Source: a virus. From it: DNA of 64,000 bases. The translations under genes were made by a program, and so were the position numbers. Position 1 is the first letter of the stretch; each line of letters opens with the position of its first letter. Below the pieces are notes generated by a model. It had not been told where the DNA came from. It saw only the letters and a list, made by a program, of their open reading frames with translations, and ran no database searches. The stretch is from IMG/VR virus record IMGVR_UViG_3300047470_000343, positions 29,786 to 93,785 of that record; one strand, written 5' to 3'. Below, in pieces: positions 1 through 64,000 of this stretch.

Positions 1-339
1 GTCACGGTCGCGGCCGAGTCGGTGAAGCCGCGTCGAGTGGTGATCCGGGACGTGAGCGTGGACGAGTTCCCCGGCCTGGGTGACGACGAGAAGGAAGCTG
101 CGCTGTACGCGATCTACCGGCAGGCCCGGGATGAGAGCGCGTACGAGGACTGGGCAGATGACCCGCGCTTCAAGCAGGGTGGCGATCTGAACGGTTCCCA
201 GCTCGGTGTCCGGCTCGGGCGTACGCCCGCGGCGGGCCGTACCAACGTGAAGCCCAAGTTCGAGCGTTGGTACAAGGAGGAGTTGGAGAGGCGGCAGCAG
301 GAGGCCGGCGTCGAGGAGAAGGAGCTCGTGTCGGCCTGA
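1..339 (+). CDS. Hypothetical protein, 5'-truncated by window edge
   Basis: The reading frame is open from the first base, and the first possible start (GTG at 22) has no Shine-Dalgarno sequence in front of it, so this is probably the C-terminal end of a longer protein. The visible part is hydrophilic and charged. It has a helical stretch (residues about 16-35 from GTG), a Gly/Arg segment LGVRLGRTPAAGRTNVKP that could be part of a small helix-turn-helix or winged-helix unit, and an acidic/basic helical tail. A strong intrinsic terminator follows 19 bases after the stop. I do not recognise the family; a plasmid transfer or regulatory protein tail is possible but unproven. Confidence 0.55.
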   Translation, partial: VTVAAESVKPRRVVIRDVSVDEFPGLGDDEKEAALYAIYRQARDESAYEDWADDPRFKQGGDLNGSQLGVRLGRTPAAGRTNVKPKFERWYKEELERRQQEAGVEEKELVSA

Positions 340-357
340 CTCTCTCAGTACCAAGTC

Positions 358-397
358 GCGGCGGGCGCCCGGGAGTCACCGGGCGCCCGCCGCTTTT
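358..397 (+). terminator. Intrinsic terminator
   Basis: A perfect 15-bp GC stem (358-372 pairing with 379-393) with a 6-base loop is followed directly by TTTT. It ends the upstream plus-strand gene and insulates the ERF gene. Confidence 0.85.
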
Positions 398-421
398 GTG
401 TGCCCACACCCCTCCCCCTCG

Positions 422-446
422 TGACTGTCCACATGTAAACTGTAAT
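422..446 (+). promoter_or_regulatory. AT-rich promoter candidate for the ERF gene
   Basis: This is a short AT-rich island in otherwise very GC-rich DNA, with TGTAAACTGTAAT-like -10 possibilities (TAAACT at 436-441, TGTAAT at 441-446). No good -35 is visible. It lies about 105 bases before the ERF start and just after a strong terminator, so a promoter is expected here. Confidence 0.3.
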
Positions 447-550
447 CCAGCGCAATGGCGGGGACGTAAGCCCAACCAGCCGCGCAACATGCCCCGGCAC
501 GAGCGAGCCGGGGCGCCACGCTCCGCAGGACAACAGGAGGACGGTCGACC

Positions 551-2110
551 ATGACCGCAGGCACCGCCGAGAAGGCCCCCGACGAGACCGCCCCCGAGCC
601 CGCCGAACAGTGGCCCCCCACCCGGCATCTCACCGTCGACGAGGCCATGGTGGCTGTCATGCGCGAGATCGGCGGCGTCGGCAAGAATGGGTGGAACAAG
701 GCCCACGAGTACCACTTTCGCGCCCAAGAGGACATCGTGGCTGCCGTCCGCGTGCCGATGGCCAAGTACGGGCTGCGGATGCTTCCCCGCGTCATTGAGC
801 AGCAGCATTTTCTGCGCGGCCGGTCCAACGTCGCCATCCTGACGATGGAGTACGTCGTGCGCGGCCCGGGTGGCGACGTGATGGAGCCGTCCATCATCGT
901 CGTCGGCGAGGGCGCGGACGTCTCCGACAAGGCGTCGAACAAGGCGATGACGGCGGCCAAGAAGTACGCGCTCGTCCAGGCCTTCGAGATCGCCAGCGAG
1001 AACGTTGCCGACGGAGACCGCGAAAGCCCGGAAAGCCTGGCCACGCCGCTCGACCCGTACGTCGAGGAACTCATGAAGCGGAGCGTCTGGTGCGACCGCG
1101 GTGCGCTCGGTGTTCTCCGTCAGCGCGCCATGGAGAACGGGCACGCCCACCTGGTGATGCAGGACGGATCGGGTAGGACGCTGCTCCAGACCATCGAGGC
1201 CCGCGGCGACGAACTCCTCGCGCAGCAGCGGGACGCCGAGCAGAAGCAGCGCGCAGCAGGAGAAGCGGCCTCCGGCGATCAGCCGCGGGCCGATCAGCCG
1301 GAGTACCACCGGTCGTCGCCTGACGGCGATGTCTGGGACCGGCCGCCGGCCAACTCGCCGAAGCGCCCGCAGCCCGCGCCCGCGCCGGAGCAGAACCTGC
1401 CCGACCCGCAGGAGATCGAGGGGCGTCTCGCCGACGCCGTGAAGGACCCGGCGACCGCGGTGAAGGCGCTGAACGACATCCGCAAGCACTACACGCCCGC
1501 CGTACTCAAGATGGTCCAGGTCCCGACGCAATGGGGGCAGGTGGACGGGAACTCGGCGATCACGTTCGCGCTGAGGGAGGTCGCACAGCAGGGCGCTCGA
1601 CCGGCCCCGGCCGCCCGCCCCGCGGTCGAGGCGCCCCCGCGGGCCCCGGAGCCCGAGCCGGAGCCGGAGGAGGCGCCCCAGGCCCCCGAGCGGCCGGAGG
1701 CCGTGCAGCCGGAGCCGGAGGCCGCGGCGGCGGCCGAGAAGGAGCCGGAGAAGCCGACGTGGCCGCCAGTGCGGGAGTTTGCCCCGGCGCCTGACGGCCA
1801 GAGCAAGACGGAGCGGGCCCGCTGGCTGCTCGATCGGGAAGCCGAGTTCCAGGCGCAGGTGCTCGGGATGCTCACGCTGGAGTACGTCGCGGATCTCCTC
1901 CCGGCCGGAGCGACCGGCATCGAGGACATCCCCGGCAACGTGAAGCTCCAGAACCTCATTGTCGAGAACCGTCCGCGGGTGGTCGCCGCTCTGATCGGAG
2001 CGGGGATGAAGCGGCAGGCCGAGGAGTACGCCGCCTTGGGTGAGCGAGCACCGGCGCGGAACATCGAAGCCATCATCAGGAGCGCGCTCTCGTTGCAGTC
2101 GAGTCTCTGA
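551..2110 (+). CDS. ERF-family single-strand DNA annealing protein
   Basis: This is probably a recombination mediator that anneals complementary single strands, used by phages for recombination-dependent replication. The ERF core spans about residues 28-165, with the family pattern YHFRAQEDIVAAVRVPMAKYGL (residues 54-75, shown in part) and GADVSDKASNKAMTAAKKYA (121-140), in which a Gly/Asp segment precedes a basic helix. Residues about 225-410 are a Pro/Glu/Ala-rich disordered linker, and the last 110 residues form a second helical domain. At 519 aa it is longer than classical P22 Erf (about 200 aa) because of the linker and tail. The ATG start follows AGGAGG with 10-base spacing. A stem-loop overlaps its stop codon. 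Confidence 0.85.
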   Translation: MTAGTAEKAPDETAPEPAEQWPPTRHLTVDEAMVAVMREIGGVGKNGWNKAHEYHFRAQEDIVAAVRVPMAKYGLRMLPRVIEQQHFLRGRSNVAILTMEYVVRGPGGDVMEPSIIVVGEGADVSDKASNKAMTAAKKYALVQAFEIASENVADGDRESPESLATPLDPYVEELMKRSVWCDRGALGVLRQRAMENGHAHLVMQDGSGRTLLQTIEARGDELLAQQRDAEQKQRAAGEAASGDQPRADQPEYHRSSPDGDVWDRPPANSPKRPQPAPAPEQNLPDPQEIEGRLADAVKDPATAVKALNDIRKHYTPAVLKMVQVPTQWGQVDGNSAITFALREVAQQGARPAPAARPAVEAPPRAPEPEPEPEEAPQAPERPEAVQPEPEAAAAAEKEPEKPTWPPVREFAPAPDGQSKTERARWLLDREAEFQAQVLGMLTLEYVADLLPAGATGIEDIPGNVKLQNLIVENRPRVVAALIGAGMKRQAEEYAALGERAPARNIEAIIRSALSLQSSL

Positions 2111-2201
2111 CGTGGCGTGACGTGTCCAGGGGTGCGGCCCTTCCGGCGGCCCCTGGACGCTTGATCCGCTCTTCGGCTTCGCGTCACGTCACGTCACGTC
2201 A
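2108..2201. repeat. Nested inverted repeat, probable terminator structure
   Basis: Outer arms TGACGTGGCGTGACGTG (2108-2124) and CACGTCACGTCACGTCA (2185-2201) pair with one mismatch. Inside them a second stem, GTCCAGGGG (2124-2132) with CCCCTGGAC (2150-2158), sits at the end of the ERF gene and includes its stop codon. The right arm is four tandem CGTCA units. There is no T-run, so it could terminate transcription as a cruciform or RNA stem, or be a protein-binding site. Confidence 0.6.
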
Positions 2202-2210
2202 TTGAGAGGG

Positions 2211-2809
2211 GGGTTCGCCCGGCGCACCCCTCCGGCAGGGTTCGCCCTCTCGGGGTTCGCCTTCGAGGGGTTCGCCCCCGGGGTTCGCCCCCGGGGTTCG
2301 CCTTGCAGGGTTCGCCTTGGGGTTCGCCTTCGAGGGGTTCGCCTTCAAGGGTTCGCCCTGGGGGTTCGCCTTGCGTGCGCCCCGGGGGTTCGCCTTCCCA
2401 GGGTTCGCCTTCCGGGGTGCGCCCCTGCTCTCTCGCGCCAGGGCGAAACCGTACGCCGCCGCCGGCCGCCGGGCTGTGCCCCCGGGGAACACCCCGCGCG
2501 CTCGCCCCGCACCCGCAGGCGCACCTCATTTGACCTGCGCAGACAAGGCGAACCCTCCGGCCCGCCGCGTCAAAGGTGAACCCGAACCCGAACCCTCGAA
2601 AGGCGAACCCGTTCGCCGAACCCTCCCGGGGCGCACCCCACGCCGAAGGCGAACCCGAACCCCGCCGCGAAAGGCGAACCCGTGCGCCTTTCGCGGGCGG
2701 GGGGTTCGCCCTGCCGGAAGGCGAACCCCCCGCCGAGGGTTCGCCTTCCGGCGCCCACACGAAAGGCGCACCCCCGAGGGGATGCGCCTTTGGAGTCGCA
2801 GGGTTCGCC
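2211..2809. repeat. Array of 9-bp GGGTTCGCC repeats in both orientations
   Basis: This fills the gap between the convergent ERF and 190-aa genes. GGGTTCGCC occurs 13 times on the plus strand between 2211 and 2409, at 12-15 base spacing apart from two wider gaps. It occurs again at 2702, 2738 and 2801. The reverse complement GGCGAACCC occurs at 2547, 2602, 2648, 2673 and 2720, with one-base variants at 2575 and 2615. GGGTGCGCC and GGCGCACCC variants are also present. The spacer 2424-2546 is repeat-free. The two opposed clusters could fold into a long stem. Reading frames through it give only Lys-Ala-Asn-Pro or Gly-Phe-Ala-Phe type repeats, so I treat it as noncoding. Confidence 0.85.
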
Positions 2810-3381
2810 TACTTCGAGCGTCTCGTCTTCCGGCGCTCGCGCGCTTCGGCCGCCGTCCGTTCCTTGTCCGCGGCCCGCTCCTCCGCGAGGAGTTCGAGGA
2901 ACCGCTCGGGGTACTCGTCGGCGAGCCGGCGCCGGGCCCGGCTGCGCGGAGACGGGTCCGGCAGGAAGTAGCCGTTGCGGGCGGCCTCACCGGCGAGGAC
3001 CGCGTGAAGGAACTGGTCTTCCTTCTCCGCCCGGGACCGCACGGTCCCGATCCTCTTGAGGTACGCGCCGCGGCTCTCCCCCTCGGGGATGCCCAGATAC
3101 TTGTCGGGCTCTCGCACGATGCCCGGGATCGCCCGGCGGGCTTTGCGCGCCAACTGCGGCGAGCGGATCGCGCGCGCCTGGAGCTCGTAGTCCTCGCCGC
3201 GCGAGGCGTCGGGCCTCGCCCCGGCCTGAATGAACACCGCGACGGCCTCGGCGAACTCCTCGCCGCTCATCGACCGGTACAGCTCGATCTGCTCGGCAAC
3301 AGCAGCGGGATCCGGCTCTGGCCGCCGGGGGCGCTCTCGCCCCTCGCTCGCAGGACCGGAGATCTGTTGCGATGCCGCCAT
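2809..3381 (-). CDS. Hypothetical charged phage protein
   Basis: This 190-aa protein is not recognised. The ATG at 3381 is preferred over an upstream in-frame start at 3405 because AGGAGG lies 10 bases before it. The N-terminus is Pro/Glu-rich. Residues about 35-150 look like a compact helical domain with motifs RSMSGEEFAEAVAVFIQAGA and DKYLGIPEGESRGAYLKRIG. The last 45 residues are strongly basic and helical. It is the last gene of the leftward structural operon and is followed by the repeat array. A role after tail assembly (lysis or lysogeny accessory) is a positional guess only. Confidence 0.6.
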   Translation of the reverse strand: MAASQQISGPASEGRERPRRPEPDPAAVAEQIELYRSMSGEEFAEAVAVFIQAGARPDASRGEDYELQARAIRSPQLARKARRAIPGIVREPDKYLGIPEGESRGAYLKRIGTVRSRAEKEDQFLHAVLAGEAARNGYFLPDPSPRSRARRRLADEYPERFLELLAEERAADKERTAAEARERRKTRRSK

Positions 3382-3471
3382 ACGGGCTGGCCCTCCTGGA
3401 GTCACTCACGGCCGGCCGCGCCGACGGGGCTTGTACAGGACGAGGTGACCGCGCCTCCCGTGTGCCGGATC

Positions 3472-3555
3472 GTCCCGGGAGCGACCAGTCCCCGGCCCCT
3501 GGGCCCTCGCGGGCGCAGTGGGCTCGACGCTCTTTCCCGCAGCCGCTCCCGGGAC
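3472..3555. repeat. 12-bp inverted repeat in a 280-bp gap
   Basis: GTCCCGGGAGCG (3472-3483) and CGCTCCCGGGAC (3544-3555) are perfect inverted copies 60 bases apart, with further partial GC complementarity between them. The gap 3382-3663 otherwise holds no convincing gene. It may be a transcription terminator or leader structure before the 190-aa gene. Confidence 0.45.
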
Positions 3556-3663
3556 CACCAGGGGGCCCGGAGCTGCGGAACGCTGTCTTCGACGGTTAGG
3601 CGGCGGCCACCTCTTCCAGCGGATGATACCCGCGCGTACAGTGACCGCCGCACGGGTGAGTCA

Positions 3664-3981
3664 CTATCCGGACGTATCCGACGCCGAGGAAGTCATGGCC
3701 TCCACGATGGGTGCGATCATGCTCGGCTTCCACACCAGGTCGTACGTGGTCTGCGAAGCCGCGAGGACGGCCAGGACCGTACCGACGGCCGGGATGTGCT
3801 TGAACTGATCCAGGCCGCCCGTCGCCGCGAGGGTCGCGAGGCTGCCCAGCAGCGACGCGAGGACAGCCACGGTCCGCTTGGTGTTCGCGGACCACTTCGG
3901 CTTCTGGATGATGGCGGTCAGGGGCGGGAGGAGCGCGCCTACCGCGGACCCGGTGACGATGGAATCGAGAGTGCTGCTCAT
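3664..3981 (-). CDS. Small three-helix membrane protein, putative holin
   Basis: The ATG at 3981 (MSSTLDSIVTG) is preceded by GGGAAGG; an upstream in-frame start adds 11 unlikely residues. The 105-aa protein has three likely membrane segments (about 8-25, 37-54 and 63-80) separated by short polar loops with a Lys-rich turn (QKPKWSANTKR), which is the topology of a class I-like holin. It sits at the end of the tail module next to another small membrane protein with a coiled coil, where actinophages keep lysis genes. No endolysin is adjacent, so the holin label rests on size, topology and position. Confidence 0.55.
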   Translation of the reverse strand: MSSTLDSIVTGSAVGALLPPLTAIIQKPKWSANTKRTVAVLASLLGSLATLAATGGLDQFKHIPAVGTVLAVLAASQTTYDLVWKPSMIAPIVEAMTSSASDTSG

Positions 3982-4038
3982 GAGGCCTTCCCTTGGCTGG
4001 ATGGAGTGAGGCACCCCGGACCATGCCCGCAGGCCGGC

Positions 4039-4053
4039 GCTTGCGTCCCGGGC
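4039..4053 (-). promoter_or_regulatory. Intergenic box, copy 1
   Basis: GCTTGCGTCCCGGGC on the plus strand. It lies just after the stop of the coiled-coil membrane protein gene and 58 bases before the putative holin start. It is one of 16 like-oriented copies. Confidence 0.65.
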
Positions 4054-4057
4054 CGCG

Positions 4058-4459
4058 TCAGTCGTCCGCCAGGTCCCCAGCGATCTCCGCGGGCGGCTCC
4101 GGCGCCGGAGCGTCGGTCAGGTTCGCGATCATCCGGCGAAGGCGGTGGATGTGCTCGACCGCGGCCGCCTTCCAGCGACGCCACTGCCGCTGTTCCTCCT
4201 CCAGGCGCTCGACGCGGGACTCCAGCGTCGTCACCCGCTCCAGCGTCGCCGCGTTCGTCTCACGCTGCTGCTCCAGGAGCTGGGTGAACCCGTTCGTCAC
4301 CGTCTGCACCGCGTTCACGTAGGTGCTGGCCTCGGCCGTGTGTGCGTCCGTGTCGGTCTTGTGCCTGTTCTGGCGGTACACCAGCCAAGCGCCGCCCAGC
4401 ACGCCGAGCATGCCGAACACGGGCGTCAGGATGGGCGCCAGGGGGATAAGCCAGGCCAT
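4058..4459 (-). CDS. Membrane-anchored coiled-coil protein (lysis/holin partner?)
   Basis: The 133-aa protein has one N-terminal membrane helix (about residues 3-27, rich in Leu, Val and Gly). A long charged coiled coil (about 60-115) follows, including LEQQRETNAATLERVTTLES, and then an acidic Pro-rich tail. This plan, a membrane anchor plus an external coiled coil beside a holin-like gene, is common in actinophages (DUF2746-type and spanin/holin-accessory proteins). It probably sits in the inner membrane and supports lysis, but the sequence alone cannot separate that from a tail-assembly accessory role. Confidence 0.6.
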   Translation of the reverse strand: MAWLIPLAPILTPVFGMLGVLGGAWLVYRQNRHKTDTDAHTAEASTYVNAVQTVTNGFTQLLEQQRETNAATLERVTTLESRVERLEEEQRQWRRWKAAAVEHIHRLRRMIANLTDAPAPEPPAEIAGDLADD

Positions 4460-4552
4460 GGCGCCTCCTCGGTCGATGGTCGGTCAGGGTGCGCGGGGGC
4501 CGGGGCCGAAGCCCGCGGCCCCCCGCAGCCTGCACGCTGCACGACCGCGCCC

Positions 4553-4567
4553 GTTTACGTCCCGGGC
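4553..4567 (-). promoter_or_regulatory. Intergenic box, copy 2
   Basis: GTTTACGTCCCGGGC on the plus strand. It lies directly after the stop of the 71-aa gene and 94 bases before the next start. Confidence 0.65.
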
Positions 4568-4572
4568 GGCCG

Positions 4573-4788
4573 TCAGGGCGTCAGCGTCTCGGCCGGCACG
4601 ATGTCCGCGACGAGGACTCCGCACTGCCCGCAGACCGCACGCCAGATCGGCTCAGTGGCGTTGGGGTACATCGGCACGAGGTACGTGACCCCGTTCTCCT
4701 GACAGTCCTCCTTGATGTTCTTCTCCTCGTCGGCCACGGTGCGGCAAGTGACCGCCATACGCACCGATGTGGGCTCCTCGTCGGCCAT
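4573..4788 (-). CDS. Small cysteine-containing hypothetical protein
   Basis: A 71-aa acidic protein with four Cys: one near residue 15, one at about 29, and a CGQC pair near residues 53-56. This spacing could bind a metal or form disulfides. It sits between the tail fibre and the membrane proteins, with intergenic boxes on both sides. I do not recognise the family. A structural tail accessory or a small zinc-ribbon protein are both possible. Confidence 0.6.
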   Translation of the reverse strand: MADEEPTSVRMAVTCRTVADEEKNIKEDCQENGVTYLVPMYPNATEPIWRAVCGQCGVLVADIVPAETLTP

Positions 4789-4862
4789 TGGCCCTCCGTC
4801 TCTCGTCTCCGGGCCGCCGGGGAGAAGTCCCCGGGGCGGCTGGAGAGTGGAGGGACGGAGGG

Positions 4863-4877
4863 CCTAGCGTCCCGGGG
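4863..4877 (-). promoter_or_regulatory. Intergenic box, copy 3
   Basis: CCTAGCGTCCCGGGG on the plus strand, just after the tail-fibre stop. The gap to the next gene also forms a stem between GGCCCTCCGTC (4791-4801 region) and GACGGAGGGCC (4854-4864). Confidence 0.65.
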
Positions 4878-4881
4878 CCGG

Positions 4882-7800
4882 TCAGCTCGCCATACCGATG
4901 TAGTCGATGCTGGTCGCTGTGGTGTTCGTGCGGGTCAGCCAGATCGTCACCGAGGACGTGCTGACGTCCGAGCAGCCGACTCCGAGAACTGAGGTACCTG
5001 GCACCTGCGTTGACGCGGTGGCCACGAACCGCGGGCTGCTGCCGTTGATGTTCAGGCCAGTGACCGTCAACGAGGTCGGGACGTTGGCCGCAGACGGCGT
5101 GATGCTCACCCGGCCGGTCACGATGCTGCTCGCGTGGAAGGTGCCGACGACGTAGGTGTCGGGAGCGGTGATGGTGGCCTGGATCTTGGTCATCGAAATG
5201 CGGGGCGTGTCCGGGACGATTGCCCCGAAGGGGGTCACTATGCGTGCCCGTTCGGTGACCCATGTGTCCTTGCCCATGTACGTGCGCCACCGGTACGTGT
5301 TGCTATCCGCCGTGTCGACGAAATCGCCGCTGTATGTGTAGAGGCTTGCGGCGTCACCGCTGCCGTTCACCTGCAAGTACGCCTCGTTCGTCCCGTCGTC
5401 GGACGTGAGGTAGATACGGGGCGACGGAGTCGATGCGAACAGCGGGAGGTAGTCCGGCTGAATGACGATCTTCTGCGTGGCTGTTGCGCCGCCGTACGCG
5501 GAGAACTTTGAGGCGTCGAGGACGATGCGAGACCCGGTGGCAGCGGTCTGCACGATGGCGCCGGTGATCGTCTTGCCGTTGATCGCGGCCGCGTCCAGCT
5601 TGTTCGCCGTGATCGCGCCGTCCGCGATCAGGACATCGGACATGACGGGCTGGATCGAGGCGTTGTCGAAGGAGACCGTTCCAGCGGTCGCATCGTAGGA
5701 CGCGAGGCGGAACTCCGCGGTGACCGTGCCCACCGGCGCGGTGACCGTGCCCGCGAGGTTCGTCCACGAGCCCTTCGTGGGGGTCGTGTTCGTGACGAAC
5801 CCGAACGTCACACCGCCCGCCGAGTCGATCCACCGGGCGTAGAAGCGGACCGACGTCCCGTTCCAGTCCGTCGACGGGTTCACATCGGTCGCGATCCTGA
5901 ACGCCTGCCCCGGCAGGACAGGGAACGTCGCCACGGTCAGAGTGCGGATGACCGCGGTCGCGTTGACCGCGTTGACCTGGGCGCTCTTCAAGGAACCGTT
6001 GCCGGTGTTGGCGATCGACCAGAACGACTGTCCGGCGACCAGAGCCGCGCCGCCCGCGCCCTCGAAACTGGGGTCCGGCAGCATGTTCGAGCCGCCGGTG
6101 ATCGCGAGCCGGTCCGCGGTGATCGCCCCGGCCTTGATGTGCGTGGCGTCGATGGAGCCCGCCGAGATGGCCGTAGCCGTCACAGCTCCAGCCGAGATGG
6201 CCGTCGCTGTCACCGAGTTCGCCGCGAGCTGCGCGGCCGTCACCGACAGCGCGCCGAGCTGCGCCGTCGTGATCGAGCTGCCGACGATCCGGTCCGCGTT
6301 CAGGGTGCCGGCCGTGATGCGGTCGCCCTGGATCGAGCCCGCGACCATCTTCGGCGTCGTGATGGCGCCGTCCTGGATGTTCACGGTCTGCACGGCCCCG
6401 GTCTCGACGACCTCGATCGTGAACATCCCGATCTCGGCGGTGCCGTCGCCGCCGGTGTAGTTCGCATAGAACAGGGGCGAGATGTAGCGGGCGTTCGCGT
6501 GGAGCACGCTCGGCGCCGTCGGCGTGGGAGAGGCGACCTGGGTGCCGTTCACACCGGCGCCCGCGTAGCCCTTGAGGTAGCCGGTGAAGCGCTGCCAGCC
6601 GCCACCGGCCGTCAGGTTCTGCGCGGCCACGGCCACGTAGTGCTGGGAGGCGACGCTCGCAGCCCCGCTGACGTTGACGAGCGTCGTACCGTCGGCGGCG
6701 ACGCCCACAACGCCCGCATAGCAACGCTGGTTGGCGGTGTTACTGGACGCCACGGTCTGCCGGATGGTGAAGCTGATCCGGTACAGGACGTTCGGGTCGA
6801 AGGGGATCAGGATGTCGGGGCGCCAGCCGCCGCTGAAGCCCGCGACCGCGCGCATCACGTAGCCGCCGGACTGCGCGTCGGACACCTGGACCGACGTCAG
6901 GTTCCCTGGGGCCGTCGCGGTGGTGGTGCTGGTGCCGTTGACCTTCCACCGGGCAGCGTCCGCACCGGCGTCGTACATCTTCTGCACGATCGACGCGGCC
7001 GTGGTGACGCTGAGTTGGCTCGTCGTGATGGACCCGGCCACGATGCGGTCCGCGGCCACACTGCCGGCCGCCAGACGGTCTCCTTGGATGGTGCCCGCCG
7101 TCATGGCGGCCGTCGTGACCGCTCCGGCCGAGATCGACCCTGCCGTGACCGAGTTCGCCGCCATGGCCGTTGCCGTGACCGCGTTCGCGGAGATCTCTGT
7201 TGCGGTGACGGAGTTCGCGGCGAGCTCGCGCGCCGTGATGGCGTCTGCCGCGATCTTTCCCGCCGCCACGGCGTCTGTCGCCAGGGCTGCGGTCTGGATG
7301 GATCCTGCGGCGATCGAGGCCGCCGTGACTGAGTTCGCCGCGAGCTGCCCGGCTGTGATGGTGTTCGCTGCTATGTGCGAAGCCGTGATGACACCGGCCG
7401 CTATCTCGGCTGCGGTGACGGAGTTCGCCGCGAGTTCCCGCGCCGTGATGGCGTCGGCGGCCACCTTCCCGGCCGTCACGGCGTCTGTCGCCAGGGCCGC
7501 CGTGGTCACCGACCCGGCGAACAGTGCGGTTGCCGTGACTGCGCCCGCGGAGATCTCGGTCGCGGTGACCGAGTTCGCCGCAAGTTCCCGCGCCGTGATG
7601 GCGTCCGCGGCCACTTTCCCGGCCGCCACGGCGTCCGCCGCCAGGGCCGCCGTCTGCACGCTCCCGGCGGCAAGCTGAGTTGCCGTGACGGAGTTCGCCG
7701 CCAGTTGCCCGGCCGTGATGGTGCCAGCCGCAATGGCTGCCGCAGTGACCGACCCTGCGGACAGCTCTGCTGCCGTGACGGAGTTCGCCGCCAGTTCCCG

Positions 7801-9714
7801 CGCCGTGATGGCGTCCGCCGCGATCTTCCCAGCGATCACCGCGTCCGCCGCGATGGCCGGGGCAGTGACCGCGCCCGACGCCAGGTTGATCGTGTCGACG
7901 ACGCCGGTTTTCAAGGCCTCGATCGCGACGTAGTCCACTTGCATCGTCGAGGCCGCGGCCGACTGCTGGTTGTAGTTGAGCCAGACGTACGGACTGATGA
8001 ACCGCACACCCGCGTTCACCAGGCCCGGGGAGCGCGGGTCGTTGTTCGGACCGGCGGACCCAGCGACACCGGTACCGGCCCGGCCCTTCAAGAACCCGAT
8101 GACGGTGACCCAGCCGTCCGAGTTGGCGACGGCCTTCCCTCCCGCGGCCGCGTAGTAGTGCGAGTTCATCGAGTTGACGCCGTCGCGGTTGACCAGCGTG
8201 GTGCCGTCCGCGCCGATGCCGAGGACGCCGACATACACCGCGTCGGATGTGCCGGCCTGCGGCATCCGGACCCGAGCGGACACGCGATACAGGACGTCGG
8301 GGTCGTACGCGATCTGGGTGTTGCCCCGCAGACGCGCGAACCCGGTGGCCTGGCCGACGGTCTGGCCGGTGTAGGCGTCGGTGACACCGGTCAGGAAGCT
8401 GAAAGAGCCTCCGGGGCCGAGAGCGGCCACCGTCCACGTGGACGAGTCGCCCAGCGTGTCGACCCACCGCTGGGTGGCGGTGTCGGCAAGGGAGCTGGAC
8501 AGGGTGGCCAGCGTGACGGCCTGCGCGGCGAGCTTGCCCGTCGTGACCGCGGCTGCGCCGATCTTCTGCGCCGTCACGGCGAGGTCTGCGAGCTTTGCCG
8601 AGTCGATCGCGGCGGCCGCGACCTTCGCCGCGGTGACAGCCGAGTCCGCGAGCGCAAGCTCGGTGACCGCGCCGTTGGCGAGCTTCGCCTGAGTGACGGC
8701 GTTCGCGCCCAACTTGGCGGCGAGGACCGCGCCGTCGGCGAGCCGGGTCGAGTCGATCGCGCCCGTGGCCACCTTGGCGGTGGTGACCGCGGCGTCGCCG
8801 ATCTTCTGCGCGGTGACCGCGAGGTCGGCGAGCCGGGTCGAGTCGATGGCGGCCGCCGCGACCTTCGCCGCGGTGACCGCCGAGTCCGCGAGCGCGAGCT
8901 CCGTCACCGCGCCGGCGGCCAGCTTGGACTGAGTCACCGCGTTCGCGGCCAGCTTCGCGTTGAGGACCGCACCGTCCGCGAGCGCCCAGGACTCCACCGC
9001 GCCCGCGGCGAGCTTCGCCGCAGTGACCGCATCGTCCGCCAGGAGTAGATCGGTGATGGCCCCCAGCGCCACCTTTTCGCTGGTGACAGCGGCCGCGGCG
9101 AGCTTCGCCGCGGTGACAGCTTCCGCGGCCAACTTGACGTCGGTGACAATCCCGTCGATCAAGTCCTGTGACACGGCCTGCCGCGGCGTGCCCTGCACCG
9201 CCACGGACGCATCACCGGTCAGCAGCGCCGTGTTCTGCGCGACCAGGCGCACCCACACCGGGGCGTAGCCCTCGACATGGACGGTGGCCGTGCCGCCGAG
9301 CAGCGCCGTGATCGTCGCTATCTGCGTGGTCAGGGACGGGGTGAAGTCCTCGGCCGGACCGACGTGGACCTGCACGAGGGAGAAGTCGGCGGGGGCCGCG
9401 TCGGCATCCGCCCACTGGCCGTCCCAGTCGATGACCAGACCGGCCAGCGCTTCCGTGACGGTCGGGGCAGAGGGTGTGGGCGGCGGCTCGGTGTTGACCG
9501 GGTCGGGGACCAGGGCGACGGTGCCGTCGGACTGCACGCCGACGGAGCCCTTGAGCGTCCCCTCCTCGTCGTAGATGTCGAGGCTGCCACCCTCGATCGA
9601 GGCGTAGTTGAGCTGGTTGGGGCGCTCCAGCGCCGACAGTCGGTCTTCGAGCGCCTTGAAGTACCCGGCGAACTGCTTCGCCTTCTCGCGCTCGTCCAAG
9701 CGGAAGGAGGACAC
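4882..9714 (-). CDS. Repeat-rich tail fibre / receptor-binding minor tail protein
   Basis: The preferred start is the GTG at 9714, which has GGAGGG at suitable spacing; other in-frame GTGs lie up to 9729. The protein is about 1610 aa. The N-terminal 200 residues contain a short coiled coil and a Pro-rich hinge, probably for attachment to the tail tip. They are followed by dozens of 13-15-residue units such as ADDAVTAAKLAAGAV and LAANSVTAAELSAGSV, which resemble the collagen-like beta-helical shafts of phage fibres. The shaft is interrupted by three carbohydrate-binding-like beta-sandwich domains (about 425-605, 915-1095 and 1185-1330). The first two are clearly related (both contain LYR and GADGTTLVN/AADGTTLVN segments). 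A beta-rich C-terminal domain likely contacts the host surface. It is last of the minor tail genes. Confidence 0.85.
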   Translation of the reverse strand: MSSFRLDEREKAKQFAGYFKALEDRLSALERPNQLNYASIEGGSLDIYDEEGTLKGSVGVQSDGTVALVPDPVNTEPPPTPSAPTVTEALAGLVIDWDGQWADADAAPADFSLVQVHVGPAEDFTPSLTTQIATITALLGGTATVHVEGYAPVWVRLVAQNTALLTGDASVAVQGTPRQAVSQDLIDGIVTDVKLAAEAVTAAKLAAAAVTSEKVALGAITDLLLADDAVTAAKLAAGAVESWALADGAVLNAKLAANAVTQSKLAAGAVTELALADSAVTAAKVAAAAIDSTRLADLAVTAQKIGDAAVTTAKVATGAIDSTRLADGAVLAAKLGANAVTQAKLANGAVTELALADSAVTAAKVAAAAIDSAKLADLAVTAQKIGAAAVTTGKLAAQAVTLATLSSSLADTATQRWVDTLGDSSTWTVAALGPGGSFSFLTGVTDAYTGQTVGQATGFARLRGNTQIAYDPDVLYRVSARVRMPQAGTSDAVYVGVLGIGADGTTLVNRDGVNSMNSHYYAAAGGKAVANSDGWVTVIGFLKGRAGTGVAGSAGPNNDPRSPGLVNAGVRFISPYVWLNYNQQSAAASTMQVDYVAIEALKTGVVDTINLASGAVTAPAIAADAVIAGKIAADAITARELAANSVTAAELSAGSVTAAAIAAGTITAGQLAANSVTATQLAAGSVQTAALAADAVAAGKVAADAITARELAANSVTATEISAGAVTATALFAGSVTTAALATDAVTAGKVAADAITARELAANSVTAAEIAAGVITASHIAANTITAGQLAANSVTAASIAAGSIQTAALATDAVAAGKIAADAITARELAANSVTATEISANAVTATAMAANSVTAGSISAGAVTTAAMTAGTIQGDRLAAGSVAADRIVAGSITTSQLSVTTAASIVQKMYDAGADAARWKVNGTSTTTATAPGNLTSVQVSDAQSGGYVMRAVAGFSGGWRPDILIPFDPNVLYRISFTIRQTVASSNTANQRCYAGVVGVAADGTTLVNVSGAASVASQHYVAVAAQNLTAGGGWQRFTGYLKGYAGAGVNGTQVASPTPTAPSVLHANARYISPLFYANYTGGDGTAEIGMFTIEVVETGAVQTVNIQDGAITTPKMVAGSIQGDRITAGTLNADRIVGSSITTAQLGALSVTAAQLAANSVTATAISAGAVTATAISAGSIDATHIKAGAITADRLAITGGSNMLPDPSFEGAGGAALVAGQSFWSIANTGNGSLKSAQVNAVNATAVIRTLTVATFPVLPGQAFRIATDVNPSTDWNGTSVRFYARWIDSAGGVTFGFVTNTTPTKGSWTNLAGTVTAPVGTVTAEFRLASYDATAGTVSFDNASIQPVMSDVLIADGAITANKLDAAAINGKTITGAIVQTAATGSRIVLDASKFSAYGGATATQKIVIQPDYLPLFASTPSPRIYLTSDDGTNEAYLQVNGSGDAASLYTYSGDFVDTADSNTYRWRTYMGKDTWVTERARIVTPFGAIVPDTPRISMTKIQATITAPDTYVVGTFHASSIVTGRVSITPSAANVPTSLTVTGLNINGSSPRFVATASTQVPGTSVLGVGCSDVSTSSVTIWLTRTNTTATSIDYIGMAS

Positions 9715-9785
9715 CGCCACTCCCTCCACTGCTCCGCGGCCGCCGGGATGTCCGGGGCAGAGCGGGAGAGTGGAAGGAGGGACCC

Positions 9786-9800
9786 GTTAGCGTCTCGGGC
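9786..9800 (-). promoter_or_regulatory. Intergenic box, copy 4
   Basis: GTTAGCGTCTCGGGC on the plus strand, between a minor tail gene and the tail-fibre gene. A purine-rich GGGAGAGTGGAAGGAGGGA stretch adjoins it. Confidence 0.65.
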
Positions 9801-9805
9801 GCAGG

Positions 9806-11011
9806 TCAGCCGTAGAAGTCGCTTCGGGTCAGGGACAGGACGGCAGTGCCGGCGGCCGGGTCGATCTCCTCGGCCGTGATGCGGTGCCAGATCGCGAGCT
9901 CCCCGAGCCACGGCACCTCGACCTGGACGAGGATGCGGTCCCCGAGCCCCCACGAGCCGATTGGCGCATTGGGGTGGTGACGGACCGCGATGGACGGGAT
10001 GGTGAGCTGTTCGGAGTGCTTGGCTCGCACGGTGCGGCCGTACGTGGCCAGAGACTTGGCGTTGGCCGTGCTCTTGTGGGTGACGATCTTGGCCCGGCGC
10101 ACCCGCTTGTCGTCGACGACGACGCGCGCCCGAGCGGTCTTGGCGCCGGTGCCCTTGCCGAGGACGTAGATGTTGTTGGCGAAGAAGTCGCCCTGGCCGC
10201 CCGGCGTGGCCAGCTCGATGATGTTCTCGCCCTGAGCGAAGCGCAGATCCTTACGGGTCTTGCCGAGCCGTCGTTTCCCCAAGTCGATGTGGTGAAGGAT
10301 CTTCTCCTTCGACCCGTCCCAGTAGTGGTGTTCGAGGTAGTCGGCGTGGGCCTGGCCCATGACGTCGCTGATCACCTGCCCGCAGTCCGGGCTGTCCCAC
10401 CACTGGAGCTCCCACGGGTCCTTGCCGTTCGTGTGGCCGAGCTTGTACCCGGAGTCGTGGCCGTCGATGGTGATGCCGAGCTTGCCCTGCTTGTAGCTCT
10501 GGAGATGCGACCAGACTGCCCGGTACACGTCGAAGGCGTCCCACCGGCTGGAGATCGTGTTCGCGGGCCGCGGGGGCATCTTCCGCTTCGGATGGGTGCC
10601 GTCGATGTAGCCGTCGTGGTTCTTGTCCTTGCCGTCGTACGCCCATTTCTTCGGGATGGTGGCGCCCGAGCGGATCGTCGGCCCCAGGTAGGGCATCTCG
10701 GCCGGGTACGCCGCGTAGCCCGCGCACGTCACCTTCATGGCCTGGCCCTCGTAGGCGATGTTCGTGACGATGCCGCCCCACCGGATCCGGCCCTCGAACT
10801 CGGCGAAGATGCTCGTGGCCCACTCGGCGATGACGGGCAGGCCGTCGGGCTTGGCCATCAGCCGCATGTACTCCGGGTGGATGCTGCCCTGTAGCTGCCC
10901 CGGCCCGTTCAGCTCCCGGCGGGGCGGCCCGTCCGGGTCGAAGGGCACATCCCAGTCGAGGAAGTCCTGCCCGACCGTCCGCATCGCTATGTAGCGCCAA
11001 CCGTGGCCCAT
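9806..11011 (-). CDS. Minor tail protein
   Basis: The 401-aa protein starts by TGATG overlap with the upstream gene, so the two are translationally coupled. It opens with short beta strands and the segment LNGPGQLQGSIHPEYMRLM, then an Ala/Tyr/Trp-rich beta domain, and ends with a beta domain (RITAEEIDPAAGTAVLSLTR). This layout matches the Gp37-like minor tail (baseplate hub type) proteins of actinobacterial siphophages, which follow the distal tail protein. It probably forms part of the tail tip. No enzymatic motif is obvious. Confidence 0.7.
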   Translation of the reverse strand: MGHGWRYIAMRTVGQDFLDWDVPFDPDGPPRRELNGPGQLQGSIHPEYMRLMAKPDGLPVIAEWATSIFAEFEGRIRWGGIVTNIAYEGQAMKVTCAGYAAYPAEMPYLGPTIRSGATIPKKWAYDGKDKNHDGYIDGTHPKRKMPPRPANTISSRWDAFDVYRAVWSHLQSYKQGKLGITIDGHDSGYKLGHTNGKDPWELQWWDSPDCGQVISDVMGQAHADYLEHHYWDGSKEKILHHIDLGKRRLGKTRKDLRFAQGENIIELATPGGQGDFFANNIYVLGKGTGAKTARARVVVDDKRVRRAKIVTHKSTANAKSLATYGRTVRAKHSEQLTIPSIAVRHHPNAPIGSWGLGDRILVQVEVPWLGELAIWHRITAEEIDPAAGTAVLSLTRSDFYG

Positions 11012-11979
11012 CAGGCGCTCACCGGCTCCTGCGAGTAGGTCACCTCAAGGCCCAGGACCGTCCGCGCGTCCGCGCGCAGCACCCCCGTGAACGTGGCTGT
11101 GCCGATGCCCTCCACGGCGATGGCCATGACGGTGCCGCGGTCGGCCGGCGCGACGGCGAACTTGTGCCCGGCCTGCACGGACAGCCGCCCGGCCTGCGTG
11201 ATGCCGTACGGCATCGCTGCGCCGTGCTGCTCGCCGAGCGATACGCGGACCTGCCCGCGGGCTTCGGTGGTGTCGGGGTGGAGTACGCCCGTCACGAGGA
11301 CGTGGATGCTTGCGTGCGTCGCCCACTCCGGGACCGTGTCCGACCAGCTCGCACCCAGCGGCCAGATCTCCCAGTCGTCGGTGATGGCGCCGACGTCGTC
11401 CGGGCTCGACCAGGCGCCCGCCAGGTAGCGGCGCGAGGTCTGGGAGCGGGGGCGCACCATCTGCCGCAGGTCGGTGACCATGCCCGAGGTGATAGTGGCC
11501 GACGACACCGGGATGTCGATGCGGGCCAGCGTGATGGCGGTGGAGTCCGGGTCGATGTCGAGGATGCTCGTCGTGCCCGGCGGCACATCGGAGATCACTC
11601 GGGTGTAGACGTACGGGCCGACCTCGGGGTCCTCGGGCGCGGGCCACGTCTCCCCGCCGTACGGGTCCTCAATGCGGACGATGATCAGGTCGGAGCGGCC
11701 GCCGTCGACGCCGGTCGGCTCCAGGTCCACCTGCTCCGTCGTGGGCATCCGCGCCGCGTACGACTGGTTCCCACCCCCCGCGACAGCCCGCTTCTTCGCG
11801 ACCATCGCCCCCGGGGCGACCTGGACGGCCATGCCCGGGGCGACCAGGGCGCTCACGAGGAGGTCAGCAGGCCCGACGATGCCCTCCCCGCCGCTCGCCG
11901 CCGTCTCGGCGATCAGCCGGAGCGTCTCCTCGGATGCTGCGGTGCCTTCTACGAACCAGGGGACGCCATCCCACGTCAT
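11011..11979 (-). CDS. Minor tail / tail-tip protein
   Basis: The 322-aa, mostly beta protein has an N-terminal helix (EETLRLIAETAASGGEG) followed by the segment VAPGMAVQVAPGAMVAKKRA. That segment is typical of actinophage tail-tip proteins that carry a receptor-binding or collar domain. C-terminal residues about 200-322 form a second beta domain. It lies between the Dit-like protein and the Gp37-like protein and overlaps the latter by one base (TGATG). An intergenic box sits 50 bases before its start. A structural role is likely; the exact position in the tail tip is inferred from order. Confidence 0.65.
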   Translation of the reverse strand: MTWDGVPWFVEGTAASEETLRLIAETAASGGEGIVGPADLLVSALVAPGMAVQVAPGAMVAKKRAVAGGGNQSYAARMPTTEQVDLEPTGVDGGRSDLIIVRIEDPYGGETWPAPEDPEVGPYVYTRVISDVPPGTTSILDIDPDSTAITLARIDIPVSSATITSGMVTDLRQMVRPRSQTSRRYLAGAWSSPDDVGAITDDWEIWPLGASWSDTVPEWATHASIHVLVTGVLHPDTTEARGQVRVSLGEQHGAAMPYGITQAGRLSVQAGHKFAVAPADRGTVMAIAVEGIGTATFTGVLRADARTVLGLEVTYSQEPVSA

Positions 11980-12029
11980 GCGCTCTCTCCTTCTGCGAGC
12001 CGGAGAGCAGAGAGTGGGCGGCCGGGCGG

Positions 12030-12044
12030 TCTACTGTCGCCCGC
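12030..12044 (-). promoter_or_regulatory. Intergenic box, copy 5
   Basis: TCTACTGTCGCCCGC on the plus strand. It abuts the stop of the distal tail gene and lies 51 bases before the next start. Confidence 0.6.
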
Positions 12045-13082
12045 TCACCACCATGTGAAGGCATCCCGCCAGGCGATGCGCACCCGCGGCCCGGCGAACG
12101 CCCTGGTCGTCGACTTCGTGTAGGACAGCGACGCCGTCCAGTAGCCGGGCGGGATGAACATGTTCCGCAGGAGCGGGGAGGCCCGGGTCAGCTTGTCCGC
12201 GACGGACTTCGAGGAGCCGTCCTTGTAGTGGGTGACGGTCCGGATCCACGGGCGGGCGTCGATCTGGACGTAGTCCCCTTCGTCGATCGTCACGTTGACC
12301 TGCACCGCCCACAGGTCCGGGCCCAGCGTGATTTTCGGGTTCTTGCACGGCCCGTGGATCTCGATGTACGGGTGCGTGATGGTCTTGCCGAGCTGCTTGA
12401 TGCCGGTCGACTTCTGCGACCCGAGCCCGACCGGCGGCATGTAGCGGCCTGGCCGCGAGGGAAGGGTGACGAACAGGTGGTCATACAGGCTCGCCTCCTT
12501 CTCCGTGTCGTCGTAAAACCGGTCGTCGATCGCGACGAAATCAGCAACGACCGGGACGTACCCCTGGTCGGCCAGTCGGGAGTGCGAGACCGCGAACTTC
12601 CGCGGCCGGCCGTACAACCGGCGCGTACGGCCCGCCGTCCGGTGGGTCAGCCACGAGACACGGCCCGCCTTCCCCCGGATCGCGTCGGCCCGCCACACCT
12701 GCCGCATCATGTCCACGCCGTCCAGGACCCGCTCGGCCGGCCCCTGATTCTTCTTGAAGAGGGCAGCCACCAGCTCGGTGTCCGACCAGTCACCGATCCG
12801 GGCCCCGCGTGACCACGGGCGCATCGGCCAGTGCCGGTCGACCAGCTTGTCCACGCCGTCGACACCTATCTCGAAGGTCACCACGGCGCTGCGCTGGTAG
12901 TCGCGGCCCATGCGGACGCCGTCCTCGCCGGGCAGGTTGGCGTCGGCGACCTCCGGGTCGGCGAAGGCGATGTCCGGCTCCGACAGGGTGTACATGCCGG
13001 ACGACATGCGGCCGAACGTCAGCGCCGCCCCGGGGTAGTTGTCGTAGTCGTAGTACCCGAGGTACCAGTCGCCGTCTTTCAC
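12045..13082 (-). CDS. Distal tail (Dit-like) protein
   Basis: The 345-aa protein follows directly after the tape measure with an ATGA overlap, the usual place of Dit, which joins the tube to the tip. The N-terminal half has alternating strands with many Asp and Gly. The middle contains an Arg-rich segment (RKFAVSHSRLADQG), and the C-terminal half (about 210-345) is a beta domain with GPCKNPKITLGPD, typical of siphovirus tail-component folds. The length fits two-domain Dit proteins of actinophages. No catalytic motif is seen. Confidence 0.7.
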   Translation of the reverse strand: MKDGDWYLGYYDYDNYPGAALTFGRMSSGMYTLSEPDIAFADPEVADANLPGEDGVRMGRDYQRSAVVTFEIGVDGVDKLVDRHWPMRPWSRGARIGDWSDTELVAALFKKNQGPAERVLDGVDMMRQVWRADAIRGKAGRVSWLTHRTAGRTRRLYGRPRKFAVSHSRLADQGYVPVVADFVAIDDRFYDDTEKEASLYDHLFVTLPSRPGRYMPPVGLGSQKSTGIKQLGKTITHPYIEIHGPCKNPKITLGPDLWAVQVNVTIDEGDYVQIDARPWIRTVTHYKDGSSKSVADKLTRASPLLRNMFIPPGYWTASLSYTKSTTRAFAGPRVRIAWRDAFTWW

Positions 13083-16000
13083 GGAGTGCCTCCCAGGCGA
13101 ATGCGGCGCAGCTCGAACATCGCGTCTTCAAGCGCGGTGCCGGTGCTCTCAACGGCGCCGATGTTCATGTTGAGATCGCCGCCGACCAGCGCGCCGGCGC
13201 CCTGCGGCGTGGACGCGCGCGAGGCGACGGTGCGGGTGGATGCGGAACGAGCTGAGGCGACAGCGCCGTTGGCGTAGCCCTTGAGCGCGCCCTGACCGGG
13301 GTAGACGACCATCCCGCCGAAGATCTTGGCGACCGCGTCGAGGATGGCCGCGCTGCGCTTGCGCTTCTTAGGCGATAGGGGTACATAAGCTTCGCCCCCG
13401 GTCTCTTCTTCACTCCATAGGCGCAGGTCACCGGCCTTGCTGATCTGGGCAATGTGGTTCTCGGCGCCGTTGGCGAAGGCCTTGACGCGTGCGCCGATGG
13501 CGTTGATGCCGCCTTCGGCGTAGCGCAGGATGCCGCCGTTGGCCTGCCGCTGCACGACGGACGGCTTGCCCTTCTCGCTGTACTGCACGGTCACGTGGAC
13601 CGTCGTGCCGGTCAGGTTGTTGATCCGGTCCTGGATCCTCTGGACCTGCGCAAGCGGCGTCGCGTTCGGGGCGGTGATCCGCACCTTCTTGCCGTCCGAG
13701 CCATCCACGGTCTTGATCTTGTAGCCGAGATCTTTCAGCGCCTGCTGTGCGGTCTTCGTCGGCGCCTTGATCTCGACACTCTTGCCCTTGGGTAGCCCCG
13801 CGACCTTGTCCCGGACGGTCCGCAGATCCTCGGCGGCCCGCTTGATGATCGTCTCAACGGTGACTTTCTTCCGGTCCGGCGCAGCGATGATGTCCGCCAC
13901 GAGCGCGCCGATATTGAAGCGGGCCACGCCCGTCGGGGCGGTGATCGTGACCTTGCTGCTCTTGGGAACCTGCTTGATCTTGAAGCCCAGGTCTTCGAGC
14001 TGCTTCTGCGCGCCCTGCGTGGGCGCCTTGACCGTGATGGTGTTTCCGTTCTTGAGGCCGTCGAGCTTCGCGCGCAGCAGCGCCAGGTCGACGTTCGCCG
14101 GGTCCACACCGTCCAGAGAGATCAGCGAGGTGACGTCGTCGGGGATCAGGCCCATCTGATCCGCGAGTTCCGCGGCCTTGTCCGCCGGGATATGGAAGGC
14201 CTCCGCGAGCGCAATCGCCTTCGCACGAGTGTCCTTGGCCGCATCCCGGGTGGTGCTCATCGCCTCCGACAGAGGCATGAGGTCGTGGTCGGCGGCGTCG
14301 CGCGCACTCCCGGCGACGCTGAGCAGGCCGTCGCGCAGCTCCTGAAGCTGCGAGTTGAGCGTCTGGCCGTTCTTCGTGGACGTCTTGACCAGCTTGTCGG
14401 CGCCGATGAGCGACTCGCCCCAGCCCTCGCCGTGCTTGATGTCGCCCTTCATCGTGTCGCCGACCTGGAGCATCGTCTGGTCGAGTCTCGCCGTCGCGTC
14501 GTGGACCGACATCACGTTGCCCTGGAGCTCGTCCAGAGCCGTCTTCAGGGCATTCACCCGGTCGTCAGACGACGCGGCCTCGTCGTTGAACGTCTTGACC
14601 GCGTTCTTCAGCCGCGTGTAGGAGTCCGTCCCCGTACCGGCGCTGTTGGCCAGCGCCTCGCCCTGCTCCTTGGCGTCCCGCTTGCCCTTCTGAAGCTCGC
14701 CGTTCATCTTGCCGAGAGCGTCAGCGGCGTCCTTGTACCGCTGGCCGGTCTTGCTGTACTTCCCTATGCCTGACTTGTCGGCTGCCGCGCCGTTGTAGTC
14801 CTTGTTCGCTTCCGCCAGGGCCATGAGCTTCTTCTGGAGGTCGCCAACGCTGCCGTCCTGCTCCAGATAGGCGTTCGTCAGATCCTTCAGGGACACTTTC
14901 GCGTCCCGCATGATGTCGACCAGATGCGTCTTGCCGTCGGCCAGCGTCGCGTCCTGGAGCGTCGACACCGCCTGGGCACGCACGTTCGCGTCGATGATGC
15001 CGTTGGAGTCCGCAAGCGCCTTCGTCAGCCCCTCCACACGCTCCTGGTGGGCCTGCGCGGCTCGCGCGCTCTCCTCCTGCTTACTGACCCACCAGCCGAG
15101 AAGGACGGTGGCACCCGCGATGGCGACGCCGAACGGGCCGCCGAGCGCGCCCGTCAGGCCGCCGAGCATCCGCTTCATGCCGCCGCCTGCGGTACGCATG
15201 CCGCTCATGACGCCACTCAGCCGGCCGCCTTCCGTTGCGGCACCGCGGTAGGACGTGGCGACCCCCGCGAAGCCGGTGGTGATGCTGGTGCCGAACTTCC
15301 GCATGACGCCGGCGACGCTGCCCATGACCTTGAGCGCGAGGACCGTTCCGAGGAATGTGGCCAGCACCGTATTGGCGTGCGGGATAAGGGTCATGAGCAC
15401 GTTGAACCCGTGTATGAGACCGCTGAAAGACACCATCAGCACGCCGAGCCCGCTGCCCGCTGCGGAGAGATTCCCGAAGGCGGTCGCCAGGTTCGAGATG
15501 AGGCTGATCAGTGCGGGTCCCACACTGTGGCCCAGAGCGCTGAAGAACGTGCCAAGCGCGGGGCCGAGCTCCGTACGGATCTGCCGGATCAGGTCCCTGA
15601 CCCCGCTGTCCCGCGCGGCCCGGCCGAAGCTGCGGAAGAAGTCGCCCACGAGCATGTTGAGTTCGTGGAACGTGCCCGCAGAGTCGTCGAAGAACTGTTG
15701 CATCACCTTCTGGCCGGGCTTGCTGTTCGCCCACCGGTTGAAGCGGATCATCGTGCCTTCGAGGCCGTCGAGGAGTCCGTTCCCGACGTCCATTCCGGCC
15801 CGGCCGATACCACCGAAGCCCTTGATCATGTCCCGCGCGGAACGGCCCAACTGCGCGGCCTTGTCCCCGGCGTGGTCCAAGAACTTGGCGAGAGAGCCGG
15901 TCTCGCGCCCTGCCTGAACGGAAGCCCGCATCCACTGCGTCATCCGCTCCGCGCCCGCGCCCACCCGCTCGACGAACGGCCCGGAGGCGACCAGGAAGTC

Positions 16001-18151
16001 CAGCGAAGCGTGACCGAGGTTCGCGAGCCCGTCCGTCATGTGCCCCACGACGGAACTGTTCGTGGACGCGATCTTCTTGAAGTCACGGCGGAACACACCG
16101 GACTGCATGAACTCGGCGCCCCGGTGGGCGAGCTCGCCCATCTGGGCTGCGGAGTCACCCAGCGCGCCCTTCAGCAGCGGGAACACGCTCGTCGCCAGAG
16201 GCTTGATGTCACTGGCGACCTTGGAGAAGAACCGTTCGGAGACGGCAATCTTCACCTTGGACCAGGCGCCGGAAAGCGAGGAGACGGCCGAGACAGCTTT
16301 CTTGGCCGACGGCGCGAGAGCGTCCATCGCCTGCTTCAGCTTCTCCTGCTGCGCCTTGGTCACCTTGCCGTCCGCGGCGAGCTGCTGCTGCGCGACGGCC
16401 GACTGCTTCAAGGCCTCGCCGAAGCCGCTGAACGCGACCTTCGTGCCGATGAAAGCCGAGCCGATCGCGGCGACGATGCCGGGGATCGCGCCCAGAACGC
16501 CGACGGCCGGCGCGGCGGCCGACACGAGTGCGGTGAGCCCGTACATGTACGCGCTCAGGGCCGCGGCCGCAGGCTGTAGAAGCGCGAGCAGTGAGCCGAT
16601 CAGCGCCATCCGGAAGCGGCGCCGCCCGCGCATACCCCCGCGTCCCGAGATGTCCGGGGTGACGGGCACGTTGATGGAAAAGCGGCTCGCGAGGGACTGC
16701 CCGGCGCTGATCAGGGACCGCACGCCGCGCATGAACAGGCCGCCGCGGTCGCCGTCGGCACGGACCCGGGCCCGGACGACGGACGTCGCGGCACGGGAGG
16801 CGCGGGCGACGATGCTGGACACGCCGCGCGTCAGGCTGGAGACCGCCCGGACCGCAGGCTGAACAGCGACCCGGACCGCGCTGCGGGTGTCACGGGCCGC
16901 GGTCGCGGTGATGCGGCGCAGGTCCCGGGCCAGGCCCGTGACAGCCGCACGGGCGGGCTGCGTGAGGACCCGCACCCGGGCGGCAACGGCACTGCTGTAC
17001 GGGGAGATGGCGCTGCGGATGCTGCGGCCGAACGACATGACGGAGTTGCGGGAGGAGTCCGCTGCCATCCGCACGCCGACCGTGAACTGGGTGCGGTAGC
17101 GGCTGGCCATGTCCCGCACGGACCGGGCGAAGCCGGTGGCGGAGCGGCGGGACATGTCCGCGCCGACCCGCACGCGCACAGCGAAGTCGCGCAGCGGCCC
17201 GAAGATCATGCTGTCCAGCCATCCGGAGCCGCCCAGCCGGCCGCCGAACGCGACGCGCAGCGCGTCGGCTGCCTCCTCGCCGAGTCGGCGCATCTGGCGG
17301 CCGATAGCCCGGAAATCGGTGCTCCGTACGCGCAGCCCGGCGATCCTGACCCGCAGGGACAGATCGCGGCCGTACGTCGTGAGGAAGTGGCGGGCCTCGC
17401 CGAGGAAGGTGCGTATCGCGTCGCCGGTGTCGGCGACGCCCAGCCGGATTCGGGCGCCGAGGCTGCGCACCAGGCCGGCGTTCTTGCCGAGCATGGTGAA
17501 GAACGAACGGCTGAACGCCCGCCCGGTGTCCCGGCCAGCGGTGACCGCGATACGGCCCATCTCCCGGACGAACGTGCGCAGCACGCCCCGGGTAGGGGCA
17601 AGCGCCGACCGTGTGACCACCCGTAGCTGCCGTAGCGCCACGGTGGCGATCCGGGAGAGGGAGCCGCCGAGCTGACGCTCCGAGTCTCGGTCCGGCGCGA
17701 CCCGTACCCGGACCGTGGAGGCCGCCGGGTCCCGGGCCACCCGGGTGAGCAGACCTCGCAGCGAACCGCGGAGCCTGCCCACCAGACGGCCCAGGCCGCC
17801 GCCACCGCCACCACCGCTTCGGGTGTTGCCGTCCTCGTCGTCGCCCAGGCGCACGGGCAGGTTCACCGCCGCGCCCTGCGCGGCGTTGTCGGCCACGGCG
17901 GACACCTCACGGCGAAGCCGGTTGGTGTCCTCCTCGACCTTGACCTTGACCTTCGCGTAGACGCCCTTGGACGCCTCCTCGACAGCCCGCTTCAACTGCT
18001 TGCGCAGTCCCTTGCTGTCGACCTTGACGGCGATCTTGGCGGCCACACCCTCGGCGGCCGCCTCCACCTTCGTGCGCAGCTCCCGGGCGAACCCTTCGAG
18101 GGAGGCGACAACGGTGACTTCAAGGCGTCCTGCCTGCATGCCCTCAGCCAC
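13079..18151 (-). CDS. Tape measure protein
   Basis: At 1690 aa this is the expected long Ala-rich, helical protein just downstream of the G/GT chaperones. It sets tail length; the rough rule of 0.15 nm per residue gives a tail near 250 nm. Residues about 1-500 are basic, with repeated Arg/Ser/Ala helices (for example VRVRVAPDRDSERQLGGSLS). Two or three hydrophobic membrane-like segments follow (about 505-570, 940-985 and 1025-1050), which could insert in the host membrane during DNA entry. The C-terminus has Gly/Ala segments with GGILRYAEGGI motifs typical of actinophage tape measures. The GTG start overlaps the chaperone stop by eight bases. Confidence 0.93.
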   Translation of the reverse strand: MAEGMQAGRLEVTVVASLEGFARELRTKVEAAAEGVAAKIAVKVDSKGLRKQLKRAVEEASKGVYAKVKVKVEEDTNRLRREVSAVADNAAQGAAVNLPVRLGDDEDGNTRSGGGGGGGLGRLVGRLRGSLRGLLTRVARDPAASTVRVRVAPDRDSERQLGGSLSRIATVALRQLRVVTRSALAPTRGVLRTFVREMGRIAVTAGRDTGRAFSRSFFTMLGKNAGLVRSLGARIRLGVADTGDAIRTFLGEARHFLTTYGRDLSLRVRIAGLRVRSTDFRAIGRQMRRLGEEAADALRVAFGGRLGGSGWLDSMIFGPLRDFAVRVRVGADMSRRSATGFARSVRDMASRYRTQFTVGVRMAADSSRNSVMSFGRSIRSAISPYSSAVAARVRVLTQPARAAVTGLARDLRRITATAARDTRSAVRVAVQPAVRAVSSLTRGVSSIVARASRAATSVVRARVRADGDRGGLFMRGVRSLISAGQSLASRFSINVPVTPDISGRGGMRGRRRFRMALIGSLLALLQPAAAALSAYMYGLTALVSAAAPAVGVLGAIPGIVAAIGSAFIGTKVAFSGFGEALKQSAVAQQQLAADGKVTKAQQEKLKQAMDALAPSAKKAVSAVSSLSGAWSKVKIAVSERFFSKVASDIKPLATSVFPLLKGALGDSAAQMGELAHRGAEFMQSGVFRRDFKKIASTNSSVVGHMTDGLANLGHASLDFLVASGPFVERVGAGAERMTQWMRASVQAGRETGSLAKFLDHAGDKAAQLGRSARDMIKGFGGIGRAGMDVGNGLLDGLEGTMIRFNRWANSKPGQKVMQQFFDDSAGTFHELNMLVGDFFRSFGRAARDSGVRDLIRQIRTELGPALGTFFSALGHSVGPALISLISNLATAFGNLSAAGSGLGVLMVSFSGLIHGFNVLMTLIPHANTVLATFLGTVLALKVMGSVAGVMRKFGTSITTGFAGVATSYRGAATEGGRLSGVMSGMRTAGGGMKRMLGGLTGALGGPFGVAIAGATVLLGWWVSKQEESARAAQAHQERVEGLTKALADSNGIIDANVRAQAVSTLQDATLADGKTHLVDIMRDAKVSLKDLTNAYLEQDGSVGDLQKKLMALAEANKDYNGAAADKSGIGKYSKTGQRYKDAADALGKMNGELQKGKRDAKEQGEALANSAGTGTDSYTRLKNAVKTFNDEAASSDDRVNALKTALDELQGNVMSVHDATARLDQTMLQVGDTMKGDIKHGEGWGESLIGADKLVKTSTKNGQTLNSQLQELRDGLLSVAGSARDAADHDLMPLSEAMSTTRDAAKDTRAKAIALAEAFHIPADKAAELADQMGLIPDDVTSLISLDGVDPANVDLALLRAKLDGLKNGNTITVKAPTQGAQKQLEDLGFKIKQVPKSSKVTITAPTGVARFNIGALVADIIAAPDRKKVTVETIIKRAAEDLRTVRDKVAGLPKGKSVEIKAPTKTAQQALKDLGYKIKTVDGSDGKKVRITAPNATPLAQVQRIQDRINNLTGTTVHVTVQYSEKGKPSVVQRQANGGILRYAEGGINAIGARVKAFANGAENHIAQISKAGDLRLWSEEETGGEAYVPLSPKKRKRSAAILDAVAKIFGGMVVYPGQGALKGYANGAVASARSASTRTVASRASTPQGAGALVGGDLNMNIGAVESTGTALEDAMFELRRIRLGGTP

Positions 18152-18979
18152 TGACCTGCACCATTCCTCTCCGGGCAGCGGCCGCCAACATCTTGCGGTG
18201 GCCGGTCATACGGGGCTGCCGCGGGCTGTTCCCCTGGGGAACAGCGGCGGCGTCATCAAGGGCCGGCGGCCGGTGGACCGACACGGGCTCCTTGCGGCGC
18301 CTCTCCGCGGCGAGAATCGACACTTCCTCGATCACCTGCGCCAGGAGTTCCTTGGTCACCGTCCAGCCACCAACGGGGGTGGACATGACGCAGGAGTCCT
18401 CCGGCAGTCCGTCGAGGAGTGACGTCAGTCGCCGGAGTCCGATGAATCCGGGCTGTCCTGGTCGGAGCCAGACTCGTCGGGCGTCGATGCGGTGGTAGCG
18501 GGAGAGGTCGGACTCGACGTCTGCGAATCGCTCGCGGAGGAGCCGCCCAGTCCGAAGAGCTTTCCCAGTTCCACCCCGTAGACCATGGCGAGGGCCTTGG
18601 TCAGGCGTACGTACTCGGGGACCGACGGCTTGTGCGCCTTGAAGTCCTCGAACGCGTCCTCGCCCAGGAGCGCCTTGTAGATCTCCTTCACCGCGGCGAT
18701 GAGCTGGCCGGGAAGGTTGCCGTGCCGGAACACGAGATCGACGATGGCGCCGGTGCCGATGTCGCCCGAGGAGTTCATGGCCTCGCCGAGCAGCCCCATC
18801 AGATTGAGGTCGTCATCCAGCAGCGGGTCCAGCGCATCGGCCGGGAGCTCCGCCGGGAACAGGAGATCCCAGTCGTCACGCACCTTCACGGTGATGCCGT
18901 GAGGGAACTTCACCTCACGCCGGTCGGCAGAGATGTCGATGGCGTACGTCGCGTCGGTCTTGGCCGTCTTGGCGGTCAT
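18144..18979 (-). CDS. Tail assembly chaperone GT, -1 frameshift product
   Basis: This reads the first 140 codons of the G gene, slips back one base at the GGGAAAG heptamer (18566-18560), and continues in the -1 frame for 138 more residues to the stop at 18144, giving about 278 aa. The -1 frame is open across the whole overlap. After the slip it encodes a sensible helical segment (LLRERFADVESDLSRYHRID, then LRRLTSLLDGLPEDS), a pattern I know from gpT parts of actinophage chaperones. GT and G together coat the tape measure during tube assembly. The frame phase, the slippery site and the position before the tape measure agree. Confidence 0.88.
18425..18979 (-). CDS. Tail assembly chaperone G
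   Basis: The 184-aa protein starts at ATG 18979 (MTAKTAKTDATYAID), which has GGGAGG upstream. The longer in-frame extension up to 19267 runs through a centromere-like palindrome and is rejected. The core (about 15-145) is helical, with GAIVDLVFRHGNLPGQLIAA typical of the family. The tail after residue 140 is a Ser/Thr/Asp-rich disordered stretch used only in the unshifted product. It is the short partner of the frameshifted GT protein and acts in the cytoplasm on the tape measure. Confidence 0.88.
   Translation of the reverse strand: MTAKTAKTDATYAIDISADRREVKFPHGITVKVRDDWDLLFPAELPADALDPLLDDDLNLMGLLGEAMNSSGDIGTGAIVDLVFRHGNLPGQLIAAVKEIYKALLGEDAFEDFKAHKPSVPEYVRLTKALAMVYGVELGKLFGLGGSSASDSQTSSPTSPATTASTPDESGSDQDSPDSSDSGD
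18560..18566 (-). other. Programmed -1 frameshift site GGGAAAG
   Basis: Read on the minus strand in frame as (ct)G GGA AAG, this is a canonical X XXY YYZ heptamer in the chaperone gene. Both frames encode plausible protein on their own side of it. Confidence 0.88.
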
Positions 18980-19034
18980 GGGTCGGGTCCTCCCGGTGGG
19001 TGTCGAAGCACCGGGAAGGTAGGAACCCTGATCG

Positions 19035-19049
19035 GCTTGCGTCTCGGGG
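19035..19049 (-). promoter_or_regulatory. Intergenic box, copy 6
   Basis: GCTTGCGTCTCGGGG on the plus strand, 56 bases before the chaperone G start. It is followed (toward the gene) by a small CCCGGTG/CACCGGG hairpin at 18992-19015. Confidence 0.65.
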
Positions 19050-19090
19050 TGCGCCGGACCGCCGGAATTCCGCACCTGGGCAAGATCGTT

Positions 19091-19117
19091 CCCGTGTCTC
19101 TCAGTGAGAGACACGGG
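19091..19117. repeat. 27-bp palindrome, candidate parS 1
   Basis: Perfect palindrome with 13-bp arms (CCCGTGTCTCTCA and its complement) around a single central base, 139 bases upstream of parA. Two identical copies lie after parB. Candidate centromere or ParB operator. Confidence 0.75.
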
Positions 19118-19256
19118 CCGGGAAGCGCGCGGGCCGAGCTTCCCGCCGCGAGACATGACTCTTTCGGTTACAGCCCATGGGGGTCTGCCGCCTTGATAAT
19201 CGTTCGGCTGGCAGAATGCGAGCGATCTGTTCGCCGTGCCTGGAAGGGGCGACGTC

Positions 19257-20153
19257 GTGACCATCATGCCTATGTCAGCCGTAGATCTCGGCGTCGACTA
19301 CGGGCTCTTCAGCCACGTGACCGTCTTCGCCAGCGGTAAGGGAGGCGTCGGCAAGACCACCTTGACCGGCAACAACGCCACCCGGACCGCCAGCAAGGGA
19401 ATCCCCACGCTGGCCATCGACGCCAACGGCCAGGGCAATCTCCGGCGCGAGTTCGGCATGGCCGAGGGCGACAAGGGCGAGGCCTTCTACGAGGCCTTGA
19501 AGAACGGCACCCCGCTGGTGCCCATCAAGAACGTGCGCCCCAACCTCGACGTCGTCGTGGGCGGCAGCGAACTCCGACAGATCACCAGCCTGTTCATGGA
19601 GCTCGCGACGCGAGAGGGCCCCTACGCAGCCTTCTGCCGCCTCGCGCAGTGCCTGCAACCGCTGCTCCCGAACTACGGCGTCGTCTGGATGGACGCCCCG
19701 CCGGAGAACCCGAACATCCTCACCCTGTGCCTGTGCGCAAGCCGCTGGCTCGTCGCCCCGGTGAAGATGGACGTGTGCTCGCTGGAGGACGCGCTCAAGG
19801 ACATCTCCGACGCCTTCCGCGCCGCGAAGCAGGTCAACCAGCTCCTCGAACTGCTGGGCGTCGTCCACTTCGGATCGCCGAACAAGTCGAGCAGCATCCA
19901 CAAGGAAGTCGTCCACGAGGCCCGCAAGATGCTCGGCGCGAACACCCACGTGTTCGACGAGACCGTTCACGCCTCCTCCAAGACCGCCCAGCTCGCCCGC
20001 AAGCTCGGCGTCTCCGTCTGGGAGCTCGAAGAGCTGAAGCGGCCCGAGGACAAGGGTTTTGAAGACACGATTGCCAAGCTCGCCAAGGCTCACGACAAGC
20101 TGACAACCGCGATGCTGCTGCGCATGAGGAGCCGACTGGAGATGGCCGCATGA
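19257..20153 (+). CDS. parA: ParA-family partition ATPase
   Basis: The preferred GTG start at 19257 has GGAAGGGG 7 bases upstream (298 aa); an in-frame ATG at 19236 lacks one. A deviant Walker A, SGKGGVGKTT (about residues 26-35), and the switch segment WMDAPPENPN (about 143-152) identify the ParA/MinD ATPase family that segregates plasmids. In the A' region the usual DxDPQGN reads DANGQGN, so the second Asp and the Pro are replaced by Asn and Gly. The gene is divergent from the tail operon and overlaps parB by four bases (ATGA). A palindrome candidate for parS lies upstream, where autoregulation by ParB would act. Confidence 0.92.
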   Translation: MTIMPMSAVDLGVDYGLFSHVTVFASGKGGVGKTTLTGNNATRTASKGIPTLAIDANGQGNLRREFGMAEGDKGEAFYEALKNGTPLVPIKNVRPNLDVVVGGSELRQITSLFMELATREGPYAAFCRLAQCLQPLLPNYGVVWMDAPPENPNILTLCLCASRWLVAPVKMDVCSLEDALKDISDAFRAAKQVNQLLELLGVVHFGSPNKSSSIHKEVVHEARKMLGANTHVFDETVHASSKTAQLARKLGVSVWELEELKRPEDKGFEDTIAKLAKAHDKLTTAMLLRMRSRLEMAA

Positions 20154-21037
20154 CCACGAACACCGAAGACGAGCGCGGCGAACTGGAAGACGCCTTCAAC
20201 GGCACGGCGTCGCCCGAGGTGGACCCGTTCGCCTTCCTGAAGCTGGGGGGCAGCGGCCTCCCCGAGCAGCAGACCGGCGCCCCGGCGGCGGCCCCGGCCG
20301 CGGAGGTCGCAGTACGCGCCACGGCCGAGGCCGCGATCGATCCCGAGCCGGAGGTCGATCCCGAGCCGCCGGCCGATGCGCCCAAGAGTGAGCGTCTCGC
20401 GTACTTCGAGGGCGTCGTCCACCGCGAACGGGAGCTGTTCAAGGACACCGTCGCTGCGGCCGATCAGCGGTTCGTGGAGCGGGCGAGTGGCCCGCTGTAC
20501 GCGATCAACAGGGAGAGCCTGTATCTGGAGATGAGGTCGGACGCGACCGGGGAGCCGTTCACCCGGTTCCGGGACTACCTCCAGGAGCGATGGGGCATTT
20601 CCCGCGCCCACGGATACCGGATCCTCAACGAGTACCCGGTGATGACGGCCCTCGATGACTTGGCCCCGGACAAGCTCACCACCCGGCAGGTCCCGAAGCT
20701 GCTCGCCATCCTGCGCTCACGTGGCGCGGAAGATGTTCGCACCGTGTGGGAGCAGTCGGAGGAGAAGACCCCGGCAGGCTTGCAGGCGACCATCGACCGC
20801 CTTGGCTGGGGCGACCCCGAAGCCGAAGCGCTCGATGACCTCAGCGAGTCCGACCGGGAACGCGTCGCGCTGGTGGACCGCTGGGACAAGGTGATGGAGA
20901 CACTCGACCCTGCGAAGGCCCGGCAGCACCTGTCCCGCAACCCCGAGGACGCGCAGCGGCTCCTTGACCGGCTCAAGCCGTTTGTCGACGTCCTGGAAGA
21001 AGTCGCTCAGCTCCCGCCCGGCAAGGGCAAAAAGTAG
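20150..21037 (+). CDS. parB: ParB-like partition / DNA-binding protein
   Basis: The 295-aa protein is coupled to parA through an ATGA overlap. The N-terminal 85 residues are acidic and Pro/Ala-rich. A central domain (about 85-215) contains a helix-turn-helix-like segment, RDYLQERWGISRAHGYRILN (about 142-161). The C-terminal helices (about 230-290) could dimerise. I see no canonical ParB/Spo0J N-terminal CTPase motif (GERR), so this looks like one of the diverged centromere-binding proteins of actinobacterial plasmids. The three flanking palindromes are its most likely targets. ParB is assigned mainly from context. Confidence 0.75.
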   Translation: MTTNTEDERGELEDAFNGTASPEVDPFAFLKLGGSGLPEQQTGAPAAAPAAEVAVRATAEAAIDPEPEVDPEPPADAPKSERLAYFEGVVHRERELFKDTVAAADQRFVERASGPLYAINRESLYLEMRSDATGEPFTRFRDYLQERWGISRAHGYRILNEYPVMTALDDLAPDKLTTRQVPKLLAILRSRGAEDVRTVWEQSEEKTPAGLQATIDRLGWGDPEAEALDDLSESDRERVALVDRWDKVMETLDPAKARQHLSRNPEDAQRLLDRLKPFVDVLEEVAQLPPGKGKK

Positions 21038-21057
21038 CGCCGACCGCTGTCCGGAGC

Positions 21058-21084
21058 CCCGTGTCTCTCAGTGAGAGACACGGG
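21058..21084. repeat. 27-bp palindrome, candidate parS 2
   Basis: Identical to the copy at 19091, starting 20 bases after the parB stop. Confidence 0.75.
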
Positions 21085-21101
21085 GCTTTCCGCTTCCCCG
21101 G

Positions 21102-21128
21102 CCCGTGTCTCTCACTGAGAGACACGGG
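21102..21128. repeat. 27-bp palindrome, candidate parS 3
   Basis: Same palindrome with the central base complemented, so it equals the other copies read from the opposite strand. It lies 17 bases from copy 2. Confidence 0.75.
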
Positions 21129-21134
21129 ACTCGA

Positions 21135-21728
21135 TCACCGCGCCGGAGCGAACGCCGGGTCGTCGGTGAGCAGGTACCAGGCGTCGGCGTCGTCGCCGCC
21201 CTGCACGGCCAGGCGCAGCGGCAGCACGGCCTCCTTCGACTTCTGGAGGTCCGACTGCACGCCCTCCATCTGCATGGCGCGCGGCACGACGTACCGGTAG
21301 TGCTTGCCGCCGTCGATGACCTCGACCACGGCCGCGATTTCGCCGCGGCCGCCGACGCGAGGCGGCACGAACTTGTAGTGCTTCGGGGTGCCGCCGCCAC
21401 CGGCAGGCGTGATTTCGGTGATCTCGCCGCCGCCGAACACCGCCGTGAAGTTGGCGCCGTTCCACTGCTGGAGGTCGACCTCGATCGTCGCCGCGTCCGA
21501 GGTCTGGAAGGTGCGCGACGGGTAGTCCGACTGCGCGCTCTTCACGGTCTCGAACTGGGGCTCTTCGTTGAACTTGAGCGAGTCCTCGGTGGTGAGGCCG
21601 ACGCTGTACCAGCCGGAGCCCATGACGGCGGTTGCGTCCGCCGGGGCCGCGGTGCCGACGGGCGCAAGCCATACCTGGGTGCGTGCGGGGATGACGATCT
21701 GGGTGTTGTTCGTGATGTCGCCACTCAT
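21135..21728 (-). CDS. Major tail (tube) protein
   Basis: The 197-aa beta-rich protein starts at ATG with GAGGAG upstream. It contains ARTQVWLAPVGTAAPADATA near the N-terminus, a central GWYSVGLTTEDSLKFNEEPQ segment, and a C-terminal strand region. These are characteristic of actinophage tail tube proteins, in which the Leu-Thr-Glu-Asp pattern recurs. It lies between the tail terminator and the chaperones, as expected, although the parAB island now intervenes. Polymerised rings form the tube through which DNA passes. A box and a GGCCGGG hairpin precede it, suggesting separate high expression. Confidence 0.85.
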   Translation of the reverse strand: MSGDITNNTQIVIPARTQVWLAPVGTAAPADATAVMGSGWYSVGLTTEDSLKFNEEPQFETVKSAQSDYPSRTFQTSDAATIEVDLQQWNGANFTAVFGGGEITEITPAGGGGTPKHYKFVPPRVGGRGEIAAVVEVIDGGKHYRYVVPRAMQMEGVQSDLQKSKEAVLPLRLAVQGGDDADAWYLLTDDPAFAPAR

Positions 21729-21785
21729 GGCGGTGCTCTCCTCGGGCCGGGGTTAAAGGCCCGGCCACGATGGAGAGCGGGAGGG

Positions 21786-21800
21786 GTTACCGTCCCGGGC
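21786..21800 (-). promoter_or_regulatory. Intergenic box, copy 7
   Basis: GTTACCGTCCCGGGC on the plus strand. It overlaps the TAA stop of the 66-aa gene and lies 58 bases before the tube protein start. A GGCCGGG/CCCGGCC hairpin (21745-21766) separates it from the start. Confidence 0.65.
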
Positions 21801-21987
21801 TCACCCTTGGCGCGGGCCCCAGGAGCGGCAGCGGGACGCCGAACGCGGCCGCCACGATCTGCCGGACACGGTCCCGTTCCAGGAACTCGGCGATCGTCCG
21901 CCGCGTGGCTGCGCACACCGGATGCTGGAAGCGGATGACACGCACCGGCACCGGGAACTGCCAGACGTGGACTTCGTGCTCGGTCAC
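21787..21987 (-). CDS. Small hypothetical protein in tail module
   Basis: The 66-aa protein begins at a GTG that overlaps the preceding stop (GTGA) and has GCAGGAG upstream. It reads VTEHEVHVWQFPVPVRVIRF and then a helix with an Arg-rich turn (ATRRTIAEFLERDRVRQIVA). It is translationally coupled to the tail terminator gene and precedes the tube gene, so a small tail-completion or assembly factor is likely. No family is recognised. Confidence 0.65.
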   Translation of the reverse strand: MTEHEVHVWQFPVPVRVIRFQHPVCAATRRTIAEFLERDRVRQIVAAAFGVPLPLLGPAPRVSPGR

Positions 21988-22427
21988 GGGCTCTCCTGCG
22001 GCGGGTGGATGGTGAGGAGCAGCCCGAAGATCCATCGGGGCTGACCGGTCTCCAGCGGCGAGTCGATGACCATGCCGGACGGCCGGACGGCCGAGAGAAC
22101 GGGCTGACCGGGCGCGGGGTCCTGGTCGACGAGCTCCTTCGCCGCGAGCGCGCACACGAGCAGCGCACGCCGCAGCGCAGCCGGGCCGGGCCAGCCGCTC
22201 GGGTCGCCGATGAGCTCCAGCGACACGTTCGGCTCCGTCGCCCATCGCATGTCCCGCAGGTCTCCGCCGGGGCCGGCCGAGATCCGAAGGTGCGGCCACG
22301 GCGCCTCGATTGCGCCGGAGACATGGCCGGGCCCGCCGAGCACCTCTTGAACCTTGGGGTGCGCGGCGAGCCACGGCAGCAGCAAGCCGACCGGGTCGGC
22401 GTCGGCGAGCGCGTACGGATCGGCCAT
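21984..22427 (-). CDS. Tail terminator / tail completion protein
   Basis: The 147-aa protein has a helical N-terminus (VGLLLPWLAAHPKVQEVLGG), a central beta segment with PWPHLRIS, and a C-terminal beta strand (RWIFGLLLTIHPPQE). This resembles the alpha/beta fold of tail terminator proteins (lambda gpU or HK97 gp10 type), which cap the tube. The position after the neck and connector genes and before the tube protein supports this. It is coupled to the 66-aa gene by overlap. Confidence 0.65.
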   Translation of the reverse strand: MADPYALADADPVGLLLPWLAAHPKVQEVLGGPGHVSGAIEAPWPHLRISAGPGGDLRDMRWATEPNVSLELIGDPSGWPGPAALRRALLVCALAAKELVDQDPAPGQPVLSAVRPSGMVIDSPLETGQPRWIFGLLLTIHPPQESP

Positions 22428-22431
22428 GGGA

Positions 22432-22689
22432 TCAGCCGCGGGCGGCGTAGCCGTTGCGGCGGAGCTGACGGGCGTAGTCGGGGCTCACGAGCACCGTCGA
22501 GCCCGGCAGGTACTCCTTCGCCCCAATGCGCAGGTGATGCGCGAGGGTCAGCTTCTCCGGCTTCTGCCCCGGGCGCAGCGGCGGCCCGGCGATAGCCACG
22601 GTCTCCTCGGCGGGCGCTTCCGCCGGCGCTACGGTCTCGGTCGTCTTGGCGTCCGTCTCAGCGGGCGTCTTCCTGGTGTTGGTCGTCAT
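22432..22689 (-). CDS. Small structural-module protein
   Basis: The 85-aa protein has a disordered Thr/Ala/Glu-rich first half and a compact basic second half (LTLAHHLRIGAKEYLPGSTV, then SPDYARQLRRNGYA). Such small proteins occur in head-tail connector clusters of actinophages, but their role is unknown. The second half resembles in style the C-terminus of the 173-aa protein encoded upstream (a Tyr-rich segment followed by an Ala/Arg/Leu helix). It lies four bases before the tail terminator gene. Confidence 0.65.
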   Translation of the reverse strand: MTTNTRKTPAETDAKTTETVAPAEAPAEETVAIAGPPLRPGQKPEKLTLAHHLRIGAKEYLPGSTVLVSPDYARQLRRNGYAARG

Positions 22690-22715
22690 GAGGCAGAAGA
22701 GTGCCGACGCCGACC

Positions 22716-22730
22716 GCTACTGTCGCGCGC
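22716..22730 (-). promoter_or_regulatory. Intergenic box, copy 8
   Basis: GCTACTGTCGCGCGC on the plus strand, between the neck protein stop and the 85-aa gene, 27 bases before its start. Confidence 0.6.
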
Positions 22731-22736
22731 TGCGGG

Positions 22737-23267
22737 TCAGCGGCTCGCGGCGACTGCCGCCGCGGCCCGCGCCATGTAGAACACGCCCGGCGCGATCAGG
22801 TTCCCTGGGTAGACGGTGCCGACCTCCGCAGCCACAACCCAATCGCCTTCGGCGATCACCTTCACGGTCACGGTCGTCCCCGCCACCACGGGCGGCAGGG
22901 TACGGATGTTCTTGGAGATGCCGTCGGGGATCGTGTCCGCGCGGCACTCGCAGTTCTTCAGGTTGGCGACCGCGCGAGAGGACTCGTCCCGCGGGAACTT
23001 CATGTATGTCTTCGGCCCGACGCCGCGGTGGTCGCGGTCCCACTGCATGGAGTTGATCTCGAAGCGCAGGTTGTCGGGGCGCTCCTGGCCGTGCGCCTGA
23101 ATGTGCGTGCGCCGCATGTCGTGATCGGCGACGGTCACCCACTTCTTCGTCGGCGGAGCGAAGATCTTCGCCTGCCGCTCGACCCGGCGGCCGATCTCCT
23201 CGACCCGCGGGGCGATCATCACCGCGAGGCGCTGCTCCAGCCCCGGCGATACATGGAACTTGGCCAT
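22737..23267 (-). CDS. Head-tail joining (neck) protein, gp10-like
   Basis: The start is the ATG at 23267, which overlaps the upstream TGA (TGATG); a longer frame upstream is spurious. The 176-aa protein has a basic N-terminal helix (SPGLEQRLAVMIAPRVEEIG) that leads into an APPTKKWVTVADHDM segment and a beta-rich remainder. HK97 gp10-like neck proteins share a helix followed by a beta domain and this genomic place after the head-closure gene. Two Cys (NCEC) near residue 115 are unusual. It probably attaches the tail to the head. Confidence 0.6.
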   Translation of the reverse strand: MAKFHVSPGLEQRLAVMIAPRVEEIGRRVERQAKIFAPPTKKWVTVADHDMRRTHIQAHGQERPDNLRFEINSMQWDRDHRGVGPKTYMKFPRDESSRAVANLKNCECRADTIPDGISKNIRTLPPVVAGTTVTVKVIAEGDWVVAAEVGTVYPGNLIAPGVFYMARAAAAVAASR

Positions 23268-23596
23268 CACGGCACCTCCGGCGGGTTCAGGGTCGCGGTG
23301 ACGGCGATGTAGTCGGCGGCCCCGTACCCGGGCACCGTCTTGTGCAGCGCGGTCACCACCGTCCACATGCGGGTGCCGTCCCCGATGACGTCACCGGGCC
23401 GGACCCGCCACGCCGCGGGATCCACCCGCAGCGTCCATGTCCCGTCCGACTGCTCGATGGCCGCGCCCGGCCACGTGCCGCGCGCGGCCGGCCGGGCGTC
23501 CGGCGGAGGGGGCACGGGCACGCCGTGCGCATCACGCCCCCAGGGGTGATCGAGGACGTACACCGTGAGATCCCGGTCCGGGAGGAGGACGGCCAC
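23267..23596 (-). CDS. Head closure / stopper protein
   Basis: The 109-aa protein has an N-terminal strand, a Pro-rich loop (GVPVPPPPDARPAARGTW) and C-terminal strands (RPGDVIGDGTRMWTVVTALH). The 'pGD.v..g...w.V' pattern and size fit SPP1 gp16-type stoppers, which close the portal after packaging. The stop overlaps the next start, and the previous stop lies three bases before its start, so it sits inside a tightly coupled connector cluster. Confidence 0.7.
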   Translation of the reverse strand: MAVLLPDRDLTVYVLDHPWGRDAHGVPVPPPPDARPAARGTWPGAAIEQSDGTWTLRVDPAAWRVRPGDVIGDGTRMWTVVTALHKTVPGYGAADYIAVTATLNPPEVP

Positions 23597-23599
23597 GGC

Positions 23600-24238
23600 T
23601 CAGCCCGCCACAGCCGTGACGAGAGCCTTGGAGATGCCCAGCTTCACCGCGGTCGCGTACGTCGTGAACGCCGTCGTGCGGTTCCCGCGGTTGGCCCGGT
23701 TCGTGTCGCCGCCGGTGAAGAACGCCTGTCGCTGCGCCGTGGTCAGCTCCAGTTGGACGCCCATGCCCCTGGTCGTGCGGTTGCAGATGTTCGCGGGGTC
23801 GTTGCCGTTCAGCTCCTCGGAGGCGACGCTCACCGTGAAACCGGCGTCTTTGAGGCACTGCCCGATCTGGTCGCGGAGGTTGTAGTCGGCGCCGCCGAGG
23901 AACGTCGCCGCGGTGGTGCCGCTCGCGCCGTGGAACGACACGGCGTGCGTGGCGGCCGCCGCCATCTTCAAGGCCTGCGCCTCGTCGTAGCGGGTCGACG
24001 TGACGTGCAGGTCATCGTTGGTGCCCGCGGTCTTGAACCCGTCGAGGGCATAGAAATTGTGGATGTCTCCGGCGACGACGTCCGCGATCTCCTGAGAGCC
24101 GGGCTCGATACCGCCGCCGTGGATCGCGAAGCACACCAGTGTCGACACCTGGGAGAGTCGCCACAGCCGTTGAAAGTCGATGCCCTCGATCTGGGCGGCT
24201 GCCAACTGCGCGTAGGAGCTGTAGAGGTCGGGCATCAA
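23600..24238 (-). CDS. Poly-gamma-glutamate hydrolase (PghP/YjqB family)
   Basis: This 212-aa zinc-dependent peptidase is predicted to cleave poly-gamma-glutamate. It shows the family pattern closely: DLYSSYAQLAAAQIEGIDFQ at the N-terminus, AIHGGGIEPGSQEIADVVAG (38-57) with candidate ligands His40 and Glu45, DDLHVTSTRYDE (75-86), SFHGASG (101-107), and VQLELTTAQRQAFF near the C-terminus with the second Glu. The length matches phage and Bacillus relatives. No signal peptide is present. It sits between the connector and stopper genes, which suggests a virion or late-expressed depolymerase acting on capsule or on a gamma-glutamyl polymer. The host target is unknown. Confidence 0.88.
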   Translation of the reverse strand: MMPDLYSSYAQLAAAQIEGIDFQRLWRLSQVSTLVCFAIHGGGIEPGSQEIADVVAGDIHNFYALDGFKTAGTNDDLHVTSTRYDEAQALKMAAAATHAVSFHGASGTTAATFLGGADYNLRDQIGQCLKDAGFTVSVASEELNGNDPANICNRTTRGMGVQLELTTAQRQAFFTGGDTNRANRGNRTTAFTTYATAVKLGISKALVTAVAG

Positions 24239-24259
24239 TCCTGCCTTGTCGGGTCGGGG

Positions 24260-25129
24260 CTACCAGCGGGAGTAGCGGCGGCCGCCGTACGGCCATGGGC
24301 TTGCGGGGGCGGTGGCGATCGTCCGCCACAGGCGTTTGCGGTAGTCGCCCAGGGAGTCCAGCGTCGGCAGCGCACCGGCCTGCCCCGCTACCGGGGAGGC
24401 TTCGTAGCTGATCGACTGGCCATCGGCCGACACCGAGGACACCCGGCGCCCGCCTGCGGCCGCTTCCCCGGCCGGGCTGTTGCGGTGCCGCTCAGCGGCG
24501 TGCGCCACCACGTAGCGGACGATCGGCTCTTCAGCGGCCGCGTTCAGGCCGACAAGGATCCGCACCGTGTACGTCTCGTCGTCGTTCTGCTCCCAGCCCG
24601 CCACGCTCACCGAGTCGTCCACGTCCGGGAGAGGCCAGGCGCGCGCGTCGGACAGCGGATAGAACGGGCGCAGCCCCACGTTCCGCAGCACCATCGGCTT
24701 CGGCACGAGCGGCCGCTTCAGGTACCCGGCGACGTCTGCCTGCGCCTTGGCCAGGCTGTCGCGGAAGGTCTCGCGCTGGACGGCGTCCAGCGGCAGCGGC
24801 ACGCCGAGCTCGTCGGCGAGCTGCTCGGGTGAGGCGATCAGCCCGGTGCCCAGCGGCAGGTCCAGGCGCACAGTGCGGTCGGTGGCCGGGGAAGTCTCCG
24901 CCGCGGGAGTGAAAGCGACGGTGCACCAGTACCGGCCGTCAGGCAGGTTGTCAGGGATCGTGAACCGGTACTCGTTCTCACCGACACGCACGGCTGGGCC
25001 CGCGGTAGCCACCACGGTCCCCGACCGGTCAGGAGCCGAGTACAGGTCGATCCGGCTGACCTCCCCGCCCTCGGGCTCGGGATCGCACAGCACCCCGCCC
25101 CACACGGGCCGGTACAGGTACACCGCCAC
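24260..25129 (-). CDS. Head-tail connector (adaptor) with N-terminal beta domain
   Basis: The 289-aa protein starts at GTG with GGAGAGGG upstream. The first 105 residues form an immunoglobulin-like beta domain. Residues about 105-289 begin with the helical pattern of gp6/SPP1 gp15-like adaptors (PEQLADELGVPLPLDAVQRE, then a helix with VAGYLKRPLVPKP), which bind the portal ring. Adaptors are usually about 100-180 aa, so the extra N-terminal domain is an addition and may decorate the neck. It lies in the connector order expected after the capsid genes. Confidence 0.75.
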   Translation of the reverse strand: MAVYLYRPVWGGVLCDPEPEGGEVSRIDLYSAPDRSGTVVATAGPAVRVGENEYRFTIPDNLPDGRYWCTVAFTPAAETSPATDRTVRLDLPLGTGLIASPEQLADELGVPLPLDAVQRETFRDSLAKAQADVAGYLKRPLVPKPMVLRNVGLRPFYPLSDARAWPLPDVDDSVSVAGWEQNDDETYTVRILVGLNAAAEEPIVRYVVAHAAERHRNSPAGEAAAGGRRVSSVSADGQSISYEASPVAGQAGALPTLDSLGDYRKRLWRTIATAPASPWPYGGRRYSRW

Positions 25130-25141
25130 AGTCCCTCTCCT

Positions 25142-25663
25142 CTACTCGCCGAGCTGCGCGCGCAGGGTGGCGACGATGTGCTCGGCGTCCTGGCGCTGGA
25201 CTTCCGCACCGACCGACAGCAGGAGCCGCGAAGCCGGCGTGCGGTAGGGGCCCATGCTGATGTGCTCGATCAGCCGCTTCGTGGAGCGCCAGACGTTGCC
25301 GTACGGCGGTACGGGCTCGAACACGCCGTCGGGGTCGGTAGGTGCGAGGCCGGTCAGCTCGTCGACGATGCAGTCGCCGATCTCCGCGGGCAGGAGGGCA
25401 TCGGGGCCGACAGGCTTCGGCGGGGCCGTCGCCCTGGTCGGCGCGGGCGGGGCCTCCAGCGGAGCGACCTCCGGCGCCTTCGTCTCGACCTCGGCAGCGG
25501 AGACGGCCTTGTTCTCGATCTCGGCTGTGCCGGTCTCGGTGTCGTCCGCGACGGCCTTCGCCTCCGCCGGGGCAGTCTCCGCCTCGACTACGGGCACGGT
25601 CTCCTCTACGACGGGCGCGGGTTCCGCCGCGGCCGCAGCCTTGCGGGTTCGGGGTGTTGCCAC
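25142..25663 (-). CDS. Hypothetical Ala/Glu-rich structural-module protein
   Basis: The 173-aa protein begins at GTG with GGAGG six bases before it. Residues about 1-90 are an Ala/Glu/Thr/Pro-rich disordered stretch; the second half is folded, with RSTKRLIEHISMGPYRTPAS and an amphipathic C-terminal helix. Its place between the decoration protein and the adaptor suggests a virion component. No family is recognised. Confidence 0.6.
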   Translation of the reverse strand: MATPRTRKAAAAAEPAPVVEETVPVVEAETAPAEAKAVADDTETGTAEIENKAVSAAEVETKAPEVAPLEAPPAPTRATAPPKPVGPDALLPAEIGDCIVDELTGLAPTDPDGVFEPVPPYGNVWRSTKRLIEHISMGPYRTPASRLLLSVGAEVQRQDAEHIVATLRAQLGE

Positions 25664-25714
25664 AGCATCCTCCAGTTGAGCGGGGTTGGGGCGACACCCT
25701 GACCCGCGGGGTTC

Positions 25715-25729
25715 GTTTACGTCGCGCTG
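25715..25729 (-). promoter_or_regulatory. Intergenic box, copy 9
   Basis: GTTTACGTCGCGCTG on the plus strand. It overlaps one arm of the terminator hairpin at 25721-25760 and lies 52 bases before the 173-aa gene. Confidence 0.55.
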
Positions 25730-25760
25730 TGCCGTCCCCGGGGGTCCGGCACAGCGCGAC
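25721..25760 (-). terminator. Strong hairpin after the decoration protein gene
   Basis: A perfect 14-bp stem (GTCGCGCTGTGCCG at 25721-25734 with 25747-25760) and a 12-base loop. It starts ten bases past the TIG-domain gene stop. No T-run is visible. Confidence 0.7.
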
Positions 25761-25769
25761 CGTCAGGGG

Positions 25770-26252
25770 TTAGGAGTAGGTGAAGCCGTTCGTCTTGGTC
25801 ACGGCCCCCGCGTCGTCGCCGACGATGACGTTCTTCGCACCGGCGGTACCGGCCGGAGTGGTGACCTGGATGGCCTCGGACGACAGGATCTTGAGGTTGG
25901 TGCCCGCCGTGCTGCCGAACTTGACGTCGGCGACGCCGTCGAGGTTCGTGCCGGTGATGGTCACCACCGTTCCGCCGGCGGCCAGGCCGGTGGCCGGGGA
26001 CACCGTCGCGACGGTCGCCGCAGGGAACAGCTTGTCGATCTGCGACTGACGCACCACCTGCCCGGCCCGGAACATGATCGTCTTGATCGAGCCCTCGGGA
26101 GCGCGGTCACGGCTGTTCGTGGGGCGGGTGCCCTCGTCGAACCGGCGCGTGGCGTACACGTCCTGGGTGACGACCAGCTCGGGGTCGGATACTGCACTGG
26201 TCGGGAAGGCGGCCTTGGTGATGCGGGCACCAGCGGCGTTGTACAGGCCCAT
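25770..26252 (-). CDS. Capsid decoration-like protein with IPT/TIG domain
   Basis: The start is ATG 26252 (MGLYNAAGARITKAAFPTSA); a longer open frame upstream is a shadow of the phosphoesterase gene. The 160-aa protein has an N-terminal beta segment (about 1-75), which could bind capsomers. Residues 78-160 form an IPT/TIG immunoglobulin-like fold with the family signature VSPATGLAAGGTVVTITGTN and a GFTY end. Such proteins decorate capsids or tails and can bind carbohydrate weakly. It is flanked by a box upstream and a strong hairpin downstream, as for a highly expressed unit. Confidence 0.75.
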   Translation of the reverse strand: MGLYNAAGARITKAAFPTSAVSDPELVVTQDVYATRRFDEGTRPTNSRDRAPEGSIKTIMFRAGQVVRQSQIDKLFPAATVATVSPATGLAAGGTVVTITGTNLDGVADVKFGSTAGTNLKILSSEAIQVTTPAGTAGAKNVIVGDDAGAVTKTNGFTYS

Positions 26253-26306
26253 GAGGAGCCCCTTTCTCAGGTGTGGTCGAGTGCCGCAGCGTGCCCGACG
26301 AGAGGC

Positions 26307-26321
26307 CCTACAGTCCCCGCC
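26307..26321 (-). promoter_or_regulatory. Intergenic box, copy 10
   Basis: CCTACAGTCCCCGCC on the plus strand, a weaker match. It lies just after the phosphoesterase stop and 55 bases before the decoration gene. Confidence 0.5.
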
Positions 26322-26329
26322 TGGGGCCG

Positions 26330-27577
26330 TCACAGGATGCGGAGGTCGTCCCACCCGTTCTTCGTGACGGAGAAGACCAGCAGACCCGGCTGGGACACCT
26401 CGCCCGAGCGCATCGCGTACCAGTCCGAACCGTTGTCCAGAGTCGGCGCCTGCACCCACAGCCGGCCCGCGCCGAGCTGCTGCGCACGGAAGTGGTGGAA
26501 GTGCCCGGACACGAGGATCCGGGCGTCCGCGATCGGCTGACGGCCGAACGTCTGCCCCTTCCACCAGTCCGGCGCCTTCTCCGGGCGGGCGTACTGGTGG
26601 CCGTGGTTGAGGCCCACGACGGTGCCCGCCATGTCGAGGCTGACGGTGTCGCGCCAGGGCTCCGGCGTCACGAACGACACGTGCCCGTACGCGTTCTGGT
26701 TCTTGGCGTACGCGTCCGCGATCTGGCTCATGACCTCGATGCCCCAGTCGTCCTCCGGGGGCCCCACAGGGTCCTTCCCGCGCCGTACGCGGGCATGGTT
26801 GCTGCCGCACGTCGCGGCGACCACCCGAGGGAACGCTGTCGCGAGACGGTCCAGGCCCTCGAACGTCATCCGCCGGTGCACGCGCACCATCTGCGTGAGC
26901 GTCAGATCGTTGGTGAACGCCTGGCTCGCCACGTTCTCGAACCCCTCGATGCAGTCACCTGCGTCGAGCCAGTACGCGGAGTCGGGGGCGCGGCCGACCT
27001 TGCCGAGGTCACGGACGTGGTCCTCAAGCCGGTCGAATCGCTCGGCGACACGGGCCACGAGTTCCTTGGTCCCGCCGTCCCGGCCGACCTTCCCGGCCTG
27101 CGGGTCGGCGTACACCACGGCGAGCGCCCGCTCGGTCGTCTCGGCCGGAGTGCGGGGGGTGCGGCGGCGCCGCATCGCGTCCTTGATCAGGCTGTTGAGG
27201 TCTTCCGCGGACGCCCACCCGGGCGCCGACGGCTCGATCAGGTAGCGGCAGCGCCACACCGGCCGGGTCACGGCGTCCTCGCCCTGCGCGTCGCGATGCC
27301 ACGCGGCCGGGTCGTGCCGGGCTTCCACCAGCCGGACCCGGTAGCCCTCGGGCACGACCAGGCCGAGCTCCTCCACCCGCGCACGCCACCCGAGTTCGTC
27401 CTGGCCCGGCGCCTCGGCGGCCGGCGCGGTGACGAGCATCGACCCGCCCGGCTCGTAGCGCACTCCGGGCTCCCAGCCCTTCGGCGCCGCGGTGGTGGGA
27501 CGGGTCGTCTCCGGCGGTGTGGTCTGCTCCGCAGAGGCGGGCGCCAGGAGCGCATCTAGCTGTTCGTCAAGACTCAT
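26330..27577 (-). CDS. Calcineurin-like metallophosphoesterase
   Basis: The start MSLDEQLDALL overlaps the upstream stop (ATGA), giving 415 aa; an earlier in-frame start adds five residues. The metal-binding motifs of the family are all present: YADPQAGK (about 156-163), DAGDCIEG (205-212), GSNHAR (258-263), NHGHQ (324-328) and SGHFHHF (357-363). The N-terminal 110 residues are disordered followed by a winged-helix-like segment. Related proteins in actinophage structural operons are annotated as Mre11-like nucleases or phosphatases, and their role is not settled. Here it follows a small gene immediately after the capsid. Confidence 0.85.
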   Translation of the reverse strand: MSLDEQLDALLAPASAEQTTPPETTRPTTAAPKGWEPGVRYEPGGSMLVTAPAAEAPGQDELGWRARVEELGLVVPEGYRVRLVEARHDPAAWHRDAQGEDAVTRPVWRCRYLIEPSAPGWASAEDLNSLIKDAMRRRRTPRTPAETTERALAVVYADPQAGKVGRDGGTKELVARVAERFDRLEDHVRDLGKVGRAPDSAYWLDAGDCIEGFENVASQAFTNDLTLTQMVRVHRRMTFEGLDRLATAFPRVVAATCGSNHARVRRGKDPVGPPEDDWGIEVMSQIADAYAKNQNAYGHVSFVTPEPWRDTVSLDMAGTVVGLNHGHQYARPEKAPDWWKGQTFGRQPIADARILVSGHFHHFRAQQLGAGRLWVQAPTLDNGSDWYAMRSGEVSQPGLLVFSVTKNGWDDLRIL

Positions 27578-27843
27578 CGCGGGCACCTGCATCCGTTCGA
27601 GGCGCCGCGGCGCCGGTGCCGTGCCACAGACGGGGCCTGCACGGGATAGCCGCTGGCCGTGAGCGTGTCCGCGATCCGCGTGGACGTCACCATGTGGGTG
27701 TCGAGCAGCCCGTTCAGCTTCTCCGCGGTCGCGGCGTCGAGAGACGCCAGGATGTCGCCGACTGTGCAGCGTGCGCCGCGGCGTGGGGCGGGCTCGGTCA
27801 TGAGCTGGGTCAGGGCCGTGCTCAGCCCGTCGGTGTCTGCCAC
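27574..27843 (-). CDS. Small helix-turn-helix-like basic protein
   Basis: The GTG at 27843 has GAGGAA upstream and is preferred to an ATG 21 bases earlier (89 aa). The segment CTVGDILASLDAATAEKLNG, followed by TSTRIADTLTASGYPV, resembles a helix-turn-helix. A basic Cys-containing tail (RHRRRGASNGCRCP) follows. Small proteins of this type precede the phosphoesterase in other actinophages. It is translationally coupled to that gene and may bind nucleic acid with it. Confidence 0.65.
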   Translation of the reverse strand: MADTDGLSTALTQLMTEPAPRRGARCTVGDILASLDAATAEKLNGLLDTHMVTSTRIADTLTASGYPVQAPSVARHRRRGASNGCRCPR

Positions 27844-27868
27844 GGCGGTTCCTCGCTCTCTCATGGGT

Positions 27869-27936
27869 ACGGGGCCGGACCGTATGGCCCGGCCCCGTAT
27901 TACGTCGCCGTCATCGGGGCCCGGTGTGCGGGCCCC
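27869..27936 (-). terminator. Double hairpin after the major capsid gene
   Basis: Two stems lie just past the capsid stop: GGGGCCCG/CGGGCCCC (27916-27936) and ACGGGGCCGG/CCGGCCCCGT (27869-27898). They probably reduce read-through from the most strongly expressed gene. An intergenic box lies between them. Confidence 0.65.
27898..27912 (-). promoter_or_regulatory. Intergenic box, copy 11 (weak)
   Basis: TATTACGTCGCCGTC on the plus strand. It keeps the invariant T, GTC and C positions but diverges at the right end. It sits between two hairpins, 55 bases before the preferred start. Confidence 0.4.
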
Positions 27937-27943
27937 GGCTCGC

Positions 27944-29245
27944 TTAGACCGGGTCGGTCCACGTGCCGATGACGAACGACTCCGGGCGGCTGACCTCCAG
28001 GGCCAGACGCTCGTCGGCGCGGAACGTGAGGACGCCGCGCTCGAAGTTGTCGCTGTTCTCCGAGGAGACGGTGACCGAGACGTTCTCCCGGTCGTAGATC
28101 TGGGCGCCCATGCCGAAGGAGCCGAGGAGGTACTTGTCGTCGGGCATGGCCGTGGTCTCGACGACGTTGACGCGCCACACGCGCTTCTGGGCGCCGACGG
28201 CGACCTGGAGGGCGACGCGGAAGGCGCCGTTGTCGTCGGTCTCGACCTCGACCTGCTCCCACATGGTGGGGCTCAGCACGACGCCGGTCGGCTCGTACTC
28301 CGCCAGGAGCGCCTTGGTCATGGCCCGGCGCATCTGGATGCTGAACTTGTCGCTGTTCTGACCGGTGTACGTCTGCACGCCGGTCGTGTTGAACAGGCCG
28401 GTGATCTTGGTGCCGTCGGTGCCGACGCTGTGGAGCAGGTCCCAGTCCTCGGCGAACTTGATGCCCTCGATGAGACGCGAGTTGATGAACTGCTTCAGGC
28501 GCGGCTCGTCGCTGAGGATGTTCTTGTGGCCGTCGAGCATGTGGGCGATCTCGCTGACCGGGAAGGACACCGGCTGGAGGGTCAGCTTCGAGCGGGGGGC
28601 CCGCCCGAACACGTCGGTGTCGAGGCCGGTCGGCGCGGACGTGCCGTCGGCCGCGCGACGCTCGGCGACCTGCGCGGCGTTGTTCACCCAGCCGGTCTCG
28701 CGGATGCCCTGAAGTACCGCGTTCTTCGTGGTCGCCTTCGGGAACAGGTCCCGAATGTGGAACTTGCGGCGCTGCGCGTCGGTGATCCCGAGATCCTGGA
28801 CGCCGCCGAGGGCCGCGTGGGTCTGGGTGCCGGCCGTCAGGGAGAAGATCGACTTCCCCTCCATCTCGGCGCGGATGAACGGGCGGTCCTTGAACTGCGC
28901 GCGGGCCGCGGCCTGGTAGGCGTCGGACGCGACGAACATGTCGCCGAGGGTCTTGACCTCGGTGTCGGAGCCGGAGCCGCCGCCGCCGTAGTACTGACCC
29001 GCGGCCGAGGAGCCAGCGGGGGCGTCGAGGTACTGGCCGAGGGCTTCGGCGCCGGTCGCGGCGTCGATCAGGCCCTTGATCTCCTGGGCGTCCTTGACCG
29101 CCTTGACGTAGGCGTTGCGCTGCTCGGTCGAGACGACGAATGCGCCGTTCTCTTCTTTGAACGTCCCTGCGATGCGCTCGGCTTCGGCGGACTTCTCGTT
29201 GAGCTGGCTCTTCAGTGAGCGCAGAAGGCTCTGGTCGGTAGGCAT
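27944..29245 (-). CDS. HK97-fold major capsid protein
   Basis: The 433-aa protein starts at ATG with AGGGAG upstream. Residues 1-98 form the predicted coiled-coil delta (scaffold) domain, ending in a Gly/Ser hinge (GQYYGGGGSGSD). The sequence EVKTL at 96-100 lies where HK97 cleaves its capsid. The mature part shows N-arm, E-loop and A/P-domain order, with LQGIRETGWVNNAAQVAERR, LTLQPVSFPVSEIAHMLDGH and the C-terminal NFERGVLTFRADERLALEVS typical of actinophage capsids. It forms the icosahedral shell. The upstream protease presumably removes the delta domain. Confidence 0.92.
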   Translation of the reverse strand: MPTDQSLLRSLKSQLNEKSAEAERIAGTFKEENGAFVVSTEQRNAYVKAVKDAQEIKGLIDAATGAEALGQYLDAPAGSSAAGQYYGGGGSGSDTEVKTLGDMFVASDAYQAAARAQFKDRPFIRAEMEGKSIFSLTAGTQTHAALGGVQDLGITDAQRRKFHIRDLFPKATTKNAVLQGIRETGWVNNAAQVAERRAADGTSAPTGLDTDVFGRAPRSKLTLQPVSFPVSEIAHMLDGHKNILSDEPRLKQFINSRLIEGIKFAEDWDLLHSVGTDGTKITGLFNTTGVQTYTGQNSDKFSIQMRRAMTKALLAEYEPTGVVLSPTMWEQVEVETDDNGAFRVALQVAVGAQKRVWRVNVVETTAMPDDKYLLGSFGMGAQIYDRENVSVTVSSENSDNFERGVLTFRADERLALEVSRPESFVIGTWTDPV

Positions 29246-29261
29246 TTTGGTTGCACTCCCT

Positions 29262-29304
29262 GTGCTGGACGGGCGATGGCGTGCGCATCACGCCCGGCCA
29301 GCAC
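29262..29304 (-). repeat. Leader hairpin of the capsid gene
   Basis: GTGCTGGACGGGCG (29262-29275) pairs with CGCCCGGCCAGCAC (29291-29304) with one mismatch, 17 bases upstream of the capsid start. It may stabilise the capsid mRNA or attenuate upstream transcription. The rest of the 166-bp gap 29246-29411 holds box copy 12. Confidence 0.55.
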
Positions 29305-29347
29305 CGGGACGTCTCAACGCTGGGGCGCATGGAAAGGCACAGGGGGT

Positions 29348-29362
29348 GTTTGCGTCTCGGGC
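29348..29362 (-). promoter_or_regulatory. Intergenic box, copy 12
   Basis: GTTTGCGTCTCGGGC on the plus strand, between the protease stop and the capsid start, 103 bases from the latter. Confidence 0.65.
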
Positions 29363-29411
29363 TCCCGGCCACGCAGGGACGCGCAGCGGGGAGCCCGAGG
29401 GAAACCGCAGG

Positions 29412-31409
29412 TCAGAGTGCGAGTGCGGCCAGTGCCGCCTTGACCTCCGTGGGGTCCAGGTGCACGGTGTCGTCCTCGTCCGGCTCGTCGTCGGGCTCGT
29501 CGGCCGGGGTGTTCCCCGGGGGAACAGCCGTGTCCGCGTAGGGGATCGTGCTGTCGGCCGGTCCGTCGTCGGCGGTGGCGCTGTCGGCGAGTTCGTCATA
29601 GGCGGCGGGATCGTCGTCCTCGTCGTCGGGCCAGCCGTCGGTGATCGAGTACTTGTCCAGCCACGAGTCGGAGTCGTCCGCGTCCGCGTCGTCGTCCATG
29701 GGGACGCCCTTCTTCGAAAGGGCGTCGAGGAGTTTCCCGATGGTGGGCCGCAGGTGTTCCAGGTGCGCGGGTCCGGCGTCGGACACCTCGATCAGCGCCG
29801 TGGCGTCCTGGAGAGCCCGGTCGGTCGGCTTGATGAACCGCTCGCGGGTGGTCTCCGTGGCGTCGGCCAGTCGCTCCGGCCCGGCAACAGGGGTGGCCAC
29901 GGTGGTGAGTTCCACCTGAACCGGCACGCCCAGGTCCACGTCCCGGCCCGACACGGTGTACGGGATCGCGTACGTGTCCGTGTCGCCGTCGTCGTAGCGG
30001 CTGACGATGATCCGGTCGGGGTAAGTCGCCTCGATCGCCACCCAGCAGCATTCCGGCTGCTCGGGGCCGCCGCGGTCGTCGTTGTCCGAGGCGAGCAGTG
30101 CGCGCGCGGCCTTGCTGAGCTGGTCGCGGAGCTGCTCGTAGGAGTAGGGCATGGGTGTGCTCATGAGTCGCTCCGGGAGCTGAATGGGTTCGGCGGACTT
30201 GGCCTCGATCACGATCTGCGCGGCCGACTTCTGTTCCAGGCCCGCGGCGGCGTTGGCCGACTTCGCCTCCATCACGATCTGCGCCGCCGACTTCGCCTCC
30301 ATCGGGGCAGCGGGTGCGGCCGCGGTCTCGTCGGGGGCCGCACCGAGCGGCACCTCGAACTCGTCACCGCCGCGGACCACGTGGAGCGTCGTGAAGGTGA
30401 CCGGTGTGGCCGGCACCGGGTCGGGGCCGTTCAGGTCGTAGCCGAGGGTCACGTGCGGGGTGAACCCGTGGTCGTCGCGGACCGCTTCGGAGTACGGGGA
30501 CCCGGACAGGGCGAGTACAACCTGCTGCCGCAGTTCCGCGAGGCCCGGCACGTCGACCGGCACCCACGTGGGTACGCCGTCCCCGGTGTCGGGGAAGACG
30601 CCGATGCCGCCGAGAGTGCCCGCCAGCGGGCCCGTGTCGTTCACGGCCGGGGTGACGATGTCGCGGAGATCGTCCGGGTGCCCGCCGAGTTCGCCGACGT
30701 CGCCGAGGTAGGCGAGCGTGATGTGCAGGTTCTCCGGGGCGGTGCCGTCGGGCTGGGCGATCGTCTCGGCGACGTCTGCGGGGATCTTCAGCGCGATCAT
30801 CACGCCGCGCCCTACCTGCGACTCGGCGGCCTTCAGCTCGATCGCCGACCACGTGGCCTTGCGCTCCAGTTCGTTGCGCGCCCGGGTCGCGGCCTTCACC
30901 TCGATACTGCGGGTCATCGGGTGCGCGCCGTGCAGCACGGGGCTCACCTCGTACAGGTCCAGGTCGTGGATGATGCGGACGCCGTCGTGGCGCTTGGATG
31001 CGCCGCCCGGCGGGACCTTGAAGCCGATGGAGAACTGCGCTTCGCCGTTCTCGTGCCACTGGCGGACCTGTTCGTAGGCGTCGCGGCCGCGGGTGGTGCG
31101 CAGGTTGTACTGGCAGGTCGCGACGAGCGCCCCGGCCTCCTTGGGCCACACGGAGCCGCCCGGGATCGAGGCGAAGCGCGGATCCCCCGGCATCCATTCC
31201 TCGATCGACAGGACACTGCCGACCGGCTCTTTCCAGTCGTGGCTCCACACCGGCTTCACTCGGCGCGTGGCCAGGGTGCGGGTGAACGCTCCGGGGATGA
31301 TGAGGTCTTCGACATCGTCGACCACGCCGGTGACTGCGAAGATGGCGCGGACGATGCCCTTTCCGCCGCGGGCGCGGCGCAGCATTGCAGTGGGCGGCGG
31401 GCTCGGCAC
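29412..31409 (-). CDS. Prohead protease fused to a 2H phosphoesterase
   Basis: This is a 665-aa fusion. Residues 15-170 are an HK97-family (U35/S78) capsid maturation protease. Likely catalytic residues are His57 (WSHDW), Ser127 (QFSIGF) and Glu154 (LYEVS). Residues 200-350 carry the two HxT motifs of 2H phosphoesterases (LigT/2',3'-CPDase fold): NLHITLAYLGD with His229/Thr231, and TPHVTLGYDL with His319/Thr321. Residues 370-415 hold four EAKSA/EQKSA repeats that may be processing sites. The C-terminal 240 residues include a small folded domain and a very acidic tail that could act as scaffold. The GTG start has AGGAGGA upstream. The fused 2H domain could act on RNA ends or cyclic oligonucleotide signals. 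Confidence 0.88.
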   Translation of the reverse strand: MPSPPPTAMLRRARGGKGIVRAIFAVTGVVDDVEDLIIPGAFTRTLATRRVKPVWSHDWKEPVGSVLSIEEWMPGDPRFASIPGGSVWPKEAGALVATCQYNLRTTRGRDAYEQVRQWHENGEAQFSIGFKVPPGGASKRHDGVRIIHDLDLYEVSPVLHGAHPMTRSIEVKAATRARNELERKATWSAIELKAAESQVGRGVMIALKIPADVAETIAQPDGTAPENLHITLAYLGDVGELGGHPDDLRDIVTPAVNDTGPLAGTLGGIGVFPDTGDGVPTWVPVDVPGLAELRQQVVLALSGSPYSEAVRDDHGFTPHVTLGYDLNGPDPVPATPVTFTTLHVVRGGDEFEVPLGAAPDETAAAPAAPMEAKSAAQIVMEAKSANAAAGLEQKSAAQIVIEAKSAEPIQLPERLMSTPMPYSYEQLRDQLSKAARALLASDNDDRGGPEQPECCWVAIEATYPDRIIVSRYDDGDTDTYAIPYTVSGRDVDLGVPVQVELTTVATPVAGPERLADATETTRERFIKPTDRALQDATALIEVSDAGPAHLEHLRPTIGKLLDALSKKGVPMDDDADADDSDSWLDKYSITDGWPDDEDDDPAAYDELADSATADDGPADSTIPYADTAVPPGNTPADEPDDEPDEDDTVHLDPTEVKAALAALAL

Positions 31410-31462
31410 GGCGGGTTCCTCCTAGGCGGGGCTCTCGATGCGCGCACCGTGCCCCGCCCGGG

Positions 31463-31477
31463 GGGTTAGCGTCCCGT
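31463..31477 (-). promoter_or_regulatory. Intergenic box, copy 13
   Basis: GTTAGCGTCCCGTCG on the plus strand, between the acidic scaffold-like gene and the protease gene, 54 bases before the start. Confidence 0.6.
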
Positions 31478-31497
31478 CGTGCCCTTCCGGCCGGGCC

Positions 31498-32127
31498 TCA
31501 CTCCCACGGCTTGCCCTTCTTCTTCTTGGGCTTCTTGGGGTCCTCGCCGTCGTCCGGCTCCTCTTCCGGGTCCTCGGTCGAGCCGTCGTCCGCCGCGGCG
31601 TAGGGGTCCTCTTCGTCGTCCGCGGCCGGGTCGTTGGGCACGGCTTCGTCCGCGGTGCCGTAGTCCAGCGAGAGGCCGCCGTCATCCGCGGCCGCCGGAT
31701 CCGCGGCGGGATCGCCGGCCGCCGGGTCCTGCATCGCCGGGTCCTGCGCTGCGGGATCCATCGCGGGGTCCGGCTGGTCGCCGGTGCCGCCGGACTGCGC
31801 CATAGCGGCGTCGTCCACGTCGATGGCCCACGTGTCCGGGTCGGAGTAGCGCCACACCTGCCCGGACTCGTCACGGACCCAGCCCGTCAGCGTGCCGTCC
31901 TCCGCCTTGTCCAGCCACGCCTGTTCGCCGTTGCTGCCGGTGAAAGAGGCGTACGCCTGCGCCGGATCGGTCTCGTCGCCCTCGTCGTAGGCGTCGCCCG
32001 CCCACGGCCGGGCGTCATCCTGATGCGGTGGCTGGAGCTCCGGCGGCTGCTCGGCAGCCGGGTCCATGCCCTGCGCCGCCGGGTCCTGGGACGGGGGCAG
32101 CGCCTTCACCTCGAATCTGTAGTCCAC
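31498..32127 (-). CDS. Acidic low-complexity scaffold-like protein
   Basis: The 209-aa protein is extremely rich in Asp, Pro and Ala, with repeats of the DPAAQDPAMQDPAAGDPAAD type. One small folded core (about 55-105, with TGSNGEQAWLDKAEDGTLTG) and a Lys-rich end (KKPKKKKGKPWE) break the pattern. The N-terminus reads MDYRFEVKALPP, which contains the same E-V-K-A-L core seen at the capsid delta-domain junction. Its place just before the protease and capsid fits a scaffold or protease-processed internal protein. No Shine-Dalgarno sequence is evident at the GTG start. Confidence 0.65.
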   Translation of the reverse strand: MDYRFEVKALPPSQDPAAQGMDPAAEQPPELQPPHQDDARPWAGDAYDEGDETDPAQAYASFTGSNGEQAWLDKAEDGTLTGWVRDESGQVWRYSDPDTWAIDVDDAAMAQSGGTGDQPDPAMDPAAQDPAMQDPAAGDPAADPAAADDGGLSLDYGTADEAVPNDPAADDEEDPYAAADDGSTEDPEEEPDDGEDPKKPKKKKGKPWE

Positions 32128-32153
32128 GCCGCGGACAGTGAGGGCGCGCCCGG

Positions 32154-32168
32154 TCTTGTGTCCCGGGC
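32154..32168 (-). promoter_or_regulatory. Intergenic box, copy 14
   Basis: TCTTGTGTCCCGGGC on the plus strand, 27 bases before the acidic protein start and divergent from the toxin-antitoxin promoter. Confidence 0.6.
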
Positions 32169-32195
32169 GGCCCGCGCCGACCCTTCCCGAACCGG

Positions 32196-32224
32196 TTGTA
32201 GCGCCTCGTACGGGTCGCTACGCT
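32196..32224 (+). promoter_or_regulatory. Toxin-antitoxin promoter, leaderless
   Basis: TTGTAG (32196-32201) and TACGCT (32219-32224) are separated by 17 bases, and the antitoxin ATG lies at the expected +1 region, so the transcript is probably leaderless. GTAGCG/CGCTAC half-sites and two CTCGTA copies (32205, 32226) overlap the promoter and could bind the ribbon-helix-helix antitoxin. Confidence 0.6.
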
Positions 32225-32230
32225 TCTCGT

Positions 32231-32467
32231 ATGAAGCAGATCAATGTACGAGTGGACGACGATGCCGCCGCCGGAATCGAGAGGCGGGCCGAGGCCGCGG
32301 GCCTGACCGTGCCGGAGTACGCCAAGCAGGTACTCACCGACGAGGGCAACGACGTGCGGCACCGCTTCCTCGCCGCGGGCGCGCACTTCGTGGACGAGTT
32401 CGCGGACGCCTTTGCGGAGGAGTTCGGGACCCCTGCCGCCGACCGCGGGTCGGCGGCCGCCGCGTGA
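32231..32467 (+). CDS. Antitoxin, ribbon-helix-helix
   Basis: The 78-aa protein starts with MKQINVRVDDDAAAGIERRA, a typical ribbon-helix-helix strand and helix (residues 1-40). It is followed by a helical region, HRFLAAGAHFVDEFADAFAE, that probably covers the toxin. I know this arrangement from Streptomyces antitoxins paired with Fic-like toxins. The stop overlaps the toxin GTG (GTGA), so production is coupled. It should neutralise the toxin and repress its own promoter. It is on the plus strand, against the surrounding phage operon. Confidence 0.85.
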   Translation: MKQINVRVDDDAAAGIERRAEAAGLTVPEYAKQVLTDEGNDVRHRFLAAGAHFVDEFADAFAEEFGTPAADRGSAAAA

Positions 32468-32838
32468 TCGTCCGCATCGACCGCGAATGGATGCTGGACC
32501 TTGCCCACCGCCACCTTCCCGGAGATCCCGGCGTGACCGACTTCGGCACGCTGGCAGCCGCGGCCGCCCGGCACGTCGACACGGTCATGGACACCCCCGT
32601 TTACACCGAGGCACATCACCGCGCGGCCGCCCTCATGGTTCAGCTCATCCGCTGCCCGGCGCTGGAGCACTCCAACGAGCTGTTCGGCGCTGTCGTCGCC
32701 GCCACCTACCTGACGGTGAGCGGCGTCATCGTGGACGTGCAGCCCAAGCAGGCCGTCGCTCTCGCGGCCCGGATCAGTCGCGACGCTCTGGACGTGCGGA
32801 GCGTCGCGACTGAGCTCAAGGGATGGGCCGCCCGCTGA
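32464..32838 (+). CDS. Fic-like toxin of a type II toxin-antitoxin pair
   Basis: The 124-aa protein matches the Streptomyces family called Fic family toxin component: an N-terminal strand plus RIDREWMLDLAHRHLPGD, then GTLAAAAARHVDTVMDTPVY, HHRAAALMVQLIRCPALEHS, a helical hydrophobic segment (AVVAATYLTVSGV), and an Asp/Arg end. The Fic motif HxFx(D/N)GN(K/R) is degenerate (PALEHSNELF keeps the Asn but not Gly or Lys), so AMP- or phosphotransferase chemistry is uncertain. It is translated by overlap with the antitoxin. Together with ParAB it would stabilise an extrachromosomal element. Confidence 0.85.
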   Translation: MIVRIDREWMLDLAHRHLPGDPGVTDFGTLAAAAARHVDTVMDTPVYTEAHHRAAALMVQLIRCPALEHSNELFGAVVAATYLTVSGVIVDVQPKQAVALAARISRDALDVRSVATELKGWAAR

Positions 32839-32847
32839 ACCGGCCGC

Positions 32848-33075
32848 TCACGGTCTGACCTCGACCACGCTGGTCTTCTGCCTCAGCAGAGCCAGCACCG
32901 CATCCGCGTCGCCCGCATCGAGATCCCGCCAGGGCCCGAGGGGGCCGAGCAGCACCGGAGTGCTGGCGTACTGCTCGACCATCGCCCTCACCCGGCGGGA
33001 CCCGGTGACCGGGCCCCCGCCGGGGATCTGGACCTGATAGGCGGAACCGTCCTCCATCGTGCCCGTCACTAGCAT
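32848..33075 (-). CDS. Small hypothetical protein downstream of the giant gene
   Basis: The ATG at 33075 has GGAAGG nine bases before it; a GTG at 33096 overlaps the giant gene stop (GTGA). The 75-aa protein (from the ATG) reads as two short strands, MLVTGTMEDGSAYQVQIPGG, then a helix and a basic end with LRQKTSVVEVRP. It is encoded immediately after the giant gene and probably made with it. Its 3' end faces the toxin gene tail to tail, with a gap of only nine bases. No family is recognised. Confidence 0.6.
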   Translation of the reverse strand: MLVTGTMEDGSAYQVQIPGGGPVTGSRRVRAMVEQYASTPVLLGPLGPWRDLDAGDADAVLALLRQKTSVVEVRP

Positions 33076-33092
33076 GCTTGCCTGCCTTCCTG

Positions 33093-34310
33093 TCACCGAG
33101 TGGCGAGCAGTCCCAGAAGGAACGCCCGCAGGTCGTCATCCCTGTACCAGTCGCCCGAGAACATCGTCGCGAGCCCGCGAGCCACGATCTGGTCATCGGT
33201 GACGTCCTCCGCCCGGCCGCCGAACAGCCGCTCCAGCAGCGCATCCAGTGCGCTGCGCCGGGCCCCGGGCCGTCCGGTGTGGGTCCGGGTGAACCCGAAC
33301 ACCTCCTGCGCGGCCACCAGATCCGGGTAGGAGCGCTGGAGGTGAGCCACCAGAGCGTTCACCGCGGTGCCCCGGCCGCCGTCGCCGAGGTCAGCGACCG
33401 TGGCCGTACCGGAGTCGGCGTCGTACGAGCCCGCGTCACCGTCGACCGCGGTCACGAACCGTGCAGTGCGGTCCGCGAGCCACTCCCGCGGCACGTAGCC
33501 CGCCGCATCGGCGAGCGCTCGCGCCGCCGCCTGGTCGCTGTTGTGGCTCAGCGTCAGCCGGTTCCTGCCGCCGGGGCCCATCTCGCGGACCTGCGCGAGG
33601 GTGTCACGCACCGCGCCGGGCAGCGCGGCCGTGTACGCCTGGTGGAGCCGGTCGGCTTCCTGCCGGGCGTGCTGGGCTTCCACCTGCGCCGCGGCGATCT
33701 CCGGACCGAGGTCCGGGGCGCCCTGGCCGGCCGCCACCGCCCGCAGGTTCCGCACGCGGGCCTCCGCCCGGTCCTGGTAGCGGCGGGCGTGCCGCACCGT
33801 GCCGTGCGGGTCGTCGCCGAGCTCCGGCGCGGCCGCCATCAGCCGTGCCACGACATCGGCGTCCACGTCCGTACCAGCCGCGCGCACCGCGGCGAGATGC
33901 CGCAGGGCGTACCGCCCGGGTCCGCGGTCCGCAGCCCGGTCCATCGTCCAGCCCGTGCCGTCCTGCACACCGGGGAGCTGACCCGCGGCGAGCGAGGACC
34001 GGGTGGCCGGCCGGTACCAGCGGCGGCGCCGGGAGACCTGACCGAAGTGGCCCGGGGCGGGCAGCAGCCGCGCCCAGTGCGCCACCTGGTCGGCCAGCGA
34101 CATGCCGTCACCGTGCCGGGGCAGGGAGCGGGCAGCGGCCGCGATACGGCGCAGGCGCCGAGTCTCCGGCCACGACCGCACCCGCCGCACCAGAGCCTTG
34201 CGGAACCGGTTGATGGCCTTGAACGGATACGCCACCGCGGCGGCGATGGCCTTGAGGAACGCGGCCACCAGCTCCATGATCCGGCGGGCGATCTGCGCGA
34301 GCGCCGCCTT
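33093..34310 (-). other. Giant protein, C-terminal region
   Basis: It begins with IARRIMELVAAFLKAIAAAV, a hydrophobic helix that may touch membranes, then a basic turn and long helices. The last approximately 150 residues (TAVNALVAHLQRSYPDLVAA, a loop, then VARGLATMFSGDWYRDDDLR and FLLGLLA) follow the order of metallopeptidase-like domains found in actinophage MuF proteins. The HExxH site is replaced, so activity is unlikely. Confidence 0.45.
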
Positions 34311-37300
34311 GATGCGGGCGAGCACTCCCGGCCGCTCACCTTCCGGCAGTTGGGCCGCGATGCGCTGCGCTGCACCGTCACGGCTGTCCGCCATGCGCTG
34401 CGCGAGCCGGGCGACGATCTCCGCGCGCCGCTCCGGGGTCAGCGGCCCCGTGTCGGCGTCCCGGAGCGCTTCGCCCAGCGCGCCGTCGACGTGGCCCTGC
34501 ACCTCGTCGTCGACCCGGGAACCTTCACCCGTCTCGGGCTCGGTGTCGCCGGTCGTCTCGCCGAGGTCACCGTCCGCGTCCGTCGTCCCGGCGTTGGTGT
34601 CGACGTCGGGCTCATCCGTCTCCGGTCGGTTGCGCATCGACTCCGGGATGAGCCGCAGCAGGTCCGCGGCACGCGCCGCGGTGTCCTCGGGTGACTCCCC
34701 GTCCAGCGGCTCCAGATCGTTGAGCGTCTGCACCGCAGCCTGGACCGCGTCGGCGCGCGAGCTCATCGCCGTCCGCCGCAGCTCGGCGAGCAGCCGCTCC
34801 CGCTCGTCGCCGGTGATGCCCGACCCGTCGACCACCGCCACCGCGTCCTGACGCAGCCGCCGCATAGCCGACCGGAGCGCACCCGCCGTGATGTTCGCGG
34901 CGATCTGCTCCCGGAGCTGGTGAATGCTGCCCGGGGTCTGCGTTCCTTCCACCGCGGCGTCGACCACGGCCCGCGCCACCCAGTCGCCGTAGTCGGCCGT
35001 GAACGCCGCCGTGTCCAGGCCCGCGTTCGGGTCCCGGGCCTCGTCGTCATCGTCGGCCGGAACCTGCGGCTCGGGCAGTTGGTACAACGGGTCACCGGCG
35101 GCCATGGTCCGCTCGGAGCGCTGCCCGTTCCCGTCCTCCACCGTCAGGACCCGCACCCCGCCCGGGGCGTCCTGGACGTCCGTGACACGGTACGAGGCCA
35201 TCTCGTCGGGGTTCGTCTCGTCCGGCAGGGCGATGGTGTCGCCCACGCCGACCGAGCCGACCGTGCCCGGCTCCGGCCGCCCGGCCGGCGCACTTCCCGT
35301 GTCCGGGGCGGGCGTGCTCGGGGTCTCGCCGGTCAGGCGACCCAGGTTCGCGGCGAACCAGGCCGCCGCGGGCCGCTCCCGGTCCATGACGGTTGCCGAC
35401 TCCGGCAGGACTCCGGCCAGGATCTGGAACGTCTTGGTGCTGGGCGGGCCACCGGCCACACCCTCGATCTCTACCGTGACCTCCTTGTCGCCGACGTCGA
35501 CGGACTGCACCTTGCGGGTGAACCAGTCGCTGCCGTTGTGGCCCGTGCCGAATACCAGGTGATCGCCCGGCTTCAGCTCGGTCGCCTTCGCGATGCGGCG
35601 GTCCGCCTGATCCGTGACCCCGCCGCCTTCAAAGCTGCCGTCGTAGGGCAGCGGCTGGAACGGGGCACGGGCGCTCACGCTCTGTCGGATGAAACGGCCG
35701 TCAGCGTTGGCCAGCAGGAGATCGACGGTCTTCCCGTCCGCGCTACGGATCCCTTCCACGATCAGCAGACGGGAGGGCTCCCCGTTGACCGGCGCCACGA
35801 TCACATCACCGGTACTCAGGTAGCGCGCTTCAGTGGTCATCCCGCCGTCGTCGCTCGCCCCGGTCTGCCCGGCCGCCTGGTCGAGCCGGTCAGCGGCCCG
35901 CTTGGCTGCGCGGCCCTCCGCCGTCGACGAGTCGGCGTTCTGGCGGAGGCCTTCAGCGACCGCGGACGCCTGTCCGGGGGTGACGGGCAGGTCCCGGGCG
36001 ATCCGGGCCGCGCCCTGCTGCGCATCGGGGGCGTCGCCGGGGGCGGTACCCCGGTCGGCGACCGCGTCGCGCTCCTCCGGTGCAAGCTCCGGGTCCACGG
36101 TCGGCCCGGTCACGGGCTCCACCGGCGGGGCCGGCTCGCGGCTCGTGATCGGCTCCTCACGCCGCGGGGCGCCCTGCTCGCCGTCCTGCCCGTTGTCGGC
36201 GGTGTCGCCGATGACGCGCAGGTCCGTGACGGGCATGGGCTTCATGCCCTCGGTGGTGGCGACGGTCGCGGTGTCGCCGTCCAGCTCCTCCACAGTCCCG
36301 AGCATGTTGCCGTCCCGGTCACTGACCCAGTTACCGACTTCGACACGATGCCCGTCCGACGTCCAACCGGACGGGCGCGCTGCGCCGCCGTCGATGACGT
36401 TGAGGGTGCTCGGCTCGTGCGCGTCGTCGGTGCGGTCGTCGCCGAACTGCACCCGCACACCAGCGGCGTTCGCCCCGACCACGACGCCTTCGCGGCCGTC
36501 GTCGTCGGTCACGACCGACCCGGGGAACAGGCCGTTGCCGCCGCCGTCGGTCGCCACACGGTCGGCGATCCGGCCGGTGAGGACGTCGGAGTCCGCGCCG
36601 GTCTGAACCGTGGTGGACTCGTCGCCGCTCTCGCGGGTGGCGCGGGCCGCCGTGGCGTCCGGGTGCACCCACACCGACTCGCGCTTCGTCGAGCCGTCCG
36701 GGGTCTCGGCGATCAGAACGCGCACCATGTCCTGAACACGCCGGGCCCGGACCGTGGGGACCTGCGTAGGCCCGTCCGTGACGTACCCGGCCAGGGTCCG
36801 CGCGGTGCCGCCCTTGGTGATGCCGTCGATCCGCACCACGTCACCGACGTTGATGTCGGAGACCTTGACCCACTCCGCGGGCCGGCCGCCGACAGGCTCG
36901 GGCACGGCCGGGCGTTCCGGCTCCGCCGTGTCGTCTGCCGTCTGCTGCGGGGAATCCGCGGCCGGAGACTGCGGGCTGGCCGGGGCCTGCGCCGGGGCCG
37001 GGCGCTCCTCCGCCGGGGCCGGAGCCGAGGTCTCGGCTTCGGGCGCCGGACGGTCCTCCGCCGGGGCCGGAGCCGGGGTGTTGGCTTCGGGCGCCGGACG
37101 GTCCTTCGCCGGAGCCGGGGTGTTGGCACTGGCGTCCGTGGCCCGCTGGGGGGTGACCTCGGGGGTCTCGCCGACCTGGCGACCGTACTTGTACTGGTCC
37201 ACCGGCACGTTGACGTCGTCCGCGGACATCAGGCGCTGCGCGTTGTCACCGATGGGGATGACGAACGTATGCCCGGAGAGGTCGTGGCCCCTCGCCTGGC

Positions 37301-40300
37301 TGTCGGCGACGGTGATGCGCAGAGCCTTCTGCCGCTTCTTGTTGATGGTGATCGAAGCCGGACGGGGCTCACCCACCACGTAGCCGGTCCTGTCGCTGGT
37401 CGCTCCCGGGTAGCGGTCGGTGATCCGGCCGTTGAGGTGCACGATGTCGCCCTCGCGGAGGTCAGTGACGGGAACGCTCTCCGCCCTGCCCATGCCGCCC
37501 TGGTCCACAAGCGTGGTGAGGAACTGCTTGGCGGCCCGCGCCTTGCTGGTCTCGTGGTGCATGGCCCGCGGGTCCTCGGGCCGCAGTACGTCCAGGTACT
37601 CGCGGATCTCATCGGCCAGCCAGCCGGGGCCGAGGATGTGAGTGTGCTTCAGATCGGCAGGCTGGTACGTGTAGTGAGTGGCGTCGAGCCACCGCAGCTC
37701 GTCGTGCAGGTGGTCCAGGTCGTCCGCCACGTTGCCGCTGATCGTCTCGCCGCGACCAAGCGTGTCGACCATCGCCCGTATCGCGCCGTACCGCTCCATG
37801 TCGGCAGGGTTGTCGTTCAGGGTCTCCAGGCCGCGCAGCCCCTCCTTCTCGGGCGGGAACGCGTTGCCTGGGTTCAACCTCTCGAAGTCCCAAGCGATGT
37901 CGGGGTGGACGATGCTCAGGTCGGGCGCGCCCTGTTCCATGTCCCGCAGTACGAGATGGGCGATGGCCGCATCCCGGGTCGAGAATGTGCCGGGGTGGAA
38001 ATAGGTGCCGAGGGGCATCTCGCCCTCCCACCGCTCCTCGGGCGGTGTCATGTAGAAGCCGACGGTGTGCGGTGCGCGCAAGGAGCCGATCAGCCGGCCG
38101 TTGCGCCAGACCTCTTCGCGGCCGTGGTCCGAAACGAGCTTCGGGGACGGCGTGAACCCCTGAGCGGCGAGTTCCTGCATGCGCTCGGGGGATCCGAACA
38201 GGGCGCGCTCACCCTCTTCGCTGATGATGCGGTTCTCACCGGTCTCGTACTGCTCCAGCTCCTTGTGCGTCGGGATGCGCCGACCGTCCACGCTGCCCGC
38301 CTGGCCCGTTGAGTGTGCGGCGTTGATGCCGTACTGGGACGTGGGCGCCGGAGCGTCACCGGCGGGGGCCGCGCCCTGACCGTCGCCCGCGCCTGGAGCG
38401 TCGGAGCCGCCCGCGGAAGGGGAGTTCGAGGATGAGGCGCCGTCCTGGCCGCCGACCGGCGTCGCAACGCCCTCGCGTGGCACGTCCGCCCCGCCGGCCG
38501 CAGGGGCGTCGGTGTCAGGGAGGCGCGCGACCTTGTCGTCCCGCAGGATCGTCACGCCGTTGCGGACGTTCGGCTTGGCGTCGGGGTTGTCGCTCAGGTG
38601 CAGACGCCAGGCCTTCAGACGCTCCCCGTCGCGGGTCGCGGTGACCTCGCGGGCCGGGGCAAGGAGGAAGCCCTCCCGGGTCACCTTGTTCCCGGCGGTG
38701 TTCTGCGTCTCGACGCGCACCCGGTCACCACGCTGCGGCTCGTCCGGGTTCACGATCTCGGCGCGCGGCTCGTCGCTGATGTCCGGGACGGACGGCGTCC
38801 GCTCCGGCCGCTGCGGCGTGCTCTCCCCGGGCTCGGGGACGTAGTCCCGGTACTGCACATCGGCGCCCTCGGGGATGGCCACGATGTCGCGCGGGTGGAA
38901 GCGCCTGGGCTGGTTTTTGACCCCCCAGTAGCCGTCTCCCTGCCAGTCGGCGGAGCGGTCCACCACGACGTTCATGTGCTGGGTGTTCTTGCCGTCCCGG
39001 CGGCTGACGATCCGGAAGCGGTCCCCGATGCGGGGCTGGATCCGGGACCCGTCAACGGCCTGCCAGCCCTCCGGCGCGGGCACGCGGGACGCGCTGGCCC
39101 GCTCCTCCCAGGTCTCCATCCGGCGCTTCAGGTCGGAAGTGTCCTCGCGCCCCGGGTTGCCCTCCGGGAGCCGCTCCGCCAGCTCGCCGTCGTAGAGCGA
39201 CGCCGACTCCCTCTGCACTGCGTCGCCGCCCTTGAGCGGATCCCGCGACTCGACCTCAATACGAACGCCGCCGTTGAACTGCCTGGTGTGAAGTACGCGG
39301 CCCACCAAGTGCTCCGGCTCGTTGTATATCTGGTCTGCCCCAACGATGTGCACCCAGTCCCCGACCTCAATCTCGGACGCGGGAACCATGTCGCCGTCGT
39401 AGCGCTGTCGCAGCGCCGCGTACTCGTCGGGCAGCTCCGCGGCAGGGTTGGCGTTGTCGGCCTGGCGGGTGCCGGTGGGCGTGCGGCCGGAGCCGTCACC
39501 GCGGTCGCGGCCGCTGCCCGTGCTGGGAGTGCTGCCGTCGGGGAAGTTGGGCAGGCCCATGCCGGGGCCGCCCGGGAGCCCGCCGCCACCACCACCGCTG
39601 GGGACGCCGTTGCCCAGCCCGTTGCGGCGACGCCGGCGCCTGTCCCGCTCCTCGTCGTTGTTGTCATTCTCGGACTCGTCCGTGTTCGGCTCGTCGGTCC
39701 CCGGCTCGTCGGTCTGGGACTCGTCGGTCTGGGGCTTGTCGGTTTCGGGTGCGTCCGTGTTCGGGTCGCCGGTCCCAGGCGCGTCGCTCTTGGGCGCGGC
39801 ATCGGGAGCGACGCCGGCCGTCGTGTCGGTCGCTTCGGGGTTGGGGGCATCGTCCGGCGCGGCAGTGTTGCTCTTGGGCGAAAGCCGCTCAGCCCACTCA
39901 TCGCTCTCGCCGTCGGCGACATAGATGTCGTCACCTGCGTGCCCACGCGTCGAGACGGCCAGCCGCCAACCGTCAACCTGGGTGCCGTTGCGCCACATCT
40001 GCGCCCGCTCCGGCGGCTGCAACAGGTCGCCCTCGGCCACGTATATGCCGCCGAGGAACTCGCTCGATCCGCGGACCCGCAGACGCTCGCCTTCCTTCAG
40101 CGAGGCGACATCAGCGGCCTCGCCTTCCGGGCGCCGGGAAATGGCTTGAGCGGCCTCCCACTTGCGGTCGTCTTCCTCAATCTCCCGCTGTACCCACTGG
40201 TCGCGGACTGCGGCGTTCGCCTTCTTGCGCAGGGCAGGCTCCGGCGCGGTCAGGTGAACGACCCAGTCGCCCGGGTGCTCGGTGTGGCTGCCAGTGGAGA

Positions 40301-43300
40301 GGCTGGTCGTGCGCGTTCTGCCCTCCTTGCCGTCCGCGTGCAGGTTGATGACGCGGTGGACGGCGCCCAGACCGTCGAACCTGTTCTCGTTCCTAAACCA
40401 GCCTCTCGCCGGGCGGTAGAGGTCGCCGGGCTTGAGGTTTTGCAGACGCGTCCAGCGCATGCCGTCGGGGAGTTCGGCCTCTCCGACGATGAGCTGACCG
40501 CTACCCGTCCTGGGGTCGGCGACAGGAACGTACTCGGCGCCGAGGGCGCTACGCCTGGCGTTGTAGTGGTGGTACCCGGCGAACGACTGGTCGTCGTCCT
40601 GCCCGCGCCAGGCATGGAAACCCGCGTAGTACGACGTGACGTCGTCACGCGCCGAAATGAGGGATCGCCGCACTTCGGGGAAAGCTCCAGTGAGCCCGTT
40701 CGCTTTCTGTTCCGGGTCGTCGCCACCCGCAACGCCAACGAGGAAGTCCTTGACCTGCTGCTCTGTGAGCCCATGCCGGTCGGCATCCACCACAGCGGCA
40801 GCAATCTGGTCCGGCACAACCTGCCGGATCTGCTCGCTGTCTTCGGCCCACCGGGCATTCAGCTTCTCGGCGGCATCCTTCAGGCCGGATCGCGTAGCGA
40901 TGCGCGGGAGCATGATCTCCCGGCTTGCCGCACGGAACTCCCCGGCAAGTCGCTGTGTGGCCTCCCGCATGGAGGCTGCATGACCGGCGAGGAAATCCCT
41001 CTGGTCGCCGTCGTACTGCGCGAGCAGATGACGCGCGTTCTCGTCGAACTGGTCCAGAGGGAAGGCATCACCCGCGCTACCGATCCACTGGGGGGCCCCC
41101 TTCGGGCTGAGCGGCATGTAGGCGGGGCCGGGCATGTTCTTGACCCGGTCCAGAAGCGCATTCCGCGGACCGTCCGGGGCCGGGTTCGCCCACACGCCAG
41201 CCCACTTGCGGTACTCGTCGACGCTCTCCTGGTCGTCCCGGGTGTATTGGCTCAGGTCGAGCCCGGGAACGTCCGGGATCTCCAGTTCAGGCACCGGGCC
41301 GGGAGGCGCCATCCGCTCGACCTCATGGCCGGCAGGGACTTCGATCACGTCGTCCTGCTCATAGGCGGCATGCGGCGTGTCCGCGATGTGCACCGTCCAC
41401 GACATGACCGGGTCATCGCGGCGAGGGCCGTCTCGCCTCGCCGAGCTGCTGACGACGTACCCCTCGCGGGTGACCTCGCTGCCGTCCGCGTCCGGCACCG
41501 TGACGCGGATGTACTGGCCGGGCTTGACCGATTCCATGTCGACAGGGCCCAGCGCCGGGGCTTCGGGAGCGGGTAGCCGCTGGATCTTCTGGTCAGCGGG
41601 GATGTCAACCTGGTTGCCGCGGCCGGGCGACTGGTTCGGCCCGGTGCCGAGGTACAGGATCCACGCGTCGTAGTCTCCGTGCCGGGGACGGTGGCCCTTG
41701 CCCTTGCGGGGGTTGGCCAGGAGGTAGCCCTCGTGGACTCTGATCCTGTCCACGGTGTCCGACACTTCCACGCGGACGTAGTCGTTGAGGCGGGCCTGGT
41801 CCGGGCTGATGGTCTCCCCACCGGCCTCCGTCTCGGAACCGGCCTCGCCCTGGTCGCCGTTGGCGGCCGGGCTGCTGTCGCCGCCGTTGAGGTCGGTCAG
41901 CTCCTGGCGGACCTGCGCAGCGTCGAGCTTGACCGGGGTGCCGGCCTCCGACGTCTCCCGGTGCCCGTACGGAACCCAGTCCGGGGCGTCGACGTCGCGC
42001 GGGACGTCCGGCTCGCCCGGAGGGGGCATGGTCTGCCAACTGTGCCAAGCGCGCGACGCCTGCGCACGGATCTTGTCCGCAAGTCTCCGGAGAACTGCCT
42101 GCCGACGTCGGCCCTCGGGGGTCGACGCGTCAACGCTGTCCGCGGTGGCCGCGGCCTCCTGCGCGAGCCGGTTCATCTGCTGGTAGTTGAGGCCGCCCTG
42201 ACCCCAATGCTTCGCAGCCTCACTCAGCTCAGGGTCAGAGGACTTCTCCCAGTCCTTGACGAGCTTGAAGAACTCCTCTCGCTGCACGTCGCTGAGCTCG
42301 GAGTACTGGACTATGTCGCTGCCCTCTTCGGGCCGCAGGTGCCGCCAGGCCGTGTCCTTCAGCGCCACCCGCATTCCGCTGTCGCGGCGGTTGCTGTCGA
42401 CGGCCTGAGCGGCTTCTCGCGGCCCGTACAGCGGGTCGGAGTCCGACTGCGCCGTCCCGCCGGCGGTCTGGCCACCGCGGGCGTCCTGGCCATGCCACAC
42501 AGTGCCGCGGCGGCGGATCCAGCCGACGGCGTTGCCGTCCTCGTCGAGAACCTGCCCGCGGCCTTCCTCCAGGTCCAGATTGGCCAGGCGCGCGCCGTAG
42601 AAGAGCCCCAGGCCCTCGGGGGACTGCGCCGACTCCAGATCCTGCTGCCGCTTCTCCGCGCGTGCCGTTTCCTGCGAGGTGGGGGCGTCGTGCTCGGCCG
42701 TGCGCGTCTCGCCGGGCATGGACAGTTGGCGGGGCTCGTACGTCCGGGGAGCGCCGCCGCCGTCGAGGACAACGACCTTCCCGTCCTCGGCGAGGATGAC
42801 GCGGCCTTCCCCGTTCGGGGTGACCACCCAGTCGCCGTTGTTCCACTCGGGGGCGGTAGAGCTCTCAGGGGCTTCCCGGTCCGGCTTGGCGATTGTGGAG
42901 GCAGGCAGTTCCTTCGGGAGGGTGATGCCTCGGAGCTTGGCGCTCTCCTTCACGTCGCTGCGGCGCAGCGCTTCTTCGGCGGCCTGCCGCGACTCCTCGG
43001 TCTCATCCAGGGTGACGAGCTGCCGGGGGTCGTAGCCGGTCCCGCCGCCTCCCTGGGTGTTGAGGACAGCGGTGTAGAGCGATGTGTGGCCGTCTGCGTC
43101 CGTCTTCGCGGACATGACGAACCGTGAACCCCACAGCGGGTCGCCCGACGAGCCCAATCGGATCACGTGGCCCGGCTGGATCTCGTCCGGCGAGACAGCC
43201 CGGAATCCCTCGGGGAGGGTGTCCGCCCACGCGGGCCTGGGGAGGGCAGAGCCGTCGTCCGCGCGCACCGCGATGAAGTGGTCGGCGTACCAGTCGGGAT

Positions 43301-46300
43301 TCGCCTGGAACTCGTTGCCGGAGCTGTCGCGCAGGATCGGGTTGCCGTGGGTGCCCACGACGCGGGCGGTGACGGTCTGGCCGTCGTGATTGCGGTAGTC
43401 GACGTAGTAGCCGACCTTGTAGGCGATGTCGAAGCGGCGACGGTACCGCTCGACCTCGTACGGGGTGGCGTCCGGTCCGGGCGGCTCCTCGTTGCCCGCG
43501 ATGATGTCGTCGGCCGGGGCCTTCGGCGCGGCTTCGGGTGTCTTGAGCGCGGCGAGGTCGTTGCGGACCTGCCCGGCGTCGAGCTTGACCGGGGCGTCGC
43601 CGCCGGCCGACGGATACCGGCCCTCAGCCACGGCCTGGTTCAGCTCGTCCTCGGACGCGACCGGCAGTTGCGGCCGGTCCTGCCCGTTGCGGCGCTGCAC
43701 CTGCGCGGTGCTGATGTACTGCTCGCGCTGCTGCCCGTCCACGTCGTAGCGGGCGATGAGCCCGGGGCCGTCGAGGCGGGCGACCTCGCCCACGCGGCCG
43801 GTGCCGTCTTCCTCCTGGAAGTTGATCCGGTCGCCCGGCTTGAAGTCGTCGAGGACCCAGTCCCGCCGGTACTCGCCGGTCGGCGGCTGCGTCGGGTCGT
43901 CGTCGTTGACAGCCTCGAACACCCAGCCCAGGGATCCGGAGTCGAGGACGTCGGTCGCCCGGGTCACCGCCACATAGGCGACGCGCAGGTCTTCATCCTC
44001 GGGGACGGTGTCCCACTTGATGTGGCCGTTGTCGTCGTACTCGGGGCCGCGGAAGTCGTCCGCGATCCTCACGCGCTCCGACTCCAGACCCTTGGACTTG
44101 TGGGCCGTCGTCACGAGCAGATCGTGCGGCTTCTTCTCGTCGACCAGGCGGCCGCCGCCGGTGTCCTCCTGCGGGTACAGCTTCGCCAGATGGGCGTCGA
44201 TCTTCGCCTTCGCGTCTTCCAGCGACAGCTTGTTGTCGACCTGGTAGTTGATCGTCCTTCCGTTCTTGGTGAAGGACTCGGTGCGCTTGCCGGGCTCGTA
44301 GTAGTAGCGGCGGGACTCGCGGTCGTACAGCAGCTTGCCGACGCCGTTGGTCTTGCCGTCACCGAGCCACCGCTTGAGCTGGTCGACCTTCGGGTCGTTC
44401 CAGTCGAGCGTGACCCACACGCGGCCGCCGACGTTCTCCGTTTCCGCGGCCTGCGCCCCGGACTCCATCAGCTTGTCGATCTCGTCGCTGTGCTTCTCCA
44501 GCAGCGCGAACAGGCTCTTCAGTTGCTGGAGCTCCGGGTCGGAGTTGACCTCTTCGAGGATGTCCTCGTACGACTTGCCGTTGAAGCGGGCGAGCTCGGC
44601 GTGGCTGGTGCGCTCCCCCTTGGCAAGGGTACGAGCGGCCGTCACGAACTCCTGCAAGTCCTTCACGCCGCCGGACACGGCGATCGTGCGGCCGGCGGCG
44701 AGTCCCTCCACCGCGGCGAGCGCAACACCGGCGTTCGTGCGGGCGATGACCATCGTCTCGTCGCCCGGCTTGATGTTGCCCAGACGCGAGTCCTTGCGAT
44801 CGAAGCCCTTCAGCCGCATCCGCGTGCCCAGCAGGCGCAGGAACCGGTTGCCGACGTTGGCAACGGCCGGGCCGAAGCGGAACGACTGGGTGAGCGTGGC
44901 CCGCGCGTCGACCGGGAGCTTGCTGAGCGCGTCAGAGGCGCCACGGAAGCCGTAGATGGCCTGGTTGGAGTCGCCGACCGCGACGACCTGAACGCCCTGG
45001 TCGATGGCGGCGCGAACCACGCCCTCCATGACCGGGTTGACGTCCTGCGCTTCGTCCCAGAACAGGGTGTCGGCGTCGATCTTGAACCCGCCGACCGCCC
45101 ACATCTTCACGATGTAGTCGAAATCCATCGGCAGGTCTTCGTCCGCGTCGCCCTTGGTCGGGTCGGACAGGTTCGCCCACATGCGGTCGGCGAGCGGCTT
45201 CACCGCGTTGAACAGGTCGCGGGCCTCCTGCGCCGTCTTGGCGCCGGTGATGTGCTGCGGGCCCATCTCCGCGTCCGCGGACTTCGCCCACGTCTTGATC
45301 ATCAGCTCGGCGACGGTCGCAGCACCGCCCGGAGCCAGATCCCGGTTCCCGGCCTTGACCGTGTCGTACCAGCGCATGCGGTCCGCGATCTGCTGCGCGG
45401 ACAGCTTCTTGAACCCGCCCTTCTTGTGGTTGGGCAGACGGTTGTTCAGCCGCTTGTCCGCGACCTTCGCCGCATACCCGTTCGCCGTCGAGGCGGTCAG
45501 GTTCTTCGCGTACTCGCCGCGGGCCTGCGCCTCGCGCGCCTCGTTCGCCACCGACCGGTTGAACGCCAGATAGACGATCTTCTTGCCCGGCATGCGGTGC
45601 GACAGCATCTTGAGCGTCGACGACTTGCCCGTACCGGCGAGCGCCATCACGGCCATGTTCAGGCCGCGGCGGGCCGCGCCGTCGATGATGATGCCCTGCT
45701 CCTCGGTGGGCGGGTACGACTCGTTCGCCGCCGCCGCGGCGTCGATACGCGCCCAGTCCTCGTCGGAGTAGCCGCCCGCCTTCGCCGCGGGCAGGTCTTC
45801 CACCCGGTGCACCAGGCCCGTGGCTTCGGCGTCGTTCAGCCCGTACCCGGCCAGCCGGTCACGGATGACGTCGCCGCGCTTGCGCGGGATGACCTTCCCG
45901 TCCTCGTCACGCTCGACAGTCGGCTTCCAGCGGCGCCGCTCCTCCTCCTCCAGCTCGAACCGGCGCTGCTCCAGACGGAGCCGGTAGGCGAGATCGACGG
46001 AGTCGGTCGCGTCCTTCAGCGGCTCGATCTGCTCGTCGAGGGTGTCGATCTCCTCGCCGATCTGGCCGCCCTCCATGTCGGCCGGCGGGGTGGCCGGGAC
46101 CGGGCGGGCATCCGACGGCGCGGTCCGCTGCCGCTGGGGAGCGCTACCGCCCGTGCCCGTGCCCGCGGCGGGTGCCGGGACCGGCTCGGGAGCTGGCTGC
46201 TCCTCGCGCTCCGGCTGGGAGAGCCGGTCACGGCGGGCCCGCAGCTCTCGCTGCACCGCACCCACCTGGACACCGAAGCGTCCCGAACGCTCCTCCGGCG

Positions 46301-49300
46301 TCATCTCCTGGTCGTGGAGAGCGTCCGCCAGGTGCAGCGCGGTCTCGCTGGCCGGGCCGAACACATCGCCCGCGGCCTCGCCCCACTGCTGATCCAGGAA
46401 GGTGAACAGCTCGTCGGAGAGCTGCGCGACCCGGCCGCGGGCCTGGCCGCCGAACTGCTCCTCATACCGTGCCCTCAGCGAGCCGAGAGCCGCACTGTTG
46501 TCCGCCTTGTTCGCGGTGAACAGGGAGCCGACTTCACCGTCATCCGCCGCAGACGGGGCCGGGGTCGGCCCCGAGGCGGCGGCAGGCTGGTTCGGCGCAG
46601 CCGGGGGTTCGGTCTCGTTGGTGGTCGGCTCCTCGGCCGGAGTTTCCGGCGCGGGGGCCGGGGTGCCCGTCAGGCTGCGGCGGAACTGCTCCTGTGCCTC
46701 CCGCTCGATGCGGTCGCGCTGCGCGTCCTCGCGGCGGCGCTTCTCGACCGTCACCGCGTGGCGGGCAAGGTAGTCGTCGGTGACCCGCAGGAAGTTGTCC
46801 AGCGGCTCCGCCATGCCCTGCCGGTCAGACTCGGTCAGCCTGTTGCGCAGGCGCTGCGCGTCCTCGTGAGCGGCACCCAGGGCGCTGGCCGTGTCGTCGG
46901 TGTCGCCCGACTCCTGTGCGGCGATGGCCTGGAACACGTTGTCGCGGAGCGAGCGGGCCGGAGCCGGTATTTCCCGGCCCCACGTGGCTTCGGCCGCGGT
47001 GGTGACCTGTCCCTGTGCGCCTTCCACTCCGGCGATGCCCGCGCGCCACTCGCGCTCGTTGGCGAACGGGCGCACCGTGTCGGCCTGCTTGCGGGCCGGC
47101 CGCGGGCGCTCTTCCTTGGGCGGGGTGTTCCGGGGGGTCGGGGGCTTCGGGCCGGTGCCCGGGATGCCGCTGGTGGGCGCCGCGGCGGCCGGGGTCTCCT
47201 CCGGCTTCGGGGTGTCCTCCGCTGCGGGCTTCGTGTCCGCCGGGTCGGTGATGAGCGTCGACCCGAAGTTCTGGAAGAACTCCTCGTTCGGGTCCGGCGA
47301 GTCTTCGGGGTCACCCCAGTCCGAGGAGTCGTCCTTGCCGAGCTGCTGGGTACGGCCCTCGATCAGGTCCCGGTGGTTCGGGTCGGTGGACTGTCCGTCG
47401 TTCCTGTAGACCTCGTCGTACGCCACCACGTCCCGCATGTCGACGTCGGGCAGATGTACCAGGAGCTCACCGGGGGCGTAGTCCGGATCGAGCACGATCG
47501 AGCTGCGCAGCTCGTCTTCCCTCGCATCGTCGAAGTCGCTGCTCCGGATGACGTCGCCGCGCTTGAAGTCGGACGCCTGCCAGGGCTGTTCCGGCTTCTG
47601 GGCGGGCTGCGGACCGGTGTCGTCGCTGGCGGTCGGTTCGGTGTCCGGGGAGATCTGGGCGAGGTCGTTGCGGACCTGCTTCGGGTCCAGCATCGTCGTG
47701 CCGCCCTGGCCGCTGGGCTTCGAGGACGGCTCCGAGGCGGAACGATTCTTCGCACGGCGCTGCTGCTCACGCTGAAGTCCGGCGTGACGCATCACGTCGG
47801 CTTCGCTGGCTTCGTCGTTGGCTATGAGCTCGCCCAGGCGCTCGGTCTCGCCCGTCAGCTCGGACTCGTTCATGGTGAGCGCGTCCGACTGCGCCGGGGC
47901 TGCCTGCTGCCGCTCGACCCGCGCGAGGAACGCCTCACGCTTCGCGGCGAGCTTCTTGTCCCGTACGGCCTTGCGGGCTTCGTCCGTGGGCCACACGAAC
48001 TTGACCTGCCCCTTGTCGTCCTGCGTGACGGCCGGCGGGGCGGGCGTCTTCGGCGACAGGTTCACGTCCCGGGCGGCCACCTGCGAGAGGACGTCTTCCT
48101 GCTCGCCCATCAGCTCGTGGAGCTCCGCGTCCAGCGCCTTGATCTGGCCTTCGCGCCTCTTGGCGTCTTCCTCACCGCCCGCGGGCTGCGCCTTCAGGCG
48201 CATGATCTCGTTGAGGATTTCCAACTGCCGGTTGGCGGTGTCGTACTCGTCGGTGAGATCGAACTTCTTGCCGACCCGGGCGGTTGCCTGTTCGGCTGCA
48301 CGCTGCTTGTCGGAGAGGAACCCCTCCTCACGGGCGATCTTGCCTTCGATGCTGGCGAGCGCGTCCTCGATACGCATCAGCGGAAGCATCTGCGGCTTGT
48401 CGTCGATGTCGACGAGCTCGTGCTCCTCGTAGGTCTTGCTGCTGCCGGAGATCGCCGGGACGTCGATGGTGACTGCGTGCTCGGTCCGGCCCTGGTAGGT
48501 GTTCCAGACACGTTCGTACTTGGCCGTGACGTCGAGGCCGCCGATCTGCCCGATCACCTTGGGCGGGGTGTTCGCGTTGTACATGCCCTGACGGCCGCCG
48601 ACCAGGATCGCGCGGGCCGTCGTGTTCAGTGCCGAACGGGCTTCGTCGCGGCCTTCCTTGCCCTCGAAGTCGGTGGTGCCGATACGGGCGTTGAAGTCGG
48701 CGCCACGGGTCGGCTTGCGCTTGGCCTTGGCGTCTTCCAGCGCCGCGACGTACTTGGCGGCCTGCCCCGCGTAGAACTCTGCGTCGCGGATCGCACGCTT
48801 GAAGCCCTCCTGAGAGCGCTGGTGGGCGTTGAACCGGGCGCGCAGCCGCTTCACGATGGGCTTGATCTGCGCCTGCGCGATCAGGTGCGGGTCACCCGCG
48901 GTGAGTGCGCTCGCCTCGTCGGCGTCGAAGGTGATCTTGCCGATGTCCTCGACGACGCGTTCGTTCAGCGAGCCGCGCATCAACTGGCGAATGAACTTCG
49001 CCTTACGGGCGATGGCTTCCCAGAACTTCGCGTCGGTCGACCGTTCGGTGGCGTACTGGAAGATCGCCACTTCTTCGTTCGCGTTGCCCTGCCGGATGAT
49101 GCGGCCGTTGCGCTGGTCGACGTCGGCGGGCCGCCACGGAGCATCGACGTGGTGCAGCGCGACGGCGCGCAACTGCACATTGGTGCCGGTGCCCATCTTC
49201 GCGGTGGAGCCGAGCAGAACGGAGATCTTGCCGGTGCGGGCCTCGTGGAACAGGCGGGCCTTGGCCGCGTCGTCCTTGGCCTCGTGGATGAACCGGATCT

Positions 49301-52300
49301 TCTCCGAGGGGATCCCGCGGGCTACAAGGAGCTTCTTCAGCTCGTCGTAGGTGGAGAAGTCGGTGTAGGTCTCGTCGTCGTTGCCGTCGTCGGTGGCGGC
49401 GGCGGCCTGGTCGCCGGTGTCGGCGTCCTCGCTGGTCGCCTTCTTGCGGCGCTTCCTCGTCTTGCCCGGGTCCTTCGGCGTGCCGAGGTCGAGGAAGACG
49501 ATCTGAAGCCCGCCCGGGGTGGCGTGCGGCGCGGGGTCGTTCTTGGGGTCCGTCGGATAGACGGCGTCCTTGGTCTGCTCATAAATCCGCGTGACGTTGT
49601 CCGCGACGGTGGGCAGCTTGTTGCCGGGCCCGGCGTCGGGGTCGATCAGGCGCGGGTCGAGAGCGGACAGCCGGCCATCGGTGAGGAGCTTGAGGTAGTT
49701 GTCCTCCTTCGGGTCCACGTTCCCGCCGGACAGGCGAGCCGCACGAGCCTTGATCTGCTGCTCGTACGCCTCCTGCGCCTCGGACATCGGCATCGTGATC
49801 GTGACGGCCTTGCCGCCGGCCACCTCGGGCACGGGAAGGTCGAGGTCTTCGGACGTTTTGACGTCGGCGAAGCTGCGCCACAGGCGAAGCAGTTCGGGGA
49901 CGTTCTGGAACGCGGCGAGACGGACCTTCTCCGAGAACGTGCCGTCGGCGCCCCGCTCGACGGCGGAGACCATCTGGGCGAACGTGGAAGCGAAGTCGTC
50001 GAAGTCCATGAGCCCGAGCTGTTCGAGCAGGTCAGGGCGCAGGTAGCGCATCATCGTGTGGACTTCAGCGATGGAGTTCGCCACCGGAGTGGCCGTCGCG
50101 AACGTCACGACACGGCCGGTGTTGGAGCGCTGACGCAGCCACTCCAGCTTCATTTCGAGGTCGCTGGCCCGGTTGGCGCCTTCGATTGCAGCGATAGACG
50201 ACGGCGTAGCCAGGTTCTTGAACATGTGGGCTTCGTCGACTACGAGGTAGTCGATGCCCATGTCCTCGAAGTTGAGCCCGGCGGCGTCCTTGAGCCCGCT
50301 CAGCTTCCGGTCGAGCTTTTCCTCAAGGTTCTTGAGCTGGTTCTGCATCCGCTTGACGAGGCGGGTGTCGTTCTCCGCGCCGTCGAGGGCCTGCTGCTTG
50401 AAGATCTTTTCCCGCAGGCGCTCCAGCCGCCGCGTGATGTAGGCCTCTTGCACCTCGGGGCGCATCTGGATCGACTCGAACGCGGTCTGCGTCAGGATGA
50501 TCGCGTCGTAGTCACCGGCCGCGGCCCGCGCGATGAACTCGCGTCGGCCCTTGCCTGCCAGGTCGTCGCTGGAGGCGGTCAGGATGCGGTTGTTGGCGAC
50601 GGACTCGGGGAACAGCTCGGCGAACTCGTGCCGGAACTGCTCCAGCATGTGACCGGGGACCACGATCGCGGCCTTGTTGACCAGGCCCAGGCGCCGCAGC
50701 TCCATGACGCCCATGGCCATCTCGGCGGTCTTGCCTGCGCCGACCTCGTGGGCGAGGAGGACGGACGGCTCATTGACCATCCGGGCGACGGCGGCGTGCT
50801 GGTGCGGGTGCGGCTTGAACCACTCGACCAGGCCCGGGATGGTGCGGCGCTGCCCGTCGTAGGAGCGCGGCGCCATCGCGTTGAAGTTGTCGTTGTAGAG
50901 CCGCTTGTACTTCTCGCCGCGGTCCGGGTCGCGCCAGAGCCAGTCAGTGAACTCCTCGCGCAGGAGTTCGGCCTTCGCCTCGGCGTCCTCGGTGCCCTTG
51001 GAGTCGTACTCGCTCTTCCCGTTGACCGTCTGAGTGACGCGGATCTTCTTGTTGGTGAGGATCGCCTCGACGATGTTCACCGCGTCGTAGCCGGGCGCGC
51101 TCCACGTGTCCTTGGTGCGGTAGGCCATGGCCTTGCGGGCCGACTTGGGAAGGTCGACAGCCCACAGGGCGCCTCCCTGCCACGACACCTTGATCTGGTC
51201 GGTGCCGAGGGTTTCGCGGAGGAACTGCTCGACCGGTTCACGGCCGATCCAGGAAGCACCGATCGGCGCGGCGATCTCGCCGGTGGACAGGTCTGCCGGG
51301 ACGACCCGCTCAAGCTGCTCGACGTGCAGATCGAACTGCGGGTCGTCGACCGCGGCCTGCCGCGCCTCGGCGAGCTTCTCGCGCACGTTGCCGGACAGGT
51401 AGTCGGCAGCCATGACGAGCTTGCCGTCCGGCGCACGGAACGCCAGCGGGTACTCCACACCCGTGTCCGGGTCGACGGACCGCACGGCCAGGAGCCGGGC
51501 GACAGCGTCCTCGGGGTCGGTGTTCATGACCCGGGCCATGCCGTCGGCAGTCAGCCGGCCGTCCTGGTCCATCACGATCGCGAGGGCGTCCTGCGGGTCG
51601 TCCGCGTGCTGGGCGATCTCACGGAACTTGCCCTGCCGCTTGGTGAAGACGGCGGCCCGGGTCGTCTGCTTGGTGTTGTCGTCGTACTCGTCCAGCGGCG
51701 AGATGTTCGCCATCGTGGGGTCCTTGGCGAACAGACCTCCGCGCGGCGCCCTCTTCCGGTAAGCCTTCTTCTCCTGCTCACCGGTCTCGGCGTTGGTGAC
51801 GGTGCGGTGCGTCCACGTGAACCGGTTGATCGCGCCGTACTTGGCGGCGTACGCCTCGTACTGCTCGTTCAGCCCCGCCCGCAGCCGCTCGATCAGCGAC
51901 TCGTCGGCGTCCTTGCGGGACTCCTCCGCGAGCAGCGACTGGAACGTGTCACGGACCGCGAGGAGCTTGCGCGCTTCGTCGACCTGGTTCTTCGGCACCG
52001 TGAACGGGTGAACCATGCGGTCGCGGACCTGAGTGAACGTTCCGTCAGGCTCGGCCTGCACGTGCCCGTCCACGCGGGCCGAGCCCGGCGGCAGAAGCAC
52101 GACCTTGCGGCGGTTCTCCGGCGCGGCCTGGTAACCCAGCCCCATGTCCTTCGCCGCGGCGACCGACCGCTTCAAAGCCCGGTCCAGGTTGGCGAGCAGG
52201 TTGCCGTCGCCGTCCGCGCGCAGCTCGTGGTCGTTGTGCTGGCCGCTCCCGACCGCGAGCTTCCCGAGCACCTGCTCGGGGTGGTCGTGGAAGTAGGAGT

Positions 52301-55300
52301 TGTAGAAGACCGGCGGCTCGTCGCCTTCCGACGGAACGTCGCTCTTGGGCGGCGTCTGCCCGGGAAGGGCGTACGTAGGCAGGGAGTGCACCCACATCGG
52401 CGGATCGTTCTGGCTGCGCTCGGACGGACGCTTGACCTCGCCGTTGCGGGCGCGGCCCGACGTGAACGTCTTGTCCTTGTCGCGGCGCTTGAAGATCAGA
52501 AGGTCGGTCATGACCGGAGTGCCTGCGGTCCGCTGGTGCGCACCGGACGGCAGACGGATCGCGGCGACCAGTTCGCCCTTCTCCGCCATCTCCATACGGG
52601 CGGACTCGGCCCGCTTGCCGTGGCCGTCCATCGTGAGCGCGGACGTGATCACGGAGACCAGGCCGCCGGCCCGGGTCAGATCCAGGGACTTGAGGATGAA
52701 GTGGTTGTGGATCGAGTGGCCGCCCTTGTTGTGCACCAGGTCGGGCACCTTGTAGCGGCCGAAGGGGACGTTGCCGATCGCCATGTCGAAGGTGCCGTTG
52801 GGGGCACGGGTGTCGCCGAACGACTCGTGACGGACCTCGGAGTGCGGGTAGAGGGCCTTCGCGATACGCGCCGTGATCGGGTCGACCTCGACGCCGGTCA
52901 TCTCGGCGCCGTCGGGGGCGTAGCCGATGAAGTTGCCGACGCCGGATCCCGGCTCCAGCACCATTCCGCCGTCGAACCCGAGTCCCTCGACCGCGGCCCA
53001 GACCTGCTGAACGATCTGCGGGTCGGTGTAGTGGGCGTTCAGAACGTTGTCGTTGGCGTCCGCCCACTCCTTGTCGGTCAGGAGCTGACGCAGCTTCTCC
53101 GCGAGCGGCGCGAACTGGCCCTCGGGGCGGGGCTTGAAGAGGTGCGGGACCGCGCCCCACCCGGAGTACCGGGCGAGCTCGGTCTGCTCGTCCGGTGTTG
53201 CCGGACGGTTCTCGGCCTCCAGCCGGTGAAGGATCTCGATGGCGGCGATGTTCGCCTTCGCCCGGTTGAGCGGGCTGGACGGCGCCAGGGTCTCGCCACT
53301 GGCCGGAGGCTCGAACGACGGAGCGGTGGCCTGCTGCTCCGGGGTGCCGAACGCTACAGAGCCGGAATCTCCACCGGCGGCATGTCCTTCGTCTCCGTGC
53401 CCGGCTCCTTCTCCATCCCGTACACCATCTCGTGCAGCACCCGTTCCCGAGCTCGCATCTTCACGGACTTCCGCTCGTTGGCCCGATCCACGACGTCCGT
53501 CCCCGCCACCAGAGGCGGCAGCCACTCGTCCGTCAGATCCTCGATCGCCGCCACGATCTCCGCCGACCGCTCCCGGGCGAACTCCTCCAGCGCCGCGTTC
53601 GTCGGCATCGCTGCCACCTCGCTGGGCCGGTACGTCTTCCAGAACGTTCGAACGAGATCCTCGTACGCCACCGTCGTTGCTCCTCTGTGTGTGATCGGCC
53701 AGGGCCTTCAGGGCGATGTCCACGTTCTCCCGCGCGGTACGCAGAAGGCTCTGGACGTGAATGTTGCGGCGGGCATCCATGCCGCGGGTGGCGCGCTGGA
53801 CCGCATCCAGCGCGGCCCGGAACTTGCTGATCGCGTCGGACGGGGTCAGCTCGCCCCGCTCATACTGATCCAGCACGTCGGCGGCCTGCACAGCGAGGTC
53901 GCGCGCAGCCTGCTCTCCGTGCAGTTCACGGATGTCGTTGATGGCCGGGAACATCTGGTTCGAGGCCTCGCGCAGCGCCGCGAGGACGTGCTGCTTCATG
54001 GCGGTCTCAGACGCCATGTGGGCCAAGTCCCGCTCGTCCTGCTTCGCCTGCTTGTCGGCGGCCGCACGGTTCTTGTCGGCCTGCTCCTTGTCCTGCTCGC
54101 GCACCAGGTCGGCGACAGCCGCCTCCTGGGTCAGGAACGACTTCTTCGAGGTGTAGCGGGTGCCGTAGCCGAGACGGCTCCACTTCCAGCGGCCCGTCGA
54201 GCCCCTGAGCGCCGAGGTATGCCCCTGTTCGCCGTCGATGGTGACGGGGATGCTGCCGTTGTCGTTCGGGGTGCCGAGGGAGACGCGGGCGAGCTGCTGC
54301 GCGTACGCCTGCTCGTCCTGCTTCTGCGCCGCGGCGAGGATGGCCTCAGCCTCGGCCTGGCTGCGCGCAGACTTCTCCGGATCGTCGTCATAGTCGCCGT
54401 CCGCCCAGTCCTTGACGGCCCGCTCGTACTCGGCGTCGAGGCTCTTGCGCGGCTCCTGCGACCAGTCCCGCTTTTCGGGCGTCGCCTGCTCGGGTGCCGG
54501 CTGCGGGGCGTTCTGCTCGGGGGCGTCCGGGTTCGGGGCGTCGGTCTGCGTCGGCTTCCCGGCGTACGGGGTGCCGTCGGGCCGCATGATGTCGCCCACC
54601 GGGTGCACGCGCGTGCCGCGCTCGGCGCGCACGAGGACCGACCCGGAGTCCTTGTTGACGCCCATGACGTCGCCGACACCGTCGGGAGAGTTGACCTCGT
54701 CACCGACCGCGGGGAAGTCCCCGTCAGCCGAGGCTTCCGGCGCGTTCTGCGGGGCCGGGGCGGGCTGCTTCTGTTCGGCCTGCCGCTTGGCGTAGTCCTT
54801 GGCGATGTACGAATCGGCGTCGCCGTGGTCGATGTCCCACTGGCCGCGGACGTCGTCCATCCGCTGCCCGAAGTCCTTGCGCCAACTGTTGACGCGGTTC
54901 GGGTTGCGGCGGAAGAGCTCGGGATCCCACCAGTCCACTTCCTGACCCGGGCGGGACGGCTCCTCGACCTCACGGCCGACCGCCAGGGCGAACATGCTGG
55001 CGTCACGCCAGGACTTGAAGCCCTTCCCGGCGCCGCCCGTGTAGCCGATATCGCGGCCGTCGTAGGCGCGGACGACGTCGAACTCCTCGGGGCCGCGCTG
55101 GACGATGGCGAACCCGAAGTGGTCCGCCGCGGTGACCTTCCACTTGGGGTTCGCCGCGATGGCGCGGAGCATGTTCTTACGGTGCTCGTCGAACGCCGGG
55201 TCGCCGCCGTTCTTCCAGTACTCGCGCAGCTCACTGGTATTGCCCGGCTTGTGGAAGCCGCCGGTGCTGTCGTCGTCGTTCTTCGGCCCGATGTGGCCGA

Positions 55301-57620
55301 CGGCGATGTTCTGCCGGGGGATGCCGGAGGTGTCGGCGATGGACTGCGCGGCCTGCACCAGCGGGTTCGGTCGCTCGGTCGGAGCCGCCGGAGCGTCAGG
55401 CTTGGGCGTGGCGGCCTGCTCGTCCAGCCACTTCTGAGCAGCGCGAGCCCGGAGGCTCTTTCGCCTATCCATCAACGGTCCCTCGTGGCCGTTGCCGATT
55501 GCGGCGATCAGCTCGATCCACTTTCGGTCGCGCTCCGGACCAGCCGGGTACTTCCACGATCCGTCGGGGTTGACCATCTCGGGGTCGACCGTGTGACGCA
55601 GGAAGGTGATCGCCGCGCCATCGGAGCGGAACAGAGCGAAGGGCAGCGGGCGACCGGTCTCGACGTCGCGCAGCTCCACGGAGTCGGGGCCGTTGCGGTA
55701 GTCGGAGCCGTGGTTGTGTACGAACGCGATGTCGCCCGCCACGGCACCGGAATGCTTGTTGGCGGCGGCCTCAAGGTTGTCTCGGGCCGAGGACGGAGGG
55801 GCTTGAGAGACGAGCTGCTTCCAGTGCTCGCGCACCTTGTCGTACTCGCTCTGGCCCCCGGCCGGCCGGTGGTACGGCTCGGCCGTACCGGTGTTGGACG
55901 CGGCAGCCACGACCGGCGCGGTCGGAGCCGCAGGGGCCGGAGTCGGGGGGGCCGGGGTGCGCTTCGCGGTCGCGCCCTCGCGCTTCTTCGCCGCCTTGTC
56001 CGCGAAGACCTTCTTCGCATCGACGCTGGCCTGGCGCACCATCTCCTGGCCCTTGGGCGACTCCAGGCGCTGGTGATAGCCGGGGGAGTCCCAGTCGAAC
56101 GGCTTGCCGTCGAGCTGGGCCGCCTCCAGGCGGTTCGCGAAGTCGACCGCTTCGCCCTTGCGGTCCGACATGGCCAGGCGGACACCGCTGCCGGAGACGA
56201 TGACGGCGTATCCGGACTTCCGCTGACCGTCCTTCTCCACGGTCATCTTGGCGATGACGAACCGGCCGCCTCGGGAGAGCTGCGGCTTGTCCAGCTTGGC
56301 GAACAGCGCGGCGGTTTCCCGCTGGTGCCGCTCCTGCGTGGCCTTATTGGTGGTGTACGGCTCCAGGTTGCCCTTCTGCCAGTACTTCTGAAGCTCGTCG
56401 AGGTTCTTGAACAGCTTGCCGCGAGGACCGGAGCTCTCACTGGGGGGAGCGGGGCGCCAGGCCCGAGGGACAAGCGGCTGGATCTTCGGGCGCTTCTTGC
56501 TCGGCGCGGGGATCGGCTCTTCGCCGTGGCTGGTGAAGCGTTCGTGAGCAAGATTCAGGGCGTCGCGCAGGTTGGCGGCGTACCGGGCGACTTCGTCTTG
56601 GCCGTCATCGTGGGCCAGTTCGGAGAGCTTGTCGGCGTCGTCCGCGAGCCATGACAGCCGCTCGACGTCGTCCGGGTCGAGCTGGTTCTTCTTGTCGTCC
56701 CGGACGTCGAATCCGGTGCCCACGTCGGCCAGGTTGTCGTAGAGCTCGTCTGCTTCGGTGTTGTGCCAGTTGGCCGGCCAGACGCCTTCCAGGTCCCCGA
56801 AATACTCCTCGCTGAGGTCGCGTACGGCGCGGCGGGCGTGGCTGGTGTCCCAGAACTGATTGAAGTGGTCGCCCACCTTGGGGCCCCGTGCGCGCAGCGC
56901 ATCCCCGTTGCCCATGAGGTGCCGGGCGTGCTCCGTCTCTCCCTGGTAGTTGTCCATGGGGAGGAGGTCAGAGAAGCGCGGGGTTGCGAGGTTGCCGCGC
57001 CGCGGGGCGGGCAGAGGGTCGCCGTCGTTGTCGTTGATGTGCGACATGGCGCGGCCCTGCGGGACGAGCGGCTGATCGTCGTCGTTCTCCGGGTCGTCGG
57101 GGCCGGCGCCGAGATCCTGGCCCTCGATGTCCTCGCCGATCGGCTGGTCCTGGTCGTCGCGCTCGTGGACGGTGTCCGGGGTCAGGCCGTTGTCGCCGCG
57201 GTCGTTCGCGCCGTGGTTCTTCTCGGGGTCGTCGTCCGTCTCCGGGTCGTGCGGAGCGTGGCCACCGCCGCGGGTCTCGTCGCCGAAGCGCCGTTCGTCC
57301 TCGTCGCGGACCTTGGACTTGCTCTTGGTCGGCGCCGTGCCGTCCGGGCGGCTGACCATGGTCAGCCGCGAAGCGTTGATGCGTGACTGCTGGTGGGTGG
57401 CCAGGTTCTCCACGAGCACGTCACGGCCGCCGAGCGCGCGCAGCACGCGGGCCATGCCGCCGCCCCACATGCGGGCGATGCCGCCCGTCTCAACGAAACG
57501 GCCCTTGGAATCGCGGGGGTGCAGATCCGCGTTCCAGGTGCGGCGCAGCCTCTTGGTTTCGAGGCTGGCGAGGAGGCGGTCTACGGCGCTGGTGATCGGC
57601 ATGCGGCGGACCATGCACAC
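33093..57620 (-). CDS. Giant large polyvalent protein (8175 codons)
   Basis: One uninterrupted frame of 24.5 kb. Domain order by residue: N-terminal segment with HPRDSKGRFV (about 34-43); acidic linker to about 220; several alpha/beta modules and a KOW/SH3-like module to about 1310; a Gly/Arg/Asp-rich bridge (1317-1422) overlapping another gene; an N6-adenine methyltransferase-like domain (about 1445-1760); a DarB-like SF2 helicase (about 2255-2870); disordered linkers; a UvrD-like SF1 helicase (about 3965-4570); repeated SH3-like modules (about 4600-7050); helical regions with a hydrophobic stretch near 7780-7805; and a C-terminal domain (8030-8175) that resembles a degenerate metallopeptidase. 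Large polyvalent proteins of phages are packaged in the head and injected (P1 DarB is the model), to counter host defences. The GTG start at 57620 lacks a clear Shine-Dalgarno sequence; ATGs at 57614 and 57602 are alternatives. Confidence 0.85.
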   Translation of the reverse strand: MCMVRRMPITSAVDRLLASLETKRLRRTWNADLHPRDSKGRFVETGGIARMWGGGMARVLRALGGRDVLVENLATHQQSRINASRLTMVSRPDGTAPTKSKSKVRDEDERRFGDETRGGGHAPHDPETDDDPEKNHGANDRGDNGLTPDTVHERDDQDQPIGEDIEGQDLGAGPDDPENDDDQPLVPQGRAMSHINDNDGDPLPAPRRGNLATPRFSDLLPMDNYQGETEHARHLMGNGDALRARGPKVGDHFNQFWDTSHARRAVRDLSEEYFGDLEGVWPANWHNTEADELYDNLADVGTGFDVRDDKKNQLDPDDVERLSWLADDADKLSELAHDDGQDEVARYAANLRDALNLAHERFTSHGEEPIPAPSKKRPKIQPLVPRAWRPAPPSESSGPRGKLFKNLDELQKYWQKGNLEPYTTNKATQERHQRETAALFAKLDKPQLSRGGRFVIAKMTVEKDGQRKSGYAVIVSGSGVRLAMSDRKGEAVDFANRLEAAQLDGKPFDWDSPGYHQRLESPKGQEMVRQASVDAKKVFADKAAKKREGATAKRTPAPPTPAPAAPTAPVVAAASNTGTAEPYHRPAGGQSEYDKVREHWKQLVSQAPPSSARDNLEAAANKHSGAVAGDIAFVHNHGSDYRNGPDSVELRDVETGRPLPFALFRSDGAAITFLRHTVDPEMVNPDGSWKYPAGPERDRKWIELIAAIGNGHEGPLMDRRKSLRARAAQKWLDEQAATPKPDAPAAPTERPNPLVQAAQSIADTSGIPRQNIAVGHIGPKNDDDSTGGFHKPGNTSELREYWKNGGDPAFDEHRKNMLRAIAANPKWKVTAADHFGFAIVQRGPEEFDVVRAYDGRDIGYTGGAGKGFKSWRDASMFALAVGREVEEPSRPGQEVDWWDPELFRRNPNRVNSWRKDFGQRMDDVRGQWDIDHGDADSYIAKDYAKRQAEQKQPAPAPQNAPEASADGDFPAVGDEVNSPDGVGDVMGVNKDSGSVLVRAERGTRVHPVGDIMRPDGTPYAGKPTQTDAPNPDAPEQNAPQPAPEQATPEKRDWSQEPRKSLDAEYERAVKDWADGDYDDDPEKSARSQAEAEAILAAAQKQDEQAYAQQLARVSLGTPNDNGSIPVTIDGEQGHTSALRGSTGRWKWSRLGYGTRYTSKKSFLTQEAAVADLVREQDKEQADKNRAAADKQAKQDERDLAHMASETAMKQHVLAALREASNQMFPAINDIRELHGEQAARDLAVQAADVLDQYERGELTPSDAISKFRAALDAVQRATRGMDARRNIHVQSLLRTARENVDIALKALADHTQRSNDGGVRGSRSNVLEDVPAQRGGSDADERGAGGVRPGAVGGDRGGDRGSDGRVAAASGGGDGRRGSGQRAEVREDASSGTGAARDGVRDGEGAGHGDEGHAAGGDSGSVAFGTPEQQATAPSFEPPASGETLAPSSPLNRAKANIAAIEILHRLEAENRPATPDEQTELARYSGWGAVPHLFKPRPEGQFAPLAEKLRQLLTDKEWADANDNVLNAHYTDPQIVQQVWAAVEGLGFDGGMVLEPGSGVGNFIGYAPDGAEMTGVEVDPITARIAKALYPHSEVRHESFGDTRAPNGTFDMAIGNVPFGRYKVPDLVHNKGGHSIHNHFILKSLDLTRAGGLVSVITSALTMDGHGKRAESARMEMAEKGELVAAIRLPSGAHQRTAGTPVMTDLLIFKRRDKDKTFTSGRARNGEVKRPSERSQNDPPMWVHSLPTYALPGQTPPKSDVPSEGDEPPVFYNSYFHDHPEQVLGKLAVGSGQHNDHELRADGDGNLLANLDRALKRSVAAAKDMGLGYQAAPENRRKVVLLPPGSARVDGHVQAEPDGTFTQVRDRMVHPFTVPKNQVDEARKLLAVRDTFQSLLAEESRKDADESLIERLRAGLNEQYEAYAAKYGAINRFTWTHRTVTNAETGEQEKKAYRKRAPRGGLFAKDPTMANISPLDEYDDNTKQTTRAAVFTKRQGKFREIAQHADDPQDALAIVMDQDGRLTADGMARVMNTDPEDAVARLLAVRSVDPDTGVEYPLAFRAPDGKLVMAADYLSGNVREKLAEARQAAVDDPQFDLHVEQLERVVPADLSTGEIAAPIGASWIGREPVEQFLRETLGTDQIKVSWQGGALWAVDLPKSARKAMAYRTKDTWSAPGYDAVNIVEAILTNKKIRVTQTVNGKSEYDSKGTEDAEAKAELLREEFTDWLWRDPDRGEKYKRLYNDNFNAMAPRSYDGQRRTIPGLVEWFKPHPHQHAAVARMVNEPSVLLAHEVGAGKTAEMAMGVMELRRLGLVNKAAIVVPGHMLEQFRHEFAELFPESVANNRILTASSDDLAGKGRREFIARAAAGDYDAIILTQTAFESIQMRPEVQEAYITRRLERLREKIFKQQALDGAENDTRLVKRMQNQLKNLEEKLDRKLSGLKDAAGLNFEDMGIDYLVVDEAHMFKNLATPSSIAAIEGANRASDLEMKLEWLRQRSNTGRVVTFATATPVANSIAEVHTMMRYLRPDLLEQLGLMDFDDFASTFAQMVSAVERGADGTFSEKVRLAAFQNVPELLRLWRSFADVKTSEDLDLPVPEVAGGKAVTITMPMSEAQEAYEQQIKARAARLSGGNVDPKEDNYLKLLTDGRLSALDPRLIDPDAGPGNKLPTVADNVTRIYEQTKDAVYPTDPKNDPAPHATPGGLQIVFLDLGTPKDPGKTRKRRKKATSEDADTGDQAAAATDDGNDDETYTDFSTYDELKKLLVARGIPSEKIRFIHEAKDDAAKARLFHEARTGKISVLLGSTAKMGTGTNVQLRAVALHHVDAPWRPADVDQRNGRIIRQGNANEEVAIFQYATERSTDAKFWEAIARKAKFIRQLMRGSLNERVVEDIGKITFDADEASALTAGDPHLIAQAQIKPIVKRLRARFNAHQRSQEGFKRAIRDAEFYAGQAAKYVAALEDAKAKRKPTRGADFNARIGTTDFEGKEGRDEARSALNTTARAILVGGRQGMYNANTPPKVIGQIGGLDVTAKYERVWNTYQGRTEHAVTIDVPAISGSSKTYEEHELVDIDDKPQMLPLMRIEDALASIEGKIAREEGFLSDKQRAAEQATARVGKKFDLTDEYDTANRQLEILNEIMRLKAQPAGGEEDAKRREGQIKALDAELHELMGEQEDVLSQVAARDVNLSPKTPAPPAVTQDDKGQVKFVWPTDEARKAVRDKKLAAKREAFLARVERQQAAPAQSDALTMNESELTGETERLGELIANDEASEADVMRHAGLQREQQRRAKNRSASEPSSKPSGQGGTTMLDPKQVRNDLAQISPDTEPTASDDTGPQPAQKPEQPWQASDFKRGDVIRSSDFDDAREDELRSSIVLDPDYAPGELLVHLPDVDMRDVVAYDEVYRNDGQSTDPNHRDLIEGRTQQLGKDDSSDWGDPEDSPDPNEEFFQNFGSTLITDPADTKPAAEDTPKPEETPAAAAPTSGIPGTGPKPPTPRNTPPKEERPRPARKQADTVRPFANEREWRAGIAGVEGAQGQVTTAAEATWGREIPAPARSLRDNVFQAIAAQESGDTDDTASALGAAHEDAQRLRNRLTESDRQGMAEPLDNFLRVTDDYLARHAVTVEKRRREDAQRDRIEREAQEQFRRSLTGTPAPAPETPAEEPTTNETEPPAAPNQPAAASGPTPAPSAADDGEVGSLFTANKADNSAALGSLRARYEEQFGGQARGRVAQLSDELFTFLDQQWGEAAGDVFGPASETALHLADALHDQEMTPEERSGRFGVQVGAVQRELRARRDRLSQPEREEQPAPEPVPAPAAGTGTGGSAPQRQRTAPSDARPVPATPPADMEGGQIGEEIDTLDEQIEPLKDATDSVDLAYRLRLEQRRFELEEEERRRWKPTVERDEDGKVIPRKRGDVIRDRLAGYGLNDAEATGLVHRVEDLPAAKAGGYSDEDWARIDAAAAANESYPPTEEQGIIIDGAARRGLNMAVMALAGTGKSSTLKMLSHRMPGKKIVYLAFNRSVANEAREAQARGEYAKNLTASTANGYAAKVADKRLNNRLPNHKKGGFKKLSAQQIADRMRWYDTVKAGNRDLAPGGAATVAELMIKTWAKSADAEMGPQHITGAKTAQEARDLFNAVKPLADRMWANLSDPTKGDADEDLPMDFDYIVKMWAVGGFKIDADTLFWDEAQDVNPVMEGVVRAAIDQGVQVVAVGDSNQAIYGFRGASDALSKLPVDARATLTQSFRFGPAVANVGNRFLRLLGTRMRLKGFDRKDSRLGNIKPGDETMVIARTNAGVALAAVEGLAAGRTIAVSGGVKDLQEFVTAARTLAKGERTSHAELARFNGKSYEDILEEVNSDPELQQLKSLFALLEKHSDEIDKLMESGAQAAETENVGGRVWVTLDWNDPKVDQLKRWLGDGKTNGVGKLLYDRESRRYYYEPGKRTESFTKNGRTINYQVDNKLSLEDAKAKIDAHLAKLYPQEDTGGGRLVDEKKPHDLLVTTAHKSKGLESERVRIADDFRGPEYDDNGHIKWDTVPEDEDLRVAYVAVTRATDVLDSGSLGWVFEAVNDDDPTQPPTGEYRRDWVLDDFKPGDRINFQEEDGTGRVGEVARLDGPGLIARYDVDGQQREQYISTAQVQRRNGQDRPQLPVASEDELNQAVAEGRYPSAGGDAPVKLDAGQVRNDLAALKTPEAAPKAPADDIIAGNEEPPGPDATPYEVERYRRRFDIAYKVGYYVDYRNHDGQTVTARVVGTHGNPILRDSSGNEFQANPDWYADHFIAVRADDGSALPRPAWADTLPEGFRAVSPDEIQPGHVIRLGSSGDPLWGSRFVMSAKTDADGHTSLYTAVLNTQGGGGTGYDPRQLVTLDETEESRQAAEEALRRSDVKESAKLRGITLPKELPASTIAKPDREAPESSTAPEWNNGDWVVTPNGEGRVILAEDGKVVVLDGGGAPRTYEPRQLSMPGETRTAEHDAPTSQETARAEKRQQDLESAQSPEGLGLFYGARLANLDLEEGRGQVLDEDGNAVGWIRRRGTVWHGQDARGGQTAGGTAQSDSDPLYGPREAAQAVDSNRRDSGMRVALKDTAWRHLRPEEGSDIVQYSELSDVQREEFFKLVKDWEKSSDPELSEAAKHWGQGGLNYQQMNRLAQEAAATADSVDASTPEGRRRQAVLRRLADKIRAQASRAWHSWQTMPPPGEPDVPRDVDAPDWVPYGHRETSEAGTPVKLDAAQVRQELTDLNGGDSSPAANGDQGEAGSETEAGGETISPDQARLNDYVRVEVSDTVDRIRVHEGYLLANPRKGKGHRPRHGDYDAWILYLGTGPNQSPGRGNQVDIPADQKIQRLPAPEAPALGPVDMESVKPGQYIRVTVPDADGSEVTREGYVVSSSARRDGPRRDDPVMSWTVHIADTPHAAYEQDDVIEVPAGHEVERMAPPGPVPELEIPDVPGLDLSQYTRDDQESVDEYRKWAGVWANPAPDGPRNALLDRVKNMPGPAYMPLSPKGAPQWIGSAGDAFPLDQFDENARHLLAQYDGDQRDFLAGHAASMREATQRLAGEFRAASREIMLPRIATRSGLKDAAEKLNARWAEDSEQIRQVVPDQIAAAVVDADRHGLTEQQVKDFLVGVAGGDDPEQKANGLTGAFPEVRRSLISARDDVTSYYAGFHAWRGQDDDQSFAGYHHYNARRSALGAEYVPVADPRTGSGQLIVGEAELPDGMRWTRLQNLKPGDLYRPARGWFRNENRFDGLGAVHRVINLHADGKEGRTRTTSLSTGSHTEHPGDWVVHLTAPEPALRKKANAAVRDQWVQREIEEDDRKWEAAQAISRRPEGEAADVASLKEGERLRVRGSSEFLGGIYVAEGDLLQPPERAQMWRNGTQVDGWRLAVSTRGHAGDDIYVADGESDEWAERLSPKSNTAAPDDAPNPEATDTTAGVAPDAAPKSDAPGTGDPNTDAPETDKPQTDESQTDEPGTDEPNTDESENDNNDEERDRRRRRRNGLGNGVPSGGGGGGLPGGPGMGLPNFPDGSTPSTGSGRDRGDGSGRTPTGTRQADNANPAAELPDEYAALRQRYDGDMVPASEIEVGDWVHIVGADQIYNEPEHLVGRVLHTRQFNGGVRIEVESRDPLKGGDAVQRESASLYDGELAERLPEGNPGREDTSDLKRRMETWEERASASRVPAPEGWQAVDGSRIQPRIGDRFRIVSRRDGKNTQHMNVVVDRSADWQGDGYWGVKNQPRRFHPRDIVAIPEGADVQYRDYVPEPGESTPQRPERTPSVPDISDEPRAEIVNPDEPQRGDRVRVETQNTAGNKVTREGFLLAPAREVTATRDGERLKAWRLHLSDNPDAKPNVRNGVTILRDDKVARLPDTDAPAAGGADVPREGVATPVGGQDGASSSNSPSAGGSDAPGAGDGQGAAPAGDAPAPTSQYGINAAHSTGQAGSVDGRRIPTHKELEQYETGENRIISEEGERALFGSPERMQELAAQGFTPSPKLVSDHGREEVWRNGRLIGSLRAPHTVGFYMTPPEERWEGEMPLGTYFHPGTFSTRDAAIAHLVLRDMEQGAPDLSIVHPDIAWDFERLNPGNAFPPEKEGLRGLETLNDNPADMERYGAIRAMVDTLGRGETISGNVADDLDHLHDELRWLDATHYTYQPADLKHTHILGPGWLADEIREYLDVLRPEDPRAMHHETSKARAAKQFLTTLVDQGGMGRAESVPVTDLREGDIVHLNGRITDRYPGATSDRTGYVVGEPRPASITINKKRQKALRITVADSQARGHDLSGHTFVIPIGDNAQRLMSADDVNVPVDQYKYGRQVGETPEVTPQRATDASANTPAPAKDRPAPEANTPAPAPAEDRPAPEAETSAPAPAEERPAPAQAPASPQSPAADSPQQTADDTAEPERPAVPEPVGGRPAEWVKVSDINVGDVVRIDGITKGGTARTLAGYVTDGPTQVPTVRARRVQDMVRVLIAETPDGSTKRESVWVHPDATAARATRESGDESTTVQTGADSDVLTGRIADRVATDGGGNGLFPGSVVTDDDGREGVVVGANAAGVRVQFGDDRTDDAHEPSTLNVIDGGAARPSGWTSDGHRVEVGNWVSDRDGNMLGTVEELDGDTATVATTEGMKPMPVTDLRVIGDTADNGQDGEQGAPRREEPITSREPAPPVEPVTGPTVDPELAPEERDAVADRGTAPGDAPDAQQGAARIARDLPVTPGQASAVAEGLRQNADSSTAEGRAAKRAADRLDQAAGQTGASDDGGMTTEARYLSTGDVIVAPVNGEPSRLLIVEGIRSADGKTVDLLLANADGRFIRQSVSARAPFQPLPYDGSFEGGGVTDQADRRIAKATELKPGDHLVFGTGHNGSDWFTRKVQSVDVGDKEVTVEIEGVAGGPPSTKTFQILAGVLPESATVMDRERPAAAWFAANLGRLTGETPSTPAPDTGSAPAGRPEPGTVGSVGVGDTIALPDETNPDEMASYRVTDVQDAPGGVRVLTVEDGNGQRSERTMAAGDPLYQLPEPQVPADDDDEARDPNAGLDTAAFTADYGDWVARAVVDAAVEGTQTPGSIHQLREQIAANITAGALRSAMRRLRQDAVAVVDGSGITGDERERLLAELRRTAMSSRADAVQAAVQTLNDLEPLDGESPEDTAARAADLLRLIPESMRNRPETDEPDVDTNAGTTDADGDLGETTGDTEPETGEGSRVDDEVQGHVDGALGEALRDADTGPLTPERRAEIVARLAQRMADSRDGAAQRIAAQLPEGERPGVLARIKAALAQIARRIMELVAAFLKAIAAAVAYPFKAINRFRKALVRRVRSWPETRRLRRIAAAARSLPRHGDGMSLADQVAHWARLLPAPGHFGQVSRRRRWYRPATRSSLAAGQLPGVQDGTGWTMDRAADRGPGRYALRHLAAVRAAGTDVDADVVARLMAAAPELGDDPHGTVRHARRYQDRAEARVRNLRAVAAGQGAPDLGPEIAAAQVEAQHARQEADRLHQAYTAALPGAVRDTLAQVREMGPGGRNRLTLSHNSDQAAARALADAAGYVPREWLADRTARFVTAVDGDAGSYDADSGTATVADLGDGGRGTAVNALVAHLQRSYPDLVAAQEVFGFTRTHTGRPGARRSALDALLERLFGGRAEDVTDDQIVARGLATMFSGDWYRDDDLRAFLLGLLATR
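36770..41800 (-). other. Giant protein, repeated SH3-like modules
   Basis: At least six copies of a 20-25-residue beta unit with the pattern GD-hydrophobic-V-R-V, a variable loop, then a Gly-Tyr/Phe strand. Examples are GQYIRVTVPDADGSEVTREG, GDRVRVETQNTAGNKVTREG and GDVVRIDGITKGGTARTLAG. They are separated by Pro/Ala/Thr-rich linkers and alpha modules, and may bind peptide or nucleic acid, or simply give reach. Confidence 0.6.
43910..45728 (-). other. Giant protein, UvrD-like SF1 helicase
   Basis: All SF1A motifs are in order: Walker A ALAGTGKSSTLK (about 3990), DEAQD (about 4188), VAVGDSNQAIYGFRGA (about 4220), LTQSFRF, VTTAHKSKGLESERV (about 4505) and RVAYVAVTRA (about 4543). It should be an active ATP-dependent 3'-5' DNA translocase. 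Confidence 0.9.
49010..50855 (-). other. Giant protein, DarB-like SF2 helicase
   Basis: PHPHQHAAVARM Q-like motif, Walker A AHEVGAGKT (about 2290), DEAH (about 2460), FATATPVANS motif III, and LLGSTAKMGTGTNVQ plus DQRNGRIIRQG (about 2833) as motifs V and VI. A long coiled coil (about 2410-2445) is inserted between motifs I and II, as in other phage and plasmid antirestriction helicases. Confidence 0.9.
52340..53288 (-). other. Giant protein, N6-adenine DNA methyltransferase-like domain
   Basis: It begins with the DarB-type lead-in RAKANIAAIEILHRLEAENR and YSGWG. SAM-binding motif I is LEPGSGVGNFIG (about 1553). The catalytic NPPF-type motif reads NVPFGRY (about 1615), so the central Pro is Val. 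This variant is common in DarB-like proteins and leaves activity uncertain. Confidence 0.85.
53354..53671 (-). CDS. Out-of-frame 105-aa gene inside the giant frame
   Basis: It starts at GTG with AGAGGAG eight bases upstream, the best Shine-Dalgarno site seen in the giant gene. The protein is a normal globular mixture: MAYEDLVRTFWKTYRPSEVA, then a helix rich in Ala/Glu, then TDEWLPPLVAGTDVVDRANE and a Met/Glu-rich tail. In the same stretch the giant frame gives only Gly/Arg/Asp-rich low complexity, the usual look of a shadow frame. The start and length suggest a real gene between two LPP segments, which the giant frame crosses because it meets no stop. The family is not recognised. Confidence 0.65.
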   Translation of the reverse strand: MAYEDLVRTFWKTYRPSEVAAMPTNAALEEFARERSAEIVAAIEDLTDEWLPPLVAGTDVVDRANERKSVKMRARERVLHEMVYGMEKEPGTETKDMPPVEIPAL

Positions 57621-57628
57621 CGGGGGTG

Positions 57629-57643
57629 GTTAGTGTCGCGGGC
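57629..57643 (-). promoter_or_regulatory. Intergenic box, copy 15
   Basis: GTTAGTGTCGCGGGC on the plus strand, only eight bases before the GTG start of the giant gene. If this is a promoter, the transcript must begin close to that start or at a later ATG. Confidence 0.6.
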
Positions 57644-57673
57644 TCGATTTCTGGCCCGTGGCCTGCGGCGGTG

Positions 57674-57889
57674 CTACATCGTCTCGTTCAAGATGTGGAG
57701 CAGGAACCAGCCGCTGAATCCCGTCCACCCGATGGTGAAGGCGGCTCTGCCGAGCTTCGAGGTCCGGACGTGGAAGAGCCGTCGGACGTTCTCGCTGAGG
57801 GTGTCGTCGTCCTGGCGGTTGATCAGCGCCCACGTCTCGTACAGGGCGAATACGGAGGTCCACGCAGACCAGACGAGCCAGCTTTTCAT
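57674..57889 (-). CDS. Small two-helix membrane protein
   Basis: The 71-aa protein starts with MKSWLVWSAWTSVFALYETW and overlaps the nuclease stop (ATGA). Two hydrophobic segments (about 3-20 and 50-67) flank a charged loop (INRQDDDTLSENVRRLFHVR). It lies between the nuclease and the giant gene. It may sit in the host membrane during injection or assembly, but no family is recognised. Confidence 0.7.
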   Translation of the reverse strand: MKSWLVWSAWTSVFALYETWALINRQDDDTLSENVRRLFHVRTSKLGRAAFTIGWTGFSGWFLLHILNETM

Positions 57890-58515
57890 GATGTCGTCTC
57901 CATCGCTGAGGAGGGCAGGGGGCGGGGGCCGGTGCCGTCGTACGGGGCGGCGAGGCCGGCGTTCATCAGTGCGCGAATGAGGTCGTGGCCGTAGGGGGTC
58001 GCGATGGTGGCGAGGTAGCGGCCGTACTTCTCCCGGCGCTCGGTGTCGACGGTGAACGCGGGCCCGTGCTTGGCGACCCAGTCGCGGACCCAGTCGGCGG
58101 CGTGCTTCCCGGCGTCGGTGTTCTTCTCGGCGGTGTTGATGCCGAGGAGCCGGACGCGTTCGTAGGCGCGGAGTTCGAACCCGAGGTCGATGGCGAGGTC
58201 GAGGGTGTCTCCGTCGATGACGCGGGTGATGCTCGTGGTGTAGGTGTGCGGCGCCGGGGCGTCGGTGAGGGTCGCGAGATAGCGGCCCTTGGCGTCGCGG
58301 GTGGTCTGGACGGTGAGCGCGCCTCCGCCGGCCTTCAGGTGCGCGCGGGCCCATGCGGCGGCCTTCTTCGGGTCGTCGGTGGCCGTGTCCGCCGTGGCGA
58401 TGGCGGCCAGGCGGACGCGTTGGGTCAGGTGCAGGTCGAACCCGAGGTCGATGTCGAGATCGAGGGCGCCCGCGCGGCCGAGGCTGAGGATGGTGGTGCG
58501 GTAGGTGTGCATCAC
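57886..58515 (-). CDS. Tandem staphylococcal-nuclease-fold protein
   Basis: The 209-aa protein has two SNase-like units. The second (about 90-195) keeps the thermonuclease pattern: TRVIDGDTLDLAIDLGFELR, RVRLLGINTAE and REKYGRYLAT; the Asp after the Ile-Leu-Gly strand is Asn. The first (about 3-85) repeats the same framework (LDLDIDLGFDLHLTQRVRLA, KGRYLATL) but lacks the VIDGDT metal site, so it is degenerate. No signal peptide is present. It overlaps the portal stop and the next gene start, so it is made with head proteins. It may degrade host or superinfecting DNA, or be packaged. Confidence 0.82.
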   Translation of the reverse strand: MMHTYRTTILSLGRAGALDLDIDLGFDLHLTQRVRLAAIATADTATDDPKKAAAWARAHLKAGGGALTVQTTRDAKGRYLATLTDAPAPHTYTTSITRVIDGDTLDLAIDLGFELRAYERVRLLGINTAEKNTDAGKHAADWVRDWVAKHGPAFTVDTERREKYGRYLATIATPYGHDLIRALMNAGLAAPYDGTGPRPLPSSAMETTS

Positions 58516-60971
58516 AGGTCACCGCTTTCGGTGGTGCGGTAGCGCAAGCGGCACCGGCAGTTGATGGTCAGGTGGAGGGGGGCGAGCTGGTCTCCGGGGA
58601 AGCGCATGGCGAAGCCGCCCACGTCGAAGGGCTTGCCGACGGGCAGGGTGGTGCCGTCCGCGGCCTGGTGGGCGGCGCGTACGCGGTCGTCTCCGCGGGT
58701 GACCCAGGTCCGTTCGATGCCGGGGCCGATCGCCGTGGCGGTGGCTTCCGCGGTGCCGTTGACGGTGGCGACGGCCGCCATCTCGGCCATGCCGGATCCG
58801 GTCTGTGCTGCTTGGTCGCCGAACGCGGTGCGTACGAGCGCGACCAGGTCGTCGATGTCGTCGGTGACGTCCTGCGCCTGAGTGAGGAGCGTGGCCACGC
58901 CGTCCAGGAAGCCGCGGGCGATGTCCTCCGCGGCTGCCACGGCGTCGAGGACGGCCGCGGTGATGCGCTGCGAGGCCTCCGGCGGCACATGCGGTGCGCC
59001 GAACGCGTCGGCGGTGCGCTGCGCGGTGGAGGACGCGACCCGGGCGAGGACCCGGGCGAGGGTGCCGGTGACTTCTTCGAGCCACCGGTCGGTGCCGACG
59101 ACCCGGGCCACGTCGAGTGCCGTGTCGCCGCCGCGCCGGTCCTCGGGGCCGGTCGGCTTCCAGAACTTGGTGCCCTTGCGGGCCTTGGGGGAGCGCAGGC
59201 GTGCGGTGACGACGCCTTCCTGCCGGGCGAAGAGGGATTCCAGCGCGAGCGCTACCGCTTCCTGTGCCCGGTCGTAGTCGTCGTCTGTGACCTCGAACGA
59301 GGGCCTGTCGACGATCGTGAAGGGGAGCGCCTTGGTCTGGATGCCGCGGGCTTCGTCGACGGCGGCCGCGGCCGCGCCGGGCTCGATCGCCTCGGTCTGC
59401 CCCATGCGGGCTTCTGCGACTGCTGCGGCGGCCTCTCCCGGGCCGGCGGCCTGGTCCTGTCCGATGCGGGCGTCGGCGACGGCTGCGGCCGCCGCTCCGC
59501 CTTCGTCCAGTGGCGGGGTGCCGGCGGGCTGTCCGCCGTCGGCGCGGGCCTGCGCCACCGCGTCGGCCGCTGTGGCGTCCCCTTCGGGCTGCTGCGCAGG
59601 ATCGAGGGGGGCGTTGGGGCCGCCGGGCGGCATGCCGGGCATGCCTTGGGAGCCGTCGCCCTGGATGCCGAGCGCTGCGGCGTCGGAGGGGCGCAGCGGT
59701 ACGGGGGCCTTCTGGGGGGAGATCCACAGGGCGCGGGAGTGCGGGTTGTTGAAGGGGGTCATTCCGGCGCGGCGCCGGTACTCGTCGATGGAGATCAGGC
59801 CCTTGTCGAACTCCTCGCGCGCCTCTTGGCGGCGCCGTCGGCGGGGGAGTTCGAGGGCCTGGACGGTGGAGGTGTTGAAGCGGATCCCGAGATCCTGGTC
59901 GCCGAGGTCACCGGCGAATGCGTCTGAGATGAGCGCCAGGTGGCCGAGCTCGGTGTGGACCCAGAATCCGTATTCTTCCTGCTCGGCGTTGTCGAAGGTG
60001 CGGCCCGACGCGTTGCCGGTGACGGACTCGGGTACGCCGAACGCGCCCAGGATCTCGATCTTGGAGTTCATCGCGGCGTGCTCGTAGGCCATCTCGCGCG
60101 GCCGGGCGGCGAGATCGACGTAGTTCATGCCGCCGGGGCCCGCGCCGACCACGGACACGTGACCGGCGAACTCCGAGCCGGGCAGGAACCGGGCCTCAAG
60201 GCGGTCCATGTCCGAGTCGGTGAGGCTGCTCGTGTCGACGGCGACGATGCCACCGGGCCGGGCGTCGTTCTTGATGAAGGCGACGTTGTACAGGCGTGAC
60301 AGGTGGTCGAGTTCGATGCTGATGCCCGCTGCTTCGAGCGGGGTCTGTCCGGAGAACGGGTCGGTGGGGTGCGGTTCGCGGATCCAGCGGACGCGTTCGG
60401 GTTCGAGTTCGCGGACGTGTCCGAACAGGGTCGTGAACTCGAAGTGCTTGATGTACTCGCCCTTGTCGTCCGGGATGGGGATGACCCGGTCGGGCGGCAG
60501 GAGGTCGAGGCGGGTGATGGTGCCGCGGTTGGAGCGGGTCACCTCGACGAATGCGCCCCGTTTGGAAAGCAGGATCTGTGCGGAGAGCCGTTTGCGGAAC
60601 TGTGAGCCGCTCTCCATCGGGTTGGCCCGTGGCCCGTTCAGCAGTCGCAGGAGCGGATGGTCGTCGACGACTTCCTCGAACTCGCCGTCTTCGGTGAGGC
60701 CGCGCCCGATCTCCAGCGGGAGCCGGGCGGCGTGCTTGCCCATGGTGTCGATCGCCTTGTAGACCCAGACGACGCGCTCATAGCCTTCGGTGACGACGCG
60801 TCCGATGTCCCAGCCGTCGGCGCGGCCTTCGGTTCCCCACCTGTTGCTCGTACCGGCGTACGTGGTGGAGGTGTAGCCGCCCGTCCACGCGATCGTTTTC
60901 GATTCGGCGGGCTGTACGGCTTGGTTGGCGATCAGGTTGCGTAGAGCTGGCAGCCAGCGGCGTCGGGCCAT
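58512..60971 (-). CDS. Portal protein fused to MuF head morphogenesis domain
   Basis: The 819-aa fusion starts at ATG with GAGGGGG upstream. Residues about 50-440 are an HK97-type portal, with RVVWVYKAIDTMGKHAARLP and ILGAFGVPESVTGNASGRTF typical of actinophage portals. An Ala/Pro/Gly-rich linker (about 460-545) has three ARxGQ/AAAAV repeats and ends near GIQTKALPF, a possible processing site. Residues about 560-819 are MuF: helices ending in VTRGDDRVRAAHQAADGTTL, FPGDQ and INCRCRLRY, the usual MuF C-terminus. The portal ring drives packaging with a terminase that is not in this window. Confidence 0.9.
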   Translation of the reverse strand: MARRRWLPALRNLIANQAVQPAESKTIAWTGGYTSTTYAGTSNRWGTEGRADGWDIGRVVTEGYERVVWVYKAIDTMGKHAARLPLEIGRGLTEDGEFEEVVDDHPLLRLLNGPRANPMESGSQFRKRLSAQILLSKRGAFVEVTRSNRGTITRLDLLPPDRVIPIPDDKGEYIKHFEFTTLFGHVRELEPERVRWIREPHPTDPFSGQTPLEAAGISIELDHLSRLYNVAFIKNDARPGGIVAVDTSSLTDSDMDRLEARFLPGSEFAGHVSVVGAGPGGMNYVDLAARPREMAYEHAAMNSKIEILGAFGVPESVTGNASGRTFDNAEQEEYGFWVHTELGHLALISDAFAGDLGDQDLGIRFNTSTVQALELPRRRRRQEAREEFDKGLISIDEYRRRAGMTPFNNPHSRALWISPQKAPVPLRPSDAAALGIQGDGSQGMPGMPPGGPNAPLDPAQQPEGDATAADAVAQARADGGQPAGTPPLDEGGAAAAAVADARIGQDQAAGPGEAAAAVAEARMGQTEAIEPGAAAAAVDEARGIQTKALPFTIVDRPSFEVTDDDYDRAQEAVALALESLFARQEGVVTARLRSPKARKGTKFWKPTGPEDRRGGDTALDVARVVGTDRWLEEVTGTLARVLARVASSTAQRTADAFGAPHVPPEASQRITAAVLDAVAAAEDIARGFLDGVATLLTQAQDVTDDIDDLVALVRTAFGDQAAQTGSGMAEMAAVATVNGTAEATATAIGPGIERTWVTRGDDRVRAAHQAADGTTLPVGKPFDVGGFAMRFPGDQLAPLHLTINCRCRLRYRTTESGDL

Positions 60972-60972
60972 G

Positions 60973-61338
60973 TCACGCCCCCTCGCCGCTCATCCATACG
61001 GCGATGGCCAGGAGGGCGCCGAAGGGGACAGACCAGGGGGTGAGCGTGTAGGCCGCGGCGGTCATCAGTGTCAGCCCGACAGTGAGGGGGCCGTAGCCGC
61101 GGTAGAGGCGTACCGGGCGCGGTACGGGGGGCTCCTTCTGGAGGAGGACCGACCCGCCGGCGGCCGCCATCGCTACGCCGATCAGGAATGCGACAGCGGG
61201 CGGTGATGCTGCGTAGAGGGCTCCCAGCAGGCCGACCGTCCCGACGCTGCCCAGGAGGAGGCCTGTCAGGTCGCGGGCGAGGCGACGCCGCAGTTCCCGG
61301 CGGCTGGGGAGCGGTTGTGACTGCGTTGGAGGATTCAC
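60973..61338 (-). CDS. Membrane protein with four hydrophobic segments
   Basis: The 121-aa protein is basic at the N-terminus (RRELRRRLARDLTG) and has four hydrophobic stretches (about 24-42, 48-65, 84-100 and 103-118). It ends one base before the portal start, so it is in the same transcript. The function is unknown; small membrane proteins before the portal occur in some Streptomyces phages. Confidence 0.65.
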   Translation of the reverse strand: MNPPTQSQPLPSRRELRRRLARDLTGLLLGSVGTVGLLGALYAASPPAVAFLIGVAMAAAGGSVLLQKEPPVPRPVRLYRGYGPLTVGLTLMTAAAYTLTPWSVPFGALLAIAVWMSGEGA

Positions 61339-61364
61339 GCCGCGGACCGTAAGAAGGGCCGCGG

Positions 61365-61379
61365 GTTTGCGTCCCGGGC
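61365..61379 (-). promoter_or_regulatory. Intergenic box, copy 16
   Basis: GTTTGCGTCCCGGGC on the plus strand. It overlaps the stop of the 52-aa gene and lies 27 bases before the membrane protein start. Confidence 0.65.
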
Positions 61380-61537
61380 TAGTCGCCCAGGTCGATCACC
61401 GCGTACGCGAATCCGCCCCAGGCCAGCGCGGCGACTATGAGGGTGACAGCTGCGGCGGCGCGGGCGTCACCGGTGTGCGAGAAGGTGAGTCCGCCGGAGA
61501 TGAGACCGCAGGCGAGACCGGCAAGGAAGACGCGCAT
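61379..61537 (-). CDS. 52-aa membrane peptide
   Basis: ATG to TAG, with AGGAACC about eight bases upstream. The product MRVFLAGLACGLISGGLTFS, followed by a short polar turn and AAAVTLIVAALAWGGFAYAV, has two membrane segments and an acidic end. It lies between the 149-aa gene and the four-segment membrane protein on the same strand. Composition and spacing support a real gene. Confidence 0.6.
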   Translation of the reverse strand: MRVFLAGLACGLISGGLTFSHTGDARAAAAVTLIVAALAWGGFAYAVIDLGD

Positions 61538-61549
61538 GGGAAGGGGTTC

Positions 61550-61999
61550 CTATCGGGCGGGGCGGGAGACGCCGGAGACGTAGGCGCCGATACCGCGCCG
61601 CTGGATGGTGCCGCCGGGGATGAGCTTGGAGTTCGGGGGCGGCTCGGGGATCTTTCGCTTGGCGCGTACCGTCTGGTCGCCGCCGATCAGGTGCCGGTTG
61701 TCGATCAGGGCCTCGCAGTCCTCGCCGGAGACGTCCTCGTAGGGGCGGCGGCAGCCGCGGCAGTAGACCTCCAGCGCATCCACGCGGGTTCCGGCCGGGG
61801 CGGTGAAGCTGCCGCGGAAGTCCGCGGCCTTCGCGATCCGGTCCTCGACCTTGATCTCTGCGGCGACGATCCACACATGGGCGCGGGTGTCGATCTCGAC
61901 CGGCGCGGCCGGGGCCGGCGGGGGTGATTCCAGCGGCTCGTCGAAGAGGTCCGCGAACAGGCTCAGTTCCAGTTGGTCCCGCACTACCGCTGTTGTCAC
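61550..61999 (-). CDS. Hypothetical protein with Cys cluster, first gene of the phage operon
   Basis: The GTG at 61999 has GGAGG seven bases upstream and is preferred to an earlier in-frame start (149 aa). A beta segment (AHVWIVAAEIKVEDRIAKAA) is followed by ALEVYCRGCRRPYEDVSGED, whose CxxC and a later Cys suggest a metal-binding knuckle. The end is basic and Pro-rich. It is the most upstream gene of the leftward phage transcript in this window, after a terminator. The usual small-terminase position would be here, but no helix-turn-helix or terminase motif is visible. Confidence 0.6.
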   Translation of the reverse strand: MTTAVVRDQLELSLFADLFDEPLESPPPAPAAPVEIDTRAHVWIVAAEIKVEDRIAKAADFRGSFTAPAGTRVDALEVYCRGCRRPYEDVSGEDCEALIDNRHLIGGDQTVRAKRKIPEPPPNSKLIPGGTIQRRGIGAYVSGVSRPAR

Positions 62000-62106
62000 A
62001 GACGATCCTCCGGTATCGCAGTGGCCCCCCAGCGTCAACGCCTCGATGCCATATGGACGTAGTGACCGGCCAGGGCGTTACACCCGCCCGTTCAGGGCAG
62101 CAGAAA

Positions 62107-62145
62107 GCCCCGCCCATCCGCCGCGGGGGTGCGGGTGGGCGGGGC
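62107..62145 (-). terminator. Terminator after the graspetide genes
   Basis: GCCCCGCCCA (62107-62116) pairs with TGGGCGGGGC (62136-62145). On the minus strand the stem is followed by TTTCTG. It lies past the methyltransferase stop and separates the RiPP genes from the phage operon. Confidence 0.75.
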
Positions 62146-62160
62146 CGTCAGGGGCAGCGG

Positions 62161-63246
62161 TCAGGGCGTGACCGGGAGCGCCCAACTGGGTCCGTCCGTG
62201 TCCTCGTAGTACACGGTCTGCCGGTTCGGTGTGATGTTCAGCAGGAAGGCGTCACGCGCGGGTTCGTCCCCGAAGATCTTCGCCAGATCCTCGACGGTGT
62301 CCCACAGCTTCTGCGGGCCGATCTGCCGCACGGCCCCGGAAGTGAGGACGGTGGCGGTGGAGCCGTCAGGAGTCCACAGCCCGACGCCGTGAAACTCCCC
62401 GCTGTCCGTGTACCACTGACACGACGTATAGCCGGGCAGCGCCAGTGACGCCGGGAACCGGAGCCGGCCGAGCAGCTCGGCCGGCGGGATGCTGGTCTCG
62501 GTGGGGCTCTCATGGAGCGCCGCGTCGAACTGCGGTGCTGATCCGCCGATGCGCCGCGTCATGAAGTGCGCCGGGATGGGCAGGAAGCGGCCGGTGGCGT
62601 GGCCGCGGCCGGTGAGGGTGACGCGGACGATGCCGTAGCCGAGCGGCGCCACGATGACGGCGCCGGGGGCCGCCTGCTCCAGGAGCGGTTTCGGGATGGA
62701 GTGCAGGCCCACGGTCGCGATGATGCGGTCGTAGGGGCCGTTGCGGTCGTAGCCCTGGGCGCCGTCGCCCACCACTGTGGTTGGGTTGAAGCCCGCTTGC
62801 CGCAACCGTCCGGCCGCCGCCTCGACGAGACCGGGGTCGATGTCGACGGTGGTCACGCTCCCATCGCCGAGCCGGTGGGAGAGCAGCGCCGCGTTGTACC
62901 CGGTGCCGGCCCCCAGCTCCAGAGCGCGGTCCCCGTCGCGTACGTCCAGGGCGTCGAGCATGGCCAGCATGATGGAGGGCTGACTGGAGGAGCTGCTGGG
63001 GACGCCGTGCTCGTCGAGCTGTGTGGTCAGGGCCGCGTCGCTGTAGACCGCTTCCAGGTATCCCGGGTCTTCCTGGGTGAGCTGCTGCCACTCCCCGGTG
63101 CTGTTCTGCTGGTAGAAGGCGGGCACGAAGAGGTGGCGGGGCACGGAGGCGAACGCGTCGCCCCACGCGCTGGGTTGGTTGGCCGTGAGGCTGTCGGCCA
63201 TGCGCTGTCGCGCGACAGTAGCGGTGCCGTCGTCGAGCAGGGTCAT
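62161..63246 (-). CDS. tgmC: PIMT-type methyltransferase of an ATP-grasp RiPP system
   Basis: The start is ATG 63246, overlapping the ligase stop (ATGA); the longer frame is rejected. The 361-aa protein has the L-isoaspartate methyltransferase layout: a lead-in VPRHLFVPAFYQQ, PSIMLAMLDALDVRDG, the SAM motif LELGAGTGYNAALL, VTTVDIDP, GYDRNGPYDRIIATVG, and an approximately 130-residue C-terminal extension. It belongs to the methyltransferases coupled to ATP-grasp peptide maturases. In characterised cases (for example ThfM) they methylate an Asp of a macrocyclised precursor, giving an aspartimide. The extension and pairing argue against general protein repair. Confidence 0.85.
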   Translation of the reverse strand: MTLLDDGTATVARQRMADSLTANQPSAWGDAFASVPRHLFVPAFYQQNSTGEWQQLTQEDPGYLEAVYSDAALTTQLDEHGVPSSSSSQPSIMLAMLDALDVRDGDRALELGAGTGYNAALLSHRLGDGSVTTVDIDPGLVEAAAGRLRQAGFNPTTVVGDGAQGYDRNGPYDRIIATVGLHSIPKPLLEQAAPGAVIVAPLGYGIVRVTLTGRGHATGRFLPIPAHFMTRRIGGSAPQFDAALHESPTETSIPPAELLGRLRFPASLALPGYTSCQWYTDSGEFHGVGLWTPDGSTATVLTSGAVRQIGPQKLWDTVEDLAKIFGDEPARDAFLLNITPNRQTVYYEDTDGPSWALPVTP

Positions 63247-64000
63247 GCGGTGGCTCCCATCAGATATGTGGCGTGTGCTGCGGCGATCGGCAGGCCGGTG
63301 CGGTTCTCGACCCATCCCCACGTCCCGGCGGGGTTGTTCTCGAAGAACACCCACCTTCCCGTGGGGGTCACGGCGAAGTCGAACGCCCCGAATGCGATGC
63401 GGTAGTGGGCGAGGAACCGGCCGACAGAGACCCTGACGTAGCCGGGAACGTCCACGGTGTCGTACACGATGTGTTCGTAGTCGGTGCGCCAGTCGGTACG
63501 GGCGGCTTCGCTCGTCGTGGTCAGCTTGCCGCCGAAGACCTGCCCGCCCACGGCGATCAGGCGTACCTCGAACTCCTTGGGGATGTCTTCCTGGAAGTAG
63601 TGGGCGGTGGTGCGGATGCTGTCGTCGAAGTCGGCCGGGTCGACGCGGTGGGTGGCCACCATCAGCTTGCGGTCTGCGCCGACGTCGAGCCGGCCGCCGA
63701 GGACCGGCTTGCAGATCAGCGGGCCGTCAACGTCCTTCGCGAAGGCTCGCGCGGCGTCCGGATCGTTCGTGATGATGCTGCGCGGCACCGTCATACCGCA
63801 GCGGGTTGCCGCGACGAGCTGCTGCGGCTTGTGCGCGGCGATGCGGTCGGAGTGCGGGTTGTTGATCCACGGCACGCCGGGCAGCGCGGCGAACACGTTG
63901 AGGATCGCGGCATCGGCCTGGTTCTGCGCCCACGTGGCGTACGGCTCGGGGACGGTGTCGGCGATGCGGGGACGTGGGGGGCCCCCCCCCCAGAACCGCC
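63243..64000 (-). CDS. tgmB: ATP-grasp peptide maturase (graspetide synthetase), truncated at window end
   Basis: The visible part is the C-terminal two-thirds. The frame stays open to the right edge; PYATWAQNQADAAILNVFAA precedes VPWINNPHSDRIAAHKPQQL, as in graspetide synthetases. ATP-grasp features: ICKPVLGG, YFQEDIPKEFEVRLIAVGGQ, FGAFDFAVTPTGRWVFFENN and NPAGTWGWVE, with the Glu-Asn-Asn metal-binding segment. Such enzymes form ester or amide cross-links between Ser/Thr/Lys and Asp/Glu side chains of a precursor. The precursor gene should lie just beyond the edge. A GGGGGGCCCCCCCCCC run at 63976-63991 lies in the coding frame and may hide a sequencing error. Confidence 0.88.
   Translation of the reverse strand, partial: RFWGGGPPRPRIADTVPEPYATWAQNQADAAILNVFAALPGVPWINNPHSDRIAAHKPQQLVAATRCGMTVPRSIITNDPDAARAFAKDVDGPLICKPVLGGRLDVGADRKLMVATHRVDPADFDDSIRTTAHYFQEDIPKEFEVRLIAVGGQVFGGKLTTTSEAARTDWRTDYEHIVYDTVDVPGYVRVSVGRFLAHYRIAFGAFDFAVTPTGRWVFFENNPAGTWGWVENRTGLPIAAAHATYLMGATA

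Follow-up and report, generated by a model that had tools for sequence, protein, structure and literature searches.

The two genes at the right end of the analysed DNA are very probably the 3′ part of a tgmA-tgmB-tgmC graspetide cassette, which a Streptomyces phage-plasmid carries as peptide-maturation cargo at a fixed accessory site, the slot. The probability given to this reading is about 0.85 and refers to the cargo dock and the maturation, not to an anti-phage role. The DNA, here called the window, covers the right-hand 64 kb of the 93,785-bp virus record IMGVR_UViG_3300047470_000343. The window ends with the last base of the record (G000:C1:93785), so there is no sequence to the right, and tgmA and the N-terminus of TgmB are cut off. 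An exact DNA search for overlap with the right end of the window gave no match and the missing part was not recovered. The last bases of the record are a run of G and C; positions 63977-64000 carry the run GGGGGGCCCCCCCCCC. Since five homologous cassettes lose their similarity to the window at 63988, within this run, the bases from about 63977 to 64000 are probably an assembly artefact.

The first-pass annotation had described an ATP-grasp ligase coupled to a PIMT-type methyltransferase, and profile searches bore this out. On the minus strand, 63243-63998 matches TIGR04187 (GRASP_SAV_5884; 1.6e-75) over profile positions 74-311 of 312. As the match starts at position 74, only the N-terminal 73 or so positions are missing. 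TgmB aligns with the solved graspetide ligases 5ig8 (1.2e-31) and AMdnB (7m4s), and these alignments take in the region of the C-terminal E-N-N-P motif. TgmC (361 amino acids) matches TIGR04188 (methyltr_grsp; 4.8e-91) over positions 13-363 of 363 and Pfam PCMT (9.6e-29). Its PIMT core extends to about residue 205, and the TIGR04188 match reaches the end of the profile. A ligase of the TgmB type is thus adjacent to a PIMT homologue with a C-terminal extension of more than 100 amino acids, two of the features by which group 13 graspetide cassettes are recognised. The two genes overlap by ATGA and tgmC is translationally coupled to tgmB. Both proteins score below the curated NCBIfam cut-offs, TgmB with 254 against 350 bits for a truncated protein and TgmC with 305.8 against 380 bits, and are therefore divergent members of their families. 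The literal WXXXGXP motif, described for most but not all RiPP-associated PIMTs, is absent in TgmC of the window and in six compared relatives, including L034.

Among 50,697 deposited phage records, there was no near relative of TgmB; the best had 30% identity. A search of viral contigs with TgmC alone gave no relatives. Three further annotations were rejected. A PADLOC assignment of TgmC to mad2 looks like a generic domain match. A weak TIGR04188 match at W05:122998 sits in an HTH/DUF397 regulatory module and was not accepted as a RiPP gene. By analogy, the weak match at G008:111224, located far from the tgmB of that element, was also discarded.

Table 1. Features of the window (positions of the 64,000-nucleotide stretch)
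Feature	Position	Strand	Basis or remark
ParA-like partition protein	19236..20153	+	phrog_164 1.5e-23
Major head protein	27944..29245	-	phrog_10 6.9e-35
Giant protein of 8175 aa, family marker	33093..57620	-	Eco57I-like methylase, SNF2 and UvrD helicase domains
Staphylococcal-nuclease-like protein	57886..58515	-	SNase 2.2e-8
Portal fused to MuF-like domain, family marker	58512..60971	-	Phage_portal 1.6e-40, Phage_Mu_F 2.7e-4
Small membrane-like protein of 121 aa, conserved before the portal	60973..61338	-	
Small membrane-like protein of 52 aa, partly conserved	61379..61537	-	
sA, small conserved gene bordering the slot	61550..62038	-	in almost every family member whose sequence covers this place
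Intrinsic-terminator-like hairpin with short T tail	62100..62146	-	fold -36.9 kcal/mol, z -3.7
Cassette/backbone junction	62147..62161	.	90% DNA identity to G001 (L010) ends at 62160
tgmC, peptide aspartate methyltransferase of the PIMT type, extended at the C-terminus	62161..63246	-	TIGR04188, PCMT, G228 homologue
tgmB, ATP-grasp graspetide ligase, C-terminal three quarters (approximately)	63243..64000	-	TIGR04187, PDB relatives, G228:C12 homologue

The backbone belongs to a family of Streptomyces phage-plasmids of 125-137 kb, defined by the portal-MuF fusion, the small genes and the giant helicase reading frame. Its members include circular plasmids of 125-132 kb (NZ_CP107821, NZ_CP107934), many viral contigs and the isolated phage Gilgamesh of S. 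lividans. The window shares with Gilgamesh the gene order sA, sC, portal-MuF fusion and giant reading frame; the portal-MuF fusions of the two have 54% identity. The adjoining phage head genes that had been noted beside the pair are confirmed, with three small genes between the portal fusion and the pair. The contig also encodes a ParB-like protein, a single-strand binding protein (SSB), a head protease and a tape measure. Partition and virion genes thus occur on one element, as in Gilgamesh-like phage-plasmids, and the ParA-like protein supports plasmid maintenance. The source contig, a fragment of 93.8 kb, has no end repeats; a circular or virion-producing state is documented for the relatives only. 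In Gilgamesh, integrases and terminase are located about 10-29 kb past the slot, on the far side of the region. By comparison with this layout, the contig would lack both because it is truncated, with about 30 kb missing as judged from the family size. The slot is located between the regulatory and integrase region and the small genes preceding the portal.

A single open frame, placed between the genes for portal and head, encodes the giant protein. In relatives, the protein encoded at the matching place is shorter, for example 5247 amino acids in NZ_CP107821. The domain set corresponds to a DarB-like antirestriction architecture. The head maturation protease (29412-31409, minus strand) also matches RNA-ligase PHROGs, a fusion within the capsid operon.

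A terminator had been proposed to close the pair, and folding agreed. The hairpin, located 3′ of tgmC at about 62107-62146, has the tail TTTCT on the minus strand; a simple terminator scan did not list it. Similarly strong hairpins are present at the matching place in about 14 of the 34 family members compared. The terminator would insulate the slot from the virion operon and the small genes before the portal. It suggests that the tgm cassette is a transcription unit apart from the virion genes, as expected of a lysogen trait.

Do related phage-plasmids carry the same pair, as the first-pass annotation proposed to check? They do. The Streptomyces contig G228:C12 (126,055 bp) has a complete tgmA-tgmB-tgmC at the matching slot, flanked by sA, a small gene, the portal and the giant reading frame on one side and by the family regulator on the other. 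This agrees with the suggested origin of the pair as phage-plasmid cargo. The eroded phage-plasmid copy L136 also has the three genes in its slot. A different tgmABC occupies the slot of the circular plasmid NZ_CP107934 and of the viral contig L064, and L020 has tgmA-tgmB. Between the window and G228, TgmB is 84% and TgmC 63% identical but the portals only 50%, which indicates that the cassette moved between distant members of the family. In a maximum-likelihood tree, TgmB of the window falls into a clade of ten members (support 100/99) that is rich in mobile elements. This clade also comprises G228, the L136 remnant, a second phage lineage (L022), three plasmid copies and three further genes of other or undefined location. 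L034/L064 and L020 are placed outside. Based on this tree, graspetide genes arrived in the slot independently at least three times.

The second lineage, a 67-kb viral contig (IMGVR_UViG_2932454522_000001), encodes a tgmA-tgmB-tgmC of the subfamily of the window at L022 9519-11805, with tail-like genes adjoining. A precursor search among viral contigs had a match only in this contig (L022/L050).

The slot was surveyed in the 37 family members whose sequence extends far enough upstream; the window is included despite its cut end. Graspetide genes were found in 4 slots (window, L020, L034, L064) and FxLD lanthipeptide genes in 5 (L016, L018, L024, L025, L060). The FxLD sets comprise a precursor, a dehydratase and a methyltransferase; the set in L060 is partly cut. 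Radical-SAM cassettes were present in 4 of the 37 slots. A radical-SAM enzyme is located beside a small cysteine-bearing peptide in L012, L027 and L032, precursor calls that are based on position and sequence only, and L033 has a pair of SPASM radical-SAM enzyme and PIMT. Many slots hold cargo unrelated to RiPPs: thymidylate kinase with NUDIX, DnaE, a glycosyltransferase, queuosine-precursor genes, sets of Mur ligase and C39 peptidase, and an ABC-type ATPase. In whole-record searches of 45 records, strong graspetide ligases of these elements were confined to the slot. Judged from gene content, the slot appears as an exchangeable cargo dock enriched in RiPP cassettes, where phage-plasmids swap whole cassettes.

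Several cargo loci deserve a description of their own. The radical-SAM loci are located at L012 6527-7848, L027 6391-7917 and L032 4121-5382, and the adjoining peptides end in ...CSCNAGDDNPH, ...CSCQADDDQPY and ...GCGEDNPF, respectively. These sets may represent an undescribed radical-SAM peptide family. A radical-SAM and PIMT pair like that of L033 is encoded on NZ_CP070374 (100334-102459; L049 2335-4460), about 30 kb from the slot of the same phage-plasmid. CxxxCxxC proteins in the slots of L051 and L055 were considered as radical-SAM enzymes and rejected by Pfam, and a PADLOC assignment of the radical-SAM enzymes to viperins looks like a generic domain match. Genes for a C39-like peptidase and Mur-ligase-like proteins occur in the slots at L031 4977-10521 and at about L059 6553-8923; L031 adds a D-Ala-D-Ala ligase and a PLP enzyme. 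This cargo is possibly another small biosynthetic cassette. The alpha subunit of DNA polymerase III (DnaE) is encoded upstream of the portal on the opposite strand in L058, L072, L085 and L032.

The product can be predicted from the family models. Graspetide ligases form side-chain esters between threonine or serine and aspartate of the core peptide, and the PIMT homologue turns one aspartate of the cross-linked graspetide into an aspartimide (PMC13001092; PMC10787088). Accordingly, TgmB would use ATP to link side chains of Thr/Ser and Asp within a short precursor through ester bonds. TgmC would then methylate one aspartate, which closes to aspartimide or isoaspartate. The gene for the precursor, tgmA, is located upstream of tgmB in L006, L008, L022, L036, L111/L135 and L114. 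The precursor of the window element is predicted to end with ...AASTTDTNxDGKGDDVxDPYxAxAS, because the six nearest cassettes all have this core. The lysogen would likely produce an aspartimidylated graspetide. The chemistry first proposed, a graspetide with an aspartimide, holds as a prediction; the label imiditide does not. This name is reserved for a class with aspartimide as the only modification, and an aspartimidylated graspetide is a graspimiditide (PMC13001092), the term that fits here.

The cassette resembles group 13 graspetides and graspimiditides such as fuscimiditide, amycolimiditide, SsfA and the Streptomyces tgmABC. These too encode a precursor, an ATP-grasp ligase and a PIMT homologue within a single short operon, occur in Actinomycetota and share a C-terminal core rich in threonine and aspartate with the relatives of the window precursor. 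It differs in the divergence of its TgmB/TgmC subfamily, with scores below the curated cut-offs and no literal WXXXGXP, in the core TTDTNxDGKGDDVxDPY and in its location in a phage-plasmid slot. The element itself resembles Gilgamesh and the circular phage-plasmids of about 130 kb in marker genes, in their identical order and in size, whereas in the slot of Gilgamesh thymidylate kinase and MutT take the place of the RiPP cassette. There is a precedent for RiPP biosynthetic genes on the DNA of temperate Streptomyces phages: small biosynthetic gene clusters were reported for 13 of 2112 actinobacterial prophages (0.6%), several of them class I lanthipeptides in Streptomyces (PMC10023795). No fixed locus was reported for these, in contrast to the recurrent dock of the phage-plasmid family, which holds graspetides and at least one further RiPP class. 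In the open-access literature, no report was found of graspetides on phages or phage-plasmids, of this slot or of a fixed RiPP dock.

For the role of the peptide, protection against phages is preferred over an exported bacteriocin or signal, and this over a neutral passenger. The favoured role is a guess by analogy: the product may stay inside the lysogen and block superinfecting phages. The preference is based on the phage-blocking activity of intracellular Streptomyces lanthipeptides (PMC12360287). Those are also encoded by small Streptomyces RiPP clusters, and the tested lanthipeptides act inside the cell. Their clusters are located in host defence islands, and an anti-phage function has been demonstrated for other RiPPs only. 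The wider proposal is rather unlikely: a dedicated, often terminator-bounded dock in which graspetide, FxLD and radical-SAM peptides are swapped and would protect the lysogen from within against other phages.

An exported bacteriocin or developmental signal that helps the host to compete would give the lysogen a benefit other than phage defence. This role is somewhat doubtful. The prophage-borne gene clusters and class I lanthipeptides on record in Streptomyces (PMC10023795) fit it, as does the presence of the graspetide subfamily on plasmids without phage genes near the cassette. However, the graspetide cassettes showed no gene for export or other transport, for a leader peptidase or for immunity.

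It is unlikely that the slot is merely an insertion-tolerant place where common Streptomyces genes land and are not kept by selection. Graspetide ligase genes are indeed common in Streptomyces genomes (about 0.25 per Mb), and unrelated genes occupy many slots. However, at the densities with which these models match in 101 and 61 Streptomyces genomes, 0.08 graspetide and 0.02 FxLD matches are expected in the 37 slots, together about 0.1, against the four and five (nine) seen; the slot was picked after the fact and the elements are related, so Poisson figures for the enrichment overstate the evidence. The complete copies of L034, L064 and G228 have intact reading frames, and the slot has repeatedly received independent cassettes from two or more RiPP classes, which also argues against neutral passengers.

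The alternative first offered to phage-plasmid cargo, a host flank with the tgm pair as chromosomal DNA beside an integrated prophage, is very improbable and already contradicted. TIGR04187 has matches in 86 of the 101 Streptomyces genomes and the border shows no integrase, which would suit a host flank; a tRNA, also noted as absent from the border, was not found anywhere in the 64-kb window. Against it, relatives are circular plasmids, other phage-plasmids hold the cassette at the matching place with family genes on both sides, and integrases and terminase of the family are located further out. The nearest relative, G001, has a portal of 93% identity; its DNA is 90% identical up to 62160 and unrelated beyond, where a different methyltransferase gene ends, while to the right of 62160 the similarity of the window to the plasmid and G228 copies of the cassette continues. 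A chimeric assembly, with phage DNA misjoined near 62160 to a tgm cluster from Streptomyces, is scarcely credible despite the artefact-like last bases of the contig, as the independent assemblies G228 and L136 have the identical junction order and the similarity to G228 is unbroken from 62101 through terminator and cassette.

Read as cargo of the phage-plasmid dock, the cassette has consequences beyond this element. The slot is a practical mining site: the region upstream of the family portal gene is a source of new small RiPP cassettes, among them radical-SAM systems whose small cysteine-bearing peptides end in D(D/N)xPx-like motifs. For aspartimide-bearing RiPPs and graspetides, a 2026 review names the link to function as the bigger challenge (PMC13001092). 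A temperate phage family with a cultured member on S. lividans carries graspetide cassettes as exchangeable cargo, and the purpose of the peptides thereby becomes testable as a phage-carried trait. If the protective dock proves true, the cassettes would be prophage-encoded RiPP systems for superinfection exclusion and would give aspartimide-bearing graspetides a biological role.
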